Below, piece by piece: positions 1 to 64,000 of a DNA stretch of 64,000 bases; position 1 is the first letter of the stretch; each line of letters starts with the position of its first letter. The DNA comes from Apium graveolens (lineage: Eukaryota > Streptophyta > Magnoliopsida > Apiales > Apiaceae). Where the stretch lies: NCBI RefSeq assembly GCF_009905375.1, contig NC_133647.1, positions 168,500,275 to 168,564,274 on the forward strand, read 5' to 3'. The position numbers and the translations under genes were made by a program. The notes beneath the pieces were generated by a model. The model had not been told where the DNA came from. It was given only the letters and a program-made list of their open reading frames with translations, and ran no database searches.

Positions 1-446
1 AAATACTATGAAGTACTAAGAGCTTTCCTTCCTTTGATATGTATTTAAAGATTGGGGAACATATAGAGCAGAACGCAGAAATAGCCGTGGCCAATTAGTG
101 GGTAAGGGTCTCAAAGGTTCAATGGTTTAAGGAACGCAATAGAGAAAAGGTTCACAAGGTTCAACTTAACTAAAAACAGAATCAAATAAAAGGGCAAGCC
201 TTATATTTGTTGACTTGTTGCGAGTCTTCGTACTCTGCTTCTGCGTACGTATAAGATTATGTGTCAATTCTATTGTCTTTTACCGACATTCTATAAGATT
301 ATAGGAAGTGGTCTTTCTTGAAAAAGGTTCTAAAGTTCAAAGGTCCAGAGGTTGCCAACTAGCCATAGAGTCCATTCTTCAGCACCCTGATCTTTATTGC
401 CCAATAGTCTTGGATTGCTCATGTACAGTAATTAATCGGTTGCCCG
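1..446. repeat. Host flank, left part of a segmental duplication
   Basis: This stretch matches about 49262-49700 nearly base for base with small indels: both hold a GAAGTACTA block, GATTGGGGAACATATAGAGC, GGGCAAGCC and ATTAATCGGTTGCC in the same order. In the other copy this DNA lies just upstream of the minus-strand membrane-protein gene at 48616-49215, so another copy of that gene probably lies just left of the window. No gene is seen here. The match is seen directly; the gene outside the window is inferred. Confidence 0.8.
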
Positions 447-1818
447 TATTAACGGAAGAATTTGGCTAAAAAAAATTTTAAGTTCGCGGCCAGAATCAAA
501 ATCCGCAGAGAAGAAATCACCGAGATGTGTTGATTTGTGATTAAGAAATGACTGACATTGCTAGAATTTATGTTTCCATTTTCAGAACTCTCAAAGACAT
601 ATCCTCACAATATGCTTACATACCTCGTTTTATAGAGGATCAAGCCGGACATAATTTTTGGGAACAAGAAACCTAGATGAACTTGGTTTCTCATTTCGCG
701 GCCCAATACGAGTTATCGAACCAACTTCCTATTATAACTCGAACATTGATTTACTTTAGGAGTGCACAGTGATGCGGCCTAGTCATAAAGGCCCAAGACT
801 TGGTTACGACTTTGGTACTTCATGGATAAGGAAATTCCTCGATCGGTGGATATCCCATCCGCTACCGCTATCTTCGTCGATCGTAACCGCATGTATAACC
901 ATGACTTACTGCAAATGCTCAAGCGCATCATGCCCTCCGATGAGGATAACCCACCAGACTCTAGAACAAGTGATCCCCAAGCGTATAAGTGCAAAGTGCG
1001 AGATAACCCCAAAGTCTCCCGGCGAGAACAACCCGACGAATGTAGAGACAATGCTCCCAAAGCACACACTAAGTGTTTACGACTGTTCCTCTATGAGGAC
1101 AATTCGCAAGACTACAAGATTGACGTCTTCAACATATTTTCCGGGACAACGGTCTCCTGGAGGACCCTTTTCCTTCTTCGGGAGCGCCTTGGGAAGGATT
1201 GGAGTCCTATGACTAGGGCGCATCCCCGGCATGGAGAGCTCTTCTGGGGCTCCTCTTCTTCTCTGGTATGATTCTTATACTTTGTTTACTTCCTAGTTTA
1301 ATTGTTGGAGCAAACTCCTTGCTAATTCTTCCTAGTCATCTCACTTGCATTTCGGAGCGGTCACCCCGTTCTGCCATACAGTATGGGGCGCGCAACTAGG
1401 AAATTTGGGTCATTTCCCCGGAACCCGGATCATTCTTTGTTCCTTGTTTGTTTCACTCTTTCTCCCTTGATTTAAAATCATTAATTATAGATTTCTTGCC
1501 AATACTTGTTTTTCGTTGTCGTCTTCCAGTACTATGGAGATCGTCGTGTCATCGTCGTCGTAGCGGCCGTCGCACACTTCCTTTACTATGGTTGTTGTAA
1601 TCTTCCGTTGTGACGGTCGCCATAAACCTTTGTATAAAATTTCACCAATTATTGTTATAACTTTTTGTCGATAATAGCTGTTGTAAGCGACTCGTATATA
1701 GGGCTAGCCTTATAAGGCGTCCTAGACTCTGGAGACGCGCTTCTTTTTCGGCGGTGATCCGATCCATTTTCTTAAAAATCCGATAAAATAACCATGAAAA
1801 TTTTATGGTAAATAGTCA
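447..1818 (-). mobile_element. Probable solo LTR of a Tat-related Ty3 element
   Basis: It begins TATTAACGGAAGAATTTGG, which aligns with the Tat LTR start at 22076 (TGTTGACGGAGGAATCTGG), and stays collinear through blocks such as GAGGATAACCCACCAGA, GTGATCCC, GTGCAAAGTGC and CCCAAAGCACACAC. It interrupts duplicated host DNA: the flank stops near GGTTGCCCG and resumes near 1819-1830, as judged against the unbroken copy at 49690-49710. No internal region or coding sequence follows, so it is a solo LTR or remnant. The left end is good to a few bases; the right end and target duplication are uncertain. Short reading frames inside (about 769-1271) look spurious. Confidence 0.65.
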
Positions 1819-2193
1819 GTATAATAATTATCGTTACTAAATTGACAAATGTCAGGTGAGGTTCTCTCATACTTGTTTTTTTTCCAAAAATTAAGATCAA
1901 ATTATCCTTGTTAGACATTAATTTTAATATTGATTGAAATTAAACAGGTATATAAGATTATATTCTTTTTTAAAATCAATAAATTATCAATCAAATGTTA
2001 AAAAATAAAACTCTAAATGAATTCTCCTTTCACATACAAATACCAAATATGTATATATTTGTGACTTTAGTCGTATTATTAAATTGAATTAAATGACTAT
2101 GAGTGACATGATGCATGTTGATGCGTTTCAAGACGAAAGTTGCTTTAGAAACATAAGTCGGTTAATTTGAAAATATTTGGTTGAAGTGTAACT
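1819..2193. other. Host DNA, continuation of the segmental duplication
   Basis: AT-rich. Up to about 2030 it matches 49967-50280 (shared blocks around GAGGTTCTCTC, AAATTAAGA, TTGTTA.ACATTAAT and the AAAAATAAAACT block). After that no further match or gene is seen. It leads into the LINE target duplication. Confidence 0.6.
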
Positions 2194-2211
2194 AACTTTG
2201 AAATTAAACTT
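2194..2211. repeat. LINE target-site duplication, left copy
   Basis: AACTTTGAAATTAAACTT occurs here and again at 20733-20750, directly after the A-rich LINE tail. An 18-bp direct repeat of this kind is the usual mark of target-primed reverse transcription. It fixes the LINE boundaries at 2212 and about 20732. Confidence 0.85.
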
Positions 2212-2325
2212 GTCTTGCAAATTTGCAAGTGTTTTATTGTCTTGTCAAATGACAAGTTTTTAATTTTGTGTTGATTAGTCCTTTATACTATTATCTCATT
2301 TTACATATACACAAACATCAAAAGA

Positions 2326-3499
2326 ATGGCTACAGCAATAGGAGACCTGGAAGAGATGTATTCAAGAATGATCCTGGAAGAGGAAGAAGGAGGAGGGGTG
2401 CTAATCTGAGAAACGGAAATTAACAAACAAAGTGAAAACACATTTGTATTGGTGGGTAAGTTTCTTACAGAGAAAAATATAAACTTTCAAGCCATGCAGA
2501 ACGTAATGGCGGCATTATGGAGGCCGAAAGAAGGTGGAAATCCATGATTTGGGAGGGCAACAATATTCATTTGTTTTCTTCCACGTATTGGATCTACAAA
2601 AAGTAATAGAGGGAGGCCCGTGGACGTTTGAACAGAATGTACTAGTATACAAGAGGCTAGAAGAAAATGAAGATCCACACCTAGTTTAGTTAAACAAAAT
2701 GGATATATGGGTACAGGTTTATGATCTACGAAAGGGAATGGTTTCAGAGAGAATACTGCAGAGTATTGGTGATTATATAGGTTCCTTCATCAAGACATAT
2801 CCAAACAATACTACTAGTGCGTGGAGAATGTATGTTCGCATACGGGTTGCAGTGAATATTAATCTAGCTCTGAAGAGAAGGATGAAAATTAAAAGAGAGG
2901 GTGGGGCTTGGAACTGGGTAAACTTTAAGTATGAAAGGTTAAGTGCATTTTGTTTCGTATGTGGATTGCTAGGGCATTCGGAACGTGACTGCGTTGTGGT
3001 GTACGCAAACCCAGGTAAAGTAATTAAGAAGGCATATGGGACGTGGTTGAGGGCACCTACGAAAAATGTGAAGAATCAGAACATCGGAGCTCGATGGCTA
3101 CGAAATAGGGCTGACGGAGGGCAAATGTGGGCGGAAAGGAATAATCTAGCAAGCTCTACAACCACCGTATACGGTGATGCTATGGTCAAGGCACGTTTCA
3201 TGGAGGTTGATGGACATATAGGCGAAATTATCGGAGATGATGCTAAGATTTGTTATGCTCAGCGAGATTTGGGGAGTAAATCAAGTGATATGATCGCTGT
3301 AACAATGGAACAAAGGATGCAATGCGAGAATACTTTTGAAACAGAAACAGTTATCTTGGATACAAAAAGAAAGCGTGTGGATATCAATGCAGACAATATT
3401 GGAAATGGGCCTGAAATCCAATTTGTTGATGCACCCAAAAACAGGCCAAAAAACTTGATAGAGGCGGGACCTGTTGTGCAAGCCCGCCTAGACCAATGA
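2326..3499 (+). pseudogene. LINE ORF1 (nucleic-acid-binding protein), decayed
   Basis: The likely start is ATG at 2326. An early TGA follows near 2407, and more stops and a frameshift precede 2699. From 2699 the frame is open to 3499. The visible region matches DUF4283-type ORF1: a LVGKF segment, the WNWVNFKYERLSAFCFVCG stretch, and a CCHC knuckle C-x2-C-x4-H-x4-C (CFVCGLLGHSERDC, about 2950-2990). Family role: binds LINE RNA as a cofactor of ORF2. Its stop overlaps the ORF2 start as ATGA at 3496-3499. Identity as LINE ORF1 is secure; loss of function is inferred from the stops. Confidence 0.85.
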
Positions 3500-3850
3500 G
3501 TATTCTAGCTTGGAATTGTCATGGGCTGGGTAAACCACGTATAATTCAATTTATTAAGGAGCTTGCCCAACAAATAAAACCTAATATTATTTTCTTATCT
3601 GAAATACTAGCTAAGAAGGATAAAGTGAAGGAGTTATGTAAACAAATTTACTTTGTCGAGTATTGGGTAGTAGAGGCACATGGTCACAGTGGAGGCTTGG
3701 CACTACTTTGGAAAATGGAAGGAGGTTGTCAAATAAAAGAAAGTGGAAATCATTTATAGATTTTGAAGTGGATCATGAACAGCCTGGGAGATGGCGATAT
3801 ACAGGTTATTATGGGTGTCCAGAGCGGAGTCGGAGAAGAGAGTCGTGGGA
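3496..3850 (+). pseudogene. LINE ORF2, N-terminal endonuclease part
   Basis: ATG at 3496 overlaps the ORF1 stop. The product starts MSILAWNCHGLGKPR, the standard opening of the APE-like endonuclease of plant L1 ORF2, with the metal-binding Asn of WNCHG. A conserved FLSE segment with the catalytic Glu follows. The frame stops at 3757-3759 and reading moves to another frame before the Sirevirus enters at 3851. The rest of the domain resumes at 17005. Confidence 0.85.
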
Positions 3851-5196
3851 TGAAAGACATATGTTATAGCCTATTTGTTTATTCGAGGATTTAACTCAAC
3901 TCAAATAAGAATGTAATAAGTAAATAGTGGATCTATCGTCAGAGAGATCTCACAGAGTAACATATGTCAAAGGATTAAGTAACATTGTTCATCTACAGAC
4001 TTGATGACTTAATTCACTGGAAGAAGCTCAAGAAATTGATCAAGCCTCAGTGATATAAATCAAGATTGTGGATTTAATCAAGTGACAGAGATCTCGTCAG
4101 GGTATCAATTATTTACAAGAATTTAGTCTGAAGAAAATCAAGAGTATCAAGGTCAAGGCATGAAGAAACGTCACGAAAGTTAGTCACTCATGAACCAGAC
4201 AGTACATCGAGTGTCAACATTGAAGTGGTGGAATTGATTCATATATTTTAGTGATTTTCAGAAGATATACAGAAGAATGGATGCTGCTCAAGATTAGTAT
4301 TAATTCTCTATTAATTAATTAAGTCATATAATTTAATTAAGAAAATAAATTATATCTGTAAAGATTAATTTATTTGATTAATTGAATTAATTGATTAATT
4401 AATTCTTAATTAATATTAAGAATTTTCAGAATTTAAATTGGTTTAAAAATCTGTTTTAATTCAACAAGACAACTGATTGTATTAGTATGACAATCGGTAT
4501 GACAATCAATAGTCATACCGAAAGTCATGCTAATTCAAAAGGATTTTCTTACCAGAATTATTATAGGATTTAAATCTATTTATTTTCAGCAAAAACAATC
4601 TGATTGTCCTACCGAAAGTCTTGTTAGTTCATTCTGATTGTCTTGCTAGTTCTAAAAGATAGTCCTACCGAAAGTTTTGCTGAGCCAAAGAGATTGTCAT
4701 GCCAGTTCATTTTCATTCGGTTGGTTGATAAAAGAAGCAGAAGCTGAACATTCATTTTAATCATACAGAACACAGCATTGAATATTCAACAGCAGAACAC
4801 AGAACAAAAGAAACCTGCAGAGAAATTATTGCAAATTCACAGATCATTTATTTCTAGTATTTATTGTTAAATCCAATCCACTAGAAATACTTTTCTTGTT
4901 CTTGTGTAACTATCTAGCGGATCGAAATCCCTAGAACTTAATCTCAAATCGCTTTTAGCATTTGATCTTTTTATTGCAAAAATAGAAAAAGTTCATGTCG
5001 AATTTATTCTAGATTTGTAATAATTGATTTGAGATTAATCCCTTGTAAACGATACCGTTGTTGTAACACCTTTCAAGTTTAATAATAATTTTATTTAACT
5101 TGAATTTTGTTTCACCTTTTTTATTCCGCATTTTATTCGATTAAACGGTATTGTTTGTATTAAACCCCCCTTTTACAAACATATTGAGACCTAACA
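3851..5196 (+). repeat. Sirevirus 5' LTR
   Basis: 1346 bp with TG...CA ends, the same length as its partner at 15654-16999. It contains a cluster of GACAATCGG / CCGAAAGTC inverted motifs at about 4484-4720, related to the hairpins at 11250-11567. Confidence 0.93.
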
Positions 5197-5213
5197 ATTG
5201 ATATCCGAGCCTT
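5197..5213 (+). other. Primer-binding site, initiator tRNA-Met type
   Basis: Directly after the 5' LTR is ATTGATATCCGAGCC, a near match to the plant consensus TTGGTATCAGAGC complementary to the tRNA-iMet 3' end. Position and match make this the minus-strand primer site. Confidence 0.75.
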
Positions 5214-5295
5214 CTGATTAACGTACAAATCAAGATCCTAGACTTTTGTGTTTCTTTCACTCCTTGAATTTTTTATTCACTCAAAAAAATTCATA

Positions 5296-6885
5296 ATGAC
5301 TACACAAAAAGTTGGAACTGTTAAAATTCCACTATTCGATAAAGAAAATTATGTTATGTGGAAGAAGAAGATGCTATTGTTTTCACAAGTTGCAAATTCC
5401 AAATATCTGGAAGTGTTAAAGAAGGGTCCTAAAATTTCGATGGTTATTGAACCAGCGGTAATAGAAAATGATGTGGTGATTACCAAAGCAAGAACTTATG
5501 TGAAAGATCCTGAGGATTTTTCTCCTGCTGAAAAAGAAGAAGCCTCCCTGGATGCTAGCCTTCAATTAATTTTAGTAGATTCCCTTGATCCCTTGATGAA
5601 TAGACATGTGATGAACTGTAAAGATTCCAAACATATCTGGGAAACTATTGAGGTTATTAATGAAGGCACAGAGGAAGTTAGGGAGAACAAATTAGAAATC
5701 CTAACCTCTGAGTATGAATACTTTAAATCCAATCCAGGAGAAGGAATCACTGAAGTGTTTGAGAGGTACAATGCATTGATCAATAACCTGAACATTAATG
5801 GTAAATACTATTCCATCAGGGAGATCAACAAAAAGTTCCTTTTATCACTGCCAACTCATCTCGAATATAGAATCACTGCCATAAGAGAAGCAAGAGATCT
5901 GAGTGAGATTTCTTTGGAAAGGCTCTATGGTGTGTTAAAGACTTATGAGTTGGAGCAGATTCAGCAGAAGGAAGTTTACGGGAAAGGAAGAGTGGTCAGC
6001 ACGTCTACTGCTTTAGTAGCTGATGAACAACAACAACAACCACAATATCAACAACAATCTCAACAGTCAGAAAGAATGGTACAGTCTTCCAAGGTTGAAG
6101 AAAATGTGATAGTAGCAGAATTTGATCCTCCTACTACAAATCAATCAGGAGATGATTTTTATTCCTTGGAAGAACTGGAGCAATTGGAGGATGAGTCAAT
6201 GGCCCTGATTGTCAAGAGATTCTCAAATGTCAGATTCAAAAGGAATCCCAAGTTCAAGTACAAGTCCAACTACAACAAATTCCAGAAAGGTGGATCTTCA
6301 TCCTCTAACACCAGCAGTGGTGGGTATAAAACAGGGATGGTTGATCGAAGCACTATTCGATGCTTCAACTGCAATGAGTTGGGACACTTTGCCACAGAAT
6401 GCAGGAAGCCAAAACAAGTTAGGAAGAACTCTTACGATTCTAATCAGAAGAGTAAATCTGAAAGGGCTTACCTGGCAAAAGGAAGAAGCTGGGATGATAC
6501 TGACAGTGAAGATGAAGAAGTTGGGAATCTTGCTCTCATAGCTAGTGATGCAAACACCTCATCGTCAAGAAAAGAGGTAAAATTTACTGATGCTGAATTA
6601 GTTTATCATCTAGGAGGTTCCTTAGATTGTGCTCGTCGTGATAATGAATTGTTAAATCAACAAATCAAAGACCTTGAGAAAGAGGTCAATGAATTAAGAC
6701 TTGTGCACATTAATCAAGATAAATTAAAAGAACAAGTATCTTTTCTAGAGAATAGAGTTGACTGTTATAGACAACTCGAAACTATTCTCAAAGATAAGAT
6801 CACCGGTCTTGAGGCTAAGGTTAAAGCTTACTTTAATTCTTGTTCGAAGTCCAAAGAGTTTTACAATAAGCAAGCTGTTAATTAA
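5296..6885 (+). CDS. gag: Sirevirus Gag (UBN2-type, CCHC)
   Basis: About 529 aa from ATG 5296, chosen because it starts the conserved MTTQKVGTVKIPLFDKENY N-terminus, where a DUF4219-like segment binds FD-x2-NY-x2-W. A helical UBN2-type capsid region follows (about residues 60-250), then a Q-rich stretch, a basic region and a zinc knuckle CFNCNELGHFATEC near 6361-6402. A heptad-rich C-terminus (about residues 440-510) looks coiled-coil. Gag forms the cytoplasmic particle that packages element RNA. The stop TAA at 6883-6885 is the only break before pol, which continues in the same frame. Confidence 0.9.
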   Translation: MTTQKVGTVKIPLFDKENYVMWKKKMLLFSQVANSKYLEVLKKGPKISMVIEPAVIENDVVITKARTYVKDPEDFSPAEKEEASLDASLQLILVDSLDPLMNRHVMNCKDSKHIWETIEVINEGTEEVRENKLEILTSEYEYFKSNPGEGITEVFERYNALINNLNINGKYYSIREINKKFLLSLPTHLEYRITAIREARDLSEISLERLYGVLKTYELEQIQQKEVYGKGRVVSTSTALVADEQQQQPQYQQQSQQSERMVQSSKVEENVIVAEFDPPTTNQSGDDFYSLEELEQLEDESMALIVKRFSNVRFKRNPKFKYKSNYNKFQKGGSSSSNTSSGGYKTGMVDRSTIRCFNCNELGHFATECRKPKQVRKNSYDSNQKSKSERAYLAKGRSWDDTDSEDEEVGNLALIASDANTSSSRKEVKFTDAELVYHLGGSLDCARRDNELLNQQIKDLEKEVNELRLVHINQDKLKEQVSFLENRVDCYRQLETILKDKITGLEAKVKAYFNSCSKSKEFYNKQAVN

Positions 6886-9800
6886 ACATCTGGAATAGGT
6901 TATGATTACAATGTTGCTATTGGAAAATTAGGCATAAACTCCCCTCCTCATGTCTGTGCTAAAAGAAGGGAAGTACCACATGTGCTTAAGGGTGTTGATG
7001 AACCCCTCTATAAAGAATCAATTGCTGAACCATTTGATGAGACCTCATTTATTATTCAAGAAGAAATCCGTGCTGAAGATCATGCTAATGAGAAAGCTGT
7101 CTCCAAGTCAAGTGTGTCAAAGGTTCCAGTCAAAGTTGTGAAAGCAACTGAGACTAACTCAGACACACATGAGTTGGATAACACAAATGCCATGTCTACC
7201 ATGCATAAGTTGCCTATTGTTAATCCCTCTCATAAAGCATGTGGTGTTCCTGATTGTATGTCTTGTGCTTTTAATTTGATGTATGCTTATTTTAATGGTA
7301 AGCATGTTTCTAATGATAAGACTACTCCTCGTCAGCATGTGAATAATAGAAAGCATGATAGGTCTAAGACTGCTAGTCCTCCTAAAGCTAGGAAGGAGAC
7401 ATTTGTGCCTAAGCCTAAACAGAAATTTGTCAAGGCTGTTCACAAGGACAAATGTCCAGTCATTGAGAAAGTTGAGAACATTAAAATTAAGAATGTTGTT
7501 TTGCCTGATAAGGCCAATTTTACAAGTATGCCGGACCCAGCCAAGCTTGGGTTCCGAAGAAGGTCTAATCCATTTGTATTGCAGGGCATTAAACAGGTAC
7601 AACCGGTAGTGTGGATTCTTGACAGCGGATCGTCAAGACATATGACCGGAGATAGAGCCCTGCTATCAAATGTGGTTGAGAAAGCTGGCCCAGTGGTTAC
7701 CTTTGGAGATAACAGCAAAGGTTTAACGGAGGGATATGGCTGTTTGTTAGCTGGAAATGTTATCATTGAAAATGTGTATGTTGTGCAAGGACTTGAACAC
7801 AATCTGCTTAGCATTAGTCAGTTCTGTGATAACGGCTATAATGTTTTATTCGACAAGCTGAAGTGTCAGATTCTGCACAAGAAAAATGAAAAACCCTCCT
7901 TAATGGGAATCCGGAAAGGAAATCTGTTCGTAGCTGACATGAACTCTGGAAGCAATCCTGAAGTCAATTGTTTCTATGCAAAGGCATCGTCAGATGAGAG
8001 TTGGTTATGGCACAAGAGACTTTCTCATCTCAATTTCAAAACAATGAATTCTCTTGTCAAAAGAGAATTGGTCAGAGGTCTGCCTCAGCTGGAATTCTCC
8101 CCAGAAGGACTATGTGAGGCTTGCCAGAAAGGAAAGTCAAAGAAAGCAAGTCACAGAGGCACTGACACATCTTCCATAACTGGTGTTCTGCAATTATTGC
8201 ACATGAATTTATTTGGACCAGTTAATGTCCTTTCGATGTCAAAGAAGTGTTACTGTCTTGTGATAGTTGATGACTATTCCAAGTATACGTGGGTTTTATT
8301 TCTTCACTCTAAGGATGAAACACCACAAGTTGTGATTGATCATATCAAGATGATTGAGTTAGATTCTAATGTCCCTGTTAGAGCAATAAGGTCAGATAAT
8401 GGAACAGAATTCAAGAATTCACTTCTCAATGGATTCTGTACAGACAAAGGGATTACTAGACAATTTTCAGCTCCTAGAACCCCTCAGCAAAATGGAGTGG
8501 TAGAAAAGAAGAATCGTACATTGATTGAAGCTGCAAGAACGATGTTAAGTGAATCAGGTCTTCCAATGTACTTTTGGGCTGAAGCTGTCAATACTGCATG
8601 TTATACTCAGAATCGAACTCTAATCAACAAAGACTTCATGAAAACTCCTTATGAGATTTTGAATGAACAGAAACCTTCTATCAAATATTTTCATGTATTT
8701 GGTGCCAGATGCTTCGTGCTCAAGGATGGAGATGATCGTCGTGGTAAATTCGAGGCAAAGGCATATGAGGGTATTTTTGTTGGATATGGAAGAAGATCAT
8801 ACAGAGTGTATATCATTGATCAACACAAAGTAACTGAAAGTGTCAATGTTACATTTGATGACACTAAACTCCCTAGTATCCAAACTGAAGATCCTTCTGA
8901 GAAACTGAAGTTTGATGATATGTCAGATTCAGAATCAGAACATGGTCAAGAACCTGAGGTTGTTGCTGGTGAAGAACCTGTTAATCATGATGATACTCAA
9001 GGTAATGATGATGGAAACTTTGGCAACAATGGAGATACCACTGCTACTGATGGAGAATCTTCAAGTCAACATGGCAACAACTCAGGGGGAGATGCTGAAG
9101 GATCAACTAGTAGGACACAACATCCCAATGAATTTCAAGGCGAATCATCAAGATCAAATCTTCCAAGACAGACTGTCTGGAATAAAGCTCATCTTTTTGA
9201 GTTGATTATTGGTGATCCAGATGTTGGAGTCAGAACTAGACGTGCTACTCAAAATGAGTGTCTGTTCTCAGGATTTCTTTCTGAGATGGAACCTAAGAAG
9301 ATTGAGGAAGCACTGACTGATCCAGATTGGGTGATTGCTATGCAAGATGAACTCAATCAGTTTGAACATCAACAAGTCTGGAAACTGGTACCTAGACCTA
9401 CACATAAGAAAGCTGTTGGTACTAGGTGGGTATTCAGGAATAAACTAGATGAAGATGGTGTGGTTACAAGAAACAAAGCAAGACTGGTAGCTAAAGGGTA
9501 TTCTCAAGCTGAAGGCATTGATTATGATGAAACCTATGCTCCAGTGGCTAGACTAGAGGCCATCAGGATATTTTTGGCATTTGCAGCATTCTCTAACTTT
9601 AAAGTTTATCAAATGGATGTCAAGAGCGCCTTTCTGAATGGAAAGCTGGATGAAGAGGTATATGTAGAGCAACCTCCTGGTTTTGAAGATCCAGATCATT
9701 TGGATTTTGTCTTCTTTCTTTTCAAGGCTATCTATGGACTCAAACAGTCTCCGAGAAAATGGTATGACACTCTCTCTGAATTTCTTATTGAAAATAGCTT

Positions 9801-10821
9801 TATTAGAGGTGTCATAGACAAAACTCTCTTTTCTAAAAAGCATAAGAATGATACTATATTAGTCCAAGTCTATGTGGATGATATAATATTTGGGTCTACT
9901 AGTGATAATCTCTGTAAGAGATTTGCTAAGTTAATGCACAACAAATTTGAAATAAGCATGATGGGAGAGCTGAAGTTCTTTCTTGGATTACAAGTAAATC
10001 AAAGGTTAGATGGAACTTTTATTTGTCAATCCAAGTATCTCAAAGAACTCCTCAAAAAGTACAATCTAGAGGATTCTGCATCAGCAAGGACTCCGTCAAC
10101 TACAGCTGTCAAGCTTGGACCATGTAAAAACTCCATTAAGGTAGATGTCACAAGCTATAGAGGTATGATTGGATCGTTACTCTATCTTACTACAAGTAGA
10201 CCAGATATTATGTATGCTACATGCTTATGTGCATGGTTCCAAGCGGATCCTAGAGATATTTATCTCGTTGCTGTTAAACGAATCTTAAGATATCTTAAGG
10301 GAACACCAAATCTAGGTATTTGGTACCCTAAAGAATCTGGTTTTAACCTTGTTGGATATACAGATTCAGATTACGCAGGAAGTGTTGTTGATAGGAAAAG
10401 CACCTCAGGGAGTTGTCAATTCCTAGGTAGCAGACTAGTCTCATGGTACAACAAGAAACAGCAAACAGTTTCAAATTCAACGGCTGAGGCTGAATATATT
10501 GCTGCTGGAAGCTGCTGTGCTCAGATCTTGTGGATTAGGAATCAGCTACGGGACTATGGCTCTGTATTGAACAAAATACCTATTCTATGTGACAATACAA
10601 GTGCAATAGCCATCACCAACAACCCTGTGCAGCATACAAGGACCAAGCACATTGACATCAGGTATCATTTTATTAGAGAGCATGTCATGAATGGTACTGT
10701 TGAACTATTTTTTGTTCCAACAGAAGAACAAATAGCAGATATTTTCACTAAACCTCTTGATGAATCCACATTTACCAAATTAGTTGGTAAATTGGGTATG
10801 TTGAATAGCTTTAGTGATTAA
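6886..10821 (+). CDS. pol: Sirevirus Pol: protease, integrase, RT, RNase H
   Basis: Open for about 1311 codons in the gag frame, with no ATG near the gag stop, which fits gag-pol readthrough or a mutated sense codon. Order: aspartic protease with DSGSS at 7621; GAG-preintegrase H/C motif around 8010-8130; integrase; RT with the VKSAFLNG segment and YVDD near 9870; RNase H with the SDYAGS and STAEAEYIA segments near 10360-10500. The integrase position that is normally the first catalytic Asp (H-M-D-L-F-G-P context) reads Asn (AAT at 8206-8208); the SDNGTEF Asp and [11 protein letters not shown]lu remain. Long and undisrupted, but integration activity is doubtful. Confidence 0.92.
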
Positions 10822-11983
10822 ACTTGTGTATATCTGAAATCTGTTCTTGAGTGAATTTACAAATGAATTTTTCATAAATGAAAAATTCATTTGCAAATTT
10901 ATTTTATCATTTTCCAAAATTTTTTGCTTATTTCTATGTAATTTTTATTATCTTATCTTATTTATTTACTCAACTTGTTAATTTTAATGTCTCAGAATAT
11001 TTAATTTTCTCTAAAAATATTTTTCTATGAATTTAATTTGTTAAAATTCAAAAGAAATCTATTTTTGGACTGAAAATATTATTATCTTTGAAATATTATA
11101 ATTATTTTAATTATGTAAATATTTTCTGCCATATTCATTTCAGTTTTCTGTAATTGTAATATTTTATATATTCTGTTTTTTTTTGTTTTTAACAGTTTTT
11201 ATGTTAATTATTCAGTATATTTAAAATACTTAATTTATTTTATACTAGAATGACAATCGGCAAGACAATTGAAATTGTCCCGCAGAAAGTCATTCCAGTA
11301 CTAATACTTTTTTATTTTTAAATCAGTTTAATTTTATAACTGGCAAGACAATCGGTATGACTATTGATTGTCATGCCATTAATAAAATTAATATCAGATA
11401 TATTATGTTTTATTTTGTACTGGTATGACAATCGGTATGACTATCAGATTGTCATTCCAGTTATATATTATTATTTGTTTTGTTTTTTGTTTTTTCTTCA
11501 AAATTGCCTTGTATGACTATCGGTATGACAATCGGTAAGACTATCCCGAATTGTCATACCAGTTGTCTATTTAGTGTTTCTTTGTCTTGTTAAAATCATT
11601 CAGTTCAGTTTTTGTTAAAAATTCCAACAGTCTTTCAATTTTTCTCTCTTATTTCTCTCTCTCTCTATTCGATCAAACTCAAAACTGCTTCCTTGTCTTC
11701 CTTGCTCGAGTTTTTACTCAGCATACAAAAATCATCACTCCTGTGATATATACATACAGAAGTACTGTCGAATTTTTTTTAAAAAATCAGTTTGTGTTTG
11801 TTTGATTTTGGGTTTTTTATTTTAATTTTATTTTAAAGAACTTTAACGAGATACAAATCTTTCTAAATTTTTCGAATATAATTGATTTAATTCGAATTGT
11901 TAAATTAATTTAATTAATTCGAATTTTCTTAATATTACTCTTAAAATTCTGAAAGTGTGTGTCTTATTATTTTTTTAAAAAAA
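10822..11983 (+). other. Sirevirus pol-ORF3 spacer with hairpins and leader-like CT tract
   Basis: Non-coding AT-rich DNA. About 11250-11567 holds four copies of a short hairpin motif (separate entry). From about 11600 it looks like a plant 5' leader: CT-rich tracts at 11638-11672, then AT-rich sequence to the ORF3 ATG. A promoter or leader for ORF3 is an inference; no clear TATA was fixed. Confidence 0.5.
11250..11567 (+). repeat. Four hairpin-forming repeats in the Sirevirus spacer
   Basis: Copies lie at about 11250-11305, 11339-11385, 11419-11461 and 11508-11567. The clearest has arms ACTGGTATGACAATC (11419-11433) and GATTGTCATTCCAGT (11447-11461), complementary at 14 of 15 positions around a 13-nt loop. 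Each copy contains GACAATCGGTAWGAC or a close variant. The same words recur inside both LTRs (about 4484-4720 and 16287-16520). Confidence 0.75.
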
Positions 11984-14900
11984 ATGGCTCTCAATTTCCA
12001 AATCGTTTCGCATAATCTTGTTGGTTATTTTAATCCAGATAAATGTTATGTAGAAAAATTTAAGCCGTGGATTAGATTTTTAAATGACCATTCGATTGTT
12101 AGCTCTGCTATTAAATCAAATGTGATTTTAAATGTTGATCTGCTAAGACTGATTTTCACAACCTCTACTGTGGCCGATGATTTTAAATCTTTTTCATTCA
12201 CCGTGGCAAACACACAGTATGTGGTTGATGAAACAGTCGTCAATCGAGCTTTAAATTTTCCTATGGACAATTTCTGTAATTTGCCCTCTGAAAATGATAT
12301 TTCAAACTTTTTCCATGCTATTCACTATCAGGGGGTAATTAATTTAACCAAGTTATCAAAATCCAATTTGGTGTCTGAATGGGACATTTTCTTCGATACA
12401 CTTTCTAAAGTGTTTGCCAACTGCACTAAATCCAACTTTCACAACATCACTTCCACTCTGCAGTATATTGGTCTTGCGGTTGTTTTCAATCAAAGGATCA
12501 ATTTTGACAAACTACTTTTACCCATTCTCTTGAGACGTCTCACTACTGCTTTACGTGATCATTCTACAAATCGTAGGGTCTCGTGTTACTATGCTCGTTT
12601 TCTCATGCTCATAGCAGAACATATTCTCTCACCTGAGCATAAAGCCCTTTTTGCTAACTCCGCAGTAACTAAACCCCCTCCTGTAAGCAAAAAGATTTAC
12701 ACCCGCCAAGACACAACTTTCAAATTTATGCAAGTTTCAGTACTTGTATCTGCTTTCATGGCCACTTATATTCCCTTACCTATCTTCAATCTTCCCGGTC
12801 ATGAATAGCAAGCTCAACCTCCAGTGGTTCAAACCACCCAGGCTCAAGCATCAGATGCTCTTCCTCTACAGGTAATAGTTCCTACAACTCAACCTATTCC
12901 TACTTCTGTTGAAAGACCCCCAGTGGTTGATAGGACTGACCATGAAGTTGTAGAACCACAGCTTCAATCCCAGGTCAAAGAGCCAAACACAGAGTCACAA
13001 CCTATCTCAACCTCTCCCCCACTGTCTAAAATGTTGCCTAGAAGGTTAATAGGAAGTAGTTTGTTGGTAGATGTGAATGAACCCTCAGCTCTGCCTCCTC
13101 CGAAGAAAAGAAGAACATTTACTGAGGCATCTGAAAGCCCATCCTTGTCCTCCCATCAGGACATGGACTTTGAAATGGCCACTGAACAATTACTAGAAAC
13201 ATCATCTCAACAGGATGAATCTATTGAAATTCGCCATAGGGCCATGGCATCCTGTACTGAGTCAAGCACAATTCCATTACTCACAATGGAAGCATACAGA
13301 CCAGTAGATGATACTCAGGACACGGAGCGAGGAGTGCACATAGAGTCGGTTACAGTGCCTGCCATAGTTACGGCAGAAGAGCAGTCAAATGCTTCTGAGG
13401 GAAAATCTGACTCTCAGCCACCTTTAATAGAGTCATTTTCTCCCCTCCCAGATCCAACACCTCTGGCTCCCTCACGGGATTCTCCACTTGCAGATTTATC
13501 TGGAGAAAGTGGAGGGCAACTCGGTCAATCTATCCCTGAAGCAATTCAGACATCTATTTCACATGAAATGATAGGTTTGACTGAGGATCGGGACTCGCGA
13601 ATTCCCATTGCACCACCACTGACCTCTCTTGAAGAGGCTAGGGTGATTTTAAATGCAGGTACAGAAGATCAGCCTCAGGAAGACTCCTCACGAGCAATTA
13701 TATTGAGAGATACACATGCACGTGAGTTGAGTGAATTAAACAGGATAGATATTCAGATGAGCGCACACACAGACACAAACACTGAAAATCTGTTAGCTCA
13801 AATTGCTGATCTCAAGGAACAACTTGCAAAAAGTCAGGCTGAAGTTAAATCATTCAAAGCACAAGTGGTTGAACGGTCTTCTTCTTCCACCTCTGTCAAT
13901 AATCAGCTGGCTCTTATCAGGACTAAAATATCAGATTTGAAGACATCTGTTGTACCAAAGCTTAACTCAATCCAGGAATCTCCAACGTTATCAGCTGACG
14001 ACATTTCAAACTTCTGCTCTCTACATACAAGAATGACTTATCTTGAAGACTTGGTTGAAATGAATCATTCACTAGATTCCTCCAGATTTCTGAAGATAGA
14101 GACGGGTATGGAACATCTGAATGAAGGGATGAAGCACCTGTACTACATGATCAAAAATTCTCACTGTCCCAATGAAGAACAAAGGACTTTCTTTAAAGGG
14201 TCGTCTGGTGGAGGCTTAGGCTCGGGAGGTGATGGAGGTCATGGAGGATCTAAGGGAAAGTCTCTAGAGGATTCCTCAACTAAGGGGGAGAAGAAAGGGA
14301 GAAGTGATAAGGGAAAAGAAAAAGAGTCATCTGCTGAAGGCACGGGGAAGCCTGATGATATCTACTATAGTGGAGAACATGATGACTTTGATATTTGTGA
14401 CGTTCCCACTGAACCAGTCTTGGAAGATAAAGATAATTTCTTTGAAGCTGAGGAGGAAAGTGATTTTGGAGAATGGGAGGAGGAAGCTCCAGTGGATCCT
14501 CTGTTTGAGAAAGAGTTTCAGCAGCAGCAGTCAGAGATGAAAAGAAAAGAAGCTGAACTCAAAAAGGTCTCCCAGATCATTGACATGAGGAAAGACATAC
14601 AAAGAACATAAACTCTTCAAAAACAACGTCTTCATGACATTAAGGCTCAAGAAAGGAGAAGAGATGTCAGACTGAAGATGGGTGAAAAATGGGATGAAGC
14701 TAGGAGAGTACTTGATATGCCTCAGCTGAGCACAAACAATGATAGGCAGTTTCTACATCTTCTGGACAAGCTGGAGATCTCTAATCCAAACAATGACATG
14801 TACATGAATGCTATAAAGACTGAAGTCTCAAGGATCACAGCTGCCTTTGACGAATCCCTAAATGAGATGAGCATATTTGTATATTGTCAGAGCGAAGGAT

Positions 14901-15391
14901 CTTTCAAGGTGTCACTTCATCTGTTTGAGAATCGTTCTTTGTCAGAGATTTGGGTTCTTCTCAACAAAGTAAAAAGAAGCTCAGAATTGAATGAAGTTCT
15001 TCGAGAAAGGCTCAAAGAGTTTGCCAGCAGGGCTAGTCCTCAAGTGGTCAACAATCCTCATCAGGTAAGATTCTTTAAGTCTGACTGTCTTCAAATCTGC
15101 CAGCTCGATTCACAATCTCTTAAAGACTACTCAGCTAAGCATCTGGTCTGGATGGAACATCACTTAAGAACTGCTGGATATTCATCCATATTGAAAACTC
15201 AAGCAGCTGATCTGATTCAAGCTTATTGTGAAAAGAATATTAAAAGGTACAATCAACTCAAGAATACGCTAAAGACAGTTGGAGTTCAACCAGTCAGGCC
15301 AGACAGCTTCACTTCAGAAAAGGATCGTGTCTTTGACAAGGAGTTGCTTCAAGATTTAGAAGAAGGTGAAGTCAGAAGAGAGGACAACTGA
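11984..15391 (+). pseudogene. Sirevirus third ORF (env-like position), two in-frame stops
   Basis: Starting at ATG 11984 (MALNFQIVSHN) one frame runs to TGA 15389-15391, interrupted only by TAG at 12806-12808 and TAA at 14609-14611; about 1136 codons in all. The N-terminal 270 residues look globular and end in a hydrophobic stretch (SVLVSAFMATYIPLPIF) that could be membrane-associated. A Pro/Ser-rich region follows, a coiled-coil candidate (about 13790-13880), a Gly/Lys-rich linker and a helical C-terminus. Sireviruses often carry such an ORF, called envelope-like from position only; its function is unknown. The stops could be decay (C-to-T) or, less likely, suppressible codons. Confidence 0.75.
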
Positions 15392-15653
15392 ATTCAATTA
15401 GCTCAAAACACAATGTAATATGATTAGAGCTTTATGAATCAAGATAGACTAATGTAGTTACATGTTCAGGCTAGAGGAACATCTATCTTGTATTCACTTG
15501 TAAATTTCGTTTGGAATCTAGAAATTGTTAAATATAATCCAGAACTTTTCTGCTATTTACTTTGCATTACTGTTTATATCTTTTTCTTATTTGTTAGTTG
15601 AGTTATCCTCTAGGTATTTGTTGTTATTATCTAACAAGCAAATAGGGGGAGAT
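15392..15653 (+). other. Sirevirus 3' untranslated region and polypurine tract
   Basis: Non-coding between the third ORF and the 3' LTR. It ends AATAGGGGGAGAT right before the LTR TGAAAG, a typical Copia polypurine tract that primes plus-strand synthesis. Confidence 0.85.
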
Positions 15654-16999
15654 TGAAAGGCATATGTTATAGCCTATTTGTTTATTCGAGGATTTAACTC
15701 AACTCAAATAAGAATGTAATAAGTAAATAGTGGATCTATCGTCGGAGAGATCTCACAGAGTAACATATGTCAAAGTATTAAGTAACATTGTTCATCTACA
15801 GACTTGATGACTTAATTCACTGGAAGAAGCTCAAGAAATTGATCAAGCCTCAGTGATATAAATCAAGATTGTGGATTTAATCAAGTGACAGAGATCTCGT
15901 CAGGGTATCAATTATTTACAAGAATTTAGTCTGAAGAAAATCAAGAGTATCAAGGTCAAGGCATGAAGAAACGTCACGGAAGTTAGTCACTCATGAACCA
16001 GACAGTACATCGAGTGTCAACATTGAAGTGGTGGAATTGATTCATATATTTCAGTGATTTTCAGAAGATATACAGAAGAATGGATGATGCTCAAGATTAG
16101 TATTAATTCTCTATTAATTAATTAAGTCATATAATTTAATTAAGAAAATAAATTATATCTGCAAAGATTAATTTATTTGATTAATTGAATTAATTGATTA
16201 ATTAATTCTGAATTAATATTAAGAATTTTCAGAATTTAAATTGGTTTAAAAATCTGTTTTAATTTAAAAAGACAACTGATTGTATTAGTATGACAATCGG
16301 TATGACAATCAATAGTCATACCGAAAGTCATGCTAATTCAAAAGGATTGTCTTACCAGAATTATTATAGGATTTAAATCTATTTATTTTCAGCAAAAACA
16401 ATCTGATTGTCCTACCGAAAGTCTTGCTAGTTCATTCTGATTGTCTTGCTAGTTCTAAAAGATAGTCCTACCGAAAGTCTTGCTGAGCCAAAGAGATTGT
16501 CATGCCAGTTCATTTTCATTCGATTGGTTGATAAAAGAAGCAGAAGCTGAACATTCATTTTAATCATATAGAACACAACATTGAATATTCAACAGCAGAA
16601 CACAGAACAAAAGAAACCTGCAGAGAAATTATTGCAAATTCACAGATCATTTATTTCTAGTATTTATTGTTAAATCCAATCCACTAGAAATACTTTTCTT
16701 GTTCTTGTGTAACTATCTAGCGGATCGAAATCCCTAGAACTTAATCTCAAATCGCTTTTAGCATTTGATCTTTCTATTGCAAAAATAGAAAAAGTTCATG
16801 TCGAATTTATTCTAGATTTGTAATAATTAATTTGAGATTAATCCCTTATAAACGATACCGTTGTTGTAACACCTTTTAAGTTTAATAATAATTTTATTTA
16901 ACTTGAACTTTGTTTCACCTTTTTTATTCCGCATTTTATTCGATTAAACGGTATTGTTTGTATTCAACCCCCCTTCTACAAACATATTGAGACCTAACA
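15654..16999 (+). repeat. Sirevirus 3' LTR
   Basis: 1346 bp, collinear with 3851-5196 and no indels seen by eye. Followed by the target duplication TGGGA at 17000-17004, where LINE sequence resumes. Confidence 0.93.
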
Positions 17000-17004
17000 T
17001 GGGA

Positions 17005-17497
17005 TATAATGAGGAGTTTGGCTGAAACCTTTACGCTTCCATGGTGCATATTGGGAGATTTTAATGACATAATATTTGCAGCAGAATAAAGAGGAGGGCG
17101 GGAACAACCATCTAACTTGCTAACGGGGTTTAATGAGGCGATAAGTGATTGTGGTCTAATGGATTTAGGGTTTACAGGGGAGAAATTTACATGAGAAAAA
17201 TCAAGAGGAGGATTAATTGGATTCAGGAAAGGTTGGATCGAGCGTTAGCAAATCAACAATGATGTATGCTATTCCCACAGGCGGAAGTGAGAGTTATGGA
17301 GGTGTCTACCTCTGATCACCTACAATATACCTCCAACTACACAAACAGGTATATATGCCAAAAAAGCGACGATTTTGTTTCAAAAATGTATGGCTAAAAG
17401 AAAATGAGTGCCAACGGGTTGTAAAAGAAGGATGGGATGATGCTAAACATACCGAGATTACTGAAAAGATAAAAAGTGTTGGACTTAAGTTACAAGA
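17005..17497 (+). pseudogene. LINE ORF2, C-terminal endonuclease part
   Basis: The domain continues from 3850. Reading frames with stops show LGDFNDI (about 17050) and an S-D-H motif near 17310 (STSDH), both active-site segments of APE-type endonucleases. In-frame stops and shifts show decay. Confidence 0.75.
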
Positions 17498-19225
17498 GTG
17501 GGGGGAGGTGTGAACATTGAGTATAAACAGAAGATAGGAGTTTGTAGAGAAAGGCTGAGAAAATTGACGGTAAGACGAGATACCAATGGAATCAGTATAT
17601 ATAATACAGTCAGATGGGAATTCTTACAACTCTTAGAGAAACAGGAAATATATTTGAAGCAACGCGCTAAGCAGTTTTGGTTAAAAAAGGGCGACCAAAA
17701 TACAAGGTTTTTTCACAGGTTTGCTTCGTCACGGAGGAAAACGAACTTGATTCAAAGAATAAAGGATAGTGCCGGGGTGTGGCGTGAAACGCTAGAGGAA
17801 ATTCAAGTCGTTATTGAGGAATACTTTTCAGCGATTTTCAAAGCATCATCAGTAAATGGACAATTAACGGAAAGGGAGGAAGTACAACAAGTTTCTGAGT
17901 CTGATAATATGAACTTAATATCAGATGTAACAGAGGAAGAAGTCAAGTGTGTTGTGTTTTCAATGCATCCTGAAAAAACCCCAGGACCGGACGGGTTTAA
18001 TCCTGCCTTTTACCAGTCCTTTTGGAGTGTGGTGAAAAACGATGTGGTTCAGTTTTGTAAATGGTTTATGCATACAGGTGAACTACCACTAGGGGTGAAT
18101 CAAACTGCAGTTTGTCTTATACCAAAAGTGAAAGCTCCTCAAACAGTGGCAGATTTGCGCCCAATATCCTTATGTAACGTACTGGTCCAGATATTGTCCA
18201 AAGTAGTATCTAATAGATTGAAAACATGCCTTGGGTCGATTATCTCTGATAGACAAAACGCCTTTATTGAAGGAAGACTGTTAACTGATAATGCCCTTGT
18301 TGCGTTTGAAGTGAACCACTATATGAAATGAAGAACTAAAGGAAAGAATGGAGTTGCAGGTTTCAAAATCGATATTTCCAAGACATATGATCGGTTGGAG
18401 TGGGGATTTATTCAAAATATGATGCACAAATTTTGTTTTCAGGATATGTGGGTGGACAGAGTAATGAAATTAATTCAGTCAGTATCATACAAATTCATGC
18501 AAAATGGGCAGGAGTTTGGCAACATTATACCAAGTCGTGGAGTACGACAGGGGGATCCGATCTCACTCTACATATATATACTATGTGCTGAGGGTTTGAG
18601 TGCCATGATAAGACGAAATGAAAACGCAGGCCTTATTCATGGATGTACAGTTACATGCGGAGCTCCTACGATTTCACACCTTTTATTTGCAGACGACTGC
18701 TATTTTTTCTTCAAAGCAGTGGTGTCGGAGGCCAGTGTGATGAAAAGAATACTGAAAAGATATGAAGATATTTCAGGTCAGGTGATTAATTTTAACAAAT
18801 CCACAGTTGTATTCTCTCCAAATACGAGTGAAGAGAATAGATAGGGAGTCTGCGATCAGCTAGGTGTCAAGGAAGTGAATAGCTCGGGCAAATACTTGGG
18901 CATGCCAATGACGGTAGGGCGACGTAAAGTAGCAACATTCAGATTTCTGGCTGATAAGATTGAGCAAAAACTGCAGGCCTGGGGAAATCAAAATATTTCG
19001 ATTGCGGGTAAGGTTACTTTACTTAAATCAGCTGCTCAAACTATACCGAATTTCTGGATGAGCTTGTTCCAAATCCCAAGGGAGATTACAGATAGAATTG
19101 AAAAGAGGATGAATGCATTTTGGTGGTGTGGTGCAGGGGGTACTGGGGGAATAAAATGGTTATCTTGGGATAAACTTTGTGTGGTGAAAGAGGAAGGAGG
19201 GCTAGGGTTTAAAAAAGCTGTCTAA
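17498..19225 (+). pseudogene. LINE ORF2 reverse transcriptase, two in-frame stops
   Basis: One frame throughout, broken by TGA 18329-18331 and TAG 18842-18844. Conserved RT segments are in order: the FWLKKGDQNTRFFH entry, PGPDGFNPAFYQ, LRPISLCN, the DIS-x-YDRLEW Asp segment, RGVRQGDPIS and LLFADDCYFF with the catalytic FADD near 18690. The thumb region follows (GKYLGMP). This is the target-primed RT of L1-type LINEs. The catalytic residues are intact; the stops are what disable it. Confidence 0.9.
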
Positions 19226-20702
19226 ATTCAACATCGCAATGTTAGCAAAACAAGTGTGGCGTTTGATAAATAATGTAAATCCATTGGTGACTCAGTTGAT
19301 GAAAGCCAGATACTATCCAAATTCAGATTTTCTGAATGCTTCTATAGGGGATAGTCCGAGTTACGTGTGGCGTAGTATAGTTGCCTCCCAAGCAGTGATT
19401 AAACAAGGATGCAGAAAACGGATAGGAGATGGTAAGGGCACCAAAGTTTGGCAGGTGCCTTGGTTACCTTGTGCGAACAATGGATATCTCACAAGTAAGA
19501 AATACCCAGAGCTGGCAGATGCAACAGTAGATAGATTATTTGATGCTGAAGGTCGAAACTGGGATGGGGAAGTGTTAAACGATTTATGTAATAAGTGTGA
19601 TAAAGCTCTTATATATATTAAGTCCCGATTCCTATAAGGAGTAAAAACGATTCCTGGTATTGGTTTCCAGAGAATAAGGGTGATTTTTCTGTACGTAGCT
19701 GTTATAGATTACTACGGGGGGAATATCAGTGTCAAGAGAAGAAATTTTGGAATAAGGTATGGAGATTAAAATTACCAGGGAAGGTATCGAATTTTTTATG
19801 GAGAGTGGCGAGGGATGTGCTTCCAACAGCAGCTGGCTTGATACCAAACAAGTAGCTATACCAGCAACTTGTACCTTGTGTCATACTTATGCAGAAGATG
19901 CAGCTCATATTCTGTTCAAATGTTGTTTTGCCCAAGAGCTATGGTAAAGTACAGGACTTGGGAATATAGTTTTTGCTGGAAGTATGGATACAGCGACGGA
20001 GGTGTTAAAACGGGTATTTACTACTGCCAGAACTGATCAATGTGCACTGGTGGGTTTGTTTTATTGGGGATTATGGTCACGGCGCAATAAGTGGGTTTGG
20101 GAGAGAATCAACATGTCAGTTTTTGGAGTTAAAACGATGGCCTTGAACATGTTAGTTGATTGGAATCAAGCTCAGACGATCGCAGTAAAGGGATCAGACA
20201 AAACCATAACAAGAAACTCTTCATGGTGCAAACCTCCAGAGGGGTGGATAAAGATTAATGTAGATGTTGTGTATCATCTAGGAAGTGATCATATAGGGGT
20301 TGGTTGTGTGATACGGGATGATGAGAGCAGATTCATGCGAGCACAAATGAATACAATTCAAGGTGGAAGGAGTGTTAGAGAAGCAGAAGCACTTAGCATG
20401 AGGGAAGCGCTATCATGGGTCAAGAACTGGACAACAACAAAGTGTATTTTTTAGTATGATGCTAAATTATTAGTTGATGCGTTCTACGGACCAAGAGGCA
20501 AATCGTGTTTTGACACGATAGTAGAGGATTGTAGTGAGTTGATTAAACACTATGATGAAGTGTTAGTTGATTTTGTTCCTAGATCGGCGAATAGTGTGGC
20601 TCATAGTCTTGCTCGAGCTGCATATTCTAACCCAGGTCTGAGGGACTGGCATGATACTACTCCTGATATGATTTTATGTAATCTTTCGATGGATGAATTT
20701 TA
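19226..20702 (+). pseudogene. LINE ORF2 C-terminus: zf-RVT and RNase H, frameshifted
   Basis: Pieces in different frames: 19239-19637 (QVWRLINN...ARYYPNSDF, the link before zf-RVT), 19759-19947 (zinc-binding C-T-L-C-H segment of zf-RVT) and 19984-20454 plus trailing sequence to about 20702 (RVT_3 RNase H: WIKINVD, GVGCVIRDD, REAEAL, then HSLARAA). At least two frameshifts and a TAG at 20452-20454 break it. Confidence 0.85.
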
Positions 20703-20732
20703 ATATAAGCAAGTACATTTGTTTCAAAAAAA

Positions 20733-20750
20733 AACTTTGAAATTAAACTT
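20733..20750. repeat. LINE target-site duplication, right copy
   Basis: Second copy of AACTTTGAAATTAAACTT (first at 2194-2211), directly after the LINE A-run. Confidence 0.85.
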
Positions 20751-21004
20751 ATGTTTTAGCAAAATTATAATCATTACCGTAGGCCTTTTGCATCTTGGAG
20801 TGTACTTATCAATCGGGTTCTTAATAATACTTACGTTATATATATTGAATAAAAGGCTATCATCTATATCAAATCCCCGTCAATTCCTTCCAAAACTTAA
20901 CAATGCAAGCTCGCGCTTTAACCTAACAAGTGTACATGTATATAAACATTTATAATTTGATATTTATAGTATATATATATATATATATAATTATAGATAT
21001 ATAG
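20751..21004. other. AT-rich host DNA
   Basis: No gene seen. Contains a short (TA)n run around 20970-20990. Confidence 0.6.
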
Positions 21005-21402
21005 TCAATTTTTACAAAGACCACGTTTTTGTTGGAAACTATGGAGACCATTTATGTTCTGCAACTAAAATCTTGCATAAAAATATTGCAAAATGTATTG
21101 TTTTGTGAATTATGTTTTACAAAGATCATTATTTTATTCAAAATCTTGAATATCATCCATGTAGGCATGTAGAACATTACAAAATATTTTATTTTATGAA
21201 ACATGTTTAGTTTGCAGAATATTTGTTCAAACTGTAGAACATACACATTATATTTATTAAACTTAAATAATTTTCAATAATTTTAATGAATTAGTGATAT
21301 TCTTAAACTATACTTCACAAAATAATATATTTCACAATGTTTTGATTGTAGAACATAGGTGGTTTCCGTATTATTCAACAAAAACGTGAGTTTTATAAAA
21401 TT

Positions 21403-21405
<3 letters not shown>
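21005..21405. mobile_element. MITE candidate with long terminal inverted repeats
   Basis: About 400 bp. The left end TCAATTTTTACAAAGACCAC pairs with the reverse complement of the right end (TCAAATTTTATAAAACTCAC), and the match continues inward through CGTTTTTGTTG, GGA/GAAACC and TATGTTCT for about 65-70 bp with mismatches. It has no coding potential. No target duplication is evident, possibly because a (CT)n tract adjoins the right end, so the superfamily is not assigned. Confidence 0.6.

Positions 21406-21454
<49 letters not shown>
21405..21454. repeat. (CT)n(TA)n microsatellite
   Basis: A run of CT dinucleotides of about 30 nt followed directly by a TA run of about 18 nt, at the right edge of the MITE candidate. 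Confidence 0.9.
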
Positions 21455-21984
21455 ATGAATGTATTGTCAAGTGTACATTTTAAAATATTTTACCCGAAAA
21501 AATATAAGTTTTCTTTTAGTGTTAACCAAATTTATATTACTTATATAAAATTTACTAATAAACTATTATAATAAAAAGTTAGCAAATGTTTTGGAATATA
21601 TAAGCAATGTTTAATAACTAATTTTTCACATGTTTAAATATTACAATAATATTATTAAATATATTTTTACGAATTGTATAATTCATTTTCACTTGTATTA
21701 AATAAAAAATAATTAATATTTCTTTCACAATCCTTTTTCTAATCAAAAGATAGTCATTATAAATATTAGTGTTGATAATTTAAATATAGCTAATATCATT
21801 AATGCAAAAAAAAATTATAGGTTCAATAAATTTTACATAATATCAATTTTATATAATTTTAGCTAATAATTATAGTTACTTCCCTTGGAGATGCTCTAAG
21901 GATTCTTAAATTACTTCCATTTATCCATGTAGTTGAAACCGTCATTTGAATATCTTTGTTTCCACCTTAATGCCTCTTTTTTAA
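21455..21984. other. AT-rich host DNA
   Basis: No gene, RNA or recognisable repeat seen. Confidence 0.5.
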
Positions 21985-22075
21985 TCGTATCCAACAAAGC
22001 ATCAACCTTGCTAAAAAAAACATGAGAACATTAGATAAATAATAACGGTATAATAGAGATTGTTGAATTCAAGAA
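21985..22075 (-). pseudogene. Decayed membrane-protein gene copy, 3' part
   Basis: The plus strand here (ATCCAACAAAGCATCAACCT onward) aligns with 48753-48840 inside the intact minus-strand membrane-protein gene (ATCCAGTGAAGAACCAACCT). The match continues at 36016 after removal of the Tat element and one AAGAA. No open frame remains. Confidence 0.65.
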
Positions 22076-23320
22076 TGTTGACGGAGGAATCTGGTAACAA
22101 CAAAATTTGAGGTTTCTCGCCAGAATTAAGATCTATGATGGTGGTTCTTCGCCGGAAAATCAAGCGGTGTGTGGTGGTTGTGTGTTAATTGGTGGCTGAG
22201 ATTGATTAGGACAAGTGGTGGCTCCTTTTCAGCTCTCAACCTCTTACCCCCTCAATGTGCCTGCGTACCCTTTATATAGGGATCAAGCCTGACGTAGTTC
22301 TTGTGGAACAAGAAATCTAATGGGTTTAGATTTCTTATTCCTAGGCCCGGTAGAAGCCCATCCAAAGTCCGTCCTCCGCTAGCTTTAGGAATGTCCAACT
22401 ATGAGGCCCAACCGCGAAGGCCCAAGGCTCATCCGTAATCGCAGGACTTCACGGATAGTGCATCTCCCTGCGCGAGGATAACACTCTGCTACAGCTATCT
22501 CCCTTGATTTACGGACGCAGGTATAGTCACGGTTCACCCCAAGTGCCGGACGCATCCCTGTCCCCCGAATGAGGATAACCCACCAGATAACAGGACAGGT
22601 GATCCCAAGCTCTTGGGTGCAAAGTGCAGGATGACTCCAAAGTTCTCCAACGAGGACACCCGTTGAATACAAGAACAGAGTTCCCAAAGCACACACCAAT
22701 GTTAAACCCACATCCCCAACGAGGACACCCGTTGAATACAGGAGGAGGCCTTCAATCATCAGGCATACCCCTGGAGACCTTCAAGCTTTTCACGGACATC
22801 CCCCTCCTTGACCGTCTCAAGGAGGGAATTCTTCAAAGAGTACCTACAACAAATACGTTAGTAAAAACAATCTTCATTGCTCCTCTCCACGCAAGCTTTG
22901 TCCTGAAGTCACCATTGAAAGTGTATTGACCAAACACATGACGCATCTTAAGACCCTAGATGCGTCCTCATCTTTATAAATCCAGCATTGTTTCTTCAAC
23001 AACCGTTTCTTACAGCATGCTACAGCGACAAGACGCGTCCTAATAGGGACGGGCGCGTCCTCCAGCTTCCATTTCCAAAAGACCACATTTTCCAAGTACT
23101 TTCACCACGATTGACGCGTCCACAACGCTTAGGCTCGTCCTTCCCTAATCATGCACTCCCAATCTTCGCCATCACCAGACCATAAAACATCTTCTTAAGA
23201 CCCTGGGCGCGTCCTCATTGCCTGGACGCGTCCTTACATTTTATAATGCAAAACCGGTTTTGACTGTACTTAATCCACATTTGACCCGAGTCAATCTAAT
23301 GCCAAATTTTGGGCATAACA
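22076..23320 (-). repeat. Tat 3' LTR
   Basis: 1245 bp. On the minus strand a TATA-like CTATATAAAG lies near 22268-22277, supporting the orientation. The right third contains decamer pairs (for example 23205/23224), several of them decayed by C-to-T changes relative to the other LTR. Confidence 0.93.
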
Positions 23321-23336
23321 ACTACCCCCAAATTTC
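23321..23336 (-). other. Tat polypurine tract
   Basis: The plus strand reads ACTACCCCCAAATTTC; on the minus strand this is a purine-rich AAATTTGGGGGTAGT directly before the 3' LTR. This is the expected plus-strand primer. Confidence 0.8.
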
Positions 23337-24306
23337 ATTTACAGTTGAAAATAAAATTGGAATTTTTATTCAGAGACCACAAATAAAAATTTGCATAGGT
23401 CCGTGAGGACGCGTCCTATTTCCTGGACGCGTCAACTCTTCAGTCATTCAAGATCGACCGTTGTATAACAGCTATCTTGTACACGTCAGCCATCTTTTTC
23501 TATAAATATCTTCCCCTCCCACAATGTTACTTTACCTTTTCTCTCTCTCCAAAAACCGCCATTAACGCTGCTGCAAGAAGCTAAATCCGAAAATCCGACG
23601 AATCCACCGGCCATTTCCCGATTTATTTAGCTTAATCCAACCCTTAACTTACGAGGTACGTGAATCTTCTTTTATTTCTTCATTTGGTTGAGTAAATCGG
23701 CTTTAGTGAGCAAAAAACCGTTCATATTCCTCATGCTCTCATGAACTGTTCTTCACTTTTGTCGTGTATGTATGTGTGTATATAAAATAAATCTCCATAT
23801 TCTGCTCTTTTGATTCTTTAGTTACATGTTTTTAGGGTTTTATTATATTTTCCCCAAATTGCTAATAGTCGGTTAGAATTCCCATGTATTTCACTAATTT
23901 AGGACGCGTCATCCTCAAAGGGAGCGTCTCGTTTAAGACGTGTTTAAGTTGTTTTAACCAAAGGTCATATAGAGGCAGTTCCTTACTAGGACGCGTCATC
24001 GTAGTACGTCTCCTGCGATAGATTCTTAGGACGCGTCCTCATACGTTTCCAGTATCTTCCCATTTTTCTCTTCTATTCTTTTTTTTATGTGGACGCGTCC
24101 TCAAGTTTTTCTTCCTTCTTTTACAGCTGGAGAACGCGTCTTCTTCGTCACCTTTTCATCCATTCAAAGTTCTCAACAAACGCCTTGGGATTTACTCCCC
24201 ACACTTGATCTCTTTCAAATCTGATTTCCCTGAATTTCACAATACGAGTTCCTTCCTTGAAGCAGAAAGACGCGTCTTCGAGTCTCTCAAATCAAAGACT
24301 TCTATA

Positions 24307-25267
24307 ATGTCTGATTCCAGTTCCGATTATATGGATCACATCCCCATAAGTTCTAGAATGAAAAAGAAAGGATTCAAAGGAAAAAAAACTCCAATTCTCA
24401 ATGTTAGGGCTGCTATCGAAGATTGGACGAATGATGAAATTGTACCCACCAGCAGCCAACAACCTCTACGCATGATTACTTCAGATGAAGACGTGTCCCC
24501 TACTCAGGACGCGTCGGCTTCTCAGGACGCATCTTCTTCACAGAACGTGGCTCCTTCTCAGGACGCGTCCCCTCTCAGCGTAAGTGAGTTTGAAAAGAGG
24601 ATTCCTGATCCTGAAAAGTATCCCGTGTCTCCTCAAAAATCTGATCCACCTCTCGAACACTGGGAACCCTCAGATGTTGAAGTGGATTGTGACAGGACAA
24701 AGCTTGGTGCTCTAACTGAGGCAGAGAAAAATGCCCGAAGGAAAAAAGAAAGCAAACTAGCTTGTGTAGCCCTTGACTCCACTGTAACTAACTTGGAAAT
24801 TCAGTGGCACATGAAATACTACGACATGGAGGGCATCCGGGCGCGTCCTCTTCGTACAATAAGGCCACACATTTTCAACATTGGGAATCAAAGGATCCCT
24901 AGAATGGTGCTCACACCAAAACTGATCTCTCTAGGCGTGGGCGCGCCCCTGCACCCATACATCAAAAAGATTTTAAAATGGTATGACGTTGCCCCGGTTC
25001 AATTGTCTCCAAACTCGTACAAACTAGCATGGGCTCTGCACATCATGTACCACAATCTTGGACTGGGCGCGCCCTCCATGAAGGAATTTAGCTTCTTCTA
25101 CAGCATCAGAAAATCAATCCCTGGCTACCATTTCCTTATAGTCAATAAGTGGCTGAACAACAAGGGATTCAATGAAGGCAAGATCAGCCACGAGAAGGAT
25201 TGGAAGGAACCTTTCTTCTACGTCTATGACGTCAAGAGAACATGAGTTCGCTTCAACTTAGAACCAA
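24307..25267 (+). pseudogene. Tat antisense gene, exon 1 (Transposase_28-like)
   Basis: The first in-frame ATG is 24307 (MSDSSSDYMDH). The frame is open to TGA 25243-25245; coding character then continues in frame for about 20 nt to a plausible donor at 25268 (AAG/TAAGTG), so the TGA looks like a nonsense change. Residues about 60-90 hold the hexapeptide array (D-A-S every six residues). The C-terminal half (KLAWALHIMYHNLG, then FSFFYSIRKSIPGYHF and WKEPFFYV) resembles the domain catalogued as putative gypsy-type transposon (Transposase_28). Antisense ORFs are known in Tat elements; their role is unknown. Confidence 0.75.
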
Positions 25268-25383
25268 GTAAGTGATTTCCAAAACATGTCCTCATAGGCT
25301 TGATGCGTCCTTTACTCTGGACCCGTCCTCTTTTTTCCAAATTTCCCTTTTCCTTTAACAAGTCCTCATTTTTTCATCTTTAG

Positions 25384-25653
25384 ACAAGAGAGTTCAAAAG
25401 GAATTAACAGGAAAAAGAAAGAAGAGAGCAGATAAAGTACTCCAGTATGCTGGGAAACACTTCAACCTCAAAGACATGATCACAGAAGATAACCTCAAAC
25501 TGGTGGGCGCGTTATCTGCGCGGGTTGGCTCTGTCTGCAAGTTCTGTGAGTTTCATAATGGAAAACCTGTTCTCACAGCCTCCGAAAAAGCCAGGGGCTT
25601 TAGTGACGCAGAAGTAGTCGAGATTGACATCAGTAAGCAAATTGACTTAGAAC
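25384..25653 (+). pseudogene. Tat antisense gene, exon 2
   Basis: Bounded by an acceptor-like CATCTTTAG and a strong donor AAG/GTAAGTAT near 25653. It encodes a Lys-rich start, then AGKHFNLKDMITEDNLKLVG and a downstream acidic segment. Open throughout. It continues exon 1 of the antisense gene; splicing is inferred from the boundary sequences only. Confidence 0.6.
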
Positions 25654-26202
25654 AAGGTAAGTATATATGAGAGAGGACGCGTCATACTTATTGGATGCGT
25701 CCAAAGCTACAGAATTAGCTTCTCATTTTTAAAAGTACCAACTCACCGACATTTGTAGGATGCGTCATGTTTATTTGACGCGTCACGCGTATGTTTGTCT
25801 TTCCTTTTACACGCGAAACTTAATCTGATTTACGGGTGTTTCCTGCATATATATGTCTTTATTTTGGGCGCGCCTTAATTTCAGGGCACGTCTTCCCGTA
25901 ATATTTGTGACAGACATTGTTAGCATGTCACTCATGTTTTCCTCACAATCCTTATTATAGTCAATATGTCCTTCACTAGGACGCGTCGTATCTTTAGGAC
26001 GCGTCATAGTCACACATATATATGCATTTTTCATATCTTTGCATTCATTTTTCTTGACACATCTTCATGCATTTACATGTTTTTATATGCATTCTATTTA
26101 ACATTTGCACATTGACAATCTTTAAATTATGTTCTCGGCGCGTCCTACTATCAGGACGCGTCTACCTTATTCAACTAATATTTTTTCATGTTCATGTCGC
26201 AG

Positions 26203-27044
26203 ATATGGCTTCTCTCCCAAAAGGATTTGCTATTGGAGCTTCCAAGAAGCTGAGAGCCAGGAAACAGGCCCCTGTAAAGCGTGATCCAAAGGTTAAGACC
26301 CCCACTCCTGCTGTGACTCCTTCCCCTCCACCAAAAATAATTGACACCACTATGCTGGACATCCCGAAGAAGGAGGACGCGCCCACAAAGCGCCAAAAGA
26401 CACTGCCAGATGATCAATCTTTTGTTCTCCGATATCTGGGCGCGTCCTCAGCTGGCCATTTTACTGAAGATGAAGTCTGAGGCTGGACGTTCAGGACCGA
26501 GGAACAAACAGAAGAGGCCATGGTGAGGGCTGCAGCTGAGCTTTATTTGCACGCCAGACAAAGTGCCAACATGGCTTCTAGACTCAGTGCGCGTCATGCT
26601 ACCACTGACACTGCAACGAGCCAGGCTGAAGACAAGATCAAATCCTTAGAGAAGTACATCAATTGGCTTACCCAAGAAAAGGACGCCGAGATCAGGCACC
26701 TGCAAGAGGACAAGACGCGTCTTGAGGCGGAGAATGCTGTGTTGGAGGGTAATGTCTCCTCTATGGAGAAAATGATGAAGAGTTTTATCACACTAAATTC
26801 TACCATGCAGCTGGAGCTTGACACTCTAAACGATGACATACTGCATGGGTGGAAAGAGGAGAAAAAGTTACTCTATCAAAATGGCTTCGCAGCTGGGTTC
26901 GAGGAATGGTGCTCTGGGTTTATTGCAAATGACCCAGCATACACTTTTTCTAAGTTTGATGAGGACACCCAGAAATGGGTAAATGATTTTAGAATCAGAG
27001 CTGCGGACTCCATTAAAAGCAAGAGGGTTTTTCTAGGCTTGTAG
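26203..27044 (+). pseudogene. Tat antisense gene, last exon (coiled coil)
   Basis: Acceptor TGTCGCAG just before 26203, then MASLPKGFAIGASKKLRARK. The frame is broken by TGA 26478-26480 but continues in the same frame from 26481 through 26520 to TAG 27042-27044, and readable sequence carries on past that stop. The region after 26590 is a clear coiled coil (DKIKSLEKYINWLTQEKD..., about 26630-26840). D-I-P-K-K-E-D-A-P at 26358-26384 is encoded by a decamer pair. All visible stops could come from C-to-T changes. Confidence 0.65.
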
Positions 27045-28187
27045 GAAAGTGACGCGTCCCCGGCACCTTCTCCACTTAACGTTCAACCTCCTCCAACTGA
27101 CAACCAAGATAAGCCACAGGACGCACCCCCTGTCTAGGACGCGTCTTCCTTTTATTCATGCAACATTTATCAGAACTATCTTAAGGGTGCGGGCCCCTTT
27201 AAGCCTTGCAATTTATAATGATTATCTTCGAACTCCTTTAGCTTGCACTTTTTATGATATTTCTCTTTTATTACTTTTTATGCATATCATCTTACTTTCT
27301 TAATCTTGTTTTATCCTAGGATGAGGACGCGTTTTCATTAGAATTTTGTTGATATTCCCTCCACTATCATTTGTCAAGTAATTATTCTTAATAGGCGCGT
27401 CCCCTTTAGTTGGGTGCGCCCTTGAATCACTTGAATAGTATATACTTCACGAGCATGATATCATGCTGCACTTGTGTATTTAGATAAGGCACAAAGCAAG
27501 AGGGGGGCGCGTCCTAGTGCCTTGACGCGTCTACCATTTATTTTAAAGATACACTTAACTTTTCGTACTGGACGTGTCCTTTGTTAGAATATGTCTTTCT
27601 TTTTAGTTATGAAATGTCGTAATCAAAGAAACATAAAACTGAGGGAGCATCAACCAAGATAACTTGGGCGCGTCCTTGGAAATAATATGCGCCTTAGTTC
27701 CATTTTTACCTTAATTTTGTTGTTCCCTTTAACAACTGTTTCCATTAACATCTGTATAGAATTACCACTCAGGGCGCGTCCTATGATTAGGACGCGTCAT
27801 ACAACTAAGTAAATCAAAAAATAAACAGCCCTTTAGAAAATTTCAATTTTTTTTACTAATAATGCGCTCTGGTGTCAAAGGTGCACCAGTCCCACGGCTA
27901 CTATGCTCTGTGGGGAATTTAATCGAAAAAATGATCCTTCGACTAGTTCTAAGGTAAGTAGTATATGCACTACCCCCTAGCCTAGGAGGAATTTTATTGC
28001 TTCTAGTCTATAATTCGGGCATAGCCCTAAGTAGATAAAAAGACATGTAAGGGGCCAAAGCCGCGCCTTACTGATAATACTTCCAGAGATGTTGCGCGTT
28101 CTAAGCTCGCGGAACTAGTTTCCCTTCCATATCCTCAAGGTGATAAGTCCATTTCCACAAGATGGCTTTTATCTTGTATGGTCCTTC
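27045..28187. other. Tat 3' region between antisense gene and integrase
   Basis: Mostly non-coding, with decamer pairs at 27119, 27505 and 27772 and singles between. The part nearest the integrase may hold the end of pol on the minus strand (after a stop near 28188). No other gene is seen. Confidence 0.6.
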
Positions 28188-29519
28188 CTAATTAGCTCCA
28201 AACACTCCATGCTGGGGATTTTTCGTGTTTGGTATCACATTCCTGAGCACTAAATCCCCTACCTTTAGCAGCTGTCCCTTTACCTTCTTGTTATAATACC
28301 TTGCGGCACGTTGCTGATACGCCGCAAGCCTCAGCTGAGAATTCTCCCTTGTTTCTTCCAAGAGATCCAAATGAAGCCTTTGATTAACCTCTGCATCCTC
28401 CACTGTGTAACGATCTCTGCGAAGCGACCCCGAACCAACTTCCACGGGGACCATAGCTTCATAGCCGTAAGTCAACATAAACGGAGTTTCTCCTGTAGTA
28501 GATCGTGGAGTAGTGTTGTAGGACCACATCACTTTTAGGAGTTCTTCAGGCCAATTCCCTTTGCGCTCTTCCAGTTTGGTCTTAAGGGTGTGCTTTATTA
28601 TTTTATTCACAGCCTCTGTCTGTCCATTACTTTGAGGATGATAGACCACTGCAAACTCCTTCTTAATTTTCAGGTCCTCACATAATTGTCGTAATTCCCT
28701 ACTGTCGAACTGCTTCCCGTTGTCAGAGACAAGTTTGTAAGGAATACCAAACCTGCAAACAATGGAGTTAAAAACGAAATCTCTAATTTTCTTTGCCGTG
28801 ATAGTTGCCAATGGCATAGCCTCTGCCCACTTAGTAAAGTAGTCAACCGCGACCACCGCATACTTGACATCCCCTTTAGCCTTGGGCAACTCCCCAATAA
28901 GATCTATCCCCCACATGGAAAATGGCCACGGGCTTATCATAGACGTCAAGAGCGTTGCTGACATAGATGAGTAGTTTGTAAAGCGCTGGCAGCGATCGCA
29001 TGCCCTGACAAAATTTGCAGCATCCTCTTTCATTGTAGGCCAATAGTATCCTTGGCGCAAAACTTTCATTGCCAACGAGCTACCCCCCGAGTGATTGCCA
29101 TATATTCCTTCATGTACTTCCCTTAAGATATAATTTCCTTCCACTTCATCAACACATCTAAGCAGCGGTTGATTGAAGCCCCTCTTATACAAAATTTCAT
29201 CGTATACCACATACCTTGCAGCCTGGTAGCGGAGTCGCCGAGCCTTGAACTTATCCTCGGGGAGGGTTCCTTTTTGAATATAAGAGAGAATGGGTGTCAT
29301 CCATGTTTCCTTGGGCGCCTCATCTACTTGCATAATTTCTACCTCCGGGATACTAGGCCTCTCCTGGATCTCTAGGGGTATAGATCCCAGTAACACAGCT
29401 TCCTGCTGCGACCCCAATTTGGCCAGGGCATCCGCATTGCTATTTTTCCCCCGCGGTACACATTTCAGCTTAATTTCTCTGAACTTTTCAATCAGGCGTT
29501 GCGTGCATCTCAAATACAA
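28188..29519 (-). pseudogene. Tat second RNase H end and integrase
   Basis: Minus-strand frame starting inside the end of the second RNase H (PRGKNSNADALAKLGS) and continuing into a Ty3-type integrase. The zinc-binding H-H-C-C segment is clear (HEGIYGNHSGG...ACDRCQRF). The catalytic triad is complete: Asp in WGIDLIGELP, Asp in SDNGKQFDS and Glu in NGQTEAVNKII. The frame closes at a TAG near 28188, where the family normally continues, so the C-terminal tail is cut. The domain itself is unbroken, but the polyprotein upstream is not. Confidence 0.85.
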
Positions 29520-29634
29520 TTATGTCCACGGTCCTCGAGCTTGAAACCCCCCATTCACTTGATTTACCACCAGCTCCGAGTCACTCCTCGCGATTAAGTT
29601 CCGCACTCCCATTTCCAAAGCGATGTTTAGGCCA

Positions 29635-31149
29635 TTAATCAATTGCGCTCATCAGGTGATGGCCTTCTGGAGATACGACTACTATACCCGCACCTGCTCC
29701 CCCATTGTTAACTGCCCCATCCACATGCAAGATCCACCAGGGATGTGGAAATTCCTCCAAAGACTCCCCCGTATGAGGGGGACACAGCATCACCAAAGCT
29801 CTGTCATCAATGACATAGTCAAACTCCAACAAGAAATCGGCTAAGACTTGTCCTTTAATTGACGTCCGAGGCATATATTCCAAATCAAACTGTCCCAACT
29901 CCACAGCCCACTTCAACATTCTCCCCGATGATTTTGGTTTGTGAAGGACTTGCCGTAATGGGTATGTCGTACGGACTTCAATTCTACGGGCCTGAAAGTA
30001 TGGTCGTAATTTTCTTGATGCGAGGATCAGGGCATAAACCAATTTCTCTATGCTGGTGTAGCGAGTCTCAGCATCGTGCAACCGCTTGCTCACATAATAC
30101 ACCGGTGACTGCTGTCCATCTTCCTCTCTTACCAGAACAGCGCTGATTGAATACTCAGATACCGCAAGGTACAGTATTAGAGATTCTCCATCTAACGGTT
30201 TTGACAGCATGTGAGGGTTTCCCAATTGCTCCTTGATCTTTCTGAAAGCCTCTTCACATTCTGGTGTCCATACGAAGTCTTTCCCTGCCAACTTAATCAC
30301 CTTAAAGAATTCCTTGCATATGTCAGAAGATTTGGAAACAAATCGATTCAGCGCGGCGATCCTCCCAGTTAAACTTTGCACTTGTTTAATATTGGTAGGC
30401 AATTTCATATCCAACAATGCCTTGATCTTTACGGGGTTGGCCTCAATTCCCCAATGGTTGACGATGAACCCGAGAAACTTGCCCGACTCCACGCCGAACA
30501 CATACTTTTGTGGGTTCAATTTCATGCGAAACCTCCTTAGAATGTTAAACATTTCCATCAAGTGTTTGATATGGTCATTCGCCTCCTTGGATTTTACCAA
30601 CATATCATCCACATACACCTCTATGGTTCTCCCAATCTGGTTTTTGAACATCATATTCGCCAACCGCTGATAGATTGTGCCAGCATTAATCAATCCAAAC
30701 GGCATTCCTATGTAAAAGTATAGCCCCATGTCGGTGATGAAGGATATATGCTCTTGATCGGGACCATACATGGGGATCTAATTGTAACCCAAATATGCAT
30801 CCATGAAACTTAGCAAGGCATGCCCTGCCGTCGCGTCAACTAACTGATCAATTCGTGGGAGCGGGAAACTATCCTTTGGACATGCCTTGTTGAATCTGTG
30901 AAATCCACACACGTCCTCCACTTCTCGTTCGGCTTTTTTACGAGCACTAGATTTGCAAGCCATTCGGGGTAGTAAGATTCTTTGATTAGTCCCACCTCCA
31001 ACAATCGGTCTACTTCTTCTTTTAATGCTATCGCCTTTTCCCCACTCACTGGGCGACATTTTTAATGTATGCCCGTACAATTCGGAAAGATATTCAACCA
31101 GTGACACATTACTCCTGGGTCGATTCCCACCATGTCTGAATGACTCCAT
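29635..31149 (-). pseudogene. Tat RT, RNase H and start of second RNase H
   Basis: RT motifs run in order on the minus strand: the SFMDAYLGYN Asp segment, MPFGLINAGTIYQRL, and VYVDDMLVKS with the catalytic YVDD. The connection and first RNase H follow, then WILHVDGAVNNGGAG at the C-terminus, the opening of the second, archaeal-type RNase H that defines Tat elements. Breaks: a frameshift near 30890 inside the RT N-terminus, a TAG at about 30772-30777 within a conserved segment, and loss of frame at 29635 in the second RNase H. Not functional as it stands. Confidence 0.87.
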
Positions 31150-31826
31150 GCGAAGATATCGAGATTTGCAATCAAGAAGCGGGTAAGACTTTCCCTCATT
31201 TCATCACCTAACTGGGATCCCACTTTCAAAACCTTGCTTGGGTCATCTTTATCGACCGGAACAGATATTGTGTCTTCGGCCGGCCCCGTCTTCTCGGCGG
31301 GCATAGGGATCCTGGGATCCAAATCAAAATCAAAGTCACGGGGGTCCTCCACGCCCATTTTTTTATCCGAGGGCGCGTCCCCATGAGTGGGTGCATCTAC
31401 CTCAGGACAAGGCATGGTTTTGTGCAACGCAGGCATGGAGGGTGCGTCCTCTTTTTGAGGAGCATTAACCTCAATTCCATTTTTGCTCTTCAAGGGCGCG
31501 TCCTCTTTTTGAGGAGCATCCACCTTGAAGTTATTTTCGAGATTTTGCAAAATCTCACTTCTTGCTTCCAACTTTTCCCCGTTAACCTCCTTCTGCATGA
31601 TCTCTTCTATATGGTTCACCACAACTTCTTCCACACTACGGATCCTCGAAACATTCCCCAACTTCAAAACGGGGGGCCCGGTGGTATGGGTTTCTTCCTC
31701 CTCTGGGCCTTCTACGAAATAGTGGGCATGAACCTCTCCACTTGGTTTTGTATGAATATCTTTCGCACCCTCAAATAGAAGACCTTTTCCCTTGTATCTT
31801 CTCCTGCGAAATTCCTTAACAACCAT
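31062..31826 (-). pseudogene. Tat protease-RT linker with repeated DAP peptides
   Basis: Same minus-strand frame as gag and protease, separated by stops. The linker contains the repeats VDAPQKEDAPL, VNAPQKEDAPS and VDAPTHGDAPS, each with two (D/N)AP triplets spaced six residues apart. These are the decamer pairs at 31494/31512, 31440/31458 and 31371/31389 read as protein. The end leads into RT (IFAWSHSDMVGIDP). Function of the linker is unknown. Confidence 0.8.
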
Positions 31827-31850
31827 GTGATAGCAGTCGCGTGACTCATA

Positions 31851-32387
31851 TTACGACCCTCTCAGACTGCCTACTCCGTTAGGTGTGGAGAACTTTATCA
31901 TCAAGTGATGTATCGAGGCTATCACCCTGAACGACCTTAACCAAGGTCTGCCCACCAACACGTTGTGCGCAGAATCCTGATCCAGCACTTTGAAATCTAT
32001 CATTTGAGTGACAGACAAAGCCCCTTCCCCAAGTATGACGGGAAGCCTAACCGAGCCCATAACTCTCACTGCTTCTCCAGTAAAGCCATAGACGTGTGCA
32101 TCTTCAAAATACATGTCGTTGTCCGGGAAACCCAATTTTTTGTATGTGCTATAATACAGGATGTTCGCAGAGCTCCCGTTGTCCAAGAAGACCCGATGCA
32201 CGTTCATTGCCCCGATAAGCATAGTTGTTACCAGTGCATCGTTATGGGGATGATGTACCCATCTTGACTCTCGCTCCCTGAACGTAATATCAGCTGACTC
32301 CCCTTTGAATATTTTTGGAGGTCTATCTTCCAAACTATGAATATTGGTGAGTGGCGGGTGTAATGCTTCTCTTGCATTTCTTTCCAA
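31851..32387 (-). pseudogene. Tat aspartic protease
   Basis: Minus strand, about 178 residues. The active-site segment is FLDNGSSANILY near 32190, in the D-x-G-S-S form common in this lineage, followed by the hydrophobic strand and VLVGRPWLRSF. In full-length elements this is part of one polyprotein; here stops on both sides isolate it. Confidence 0.8.
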
Positions 32388-32537
32388 CGCCCGATTACTG
32401 TCACCGACAAAGGGGTGTCCTCCAAAAATTTCCCTGATACTACCAGCTCTTTGGAACTTAACCTCGACTGTCTTTTCAGCATTTTCTTCTCGCAGGGGCT
32501 GCCTTTCATCTTTCCCCTTGTCATCATTCCCCCTGCG

Positions 32538-33605
32538 TCATTTCACCTTGTCAATCCATTCTCCCAAGTATCCCGCCTTGATCAAATCTTTAATTTCATC
32601 TTTCAGGTGACGACACTCATGGGTGACATGACCGGTAGACTCATGGTAATCGCAATACTTCTTCTTATCTCTACTCTGCCATGAAGTCAGACAGTCTGGT
32701 TTCTTGAAGATTCCTCTATCCTTATTCACCTTGAAGATATGATCAATGGACGCTGCCAGTGGAGTGTAGTTGCTTACTCTTCTTTCATAGTTCGATGGTA
32801 GGCTCCATTCTCTCCGCGTGTTCACGGCGTTCACCCTATTAGGGCTTCTGGCATTCCGTCGATACTTCGGGCTCACGGATATATCTCTTCTCTTGGCTCG
32901 CCCTTTGGAGTTGTGGGTGTTATCATTCTTTTTTGTTTCCGCAAGCGACTGTTCAATTGCTTTAAATGATTCCGCATGCGCAAGTCCATCGGCTAACGAC
33001 ACAGGGTCCTTCCCCTGCAGGTGCTTCCAGAAATCTGTTCCCACACGCAGACCAGCTATAAGAAGTATCTTCAGTATTTCATCAGTTGCGCTCCTCACCA
33101 AAGTAGACTCTGCATTGAACCTTTTAAAGTATGAGGTCAAACTTTCCCCCTCTTTCTGTTTCACATTGGCCAGCGTGGTAACTAGAGGTGTATACTTCAC
33201 TGCAGCTTGAAACTGAGTTAGAAACAAGGTTTTCATCTGTTCCCAGGATGTAATCACACCTGGACCAAGTTTCTGGAGCCACTGCTGAGCGCCTTCTCTA
33301 AAGGTGGCCGCCAGGAGACGGTATCGAGCCAAATCAGGTACTTGATATACATCCATCTTAATGTTGAAACGACCCAGAAATTCCACAGGGTCAGAGTTCC
33401 CATAAAAACGCAAGTCATTGGTTGTGTTTCTGTATCCTGTCGGAAATTGTGCCTCCCTCACCACAGCAGCAAAAGGAGAAGGAGCTTGCGCAGTCGCCGT
33501 TACTCTTCCTCCTTCAAGATGGTTGAACAACCTCTTAAGATCGTTCACATTAAACGTCCCTACTCCAGGAATGGTTTGAACATTCGGTTGTTGGGGTTGC
33601 TCCAC
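32538..33605 (-). pseudogene. Tat Gag, core and zinc-binding part
   Basis: 355 residues on the minus strand. It shows a retrotransposon-gag capsid core (YRLLAATFREGAQQWLQ, then the FLTQFQAAVKYTP and SYFKRFNAE segments) and a C-terminal zinc-like motif C-x2-H-x4-H-x4-C-x-H (CDYHESTGHVTHECRH). The start at 33605 is the first Met after a stop; the true N-terminus lies upstream in other frames. Confidence 0.85.
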
Positions 33606-33679
33606 GACTTGTTGCGGTTCCCCTTGATTACCCCCGGGTGTAGCGGTGGATCTCGTCGCCCCTCGCCCTGAGGCTGCGG

Positions 33680-34710
33680 CTACGGCTGCGATATGTTACC
33701 ATCTTGATTTTGAACATTATCCCGCACGTGGGGTTCCTCCGGGCCGCATCGCGGTACTTCCTCATTATTCTGTAACCTTTCTTGAATTCGCACGCCACCC
33801 CGGTCATGAGGACGCGTCCTGGAACCATTGCCCGTAGCACTGTGGGAAGCTACAGGAACAATGACAAGAGCTTCTTCAGTGGAGAGTGCGCCATCTCTCC
33901 TATCATTGTAGGGTGCCCTTCCATGTTGGTATCCCATCCTTCCTCGCCCATTCTTTTGATAGCCTCGGTAATAATTCCCAAACTTTCCTCGCGGAGGGGC
34001 ACGCTCGTGTTCGCGGTGCCGCACCCTATCATCCCTTTGGTATGTAGGGGGCACACGCACTGTGTCACGGGGCCTCGCTTGTCCAATGTTTCCTTCCTTT
34101 TGCCATTCTACCAGCAACATTCTCAGATCGTCATCCTCCAACCTTATGTCGAGCCTTCTTTTTAAGGTTGAAAAGTTTCTTCCTTCCTCATCTTGATTCT
34201 GAGTATTTTTCGCACGAGACGCTCGTCCATCGTACGCCCAGACCTATGGGGGTGTGGCACAACCTGATTGACAAGACGAGGCCTTTCTCTATCGTCCGTG
34301 TCCTCATCAACAAGCTCCACAATAGGTTCTATATCATCAGAATATTCCAAGCGCCGTGGAGTGTTTCGTTGGTTTTCTCCGCTGTCCTGAGCATCTCCTT
34401 CAACTACAGGCACCTTCCCCACGGCGTGGCAGCGACGAGGAAAATGAAGACCTCTCCTTGTCCTGTGACGCTCTACCGTATTCAGCCTTGAGTGAAAACT
34501 ATTAAGAGTATCCCCCATGCGGTATAACCGCTCCAAGATATCCGCGTTACTGATGAGAACTGGAGGTGTCCCTCCCACATCCGCAGCTCTTGGTGGATCT
34601 GCCATATTTCTGGGCACGTAGTGTTCGTGATGAGCGTAGCCTCCCTCGCCTTCTCCTTCAAATCTGCTGTCACTTCCATCATTAGAACTTCCATCACGAT
34701 TGTAAGACAT
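33680..34710 (-). pseudogene. Tat Gag N-terminal extension, frameshifted
   Basis: Two frames, 34710-34162 and 34141-33680. The first Met is 55 nt inside the 5' LTR, the expected start. The product is charged and low-complexity (SNDGSDSRFEGEGEGG, then Arg/Gly-rich RGKFGNYYRGYQ). One frame change near 34150 and another before 33605 separate it from the Gag core. Confidence 0.65.
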
Positions 34711-34744
34711 CTTTTCCTCCCAAGATTACGATCTTAATCAGCAG

Positions 34745-34765
34745 CCCCTCCTTCTAGCACCAATT
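34745..34765 (-). other. Tat primer-binding region
   Basis: On the minus strand the bases directly inside the 5' LTR read TTGGTGCTAGAAGGAGGGG. The position is right for a primer-binding site; I did not assign the tRNA. Confidence 0.55.
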
Positions 34766-36010
34766 TGTTGACGGAGGAATCTGGTAACAACAAAGTTTGA
34801 GTTTTCTCGCCGGAATTAAGATCTATGATGGTGGTTCTTCGCCGGAAAATCAAGCGGTGTGTGGTGGTTGTGTGTTAATTGGTGGCTGAGATTGATTAGG
34901 GCAAGTGGTGGCTCCTTTTCAGCTCTCAACCTCTTACCCCCTCAATGTGCTTACGTACCCTTTATATAGGGATCAAGCCTGACGTAGTTCTTGTGGAATA
35001 AGAAATCTAATGGGCTTAGATTTCTTATTCCTAGGCCCGGTAGAAGCCCATCCAAAGTTCGTCCTCCGCTAGCTTTAGGAATGTCCAACTATGAGGCTCA
35101 ACCGCGAAGGCCCAAGGCTCATCCGTAATCGCAGGACTTCACGGATAGTGCATCTCCCTGCGCAAGGATAACACTCCGCTACAACTATCTTCCTTGATTT
35201 ACGGACGTAGGTATAACCACGGTTCACCCCAAGTGCCGGACGCATCCCTGTCCCCCGAATGAGGATAACCCACCAGATAACAGGACAGGCGATCCCAAAC
35301 TCTTGGGTGCAAAGTGCAGGATGACTCTAAAGTTCTCCAACGAGGACACCCGTTGAATACAAGAACAGAGTTCCCAAAGCACACACCAATGTTAATCCCG
35401 CATCCCTAACGAGGACACCCGTTGAATACATGAGGAGGCCTTCAATCATCAGGCATACCCCTGGAGGCCTTCAAGTTTTTCACGGACATCCCCCTCCTTG
35501 ACCGTCTCAAGGAGGGAATTCTTCAAAGAGTACCTGCAACAAATACGTTAGTAAAAACAATCTCCATTGCTCCTCTCCACGCAAGTTTTGTCCTGAAGTC
35601 ACCATTGAAAGTGTATTGACCAAATACAGGACGCGTCTTAAGATCCTGGACGCGTCCTTACCTTTATAAAGCCAACATTGTTTCTTCAACAACCGTTTCT
35701 TACAGCATGCCACAGCGATAAGACGCGTCCTAATAGGGACGGGCGCGTCCTCCAGCTTCCATTGCCAAAAGACCACATTTGCCAATTAATTTCATCACGG
35801 TTGACGCGTCCACAACGCTTAGGCGCGCCCTTCCCTAATCATGCACTCCCAAATTTCGCCATCATCAGACTATAAAACATCTTCTTAAGACCCTGGGCGC
35901 GTCCTTTGTACCTGAACGCGTCCTTACCTTTTACATTGCAATACCAGTTTTGACTGTACTTAATTCGCATTTGACCCGAGTCAATCCAATGTCAAATTTT
36001 GGGCATAACA
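34766..36010 (-). repeat. Tat 5' LTR
   Basis: 1245 bp, partner of 22076-23320. Near 35629-35940 it keeps better matches to GGACGCGTCC than the partner LTR does (for example the pair at 35629/35648, whose partner is degraded to ATG and GAT forms). Followed by AAGAA. Confidence 0.93.
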
Positions 36011-36015
36011 AAGAA

Positions 36016-36490
36016 TATAACGGAGGCTAAAGATGCTAATAATATATATGAAAACTACGCAATAGTCTAGTCTGAAATGCAAAGAAATATTGTTGTTATT
36101 ATTGAAGAGCAAAGAGTTGCGTGAACGTATTGTTGCACATCACTACCCAAGCACTGGATCTCCATGGCTTAGGGTGATCTTGGAACGGAGAAATAGTACT
36201 TTCATGATACTTGAGCTGCAAGGTGAGGGGGAGGAGCGAAACAGCTAATCACAAAAATGCCAACAAAAGCATCATTGCCAATTTTTCCTTTGGGGTAGGT
36301 GTTTAATGTTGATGGATGCAACATTAAGTTATGCAAAATGGTTACCAAACAAAAATTAATGTTGGGAAGGAACAGACATCACAATAATAGGATGACAGAA
36401 TCGAGAAACGGAAAATGAGTGAAAGATTTTCAGCAGTTGATGAAGTACCGAGAGGAAAAAGCTATTTAAAAATAAATAGAAAGGGTTTTA
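36016..36490 (-). pseudogene. Decayed membrane-protein gene copy, 5' part
   Basis: The plus strand aligns with 48840-49300: GGCTAAAGATGCTA, GGTGATCTTGGAACGGAGAA (versus GGTAATCTTTGAATGGAGAA), CTTGAGCTGCAAGGTGAGG and AAAATGCCAACA all appear in order. A CAT at the start-codon position is kept. Many indels and stops; no open frame. The homologous flank (GATGAAGTACCGAG) follows. Together with 21985-22075 it is one gene copy split by the Tat insertion. Confidence 0.75.
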
Positions 36491-38527
36491 AAAGGTTTAT
36501 CAATAATCAAGCAGGAAAAGAACACAAGGTTTGTTCATCATTTTAGCATTCTGTATTCTGCATTATCCAAACTTACTTAAAGATTTCCTTTTGATGACTT
36601 ATATTGAAAGGTTTAGTTAGAAAAATTAGGAGATAATATTGGCCACAGTCCAATTATGTTTTTAAATTAAAAATTGCAACAATTTTGAATCTTGTTGTTG
36701 ATAATTAAATTTAATTAAATAATTCATCATTGAAAAATGAAAAATAATGTACAATTTGTAACTAATTTTAGAAAGTTTTAAAATAAAATATTTAAAATAT
36801 AAAATTAGTGTGTAGAGAAAAAATGGACCTAACCACGTTGAAATGACATTAGATATTTACAGTAAAATTACCGGACTCTATGTTTACTTTTTTGAACTAT
36901 TATATTAGTATATTCGTAATTTTAAATTATATTTTTCTTAGTTTTAGGGTAATTTTATTCAATTTTTTGGTAGCTATGATACCTGTAATATCAATTTAAT
37001 ACAGATTGGTAAAATTTTAAACAAATTGATTAGAGTCAATGGATCTAAAATAAAGAAATAATCTATAATCAACGATAACGATAACTAGCTATCCTAAATT
37101 GAATAGAATAATATTGCAAATTTCGTGATTTTTTTTTCAAATACACGATAATGTTTGTTGGACAAAATTTTTAAATCATAACGGAATTAAATATTACTTC
37201 GTGAGTTTCGCATGGGCCGTAAAATTGTCAAAATCTAATTTATAAAACTCAAAATAAATTCAAAATAAAATTAAACAAAATTCGATAACATTTTTTGCTT
37301 GTTTGAACTTTAATTCGATTTTTTTGATTACTTCAGATTAATAAATATTTGTTAATTAATATTAGTGCATTACACGCCAAAACAATAAAAATTTGGTGGT
37401 CGGTTAGTCGTATCGTATTTGGGTTATATAGTAATTGGATTTATATAATACACGAAATTGCTTTTGTATTTATATTATTAATAATTTTTTTTTCAAAACT
37501 CAAATAGCGATAATTTTTTTATCTTTGCAATGAAATAAGACTAAATAATATATTCATCTTGACTATAACAAAATTATATTATTGAACAACATTAAAATAA
37601 ATTTAAAATCAAACTAATTATAATAAGTTGAATTTAGTCGTTATAATGGACTTTGGGTTAAAACAAAATAATTATTACTATTGATTGGCTAAAAAATATC
37701 ATATTAACCGACGATTCGTCAATCGAAATAATAATATCGGGTTAAAACAAAATTATAATATAGAGTAACACTTCATGAAAAAACCTCTTATGGAGATTTA
37801 TTTAAAAAATATAATAATTTATTATATTTATTATCATATATAGTTACAAATTTTAATTATAAAGTTAAAAAGAGAAGTTTTACAATTTTTTTTATAAAAA
37901 GAGATCTATAATAAAGGTTGTCCATTGTTCTTCATAAAAATAACAAAATACTATATACAATTTTTCCAGGCTAAAAATTTGTAGAAATAATTCACGGTAA
38001 AGTGGAACTAAAATCAAAATAAAATTTGACCATCTAAAACAAAATAATGTATACAATTTATACGAGTTAAACAAAAATGTGTGTATATAGCTTTAAATAA
38101 AATTAAAATTAAACTAAATATAATTGGTTAGATTTGATCAGTATAACGAGTCTAGGTATAAAAAAAAAGTAAACATGATTTATATAATATTGAATGGGGA
38201 AAAAATAATTACAGTTTAAATTAAAAAAATATTTTTTATAACACATAGAAATAACAATAGTATCAGTTATTTCAATTAGTGATATTATTTTTTTTCAAAT
38301 TTAAATATCTCTAAATAAAAATATCAAACTATATTTTTGATATGCGAAATTTTAACCAAATTTTTGGTAGTTATGATTTTTCTATTACTAATTTAATATG
38401 GATCGTTAAATCATTTTATAAATATATATATATATGTATGTGTGTGTATATTATCAAATTATATTAAATAAAAGTTTTTAAATAAATAAATTATACGTCA
38501 TAAAAATTATAAATAAATTTATGCCTC
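36491..38527. other. AT-rich intergenic DNA with weak internal repeats
   Basis: No gene seen. Segments around 36960-37020 and 38345-38420 share a diverged block (TTTTTGGTAG, TATGAT, AATTTAATA), which may be an old repeat. Confidence 0.5.
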
Positions 38528-38535
38528 CTCCGTCT

Positions 38536-39263
38536 AGAGATGCACAAAAGGCCTATCGGACCGGATTTTGACCGGGCCTTAAAAAACACGGGCTTTTCGG
38601 GTTTGACTTTGACAGTGGCGGATTTTCTGAAAATGTCAGAGCTTATTTGGGTCTTCGAGACGGGCTTAACCGGGCTTTTTTTCGGGCCGGACATTTTTCT
38701 AATTTAAATCGGATCGAGTTTTATTTCAGATTCCGAAAACTACATATGTTAGCAATTATATAATTGTTAAAATATATTAATTTACATGGAATATTTTATG
38801 AAAACATTACTTCGTTGAAAATATTTAAATTCGGCAAAAAATAAACATGTTTATTGAATAATATATTTTATCATTGTTATTCAAATATATATAGTGTATT
38901 TACTATATTTTTTTCATTATTTATGCAATGAAGTATATAAATAATATTATTAATTACAAATATGTATATATATATGTGTGTGTGTGTTTAAACTATTATT
39001 TATATTTATAGTAAATTTAAATTCATAAATATATTAGAAAATATATTAGAATAATCAGATTTTATCCGCGTTTTTTCGGGGTTTTAACCGGGCCGGGCTG
39101 AACTAAGTCCGAAATTTTAACCGGGCCGGACCAGGATTTGCTTAAAAATATAGGATCCGTTGAAGTCCGAAACCCAGACTTTGACCCGACCAAATTTGAC
39201 CAGATTTTGACCAAATCGGACCGGACCTAATTTTCGAGTTCAGGTTTGGTTTGTTGTGCATCT
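38536..39263. mobile_element. hAT-like non-autonomous element
   Basis: The ends AGAGATGCACAA and TTGTTGTGCATCT are imperfect inverted repeats. The flanks CTCCGTCT (38528-38535) and CTCCGTTA (39264-39271) match at 6 of 8 positions, fitting an 8-bp target duplication. Subterminal regions at both ends are packed with ACCGGGCC / CCGGAC / TTTGACC motifs, of the kind that bind hAT transposases. The AT-rich interior has no coding potential. Confidence 0.7.
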
Positions 39264-39271
39264 CTCCGTTA

Positions 39272-39521
39272 CAAGTAAGCACGCTTTCCTGACATAAACC
39301 TTTTGGAGGAAAAGGTCATAGAATTTGGTATATATACAAAAATTTGAAAGGTTCCTGCTGCCCTAACAAACAATAGTGTGTCGGGACTCGGGACATTAAA
39401 ACGGTAGGTAAAAGAAAAATATTTTAATCCGAGCACTTAAGAAAAAAGGATAAAAAAATCTGGATCAGCGTGTTACAGAAGACTTATCTAAGCCCTGTTA
39501 GGGATTAAGACCCAGTTGGAA
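39272..39521 (+). promoter_or_regulatory. Upstream region of the NLP-like gene
   Basis: A TATA-like GGTATATATAC lies near 39328-39338, about 185 nt before the ATG at 39522. Assignment as core promoter is a position-based guess. Confidence 0.35.
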
Positions 39522-42500
39522 ATGAAGAGGAATTGTGGAAACGACTCTTTTCCCCTCTACCCCTCCAAAAAAGAAAGGATATCTACACAAGTTGATCATT
39601 TTGTTTGTTATGATTTATTTGTCAGTGATTGGCTTCAAGTTGGGGCAGATTTTGATTTTTTTGGTAGCAGAGATGGTAGAGACCTGTGTGAAATGTTAGA
39701 TAGCAGCGATAATAGTGACTCTGAAAGTAGGAAAACAAAAGGGCTCAAAAGGAATGCAGTGAATGATATTGCTACAACGAGCGGATCCTCCGAGAATGTA
39801 TCTGTTGATCAACTTTCTAATGTAGCTTCAACTTACCTTAAACGACCTAAAACTCATGATCCGACTACTTCCGTGAGTACTAATTTAGAGTTGGAGCACA
39901 AAGTTCGAAAACTTCGAACCAAGGCTACCGCACTTCGAGGGCTACTTAAGTTAACACAGGTTGGCTTGATATATTTAAAATTTTCTGTGTTTTTGTCCAG
40001 TCTTTTATTTCAATTTTTAACGGAGATCCTTCTCCTATTTGTAATATATAGTTCAAGTCTCTAAGGTGTTTATGAGTATTAAGTTTTTGGTACAAACAAA
40101 TATGCTAAACTGTTTGATTAAACGCCAATATTTTGCTATCAGATTCCAGAAAGCAGACTCCTGGAAATGGATCACTTGTTGACAGTTATATGTGAAACAT
40201 TTTCGATACCCCTTGCTCAATACTGGGTCGTTACAGACCCTTACTTTGGACGACTTAGGGTAATGTGTCAAAAAGGTAACACAAAATTTGGAATATTAAA
40301 ACCCTGGTGCGAGTTTAAAACTACCTGTTTGCAAATGCATCTTAATGTAGGTAAAGGCCTTGTTGGCAACACATTTCTATCCCATAAATCCTTGTTCTGC
40401 AAGGATATTAAAGAACTTAGCACTACTTGTTACCCCATGGCGCAGTATCCACTGAATTGTGGGTCAATTGCTTGTTTTACAGTATGCTTGCATAGCATTT
40501 CCCCAAAATATACAGAATGTGTACTGGAGTTCTTTCTGCCCTCGCAAGAAATGGATAGTTTTTACCCTCAAACCTTGTTGAACTCTCTTTTGGCAACAAT
40601 GAAGGAACATCTTCCGTATTATATTGTTGCCTCAGGGGAACAATTAGGACAAGTGTTGTCTGTAGATATTATCAGCACTTATACAGTTGTGCCTCAATCT
40701 TTTAAAGTAGGTCAGCCCAATAGCTCTCTTTCTTACCATGAAGACTCAAAAAAGGAAGGGGATATTCTGTACATAGAAAAGAGTAACTCGGCCATAAATA
40801 ATGATGAAGCAACTACCTCGGGCGGAACTTCAAAGTGCACACCTGTTAATGTCGCTGAGATCACTGATCGTTAGTCCTTGTACCTTAATATTTTATGCTT
40901 TTCGTTTCTTAACTTTCATTTGTTCTTTATGGTGGAAACATATGCTCAATTTATTTAGTTCTTTCGCAGTAGATGAACTGGAAGAAGAATCACTTTTCAA
41001 GTGTAGTAAATCTCAGTCTCTCACTTCCCAATTAAAGAGAACTAAGAAAATTGTAGAAGGTGAAAGGAGTATTCTGAGAATAGATCATTCCGCTTTCGAG
41101 ATGAATTTGAAAAAGGGGATAAATCACAGAGGGGAAAGCGCGGTTGATGAGCTAGGTAACATTATTTTTTTTCATACAACACAAGCTGCAAACACAAATA
41201 ATTACAGGACCTGTAAACAATGCAAGAAAGAGCTTTTTTTAGCTTTCATCAAACTTCAAGTACTATTAGTAAAACATATAGTGACTGTTGAAATTTTATT
41301 ACATAAGTAGAAGTTATCAACTTCTCTATACATCGTGAACCCATGTATTTTAGAATAGTTTAAGATGAAAGTTCTCTTCCGCACCATGAAGGGCAGGCAT
41401 CCCCAAAAAAGTTTCACATTTGCAACTGTTTAAAGATGGTACCAAACAGGATCAGCGTATTCTGGACATAGAAATGGGTAACTCAAACTCTTATAATAAA
41501 ACCGACGAGGAGGAAATGTCAGAAGGAACATCCAATATTTTCTTTATTATTTATACACTTTTTTGTTCTTTATGTGGTGGACTTGTCTTTCAAATTTGTT
41601 ATATGGTTTGTTCACAGGGGATGAATTGGAAGAAGTATCACCTAGCATGTTAATTGAATCTCAGTCTCTCGCTTCCCAACCCAAGAGATCTGAAGAAAGT
41701 TTAGAAGATGAGGGAAATACTGTGAAGATATTTAATTCTGCTATGGTAGTGACTTCGGAAGAGGCTATACTGCAGAAAGAGCACACGGTGGCTGAAAAGA
41801 GAGGTAACATAACAATTTGTTTTAAGAATTAAACTACTAACTAGAATCATGCGTGCTTTTACTAATTTAATAAGAATTTCATGCTTTATTTGCAATAGAT
41901 CAAAATGGAAGTTCAATTTTTTGTTTCGTTGATGACCTCACAGTAGTTATAGGGGTAGAAGGATCAACGGTTGAAGACATTGGATATACTGCGAGTACTG
42001 CATCTCAGCCTTCCAATTTCCAAACCATGATATTGCTACCCCAGCAAGTACTCGATGAAGATACTTCAACTCAGGAACTGATATTGGAACATGTACTTCG
42101 AACACGAATTGTGGGCGTAGAAAAAGATAAAACAACCATACATTCTGCCAGTAAAACATGCATACATGAGACATCAGAAAGAGAGAAGCAATCTAAAAAC
42201 GGCAACAGTTTTCAGAAAATTTATGAGCAATTTGGGAGAAGATTAGATGATGCTGCAAACTGCTGTAGTGGTATGTTTTACTTTATTTGTCAGCTTACTT
42301 TACTCATTAAACATATGTGTCTAGTCTTGTTTTTAGATGTTCACTTTTCTATCAAGCACATATGTAAAAATCTGGAAAGAGAACTAGAACCAATTAGTAA
42401 TCTAACTAGGTTCTACATGATAACTAGAACTCTCAAAAAGTATTTTTATGTAAGGTTACAAATGATTTTCAAACGCAAACTACTTTTATTTTATTTCATA

Positions 42501-44398
42501 ATTATCATTTTTAAAGTATTTATTAACAGAAGTACTTTGTAAGCTTGTTTTTGATGTTCTTAATATGGTAAAAATATCTGTCAAAGTATAAGGTTTGTTG
42601 CTTCGCAGGGAATGAATTGGAAAAAGAATCACCTATGATGTGTATTAAACCTCAATCTATCACTTCCCAGCCCAACAGATCTGGGAAAATCTCAAAAGAA
42701 ATTGGGAGCACGGCAGAGATAGATCATTCTTCCTCGGAAATTACTTTTGAAGAGGCTACGAATCACAAAGAGCAGACTAAGGCTGCTCAGACAGGTAAAA
42801 TAACCATTTTTTTGTTAACTAGAAACATGCATAGCGTACTAAAATATATAACTGTGATTAGTTTATACCTTGCATGTACTTACTAATATGGAATCTGATT
42901 TTATCTTTATAGCTGGCTTCACAGTAGATGAACCGATAGACGAATCACCTATCGACAATGCTGTGTATGCTACTAGTGATAAAGACATTAAAACTATGAG
43001 TATCGCATCCGAGCCTTCCATTTTGGAAACCATGAGATTGCTACCCCTTTTTCATGTTGAAGAAGATACGATGGTGTTACAAGATGAAGGGGATGCATCC
43101 CAACAGCTTCCTTGTATTCCGCAACCTTTGTATAGAGATGGCATTGAGGAAGATGAACAAGTTCTTGACATAACAGAGTGTACCCCAAATGTTAACCCCT
43201 CTGAAGAAATCGCCACAGATGAGACGTCAAAAAGACAACCTGACAATGTCGCTGACATCATTTGCTGTTGGTCATTTTATCAGTCTGTTTATATTGACGT
43301 TTCTCAGTTTTAGTTTGGCTCTACTTGGTGGAAATATATGTCTAAGTATATATTTGGTTGCTTCGCAGTTGATGGCTTGAAAGAAGAATCATCTATCCAG
43401 TGTACTGAACCTCGGTCTCTCACTCCCAGATCCAAGAGAACTGAAAACATCTTAAAAGATGATGGGAACATTATAGATATAGACCATTATGCTCCGGATA
43501 TGATTCTGAAAGAGGCTATACAGTACAGAGGACACACTGTGGCTGATCAGGGAGGTAACATTACCTTTAGTATTACAGGAAAAACTATAAGCATGCCTAC
43601 TTTACTAATATATACGTGCACATAATAATCAAACGAACTTCTGCACTCGATTTTATTGAAAGCTGGATTTTGTTTTCATTGGCGGTGTCACAACAGATGC
43701 TTATGTATCAAAACTAGAATAAGCGTTTGAAAAAGATATCAGTTATGAAAGTCTTAGCCAGCATTTTGGGACACCACTAGATGATGCAAGAAAGAGCTTT
43801 GGTGGTAATTTTTTTGTTCTTGCACTTTTATCTTTAAGCGGACTTTATTCTTATAGCATTTAACTACGGTCGGAATCTTATTTGCGTTTGATAGTTTTTA
43901 AATATATTACATATGTTCTCTTTTTCAGTTAGTCGAACTGCATTTAAAAAAATGTGTAGAAATGTTGGAATTACGAGGTGGAAGTATGGGAAGAGAAACA
44001 TGGGAGAGAATTCATCTAAGCCTATGAGACGATTAAATGATGAGGAAGCCGGCAGAAGAATTTTTTCGTCAGGCATGCCTCCTGTGCAGGATACACCTGC
44101 TGTTTCTTATACAAGCCAAGACTTGAAGAAGATGACCGTAAAGGCTACGTATTATGGTGTTCCTTTAAGGTTTAACCTGCCTGGCTTGTCAGGATTATTA
44201 GAGTTACAAGATAATGTAATTAAGAGGCTGCATTTGGAGAGAAATAGTTTCAGTGTCAAGTATCAAGATGACGAGGGTGAATGGATTTTAATTGCTTGTG
44301 ATGAAGACGTTCGGGAATGTGTAGAATTCTCAAGATCATTAAAGAAAACAACAATTAAGATGTTGATTGATCCGCCAGTTGATCGTTATGAACCCTAA
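39522..44398 (+). CDS. NIN-like (NLP) protein, RWP-RK/PB1, with multiplied exons
   Basis: NLPs are nuclear transcription factors of nitrate response. Exon 1 (39522-39959, ATG in GGAAATGAAG) and exon 2 (40143-40869) hold the NLP GAF-like region (LPLAQ-type SIPLAQYWVV, then GKGLVGNTFLSHKSLFCKDI and CVLEFFLP). Then come alternating repeat exons, a short RWP-RK exon (43697-43804: ISYESLSQHFGTPLDDARKSFG) and the last exon (43929-44398) with FKKMCRNVGITRW and PB1 (VKATYYG...DDEGEWILIACDEDV). Splice phases agree throughout (phase 1). Odd: TAA at 43720-43722 inside the RWP-RK exon, and RWPxRK reads RWKYGK. So either a pseudogene or a diverged protein that skips that exon. Confidence 0.75.
40970..41155 (+). 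repeat. NLP-like gene, repeat exon A, copy 1
   Basis: 186 nt between acceptor TTTCGCAG and donor CTAG/GTAAC, phase 1. Encodes 62 residues opening DELEEESLF and containing SQSLTSQLKR and IDHSAFEM. Confidence 0.8.
41340..41530 (+). pseudogene. NLP-like gene, decayed repeat exon B
   Basis: Aligns with the end of exon 2 and with 42913-43266 (LFKDGTKQDQRILDIE versus LYRDGIEEDEQVLDIT). It is about 4 nt shorter in one block, which shifts the frame, and no clear splice pair was found, so it is probably skipped. Confidence 0.55.
41618..41803 (+). repeat. NLP-like gene, repeat exon A, copy 2
   Basis: 186 nt, acceptor TTCACAG, donor GAG/GTAAC, phase 1. Opens DELEEVSPS and contains SQSLASQPKRS. Confidence 0.8.
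41899..42270 (+). repeat. NLP-like gene, repeat exon B with second RWP-RK-like half
   Basis: 372 nt, acceptor TTGCAATAG, donor AGTG/GTATGT, phase 1. Shares ASQPSNFQTM and LLP with 42913-43266 (ASEPSILETMRLLP). It ends in FQKIYEQFGRRLDDAANCCSG, a diverged copy of the RWP-RK N-terminal half found at 43730-43804. Confidence 0.7.
42609..42794 (+). repeat. NLP-like gene, repeat exon A, copy 3
   Basis: 186 nt, acceptor CTTCGCAG, donor ACAG/GTAAAA, phase 1. Opens NELEKESPM and contains SQPNRSGK and IDHSSSEI. Confidence 0.8.
42913..43266 (+). repeat. NLP-like gene, repeat exon B, later copy
   Basis: 354 nt, acceptor TTTATAG, donor TGCT/GTTGGT, phase 1. Acidic, with VDEPIDESPIDN and LPLFHVEEDTM. It lacks the RWP-RK-like half of 41899-42270. 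Confidence 0.7.
43369..43554 (+). repeat. NLP-like gene, repeat exon A, copy 4
   Basis: 186 nt, acceptor CTTCGCAG, donor GGAG/GTAACA, phase 1. Opens DGLKEESSI and contains PRSLTPRSKRT and IDHYAPDM. Confidence 0.8.
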
Positions 44399-46283
44399 AA
44401 AAGATGGCTTAATCACACAACATAGAGAAGCCCTGTTTTTGCGATGGAGTATTTTATGATACATTTTGTTGTAATAAAACCGATATACTTTATGACATTG
44501 CACTATACAATAGTGCATCATTTATATCATATATGTAGCGTATAAAGATTAAGTTTCTCGATGTAGAACTATGTATTTTTTTGGTCAACATATCAGTAAT
44601 TTCTTGTCCAAATGCCTGACGAAATCTATTATTGAAATAGTTATTAAACATATAAACGTGTTTTTTGGCTAAACATAATTCAATTTACACTTGTCACTCT
44701 TGAGTAGTAATTCTGTAGCGGCATGAATACTTAACTCATATTTGCTTAGAAGAACAGAGTAGGTTTTTACAAATATGTTGATGGAACTCTTGCTTCTCCT
44801 TCACACTCCAAATAATGTTGCAAAACACAATCCAGAAATCATTTTTTGGACTCGACAAGACAAATTATTTTCCGGTGCTCTCCTTGGTACTGCATTAATA
44901 AACCGTGTAACTAAATTTTGGTAGATATACTTGTTTCGTAACCTTTTAGGGTCGTTGGTTGGTTAAATGCTGGAATGAGTTATAGGTTTCAGCCATTCCA
45001 ATCACATACAAGATGTTTGGTTAAAAAAAATAAATTTTCATACTCATTCCTCAAATACCTGGTATGGGTTTTTCATACCCAAATAAGTAGGGAGGTAGGT
45101 ATGAGGGAGGGGTAGAGTATCAACTTTAATTTTATTATTTTAATTTTTATTTAAGCAATTAAATATATATATATATATATTTAATTCTAAAAATAATTAT
45201 GAACTTAAAATATATTAAAATAATAATAAAATTAATACATTTACCTAAAATAAAATTAATAAATTAATATATTTTAAATTAAAAAATATTCATTTCAGGA
45301 CTTAACCAAACATTATATCAGATTCCGTTAGTTGCTTACGGCTGATGCTTAATGTTAGGTTTTCTAATAAGCTAGACCGTTTTACATGGAGAAGTTTTAG
45401 TGGGCAAAGTACTGGTCTGGAAGAATATTAAAGTGTTAAAGTGTTCCGACAGTTTACATATACACATCAGCTAAGCTCTGTGCGACAATTTATCGAACAC
45501 TTGCCTAACCAGATTCCAAGTAAATCACTGCCTAACCCAACTCGGCCTAAATCGCTCATCATCTACCTCCATTCGAGTTAACTCAGTGATTCATCTGTCT
45601 CGCTTGTGTACACCTCTAATTCGAGGTAACCCTATTCTCAAATTTTTACATATGTCATGTCGTATATGTTTTTTTTTAATATATATTTAATATATAAATC
45701 CGGCACTTCTATATTTACCAACCCATTTACGTGTATCTAGTTTTAGTCCTAGAACTTGTTCAAATTATAAAACTTTTGTTATAGTTTTTAGTCATTACAC
45801 TTAAGTTTTTAGTGAAACTTATCAGGCAGATTGACAATAGTCCACAGATTCAAATTATTATGAATGGCTCCAAGCCTCCAACTATTTGGTTTGGTCTTCA
45901 ATAATTGTCGATGTTTGTTTTCACATCCCCGGAGACATTACACTTTTACATGTATACAGTGATCTGGTTACCTCTTCTTAGTTACGAGTTTATTGTTGTG
46001 AACAAACATCATCATCAGTTATAACAAAACAACCGTTAACATTCCAAACGGGGTATTTTGTAATATTTTGGCTATGCCAAATTGGTTGTGATGGCCTTTG
46101 ACCTTCTCATGAACCATGTAGAGTCCTTGTACAGCTGTACGGAGCTAGCTGTATACAGTCAGTTCAAAGGACTAAACATGTTAAGTATTTAGCATTCTAA
46201 CTATGTCCACCTATGTTCGACAACTGTATGCAGACTATATGAAGGCAATGAATTAAGGAAATGAAATATTTTCAAAAACATCA
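44399..46283. other. Intergenic DNA
   Basis: AT-rich, with a (TA)n run near 45160-45180. A stretch at about 44944-45310 (GGGTCGTTGGTTGG... to ...TTAACCAAACAT) may be an old TIR element, but ends could not be fixed. No gene seen. Confidence 0.5.
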
Positions 46284-47220
46284 AATCTTGGAGACTCAAA
46301 TTTAAACTGGTTCTTTGAGGAATGCAAGAAGACGAAATGGAGCCTAGAAGAGAATAAGATGATTGAGAGTGCAGTAGCATTTTTCGACAAGGATACACCA
46401 GATCGATGGTTCAAAGTAGCATGTATGATACCAGGGAAGAACGTGAGTGATGTTATTAAGAAGTACAGAGAACTTGAAGTAGATGTGAGTGATATTGAAG
46501 CTGGCTTGATTCCAGTAACCAGTTACACCAGTGATTCTTTCACACTAGACTGGATGAACCATCAAAGTTCTAATGGGATGAAACAAATCCATGTAACAGA
46601 TGGGAAACGGAGCACACTGACTCGACTTTATGATCAAGAAAGGAAAAAAGGTATAGCATGGACAGAAGAAGAGCACAGGTACACAGTTGCATCTTTTAGT
46701 CTACCTGAAATATTTAAATCTGTTCCCTAAATTGACATAAATTTTAAATTAAGTAGTGTTCACGACACGGAAGGCTGTTTGCTCGTATAAGCAGAAGTAC
46801 AGAACTACGATGTAATGAATCCTTATTAAGTAGATATAATAATGGCAATAATTTAATTAATGAACTTTGTCAAACTAAAAAGAACCAGAGGTTCAGAAAG
46901 GTCTACTATAATAATCATATTCTGGTAATATGTCGTTTGAAAGTTGTTACTTAAGCTATGTGTCACTGTGTGTATCAGCATGTCTATATTTATGCTTTGT
47001 CTTGGTTCCTACACTTAATCGGCTATTTTTGCTTGGGCTTAAAAAGTATGAGGAAGGGGAATGGAGAAATATATCTCGTAATTTTGTGACCGCTAGAACA
47101 CCAACTCAGATTGCCAGTCATGCTCAGAAATGTATTAAAAGACAGATTTCTGGGAAAAGATGAGAGAAGATCAACCATCCATGATATTACAACTGTCAAT
47201 CTCATAGATGCTAAATTTGC
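46284..47220 (+). pseudogene. DIVARICATA-like two-SANT MYB gene, broken
   Basis: The first SANT domain is clear (WSLEENKMIESAVAFFDKD, then PDRWFKVACMIPGK and DVSDIEAG). The second begins IAWTEEEHR before a donor at 46679 (CACAG/GTACAC) and resumes at 47022 ([18 protein letters not shown], then [12 protein letters not shown]). This is the layout of DIVARICATA/I-box-type plant MYBs, nuclear transcription factors. Breaks: no in-frame ATG before the first SANT tryptophans (the first Met is at 46359, inside the domain), the acceptor before 47022 is CG rather than AG, and a one-base frame change near 47158 precedes the conserved IHDITTVNL tail. Confidence 0.8.
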
Positions 47221-47334
47221 TTCAATCGACAGAGGTTACTTTTATTTTTCTTTCTCCAAAAACTAGCAGCAATGATTGGGCTAAATATTTGGGCATCTTA
47301 GTATTCGATATCCTAACCATACGATCTCTACTTT

Positions 47335-47994
47335 GTCTAGAAACCGTAGAAATTGAAGACCCATTGTTGTTAGATCATTTGCATTAGCTACCTGTAGGTG
47401 AAGTCACTATACATCACAAGGGGCTTATTTTTGGTGTAGAAAAAGAGAACTCAAGCATATGCACTAAGGAAACATCAAAAGGAAAGAAACCTGAAAAAGG
47501 TATTAGTTATGAGATTTTTGGTGAGCATTTTGGGGAATTACTGGCTGATGCAGCAGAGAGCTTCCATGGTAAGTGTTTCTCGACCATGTCCTAGCCTTTC
47601 TCTGCCTCTGTTTGCTTTATTAAAAAACCAGTCATGACTTAGTTGCTGTGGATTCCCTATTCTGTACCGTGTATTTTTTCTAAATGTTTAGTGTTTTTAG
47701 TTAGTCGGTCCACATTCAAACGCATGTGTAGACATCATGGTATTAAATGATGACGAACTTTGTATGAATTCTTCCTTAACTGTTGCTCTGCCTCACACAA
47801 GCGAAGACGTGAATAGGATAAATGTGAAGGGAACCTATAAAGGAACTGCGATTAGATTTGAACTGCGTGAATCATCAATGATTGAGTTGGAAGATATGGT
47901 GATTGAGAGGCTAAAACTGAAGAGACACACATTTAGCATCAAGTATCAAGAGGACGAGGGTGATTGGGTTTTAATTGCTTGCAGATCGTTCTAA
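47335..47994 (+). pseudogene. Second NLP-like copy, truncated RWP-RK and PB1
   Basis: An exon ending near 47571 reads GISYEIFGEHFGELLADAAESFHG (RWP-RK N-terminal half) before a GTAAGT donor. The last exon (about 47701) starts VSRSTFKRMCRHHGIK and then hits a stop. PB1 continues in another frame (47737-47994: NVKGTYKG, then FSIKYQEDEGDWVLIAC) and ends early. Compared with the gene at 39522, about 62 nt between two ATT triplets are missing, removing the RW signature and shifting frame. A second gap of about 35 nt removes the DEDVREC part of PB1. Upstream exons were not found. Confidence 0.75.
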
Positions 47995-48615
47995 ATTCCT
48001 TGTAGTAAATCTTATGGTTAAGTTCATGACAATAGTTTGAATGGAACATACTTCTAAATATACATGATAGTTTTGGGAAACTAGTCAATATGCTTTTACC
48101 ATATAATTTAAATGGAACGATTGAGTTGGTATAGAATATCTGGTGAGTAAAATAAGCAAGGTAAATTTAAGATAATATTCTCCTATTTTTGCTTAACTAC
48201 TTTTTTGTTAGATGAATGCATCACTTTCATATTTACTAAGCATATATATTTATATGCGAAAACAGAGTACCAGTAACAACTTGACTTGTAAGGCAGTAAA
48301 GAGGGCAAAAACAGCTTTAGAGGTGTGCTTGGATTCAACATGTACTTCACTATCAAGGATACCAACACAACATCCAAAAAACAAGGATGACAACAAAATT
48401 TAGAATTCTAAGCACAAATACATTGTTGCGTTAAACAATTGTAAAATTCTAAATTCTACCCCCGAAACAATAAGCACATTACAGATACAACACTAACTTT
48501 GATTCAATCACTAACCACTTAGCTCTGCTTAAATTTTCGTACATATACAACAGAAACTTGTGACGCCACTAGTTTGTTCAATTACATAGCTTTGATTCAA
48601 TGTGGGTACCAGAAG
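47995..48615. other. Intergenic DNA
   Basis: AT-rich. It holds the downstream side of the minus-strand gene at 48616. No feature recognised. Confidence 0.5.
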
Positions 48616-49215
48616 TCAGCGAAGAAGATTTGCAGAAGGTCTACGGTACACTGGAAGAGTATCAAGGCTGTCGAAATAATTACTGAAAATGAAATTTGGG
48701 TGTGAATTGTGAAAATGATAGGCTTCTGTATTATCATGTACATTTCTGTTCTGGATCCAGTGAAGAACCAACCTCGCTGAGAAAAAGCAGGGGAAAATCA
48801 GATAAACAATGAGCGACTTGGTCGAGATTGCAGATGTTGAGAAAATAACAGAGGCTAAAGATGCTAGTGAAATGAAAGCTAGCAATCTGAGGATGTGCTG
48901 AAGTAGTGTTGCATAAGTTGAACAACGACGAGTGATGTGAAAGTATTGTTCCAAGTCACATACCAAGCAGAAAAGAATGAAACTTGCTATAGCTATCGCC
49001 ATGGCATTTGGGTAATCTTTGAATGGAGAATTGGTCCCTGCACCTTGGTACTTGAGTTGCAAGGCTGTGAGGAGGACAGTAACAGATATTCCGAAAATGC
49101 CAACAATAGCATGGTTGCCATTTTCGCGTTCTTGGGATGGAATCACGTTGATGAATGCAAGATTACATTGGGCAGGATAGTTGTTGAAAATGAACTGACA
49201 AGAAGGAGAAGACAT
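48616..49215 (-). CDS. Small multi-pass membrane protein, family unknown
   Basis: 199 aa, single open frame without introns, ATG at 49213-49215 (MSSPSCQFIFNNYPAQ). Four hydrophobic segments at about residues 37-56, 70-88, 107-127 and 133-151 suggest a four-pass membrane protein with a polar C-terminal tail. I do not recognise the family and assign no function. Support for a real gene: a diverged, broken copy exists at 21985-22075/36016-36490, and the upstream flank is present a third time at 1-446, so the gene belongs to a local duplicated set. It appears to be the only intact member in the window. Confidence 0.7.
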   Translation of the reverse strand: MSSPSCQFIFNNYPAQCNLAFINVIPSQERENGNHAIVGIFGISVTVLLTALQLKYQGAGTNSPFKDYPNAMAIAIASFILFCLVCDLEQYFHITRRCSTYATLLQHILRLLAFISLASLASVIFSTSAISTKSLIVYLIFPCFFSARLVLHWIQNRNVHDNTEAYHFHNSHPNFIFSNYFDSLDTLPVYRRPSANLLR

Positions 49216-49261
49216 GATAGAATTAGGAGAATGAGATCAATATAGAAGGAAGAGGAAACAG

Positions 49262-49743
49262 AGTAAATAATATGAAGTACTAGGAGCTTTCTTTTCTGGT
49301 ATATTTATATTGAAAGATTGGGGAACATATAGAGCAGAAGTAGCCGTGGCCACTGACCAATTAGTGGGTAAGGGTTTCAAAGGTTGAATAAGGTTTAAGG
49401 AACAATAGAAAGAGAAAAGGCTCACAAGGTTCAACTTAACTGAACAGAATCAAATAAAAGGGCAAGCCTTAAATTAGCTGACTTGTGAGTCTTTAACTGT
49501 TGTATTCTGCTTTTGCATACGTATAAGATTATGTGTCAATTCTAAAGTCTTTTACTAAAATTTTATATGGTTATAGTAAGTGGTCTTTCTTGAAAAAGGT
49601 TATAAAGTTCAAAGGTCCAGAGGTGGCCAACTTGTCATTGAGTCTAATCATTATTGTATAAAATCTTGGATTGCTCATGTAATTAATCGGTTGCCAGCAT
49701 AATCGATACTAAATTTAAAAAATGACAAACTGAGGTTCTCTTT
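49262..49743. repeat. Upstream flank of membrane gene, right copy of duplication
   Basis: Matches 1-446 (TATGAAGTACTA, GATTGGGGAACATATAGAGC, GGGCAAGCC, TTAATCGGTTGCC). Unlike that copy it has no solo LTR after GGTTGCC. Confidence 0.8.
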
Positions 49744-49966
49744 TACTCGCTCCGGCCTACATGATTTTACATTGGGGTCGTTCATTTTAAAATTTTCTAA
49801 AGTACAGCTTCCATATATTTTTTCTCTTTTAAATAAAAATAAAATATTTCAATTTTTACATATAAAAAAAAAATTAAAGAAATTTACAGAATTATATTTT
49901 ATAGTACCTTAAAATATATGTGAAATATGAGAAAAAATAGTAAAAAATGAGGGAATAGAGTGAGTA
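49744..49966. mobile_element. Stowaway-like MITE
   Basis: Begins TACTCGCTCCGGCC and ends GGGAATAGAGTGAGTA, inverted repeats of the Stowaway type with TA at both ends. About 220 bp, AT-rich, no coding. The paralogous flank near 1857-1885 lacks it: GAGGTTCTCTCATACTTG there is split here. Tc1/Mariner affiliation follows from the TA duplication and the CTCCCTCCGT-like ends. Confidence 0.75.
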
Positions 49967-50381
49967 CTTATTATTTTCTCTAGAAATTAAGACAGAATTA
50001 TTCTTGTTATACATTAATATTAATAATGGTCGAAGTTAAACATGTATATAAGAATATCTTCTTCATAATGTCAACCATGCTTATGGATTCAAATAAACGT
50101 TCATCTAACAACAAAATTGTATGCACTTATAAAGGAAATGTGTGTCCTGGGTACATATTAATTTCCTTTTTCTAAAAGAAGAGAGAATTATTAAAAATAA
50201 GTCCAACACAATTCTAAATTTAATTCTATTTTTATAATTTAAAATCAAATATTAAAAAATAAAACTTTAAATGAATCCTACCTGATAAATATAAACTCTG
50301 TTGGCCATAAAGAGGGGAAAAATTCTCAGGCACATTAACTTGCAGAGTTCAAAGTTTTTGGGCTGATATACTTGTAGTCCG
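49967..50381. other. Host DNA left of the Copia element
   Basis: To about 50280 it matches 1880-2030; beyond that no match or gene. Ends in the Copia target duplication GTCCG (50377-50381). Confidence 0.6.
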
Positions 50382-50692
50382 TGTTAGAAAATTAGGATTT
50401 TAGAGCTTAATTTAATTATGTTCTTGATGTTAATCCTAAAATCTAATGATTGGAAATTGTTCAATGATATTTGAACTTAAATTTTCATGTATGGTTTTAA
50501 GAATTTTCTTAATGAAATCCATATGAAATGAGAGATGAAAGTAGCTTGGAAAAGCTTGGAAAATCTGAGAATGTTTGTCCCACATTGAAATAAATAAAGG
50601 GGGTTGTGTGCTTTAAATGGTATTACCCACATGAGTAGTATACAACTACTAAGGTGTGTGATGGTCCATTGTGTTGTTGTGTGCTTCACGCG

Positions 50693-50758
50693 CGCACACA
50701 CACACACACTCGCGCCCCGCCCCGCCCCGCCCCGCACCGCACCGCACCGCACCGGGTC
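50693..50758 (+). repeat. GC-rich pentamer microsatellite in the Copia LTR
   Basis: (CA)n leads into CCCCG repeats, then CACCG repeats. The 3' LTR copy (about 56743-56836) is longer and adds a GGACC series; this explains most of the 33-bp LTR length difference. Confidence 0.9.
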
Positions 50759-50942
50759 GAAGGGCGATTTGGGCGAATGTCTCGGCGTCTCGCGTACGCG
50801 AGGCGACCTGAGCGAGGATTTTATTTATTTGAGAATTATTTTAATTCGAATTTATTTATCGGTGATTGGATTATTGGGCTGAGTTCTGAAATAGGCTAAG
50901 TAGTCTAAATATATTGAACCTGCAAATAATCTGATCTGTAAC

Positions 50943-51100
50943 AAGTTCTGATATAAGAATCAGAACTTAAGAACTGATGAATAAAATCAGAACTTAACAA
51001 GTTCTGATATTAGAATCAGAACTTAAGTACTGATGAGTCGAATCAGAACTTAAGTACTGATGAGTCGAATCAGAACTTAACTTAAGTTCTGATAATAATG
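50943..51100 (+). repeat. Inverted and tandem repeats in the Copia LTR
   Basis: AAGTTCTGAT (50943-50952) pairs perfectly with ATCAGAACTT (50959-50968). The pattern recurs at about 50999-51024, and ATCAGAACTTAAG plus TACTGATGAGTCGA repeats in tandem to about 51080. The same block is in the 3' LTR (57029-57180). Confidence 0.85.
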
Positions 51101-51801
51101 TGGGTGTTAATGTGAAAAGCTGTTACAAATAATTTAAATTCAAAAGCTGTTCAGTTTTGATTTTTTCATTTATGAATTCAAAATCTGATCAGTTTTGATT
51201 TTTTTTTTCATTAATGGAGCAGTTTAATTCAGACATTAAGTGTGTGGACAGTTTCATTTTTCCTCTCCTATAAATAGAGGCTAAACTGAATGAATACAAC
51301 ACACTACATTCTCATCTCTTCTCTTCAACCTCTCTGCATTTCTCTCCCATAAGTCCTGAAGTGCTGATATTTTCCGGCGACTGAGGTGCTGGTCGAAGTG
51401 GAGGTTTTGTTGCTGCTGTTAACATAAACTCCGAGCTGTTTTATCCTGGTGGAGATATTGCGCACATCCCAAACGCAGCAGGTAGGGGGCAATAATCTCT
51501 TCAAGAGCAGCCAGGACTTCGAGCAAGGCCTGGTGACTCAGCTGTGATTATTTTCTTGGCATTTTGTATCTGTAAACCTTTATTTCAGTCACTGTTGAAA
51601 GCTATGGTTTCGGGTACATCTTTCTTTCTCTCTTCGTTATTTCAGTTACTGATTTTGTTTACCTGCATGTTTTGTTTTGTTAACTGTGGTCTTGGCCTAA
51701 ACTTGTTAAATTCTTTATACACTTGCCTCTATGTTGCTATACTTGTTAGTGAGTTTCTCAACATCCTTGAAGAGATTATTGGTTATTTAGAATTTAGCAT
51801 A

Positions 51802-54800
51802 ATGGTTAACGAAAGTGAGGTTATCGTTGGTGGTGGTAGCAGTTCGGGTGTAACTGCTGGGGTCATTGATTGGACCACCTATAGTTTCCCACAGGCTGTT
51901 GAACTAACCGGTTTACCGGAGAAATTCAACGGTGGCATTGGCTTTTCTCGCTGGCAGAAAAGGATGAAGTTGTGGTTGACTATAAAGGGTCTGTGGCCGG
52001 TTGTGGAATATGAGAAACCAGTAGTGGATCAAGAGAAGGCTGACACAGTTAAGGCTTTTGCGAAGTGGGCTGAGAAGGATGGAGTGGCTAGAGCGGCCAT
52101 TCTGGCGGCACTAACAAACACTTTGTTTGATGTCTATTCTTCTGATGCCTACTCTGCAAAACTCTTATGGGAGAAGCTGGACCAGACACATAATACTGAC
52201 TCACAAGGTCTAGAAAAGTATTCTGTGGCAAGGTTCCTCGAGTTCAAGCTGCTGGACAATAAGTCCATGACTGAGCAGGTGCATGAGTTCGAGATGATAG
52301 TGCATGCTTTGAAGGAGTCTGGAATGAATCTCCCGGAGAAGTTCAAGGTGATGAGTGTGATTGAAAAGCTCCCGAAGTCTTGGGAAGAGTTCTCTCTCTC
52401 CCTGAAAAGACAGAAAGGAGGGATCACCTGGACCAACCTTATGCTGGACATCTCGGTGCAAGAACAACACAAGTCCAAACAGGGACATGTGATGCCAACT
52501 GAACACGGTACCTCGAAGGTAAACATAGCAACTGTAGGACAAAAGAGGAAGGCTTTTGCTAAGAAAGCTAATAGTAATAAACCTAAGAGTGACAAGGACA
52601 AGGCCAAGAAACCCAAGGCAAACAAACCATGCTGGTCTTGTGGGCAGGTTGGGCACTGGAGTAAGGACTGCCCTACGAAGAAAGCGAAGAAAACCGAGGT
52701 AGCACAAGCAAATGTTGTGCTTGGAACCGCAAGTGGGCCTGTAGTGAACATGGTTGTTGGTGAGGCTACGGCTTCTGAAACCAACGTTGACCGGTATGTA
52801 TCCTACAACCCTGTGATATTTTCTACCTATCTGTCAAATGAATGGTTGATAGATACTGGAGCTAATGTACATATTTGTGCTGATATTAGTTTATTTGTAT
52901 CTTATCAACAGAGTCATAGCCTGACTGTGAAGATGGGGAATGCTAGTGCTGCACAAGTACATAGAGTTGGAAACGTGGATCTGAAGTTCCCTTCAGGACG
53001 TATTCTATCTCTGACGAGAGTGCATCATGTTCCCGACATGCGTAGAAATATAATAAGTGGAAGCTGTTTAGTTTCTAGTGGTTTTGAAATTTCGTTCAAG
53101 TGTAATAAAGTAGTTCTTATTCACACTGGTACATTCTTTGGCAAGGGTTACTTGTCAAATGGTTTATTTGTTATTAATGCGGATCCCGTTTTGGGAAGTT
53201 TGAATAATAATGTTATTCCTACTGTTAATTGTATTGAATCCTCAAATATATGGCATGCTAGACTAGGTCATTTAAACTTTGGTGCTCTTAAGAACATGAT
53301 GAACTTAGAGTTGATTCCAAAATATACCATAGAAAAGAATTCTAAATGTCAAGTATGTGTGTCTGCTAAACAGATAAGGAAACCTTTTCATAACGTTGTT
53401 AGGGATTCAGACTTATTAGATTTAGTACACACTGATATTTGTGAATTTGGTGGTGTGTTGACCAAGGACCAGTTTAGATACTTCATTACTTTTATAGATG
53501 ATAGTAGTAGATATTGTTATGTTTATTTACTTAGACATAAGGATGAAGCACTTAGTAAATTCATTATATATAAAACTGAAGTAGAAAAACAAACTAGTAA
53601 GTTACTTAAAAGATTGAGATCTGATAGAGGTGGTGAGTATACGAGTAATGCTTTTAATGAATTTTGTGCAAACAATGGTATAGTTCATGAAGTTACTCCA
53701 CCATACACACCTGAGTCTAATGGGGTTGCTGAGCGAAAGAACAGAACATTTAAAGATATGATTAATAGTATGCTTATTAACTCTGGGTTGCCTAAATACA
53801 TGTGGGGAGAGGCTCTAAATACGGCTTGCCATATTTTGAATAGAGTCCCTCTGAAACACATGGATAAAACACCCTTGGAGTTATGGAAAGGCAGGATGAC
53901 TAGTCTTAAGTATCTTCGTGTGTGGGGGTGCCTTGCTAAGGTGCTTGTTCCTGAACACAAGAGAAAGAAACTAGGTCCAAAGACTGTTGACTGTATCTTT
54001 CTGGGCTATCTTGAAACCACTACAGCTATGAGATTTTTAGTGTTAAAATCTGACATAGATGGTATAGTGGCAAACACGATAGTTGAATTTCGAGATGCAA
54101 CATTCTTTGAGGATGTCTACCCTATGAAGAATGGAATACCTGAAATGACTTCTGAGGAAGATCCTACTCACACATCAAGTTCTATTCCTGATCATGTGGA
54201 AAAGATGACAAATGTGGGGGCGGAACCTAGTAGTAGCTCTATTCCTAAGGAATTAGAGGAACCAAGGAGGAGTAAGCGTGCAAAAATAGTCAAGGATTTT
54301 GGAGGTGATTTCATCACTTACAATATCGAGGACGAACCTTTAACTTTCCGGCAAGCTATGGATTCTTCTGAGTCAAGGCACTGGAAGGGCGCTATCAAGA
54401 GTGAAATTGACTCTATTGTTTCCAATGGAACATGGGAGTTGGTTGATCTCCCTCCTGGGTGTTCTACTATTGGGTGCAAATGTGTCTTTAAAAGGAAGTT
54501 GAACCCTGACGGCTCAATAGATAAGTACAAAGCTAGACTGGTAGCTAAGGGTTTTAAGCAAAAGGAAGGAATTGATTATTTTGATACATACTCTCCAGTT
54601 GCAAGAATGGTAACAATCCGAATGCTTATAGCATTGGCTTCAGTCCATGGTCTTATCATCCATCAGATGGATGTAAAGACGGCTTTTCTTCATGGTGAAC
54701 TTGAGGAAGAGATTTATATGGATCAGCCTGATGGATTTGTTGCATCAGGCAATGAAAGGAAAGTATGTAAGTTGATCAAGTCCATCTATGGCTTGAAACA

Positions 54801-55914
54801 AGCTCCCAGAGATTGGCATAAAAAGTTTGATGAAACTATATTGCCTTTCAGTTATAAGATTAATGAAAGTGATAAGTGTGTCTACACTAAAGTTAAAGGT
54901 AATGAGTGTGTTATCTTGTGCCTATATGTGGATGATATTTTATTGTTTGGAACCAATATTGAGATTATTAACGAGACTAAAGAATTCTTGAAAAGGCATT
55001 TTGAAATGAAGGATATGGGTGAGGCAAGTGTGATTCTTGGAATCAAATTGATTCAGTCCACTGAAGGAATAACCTTGACTCAATCTCATTATATAGAGAA
55101 ATCTATACTTGAGAAATATGGTTATTCACAGTGTAGAATCGCTAGTACACCTTATGATTCGAAAGTTGCCCTTGTCAAGAATACTTCAGGAGTGCCTGTG
55201 TCTCAGTTAAGGTATTCTCAGATTATTGGGAGCTTGCAGTATCTTGCTAACTGTACTAGACCAGATATTTCATATTCTGTGTCTAAATTGGCGAGATATA
55301 CAAGCTGTCCAAACAGAACTCATTGGGATGCTCTTGATAGAGTACTTAGATATCTAAAAGGCACAATGTACCTTAGTTTACACTACAGGAGATTTCCCGG
55401 TGTGCTTGAAGGGTACAGTGATGCAAGTTGGATAGCTAAGAAGTCTGGTTCCAATGGAGTGACTGGATACGTGTTCACCTTGGCTGGTGGAGCAATATCC
55501 TGGAAGTCAAGCAGACAGACTATTGTTACTCGGTCTACTTTTGAGGCTGAGTTGTGTGCACTTGATGCCACAGGGACGGAGGCTGAATGGTTACACGGAC
55601 TTATGTCTGCAATACCTGTAGTAAGCAGACCGCTTCCTGCTATTGCTATTCACTGTGATAGTCGAACAACTATCGACAAGATTAGCAGTAAAAAGCATAA
55701 TGCTAAAACTAAGAGACACATCCAAGTTAGACTCAAGTCTATAAGGGGTTTAGTGACTGATAGGATCATAGCTATAGAGTTCATAGGAACTCAGAATAAT
55801 ATAGCTGATCCTCTTACTAAAGGACTGGAACCTGCAGTGGTCCTTAAGTCAAGGTTGGGGATGGGATTGTCAACCCATCATAATTCATCAACAGTAGGAA
55901 CCCAATACACATGA
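51802..55914 (+). CDS. Copia Gag-Pol polyprotein, full length
   Basis: 1370 aa from ATG 51802, the first Met after the 5' LTR that begins a plausible Gag; the frame is open further upstream into the LTR. Gag: FNGGIGFSRWQKRMKLWL, a UBN2-like core, and the knuckle CWSCGQVGHWSKDC near 52630-52671. Protease: WLIDTGANVH near 52846. Integrase: WHARLGHLNF with C-x2-C, Asp in LVHTDICEF, Asp in RSDRGGEYTS, Glu in NGVAERKNRT. RT: MDVKTAFLHG, KSIYGLKQAPR, CLYVDDILLFG. RNase H: GYSDASW, STFEAELCALD, IHCDSRT. All catalytic residues I looked for are present and no stop interrupts the frame. Confidence 0.95.
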   Translation: MVNESEVIVGGGSSSGVTAGVIDWTTYSFPQAVELTGLPEKFNGGIGFSRWQKRMKLWLTIKGLWPVVEYEKPVVDQEKADTVKAFAKWAEKDGVARAAILAALTNTLFDVYSSDAYSAKLLWEKLDQTHNTDSQGLEKYSVARFLEFKLLDNKSMTEQVHEFEMIVHALKESGMNLPEKFKVMSVIEKLPKSWEEFSLSLKRQKGGITWTNLMLDISVQEQHKSKQGHVMPTEHGTSKVNIATVGQKRKAFAKKANSNKPKSDKDKAKKPKANKPCWSCGQVGHWSKDCPTKKAKKTEVAQANVVLGTASGPVVNMVVGEATASETNVDRYVSYNPVIFSTYLSNEWLIDTGANVHICADISLFVSYQQSHSLTVKMGNASAAQVHRVGNVDLKFPSGRILSLTRVHHVPDMRRNIISGSCLVSSGFEISFKCNKVVLIHTGTFFGKGYLSNGLFVINADPVLGSLNNNVIPTVNCIESSNIWHARLGHLNFGALKNMMNLELIPKYTIEKNSKCQVCVSAKQIRKPFHNVVRDSDLLDLVHTDICEFGGVLTKDQFRYFITFIDDSSRYCYVYLLRHKDEALSKFIIYKTEVEKQTSKLLKRLRSDRGGEYTSNAFNEFCANNGIVHEVTPPYTPESNGVAERKNRTFKDMINSMLINSGLPKYMWGEALNTACHILNRVPLKHMDKTPLELWKGRMTSLKYLRVWGCLAKVLVPEHKRKKLGPKTVDCIFLGYLETTTAMRFLVLKSDIDGIVANTIVEFRDATFFEDVYPMKNGIPEMTSEEDPTHTSSSIPDHVEKMTNVGAEPSSSSIPKELEEPRRSKRAKIVKDFGGDFITYNIEDEPLTFRQAMDSSESRHWKGAIKSEIDSIVSNGTWELVDLPPGCSTIGCKCVFKRKLNPDGSIDKYKARLVAKGFKQKEGIDYFDTYSPVARMVTIRMLIALASVHGLIIHQMDVKTAFLHGELEEEIYMDQPDGFVASGNERKVCKLIKSIYGLKQAPRDWHKKFDETILPFSYKINESDKCVYTKVKGNECVILCLYVDDILLFGTNIEIINETKEFLKRHFEMKDMGEASVILGIKLIQSTEGITLTQSHYIEKSILEKYGYSQCRIASTPYDSKVALVKNTSGVPVSQLRYSQIIGSLQYLANCTRPDISYSVSKLARYTSCPNRTHWDALDRVLRYLKGTMYLSLHYRRFPGVLEGYSDASWIAKKSGSNGVTGYVFTLAGGAISWKSSRQTIVTRSTFEAELCALDATGTEAEWLHGLMSAIPVVSRPLPAIAIHCDSRTTIDKISSKKHNAKTKRHIQVRLKSIRGLVTDRIIAIEFIGTQNNIADPLTKGLEPAVVLKSRLGMGLSTHHNSSTVGTQYT

Positions 55915-56437
55915 GAGGAGATCCCTTGAAGTGTATTCAATGGGTAATAACAAGCTGTAAGGATGAGTTGGTAGTACCTTTGCTACATAGATGATACTAC
56001 AGTATCTGAATCTATCCCCTGTAAACCTAGAAGGTACTGACACTGCCAGAAAAGCAAGAGTGTTGAAACTCTGAATGGGATCAAGTCATTTGACGAGATA
56101 GAGGCAGTATATCTCTGGAGATGCCCAGCTAAGCGAATGTAATTGTGTGGTCGCAATTAGAGGATAGGGTTAATCCTTGAAGCATTCGACGAACAGGATC
56201 GAGACATGACCATTAATGTCTCAAAGCCGTAGATTGGCACCATAACCTTTGACTTGTCGTCGTCTATGGAATATGGTTATACTAAACGGATTAAGATTCA
56301 AGGTGAAACATTCCATCTGAGTCCGATAGCCATTGAAGTAGAGGAATTAGGAGGGTTCAAACCCGGAAGGGTACCGACTCTGAAAAACAAGTCATGATAG
56401 GAAATTGATCACATTTCTGTATGGATTTGTGGGGGAT
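55915..56437 (+). other. Copia 3' untranslated region
   Basis: Non-coding between the pol stop and the 3' LTR, ending in the polypurine tract GTGGGGGAT. No extra ORF. Confidence 0.8.
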
Positions 56438-57852
56438 TGTTAGAAAATTAGGATTTTAGAGCTTAATTTAATTATGTTCTTGATGTTAATCCTAAAATCT
56501 AATGATTGGAAATTGTTCAATGATATTTGAACTTAAATTTTCATGTATGGTTTTAAGAATTTTCTTAATGAAATCCATATGAAATGAGGGATGAAAGTAG
56601 CTTGGAAAAGCTTGGAAAATCTGAGAATGTTTGTCCCACATTGAAATAAATAAAGGGGGTTGTGTGCTTTAAATGGTATTACCCACATGAGTAGTATACA
56701 ACTACTAAGGTGTGTGATGGTCCATTATGTTGTTGTGTGCTTCACACACACACACACACACACACACGCGCCCCGCCCCGCCCCGCCACGCACCGCACCG
56801 CACCGCACCGCACCGGACCGGACCGGACCGGAACGGGTCAGGTCGAAGGGCGATTTGGGCGAATGTCTCGGCGTCTCGCGTACGCGAGGCGACCTGGGCG
56901 AGGATTTTATTTATTTGAGAATTATTTTAATTCGAATTTATTTATCGGTGATTGGATTATTGGGCTGGGTTCTGAAATAGGCTAAGTAGTCTAAATATAT
57001 TGAACCTGCAAATAATCTGATCTGTAACAAGTTCTGATATAAGAATCAGAACTTAAGAACTGATGAATAAAATCAGAACTTAACAAGTTCTGATATAAGA
57101 ATCAGAACTTAAGTACTGATGAGTCGAATCAGAACTTAAATACTGATGAGTCGAATCAGAACTTAACTTAAGTTCTGATAATAATGTGGGTGTTAATGTG
57201 AAAAGCTGTTACAAATAATTTAAATTCAAAAGCTGTTCAGTTTTGATTTTTTCATTTATGAATTCAAAATCTGATCAGTTTTGATTTATTTTTTTTTCAT
57301 TAATGGAGCAGTTTAATTCAGACATTAAGTGTGTGGACAGTTTCATTTTTCCTCTCCTATAAATAGAGGCTAAACTGAATGAATACAACACACTACATTC
57401 TCATCTCTTCTCTTCAACCTCTCTGCATTTCTCTCCCATAAGTCCTGAAGTGCTGATATTTTCCGGCGACTGAGGTGCTGGTCGAAGTGGAGGTTTTGTT
57501 GCTGCTGTTAACATAAACTCCGAGCTGTTTTATCCTGGTGGAGATATTGCGCACATCCCAAACGCAACAGGTAGGGGGCAATAATCTCTTCAAGAGCAGC
57601 CTGGACTTCGAGCAAGGCCTGGTGACTCAGTTGTGATTATTTTCTTGGCATTTTGTATCTGTAAACCTTTATTTCAGTCACTGTTGAAAGCTATGGTTTC
57701 GGGTACATCTTTCTTTCTCTCTTCGTTATTTCAGTTACTGATTTTGTTTACCTGCATGTTTTGTTTTGTTAACTGTGGTCTTGGCCTAAACTTGTTAAAT
57801 TCTTTATACACTTGCCTCTATGTTGCTATACTTGTTAGTGAGTTTCTCAACA
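56438..57852 (+). repeat. Copia 3' LTR
   Basis: 1415 bp, nearly identical to the 5' LTR apart from the microsatellite. TATA box CTATAAATAG at about 57357. Confidence 0.95.
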
Positions 57853-57892
57853 GTCCGTAACCAATGTAAGTTCGGGACAAATATGACAAATA

Positions 57893-59374
57893 TGTTAACA
57901 TATATGATGATACTATATTATTTGATAGTTTCATTATTATAATAATTTTTTTGTTAAAATATTTTTCTTTATTATATACTGTTGTTGGCTATATAAATCC
58001 CTTTTTATTGTAATTAAGAATATGTCATATTATAATAAAATACTACATTTCTCTCTTCTCTCAATACTTTATCACGATATCAAGAGTTATGTTTCGATTC
58101 GGGATAGGTTGATGATGAGTTATATCAGGTTGGATTTCACATGTTGGGTTTAAAATATGTGTTCTAATTATTGTTTCTTCTTATCTTCTTCTTATTCAAA
58201 TCAGTTATTTTCTTTTTTTCTGGGATGATTTTGAGTTTTAATAATGACTATTTTTCTTCTTTGATTTGGTTGGATTTCTCGTGGGTCATACAACTTTTCT
58301 GCTGATTTTGGTTGGAACTCTCGTATAATTTTTCTGTTGGTTTTGGTTGGGACCCTAATACACACTCTCGGTCTCGCTTCAATGATTTTGACTCCTTGAT
58401 GATATTGTTTTTTCTCTTTTTTTCTCTCATCTTCCTTTCCTTTTCTCGTGTTGATGATGGAGTTAGCCCTAGGCACATTTGTATACTTCTCCGCTTTTTT
58501 GTTTTATTTATCTGGTGCTTCTAGACACATTGGCCCTTCGCGGGATTGGTGTAGGTTATTTGGTGCTCTAGGCTTATTGATTTAGTATATTTGGTTCTCT
58601 AGGCACATTGGTCATGCGAGAGATTGTTTAGTTTATTTGGTACTATAGGCATATTGGCCCTTTGAGGGATTTGTTTAGTTTATTTGGTGCTCTAGGTATA
58701 TTGGCCCGTCACGGGGATTGGTTTAGTTATGTGGTGCTCTTGGCACATTAATTTAGTTTATCTAGTGCTCTTGGCACACTAGCCCTTCGTGGAAATTGAT
58801 TAGCTTTGGATACAATTTGAATTGAGGTACAGTTTGGTTAAGGATGGGATACAGTTTGTTGACTTGGATTCAGTTATTTGGAGTTTGTATTAGGTTGATT
58901 ATGAAGTTTGATTTTGGATTAGAATTCAGTTTCGCATACAGTTTTGGTATTGTTTTCGATGGTTGTCGATTTGTTACTTTGGTGATTTGATTGCTTTATT
59001 TTCTCTTGGGTTACTGCATCTTAGGACGATTTCTCTTTTGTTGTTGTATTCTCCTTTATTGTTGCGTCTTTGGATTGGTTTGGAAGTTTTTGGTTTGTTT
59101 GGATTTGTAACTTTGTTTTTAGATTTGTTTGGATGCTCTTGAATCTGGTGTTGCAAATTCCTGATTTAAAATCGTGAGTTTGATGGGGGGATGTTAACAT
59201 ATATAATGATATTATATTATTAGATAGTTTCATTATTATAATAATTTCCTTATTATGATATTTTCCTTTATTATGTACGGTTGTTGGCTATATAAGCCTC
59301 TTTTCTATTAGAATCAAGAATAAGTCATATTATAATAAAACACTACCTTTCTCTCTTCTCTCAATACTTTATCA
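57893..59374 (+). mobile_element. Small non-autonomous LTR element (TRIM/LARD-like)
   Basis: Direct repeats of 182 and 183 bp (57893-58074 and 59192-59374) begin TGTTAACATATAT and end CTTTATCA. Just inside the left repeat is CGATATCAAGAG, a weak tRNA-iMet-type PBS; just before the right repeat is GATGGGGGGA, a polypurine tract. The flanks AAATA and AAAAA are a possible decayed target duplication. The 1.1-kb interior has no coding potential but holds tandem repeats. LTRs differ at roughly 20 of 182 positions, so it is old. A TATA-like CTATATAA lies in each LTR. Confidence 0.75.
58545..58800 (+). repeat. Degenerate tandem repeat inside the small LTR element
   Basis: About five or six degenerate units of variable length, very roughly 40-60 bp, built on TTTATTTGGTGCTCTAGGCA, CATTGGCCC and a GGGATTGGTTTAG end. 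Confidence 0.75.
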
Positions 59375-59595
59375 AAAAAAATTGGGCGAAATCACAAAAT
59401 TGGGCTCACGGTTTTTATTTTAATATAAATTTAAAGGAAATATATTCCGACAAATAAAATGAACTATCAAAATATGTTAACAAAAAAAAATTTCAAGAAT
59501 ATAATTAAAATTAGAGGCTCTTCTCGCACATTAAAAAAAGTCATTCTCGTTTATTTCGTGAAAGGGGCATCTAAAACATTTTCAACGTCCACTTT
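59375..59595. other. Host DNA between elements
   Basis: AT-rich, no feature seen. Confidence 0.5.
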
Positions 59596-61142
59596 TGTTA
59601 GTTTTTGTGCCCTAAAGACAACACTATGATATTTTAGTTAAGACATTTGGATTATTAATGGTAATGTTCTATCGATTATTCCCTTTATAATTTATTAATT
59701 CTTAAATTACTGCGATAAAAATGTTAGATTAATAAATTTCATTGGAATATGATATGCAATTCTATATTTCTAAGTACGTGACTTAGAAATGAGATTATGA
59801 GAATAGTATCAATATTCCTAAAGGCCCCTAATCGAGTATTATTATTAAGGGACAATAATAATGCATTAAGACTAGTGTGTTTGTTGACTGATGATCACAT
59901 CTCATTGATCATAAGTATAGTAATACTGAACTAAAAAATACAGGCATATGTAAATGTAGATGGTGCAGGACAGAACCGATGTGAGATTCTACATGTCTGT
60001 TATGTCATAAGTAATTCTCAGAGTGATAATGATGTAATGGTCCTTAGACCTGAAGTAATTATATTTCTATACGAGAATTAATATACATTGATTCCATTAA
60101 AAGTTATCCTTGATCGGATAATGATAAAAGTGGACATTGAGTATATTATAAATCGTATGGGAAATATGAATGATCTAGATGAGATTTAACCTTCCTATTT
60201 TAGGAGTGATATTATTGGTCTCTTGTGTGAGCTAGACTATGAAATGTGTAGTCACGCTCAAATGTTGATTTGATATGATAGTCTACTCATTGATCAAGGA
60301 AACTTGGATTAAACTATGATGAGGATGACACATTACATGCCTCTAGTTTAATCTATAATATTTTGTTAAAGGAAATATATTACATTGTACATTATTCACT
60401 AAAGGTTTAATCAATCACCGATTCAATTATTATTACTTCGGTAGTAATGATGTATTACTAGATGTCGCTCATTGTTTACGATTTTATATTAGATTTAAAA
60501 TTCGTTGTCAACGTAATAATAACCTATATGGTCACACACAAAAAATGCTTGAAGGATTATTTAATTTAAATTGGATTTAAATTAAATTAAAATAGTTTGA
60601 ATTATTTATAATATTAATTAAGTATGACTTAATTAATTAGATAAATAATGATATTCGAATTTACTAATGTCAATTATGAAATTCAGTTGTTAAATAATTA
60701 AGTGTGACTTAATTATTATACAAATACGAATTTCGAATTAATAATAACTCCTAATTAGTTAAGAGTTATAATTCTTTTTCTCTCTATATAATATCTCTTG
60801 TGTGGCTGATTTTACATGCAAGACTTTTACTAAAACTCTAGCCTCCAAGAGAGAAGATGGAGAGATTAAGAAAAAATGAGTTTGTGTTAGTACACATCTA
60901 ATCCTTGAGTTCAAGCATTCGTGTGGATACCGATAGAGCGTAGATCGCGAGAGCGGGATGCGTGGTGATTGAACAATCTTTGGATCTCCATTATTCAACC
61001 AATTTGTAAAGTTTCTTAAGGTAAACAATCTACAAATTAAATATTTGTTTTTCGCATGAATCCTGCGGTGGGTTTCGAAAATTCTGGTTTATCACGTTTT
61101 TAATTACTATTTTCGTTGCGTTTATGTGCTCGAAACCCTTCA
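59596..61142 (+). repeat. Probable 5' LTR of a further Copia element
   Basis: The right end is set by ...CCCTTCA followed by ATGGCATCAGAGC, a close match to the tRNA-iMet primer site (TGGTATCAGAGC). The proposed left end TGTTAGTTTTTG at 59596 is the best TG start but cannot be checked, as the 3' LTR lies outside the window. A TATA-like CTATATAATA sits at about 60784. Confidence 0.6.
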
Positions 61143-61157
61143 ATGGCATCAGAGCTA
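61143..61157 (+). other. Primer-binding site, tRNA-iMet type
   Basis: ATGGCATCAGAGCT follows the LTR end; 11 of 12 core positions match TGGTATCAGAGC. Confidence 0.8.
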
Positions 61158-64000
61158 CTTGCGAAAAGTGTTTAATTCATTTATGTGTTTAATGTTTTTA
61201 TGATGATAACATGTATACAATATTCCATGACTGTTATGTATGCGATTTTGTATGTTTTATATGTTGTTATGTTTATATATGCGTATGTATGTATATGTTT
61301 TGAATATATGATATTCATGAGAGTTGTATAATCATATTATGATTATATAATCTGTATATATACTAATATATACATGTTTTGTGTTTGTTGTTATTATAAG
61401 AATCGTATTTGATACTATTCCGAATCGGAAGCAGCGAATTTGCTGAAATCTGTGTCCGGTGTCCGATTTTGGCGAATGAATACGCTATTTCATATGGAAT
61501 CGAGTGTCTGAACAAAACTCTATTTGATCTGTAAGGTGTTTAACGTCGTTTAGGTCTTGTAATCTGCCATTTAATGTAATCAGATTTAATTTTGAATTTT
61601 CTGATTTTTGCCATATCTGGTTTTTATGATTAGATCATGATGGGTATGATATGTTAAGATCATATTATGTGTTTTAATATGTTCTTATGTGTTAATTGAG
61701 CATGGTGGATGGTTATGGCTTATGACCTTAGGTTAATGGTTTTGGTTTTTTTAAATACGGCTTGCATGTCGTTCGATCTTGTAATTATTAAATCTCGAAT
61801 GTATCTCGAGTTGTTCTTGTAAGTTCATTAGATTATTTTTATATTTCATTCTCGTAATGTACACGAAGACATGAAGATTTGAAGATCAAGGAAGGGTAAT
61901 CCCACATTGAGGTCATCTAAGGAAGCAATACAAGAAAAAAGACAAGTAATAGTTAGCATGTATTTATTTTCCACCTTAGATTGACCTAGATCTTTGTCAT
62001 TAGCTTGATAAAGATCACATAGGATGAAGTCATAACCAACCACATTTAATTTATCGCACTTTACATATATATGCTCATATGATAATTGTATGTATATAGT
62101 AGTTTATAAAGATGCATGCTTCATTAGATTAATGATGTATCTATTAGATACGACATTCATGCCATGCTTGTTAAACAAGATAAAATCTATAACGACTCAA
62201 GATTTTAAAATGAACAAACGATTATGAGATTCTCGTGTTTATGAAATATGGAATAAAATACAAATTTTCTTTGTTTCTGACATGGGGCGATTTTGTCAAA
62301 AGCGAGTTCATTGAACTTGTAAAGTTGTGGGTTTTAAGCAAGACCATTGTGACTCCCTCACTACCTGGAAATCAAACCATTTACGAATATTGATTTGAAG
62401 TATTTTATTCAAGAAAAAATTGGGAATCTCTTTATGATGGGATCATGATCGTTTTAAAATTAACAAAACCCTAGAGTTAATATTAAGTTGATCAGATGCC
62501 TTCCAATGAGTCCAATGCGTTAACCCCTAGATCGACAAGGAGTGGGTTCGCCAAAGCGAAGTACTTCCATCCATCGTGCGAGATGTGTTGAAGTATATTG
62601 ATACTTTTTGAATATTGGGTTTGACTTAACTAAGTTACCACAATAGGATTGTGAACTTAGAGTCATAGAGTTTGGCGAGATTTATTAGATAAATATGAAC
62701 AAATGTTGTTCCACCAAACTATCCAAGAGTTATATAGTTGATATAAATGACAAATGTTGTCTACCTAAATAATCATGTTTTAGGAGAAAAGCCAAAGTTA
62801 GCCTAACGCATGGTGAAATATGGATCTTGGCTCACTAGAAAGGATATAGAAGATATTATTTCCGAATTAATAGTTAGGGCTATTGATTTGATAAAAATAG
62901 TGGGAGATATATATTGTGAATATATATATATATATATGAATAATCACTTGAACATAATTTAATGATCATCTATAGACTAAGTCATTTTATGCACTTTAAT
63001 ATTGTAGATATTAAATGACAAATAACACAAATAACTTCTCTATGTAATAGTTCTTGAGAAGGACAAGCTGACATGAAATAATTTCATCAATTGACATGGG
63101 AACTTGAGGATTGTCCTCAGGTTCAAGGATGTCACTCAAACCCCTCCCTTATTTCTTTTAGTTGAGAATGAAACATGTGCTGAATAAAATGCTTACCAGA
63201 AGCAAATTGATTATGCAACTGATGTTTCATGTCTCATGCTTGTAATTATGAGTTGAGCTTTAGAAGCAATAAGAGCATAATGATGTTTATGATATGATTG
63301 AGCACTTTCAAAGGATGTTTGAATGATAAGCTCGTCAGAAAGATTTGACAATAATAAGGAACCATACTTTTGTATTAATGGGAGAATGATATCCGGTTGG
63401 ACCACATGTTCTAAAGATAATAGGTATATGTACCTTGATATTTTGGGTTTCAAGAATTATCCAGAGACTCATCTTGATTTGATCAAACAATCTTTGAACA
63501 ACTTATATTCTTAGTTTGTTAAGAACAAAAGGAATGAGATAGACAGAACACTCACTGAGTTGTTAAGCATGTTTAGAATGCTGAAAATAACACGGTAAAG
63601 GCATGAATTCCATATATGGAATACAAATGGGAAAGGAAAGTGGACATGCAAGGTGAAGATTTGATCTTATTCGGTGCCAAACCAAAGTCCAATCCCAAAG
63701 AGCTTTTGAATCCTGATAGTGGTGGTGTTGAAGAAGATGATTGTCATTTCTGTGGAAATAACTGGATGATCGGAAGCTAAATTGTCGAGCTTGTTTGGGA
63801 GATTTAAAGAAGAAGACTAGCAATGGTCAAGGTTCAGGTATCGGGTTAGAATTGGAACAAAAGTTGTTGCTCTAGTTGAAGGAACTCGATACCTAATTTT
63901 GCCCATAAGGCGAGATTGAGAAGTTGATAAATTGTTATTACGTGTCTGCCTTTAACGGATACATTAAATCAATTTCTTGTCAGGACAAGAAAGGTTTTCA
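61158..64000 (+). pseudogene. Decayed Copia internal region with gag remnants
   Basis: No long open frame. Gag traces appear in several plus-strand frames: around 63050-63140 (NNFIN, then HGNLRIVLRFKDV, like the LTG-NY-x-W-x5-IVL segment), 63280-63320 (YDMIEHFQRMFE), 63545-63590 (TLTELLSMF) and 63735-63835 (zinc-knuckle-like CHFCG and then LGDLKKKTSNGQGSG). Stops and shifts separate them. The untranslated leader before 63000 is long and featureless. The element continues past the window. Confidence 0.65.

Follow-up and report, generated by a model that had tools for sequence, protein, structure and literature searches.

The closest described system is VANC/VANDAL of Arabidopsis, for which the available portions of the reports describe a TE-encoded protein together with a dense short motif in the non-coding parts of one family (PMC5735166, PMC10398659); the VANC proteins contain DUF1985/DUF287, and their motifs are non-palindromic and arrayed in one orientation (PMC5735166). 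Among LTR retrotransposons, the Retand lineage is described, in the accessible text of two papers, as having an aRH domain between RH and INT (PMC6317226) and an antisense ORF with a TRP28 domain between pol and the 3' LTR (PMC11963269). The latter source reports this ORF in 97% of recently active Retand clusters, gives the DNA binding of TRP28 as a prediction, and names HTLV-1 HBZ, an antisense-coded regulator of an LTR element.

The stretch of celery (Apium graveolens) DNA analysed here, 64,000 nucleotides in length and called the window below, contains a single 13.9-kb Tat/Retand-type Ty3/gypsy element on the minus strand at 22076-36010 (Table 1); an earlier note on this DNA had correctly recognized a 14-kb Tat retrotransposon but had given it too narrow a range. 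The gag, RT, RH, and INT regions are opposite in strand to TRP28, the TSD is 5 bp long, a TRP28-domain antisense ORF is located between pol and the 3' LTR, and a weak RVT_3 match (E 0.023, Pfam) lies ahead of INT. The element resembles the Retand elements of PMC11963269 in the position of this gene, in the long POL-3'LTR region, and in the presence of tandem repeats, and differs from them in three features not described in the available text of that paper: a target motif, its dispersed palindromic form, and a fixed spacing of pairs. Literature searches, restricted to open-licence PMC articles, listed no publication dealing with the motif described below.

Table 1. Coordinates of the element, its antisense gene, and the associated motif sites
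Feature	Position	Strand	Basis or remarks
TSD AAGAA beside 3' LTR	22071-22075		
3' LTR (TG...CA)	22076-23320	-	self-BLAST 94.6% to 34766-36011
Motif sites of 3' LTR	22548, 23031, 23051, 23112, 23205, 23224		
18-bp motif pair of antisense gene	23407-23434	.	~65 bp upstream of TATA-like box (CTATAAATA, 23500)
Putative intron 1	23655-24126	+	boundaries by eye from splice-like signals; sites 23902, 23989, 24029, 24091
Exon 2 from its first ATG	24307-25267	+	Transposase_28 (TRP28, PF04195) protein
Exon 2 motif sites	24490-24578 (18-bp array); 24839, 24939, 25065 (singles)		
Exon 3	25384-25656	+	joins same as celery protein P0037; dN/dS 0.08
Intron 3	25657-26202	+	pairs 25675/25693, 25758/25776, 25979/25997, 26136/26154
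Exon 4	26203-27044	+	coiled-coil-like by weak Pfam matches only; in-frame stops in window copy
3' flank of antisense gene	27132-28187	+	8 sites; pairs 27505/27523, 27772/27790
pol region (integrase, RNase H, reverse transcriptase)	28188-32537	-	Pfam and ORFs
Motif sites of pol linker encoding DAP-x3-DAP peptides	31371, 31440, 31494		
gag region	32538-34725	-	Pfam Retrotrans_gag in 32538-33695; single motif site, 33810
5' LTR	34766-36010	-	19- and 20-bp pairs among nine motif sites (35238-35914)
TSD AAGAA beside 5' LTR	36011-36015		

The octamer GACGCGTC occurs in 27 exact copies (starts 23032-35803), all within the element and none elsewhere in the window (shuffles: mean 0.05, largest 1), in agreement with the earlier note. 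When one mismatch is allowed the number rises to 56 (starts 22549-35915), so that the 29 one-base variants are at least as many as the exact copies, as had also been claimed. All decamers matching GGACGCGTCC at 9/10 or better (41/41) are inside the element, together with 50 of the 51 window sites matching GGRCGCGYCC (R/Y symmetry) at the same threshold; first-order Markov simulation of the element gave a mean of 0.59 such sites and a maximum of 4 in 300 runs. The 28188-31061 part of pol is free of motif sites. Spacings among the 56 octamers include ten of 18 bp, four of 19 bp, and two of 20 bp, and the 14 at 18/19 bp, which fall short of the 15 or more pairs first proposed, compare with a mean of 0.89 and a maximum of 6 in 5000 jitters. 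This excess is real, but the octamers are not mostly paired, as had been thought: about half of those in the window (27/56, or 13/27 when exact copies alone are counted) lie 18/19 bp from another. TRF confirms the five-unit 18-bp array (5.0 copies, 73% matches), which lies inside a coding exon; it is the sole array of motif sites that TRF reports, the rest being dispersed, which rules out that the pairs belong to one longer ordinary head-to-tail tandem repeat.

The pairing extends beyond the window. The exact pair with an N8 spacer was found at 19 genomic places and the reversed control at none; with gaps of 1-31 there were 619 + 549 matches on the two strands (total 1,168, some genomic places being counted on both), against 2 + 1 for the reversed control. 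A hand tally of the 100 pair matches listed gave 46 at 18 bp, 18 at 19 bp, 17 at 36 bp, and 14 at 40 bp. In 21 sequences 148 pairs at 18 bp and 68 at 19 bp were counted, and of their 690 sites 420 lie 17-20 bp from another and 270 do not. The 18/19-bp excess anticipated in the earlier note is seen both in the window and genome-wide. Its description of the spacer as T(A)-initial holds for the first base (T in 61% of the 18-bp pairs and 79% of the 19-bp pairs) but the following A, at 31% and 35%, is no rule. The logo of the pairs is partly built in because its sites were preselected at 8/10 or better. The motif is restricted in its distribution. Of 30 loci sampled in this genome from other TRP28 families, 28 have no site and two have one; for single sites the scope of the rarity test was the window plus these 30 loci, and for pairs it was the whole genome. 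Two copies chosen by protein (L055 and L056) have site counts of 18 and 23 over 3 kb, and on contig C1 a pair was called nearby for 6/6 clade matches vs 0/7 other-family matches; in the listed part of contig C2 (4.03 Mb) one of two clade matches is without a listed pair. Copies L005-L024 were selected for carrying motif pairs, a choice that does not touch intron 3 or the single exon-2 sites.

The motif is conserved beyond the surrounding DNA. The comparison of intron 3 covered 18 of the 21 sequences (17 copies and the window, the remaining three being without an anchor), with sites at 9/10 or better taken in each sequence in turn. Against a background identity of ~65%, motif columns reach 71-94% and the spacer 59%, and 89% of bases in motif CpGs are identical vs 70% in other CpGs. 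The motif itself may attract the MAFFT alignment, and the donor-anchored count serves as a check on this: both sites of the pair behind the splice donor are present at 8/10 or better in 18/18 sequences. Orthologous sites retain their own variant bases. In exons, GCG codons of the motif were kept in 43/46 cases (3 codons) and CpG codons elsewhere in 15/71 (4 codons). That orthologous sites are kept over a synonymous divergence of ~1, and spacers and flanks are not, supports the 'selected two-site protein-binding motif' that the earlier note had offered as one reading; judged from the sequence comparisons, the sites are very probably selected for binding a protein. It is barely conceivable that the motif is kept for encoding DAS/DAP/GAP peptides. 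Its exon frame often reads D-A-[SP] or G-A-P, but most of the 50 sites lie outside exons and several reading frames are used; synonymous exon positions in the motif are conserved as well, and the intron and LTR sites are beyond the reach of a protein code. In favour of the binding-site reading, motif-coded peptides are also present in the relatives, in a strict test without RRA; the test was conceived after the same protein tails had been viewed, and shuffles overstate its strength because many of the proteins are closely related. No DNA of these relatives was confirmed in viral_contigs and genome_contigs.

The other reading of the earlier note, a small unit that is mobile or amplified by template switching, is not supported by the way in which sites are absent. 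In 986 comparisons of intron 3, 158 absences had decayed in place and 172 were lost in a gap; among the 167 gap lengths listed 145 are at 55-99 bp and 11 at 18-19 bp, and none has the 28 bp of a clean insertion. The sites might instead be functionless relics that an 18-bp minisatellite or amplification by template switching left behind, as the tandem structure of the exon-2 array, the frequent 36-bp spacings (17 of the 100 matches listed), and the slight likeness of spacers from different pairs of one copy (2.92/8 alike vs 2.25 shuffled, 499 comparisons) would suggest; we consider this very improbable, since orthologous sites persist, variants peculiar to each site included, as the spacers diverge, motif CpGs resist decay, and site-sized gaps are few. 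An 18-bp minisatellite origin is plausible for the exon-2 array, and such a minisatellite was perhaps the original source of the motif. Even less credit can be given to a hairpin, whether in RNA or in extruded DNA. Two identical palindromes at 18 bp could form an 8-base loop on a 10-bp stem, but no covariation links the first site to the second: their pairing is 0.864 vs 0.867 shuffled over 206 distinct pairs, and 805 of 1000 shuffles are as high as the observed value. The absence of covariation rules against the RNA hairpin, and the 270/690 sites without a partner and the conserved single exon sites point the same way.

The pair upstream of the TATA-like box probably belongs to the antisense promoter. 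In the window copy the exon 2 frame ends in a stop at 25243-25245. Its protein matches PF04195 with E 3.8e-5 and 24.3 bits, and the ORF at 24022-25242 matches at residues 301-363 with E 9.4e-5 and 23 bits, both short of the curated cut-off (26.2); the domain is found in 22/25 aligned members when E values up to 1 are admitted. The dN/dS ratios of the antisense exons are 0.08-0.09 (0.09 for exon 4 at 26481-27041) vs 0.07 for integrase; all comparisons were made against the window copy with stop-containing codons excluded, and the ratios are rough, dS being near or above 1 and thus close to saturation. They indicate a TE-encoded antisense protein kept by selection. Two AlphaFold2 runs on TRP28 gave low-confidence models (mean pLDDT 42 and 54), and Foldseek found no structural match to them under E 0.8. 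DNA binding by TRP28 thus rests on the published prediction (PMC11963269, available text).

We propose that GGRCGCGYCC, best read as the 12-bp palindrome WGGRCGCGYCCW, would be the DNA site of a dimer, tens of copies of which are kept by a family of Tat/Retand elements in the LTR U3, the antisense promoter, introns, exons, and the 3' flank, often as 18/19-bp pairs. The reader of the sites is, by a narrow preference, the element's own TRP28 antisense protein, whose TRP28 domain and coiled-coil-like C-terminal part might bind as a dimer, cooperatively at pairs, so that contact between adjacent dimers would fix the 18/19-bp spacing. Binding might mark the element as self and relieve silencing or drive its own transcription, like VANC for VANDAL; anti-silencing as the outcome is put forward tentatively, by analogy. 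Taken as a whole, a selected array of dimer-binding sites read by the antisense protein in a VANC-like manner is the best explanation we have, and one we hold with slightly more belief than doubt.

The likeness to VANC/VANDAL, as far as the available text of those reports goes, lies in a short motif that is dense in the non-coding parts of a single TE family and rare elsewhere (here in the rest of the window and at the 30 loci), in a TE-encoded protein, and in links to tandem repeats. The differences are an LTR retrotransposon, a TRP28 protein on the antisense strand, a palindromic CpG-rich motif, 18/19-bp pairing, and binding that is predicted here. Neither DUF1985 nor DUF287 was found at E up to 1 in the 25 aligned family members (Pfam), and the element is therefore not a VANC member, only possibly alike in action.

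A host transcription factor, e.g. of the CAMTA type (core ACGCGT / CGCGT), might bind the sites in place of the antisense protein, the element then using the host's stress or cell-cycle control. The CGCG-box is a host promoter element, its ACGCGT core is shared with the motif, and sites cluster in U3 and the antisense promoter. This is unlikely, given that introns, the 3' flank, and coding exons hold many of the sites, that the usual form in exons is GGGCGCGCCC, which lacks ACGCGT, and that elsewhere in the window and at the 30 other-family loci sampled the motif is absent or single. We know of no dense CGCG-box array in TE introns and exons, nor of a dispersed self-encoded site array for HBZ.

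For a site array read by the antisense protein, the conserved family-specific palindromes around the antisense gene offer a concrete candidate target for the Retand antisense ORF. The wider suggestion, a shade more tentative than anti-silencing itself, is that Retand antisense TRP28 proteins are an independently evolved VANC-like means of sequence-specific self-recognition and anti-silencing, whose target would be a paired CpG-rich palindrome conserved among several plant species within a single TRP28 clade and present even in coding exons. If this is true, sequence-specific self-targeting by TEs arose in retrotransposons besides DNA transposons, and the tandem arrays found in other Retand families may likewise serve as targets.

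No second protein-motif couple was found among the other TRP28 families, several of which contain ~92-bp tandem arrays, with nothing evident for the others in the 3 kb viewed. Dispersed 8-mers considered as own motifs of L026, L035, L041, L044, and L049 were rejected, being mostly ~92-bp tandem arrays. Another locus, L034, carries an array of ATCCGTTGA plus a few outlying copies.

We find in this window a paired, palindromic, CpG-rich site that is absent from the other families sampled, is kept by selection and is centred on the antisense gene of one Ty3/gypsy element. The LTRs of this element are 1,245 bp each and 94.6% identical, a 5-bp TSD (AAGAA) flanks it, and Pfam recognises gag, RT, RNase H and integrase. 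All 27 exact GACGCGTC octamers in the window, and all 56 octamers within one mismatch of it, lie inside the element, as the earlier note had claimed. The same is true of 50 of the window's 51 sites matching GGRCGCGYCC at 9/10 or better, for which the simulated expectation was a mean of 0.59 and a maximum of 4 (300 simulations); the sole site outside, at position 1216, is near a related LTR remnant. In the pol linker, motif pairs encode in-frame DAP-x3-DAP peptides on the minus strand, so that one palindrome is coding on both strands.

Features of the window and density of GGRCGCGYCC sites
Feature	Position	Strand	Sites per kb	Remark
Related LTR remnant	579-1077			71-74% to the element's LTR
Direct repeats	3851-5196 and 15654-16999			1,346 bp, 98.3% identical; probably LTRs of another young element
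Ty3/gypsy element bearing the motif	22076-36010	minus
First 400 bp of U3, 3' LTR			12.5
Motif pair	23407-23434			~65 bp upstream of TATA-like box at 23500
3' flank of antisense gene			7.6
Intron 1 of antisense gene			8.5
Exon 2 of antisense gene	24307-25267	plus	4.4
Exon 3 of antisense gene			0
Intron 3 of antisense gene	25657-26202	plus	12.8
INT-RT			0
Pol linker motif pairs	31371-31503	minus
gag			0.5
LTR-like repeats	50382-51766 and 56438-57856			~1.4 kb, 96.7% identical

The antisense gene lies on the plus strand, between the integrase and the 3' LTR. Its exon 2 has a weak match to Transposase_28 (TRP28, PF04195) and is followed by exon 3 and by exon 4, which is coiled-coil-like; these exons are joined as in the celery protein P0037 (Apium graveolens; 92% identity across 36% of the query). 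The antisense frame has in-frame stops in the window copy and is stop-free across the searched part in many other copies. In pairwise comparisons of copies with the window copy, median dN/dS was 0.08 (n = 19), 0.08 (n = 12) and 0.09 (n = 15) for the antisense exons and 0.07 (n = 17) for integrase; the antisense gene is under purifying selection.

An excess of 18/19-bp spacings, proposed earlier, was borne out by 14 such spacings in the window versus a mean of 0.89 in 5000 jitters, none of which exceeded 6, while the claim that most sites are paired went too far, since a partner at that distance exists for 27 of the 56 octamers. In the genome (3.33 Gb, 4849 contigs), the exact pair with an 8-base spacer has 19 occurrences and its reversed control has none, and pairs with gaps of 1-31 bases numbered 619 and 549 on the two strands versus 2 and 1 for the reversed control. 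Among 100 listed matches, counted by hand and with a few places present on both strands, the spacings were 18 bp (46), 19 bp (18), 36 bp (17), 40 bp (14), 20 bp (2), 30 bp (2) and 37 bp (1); the 40-bp spacings seem to come from one or two places in intron 1 that are homologous.

Two explanations of this regular spacing had been offered, a selected protein-binding motif and a small mobile or template-switch-amplified unit. Because the genomic copies (L005-L024) were chosen via pairs in intron 1 or exon 2, intron 3 serves as an unselected test. In a MAFFT alignment of 18 introns (340-574 bp), identity in the motif columns was 0.71-0.94 (at least 0.86 except at positions 3 and 10) versus 0.59 in spacers and 0.65 in the background, and CpG bases inside the motif reached 0.886 (n = 3215 cells) versus 0.699 at other CpGs (n = 6309). 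Such resistance to decay at the motif CpGs is compatible both with selection on binding and with low methylation, and proves neither. Independently of alignment, all 18 introns have a first site ~18-20 bp behind the donor, and a second one lies a further 18 bp on in 16 introns and 19 bp on in 2, with sites taken at 8/10 or better and position 10 loosened; among shuffled introns (9000 trials), 0.6% had the first site and none had both. In 16/18 introns an A closes the first donor site, and in 9/13 position 3 of the first acceptor site is G; with such site-specific variants kept, the sites look like old orthologous sites, not recent copies. A mobile or template-switch unit also fared poorly when sites were set against other sequences for presence or absence: of 986 comparisons, 656 kept the site at 8/10 or better, 158 showed decay in place and 172 a gap. 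The 167 gaps with lengths listed were mostly of 55-99 bp (145), with 11 of 18-19 bp. In exon 2, synonymous conservation under three single sites was 0.815 (162 cases) versus 0.612 elsewhere (3026); GCG codons within the motif were kept in 43/46 cases (3 codons) and CpG codons outside it in 15/71 (4 codons). At the first of these exon-2 sites, the CGT codon is kept in 3/16 and is mostly CGC in other copies, a change that preserves the motif. The sites are maintained by selection, not copying.

Distinct pairs from 21 sequences (147 at 18 bp, 68 at 19 bp) gave a logo, partly built in by the choice of sites at 8/10 or better, in which positions 2, 4-7 and 9 are nearly invariant, position 3 is a purine, position 8 a pyrimidine and position 10 is free. 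The base preceding the first site played no part in the choice of sites; it is A/T in 94% of 18-bp and 97% of 19-bp pairs. In exon sites the G/C form GGGCGCGCCC predominates. The pattern as a whole is what a symmetric dimer would read.

Searching with a TRP28 protein led to two loci that carry 18 and 23 sites (9/10 or better) within 3 kb; among the 30 top-scoring PF04195 loci, 28 lack the site and 2 have one, and at 8/10 they have 0-6. On contig C1, which lies wholly within the pair matches listed, a pair occurs within ~1.2 kb in 6/6 clade hits (three of them also fetched copies) versus 0/7 other-family hits; on contig C2, among the matches listed, 1/2 clade hits has a pair. In a tree of 34 TRP28 rows, the window falls together with P0001 and P0037 as well as both protein-picked copies, P0002/P0003 adjoin, and the other-family rows, of which 3/30 were long enough to place, form a distant group.

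Beyond this genome, the motif was traced through the proteins of relatives. Peptides translating the motif in three frames ([GD]A[SP], GR[AV], [WRG][AT]RP) occur 37 times in N-terminal parts of 24 relatives versus 7.0 in shuffles, and the reversed peptides 2 times versus 7.0. One named relative, P0028 of Heracleum sosnowskyi, carries peptides of this kind in its N-terminal part. The stretch after exon 2, taken as reading into the intron (in P0037, one of the 21 relatives, it is spliced), has a motif peptide in 9/21 versus 0.40 in shuffles, and reversed peptides in none of the 21. The test was conceived on viewing the same protein tails, and the relatives are akin, and so not independent. These counts are indirect evidence that the site is old and common to more than one species. 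The TRP28 protein P0022 is plant-like but is filed under the fungus Rhizophagus clarus, probably through plant contamination.

We infer that the product of the antisense gene would bind these candidate sites, from the association of the site with the TRP28 clade, the palindromy together with the coiled-coil-like C part, the DNA binding predicted for TRP28 in a published study (PMC11963269), and the likeness to VANC, the anti-silencing protein of Arabidopsis VANDAL transposons. The VANC motif is dense in introns, intergenic and terminal regions and rare elsewhere (PMC5735166), which the motif of our element resembles; the protein families differ, however, so the antisense system is not a VANC member. 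More tentatively, binding would serve to relieve silencing. A simple role in autoregulation or transactivation at the LTR and the antisense promoter is also conceivable, but would account less well for the sites in introns and exons. Both the antisense TRP28 genes of Retand elements and the VANC systems are already known; in our searches of the open-licence PMC literature we found no report of a TRP28-linked, selected array of paired palindromes in an LTR retrotransposon.

At a locus of another TRP28 family (L034; G000:C4, 273349068-273352223), the 9-base word ATCCGTTGA recurs every 16-33 bp with differing spacers at 811-1204, with an inverted copy near the array, possibly another family's target array. 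Five further loci (L026, L035, L041, L044, L049) have ~92-bp tandem arrays, with partly similar units, beside the TRP28 gene. Within the window, the ~1.4-kb LTR-like repeats each contain a tract rich in CGCAC together with a 27/56-bp tandem array.
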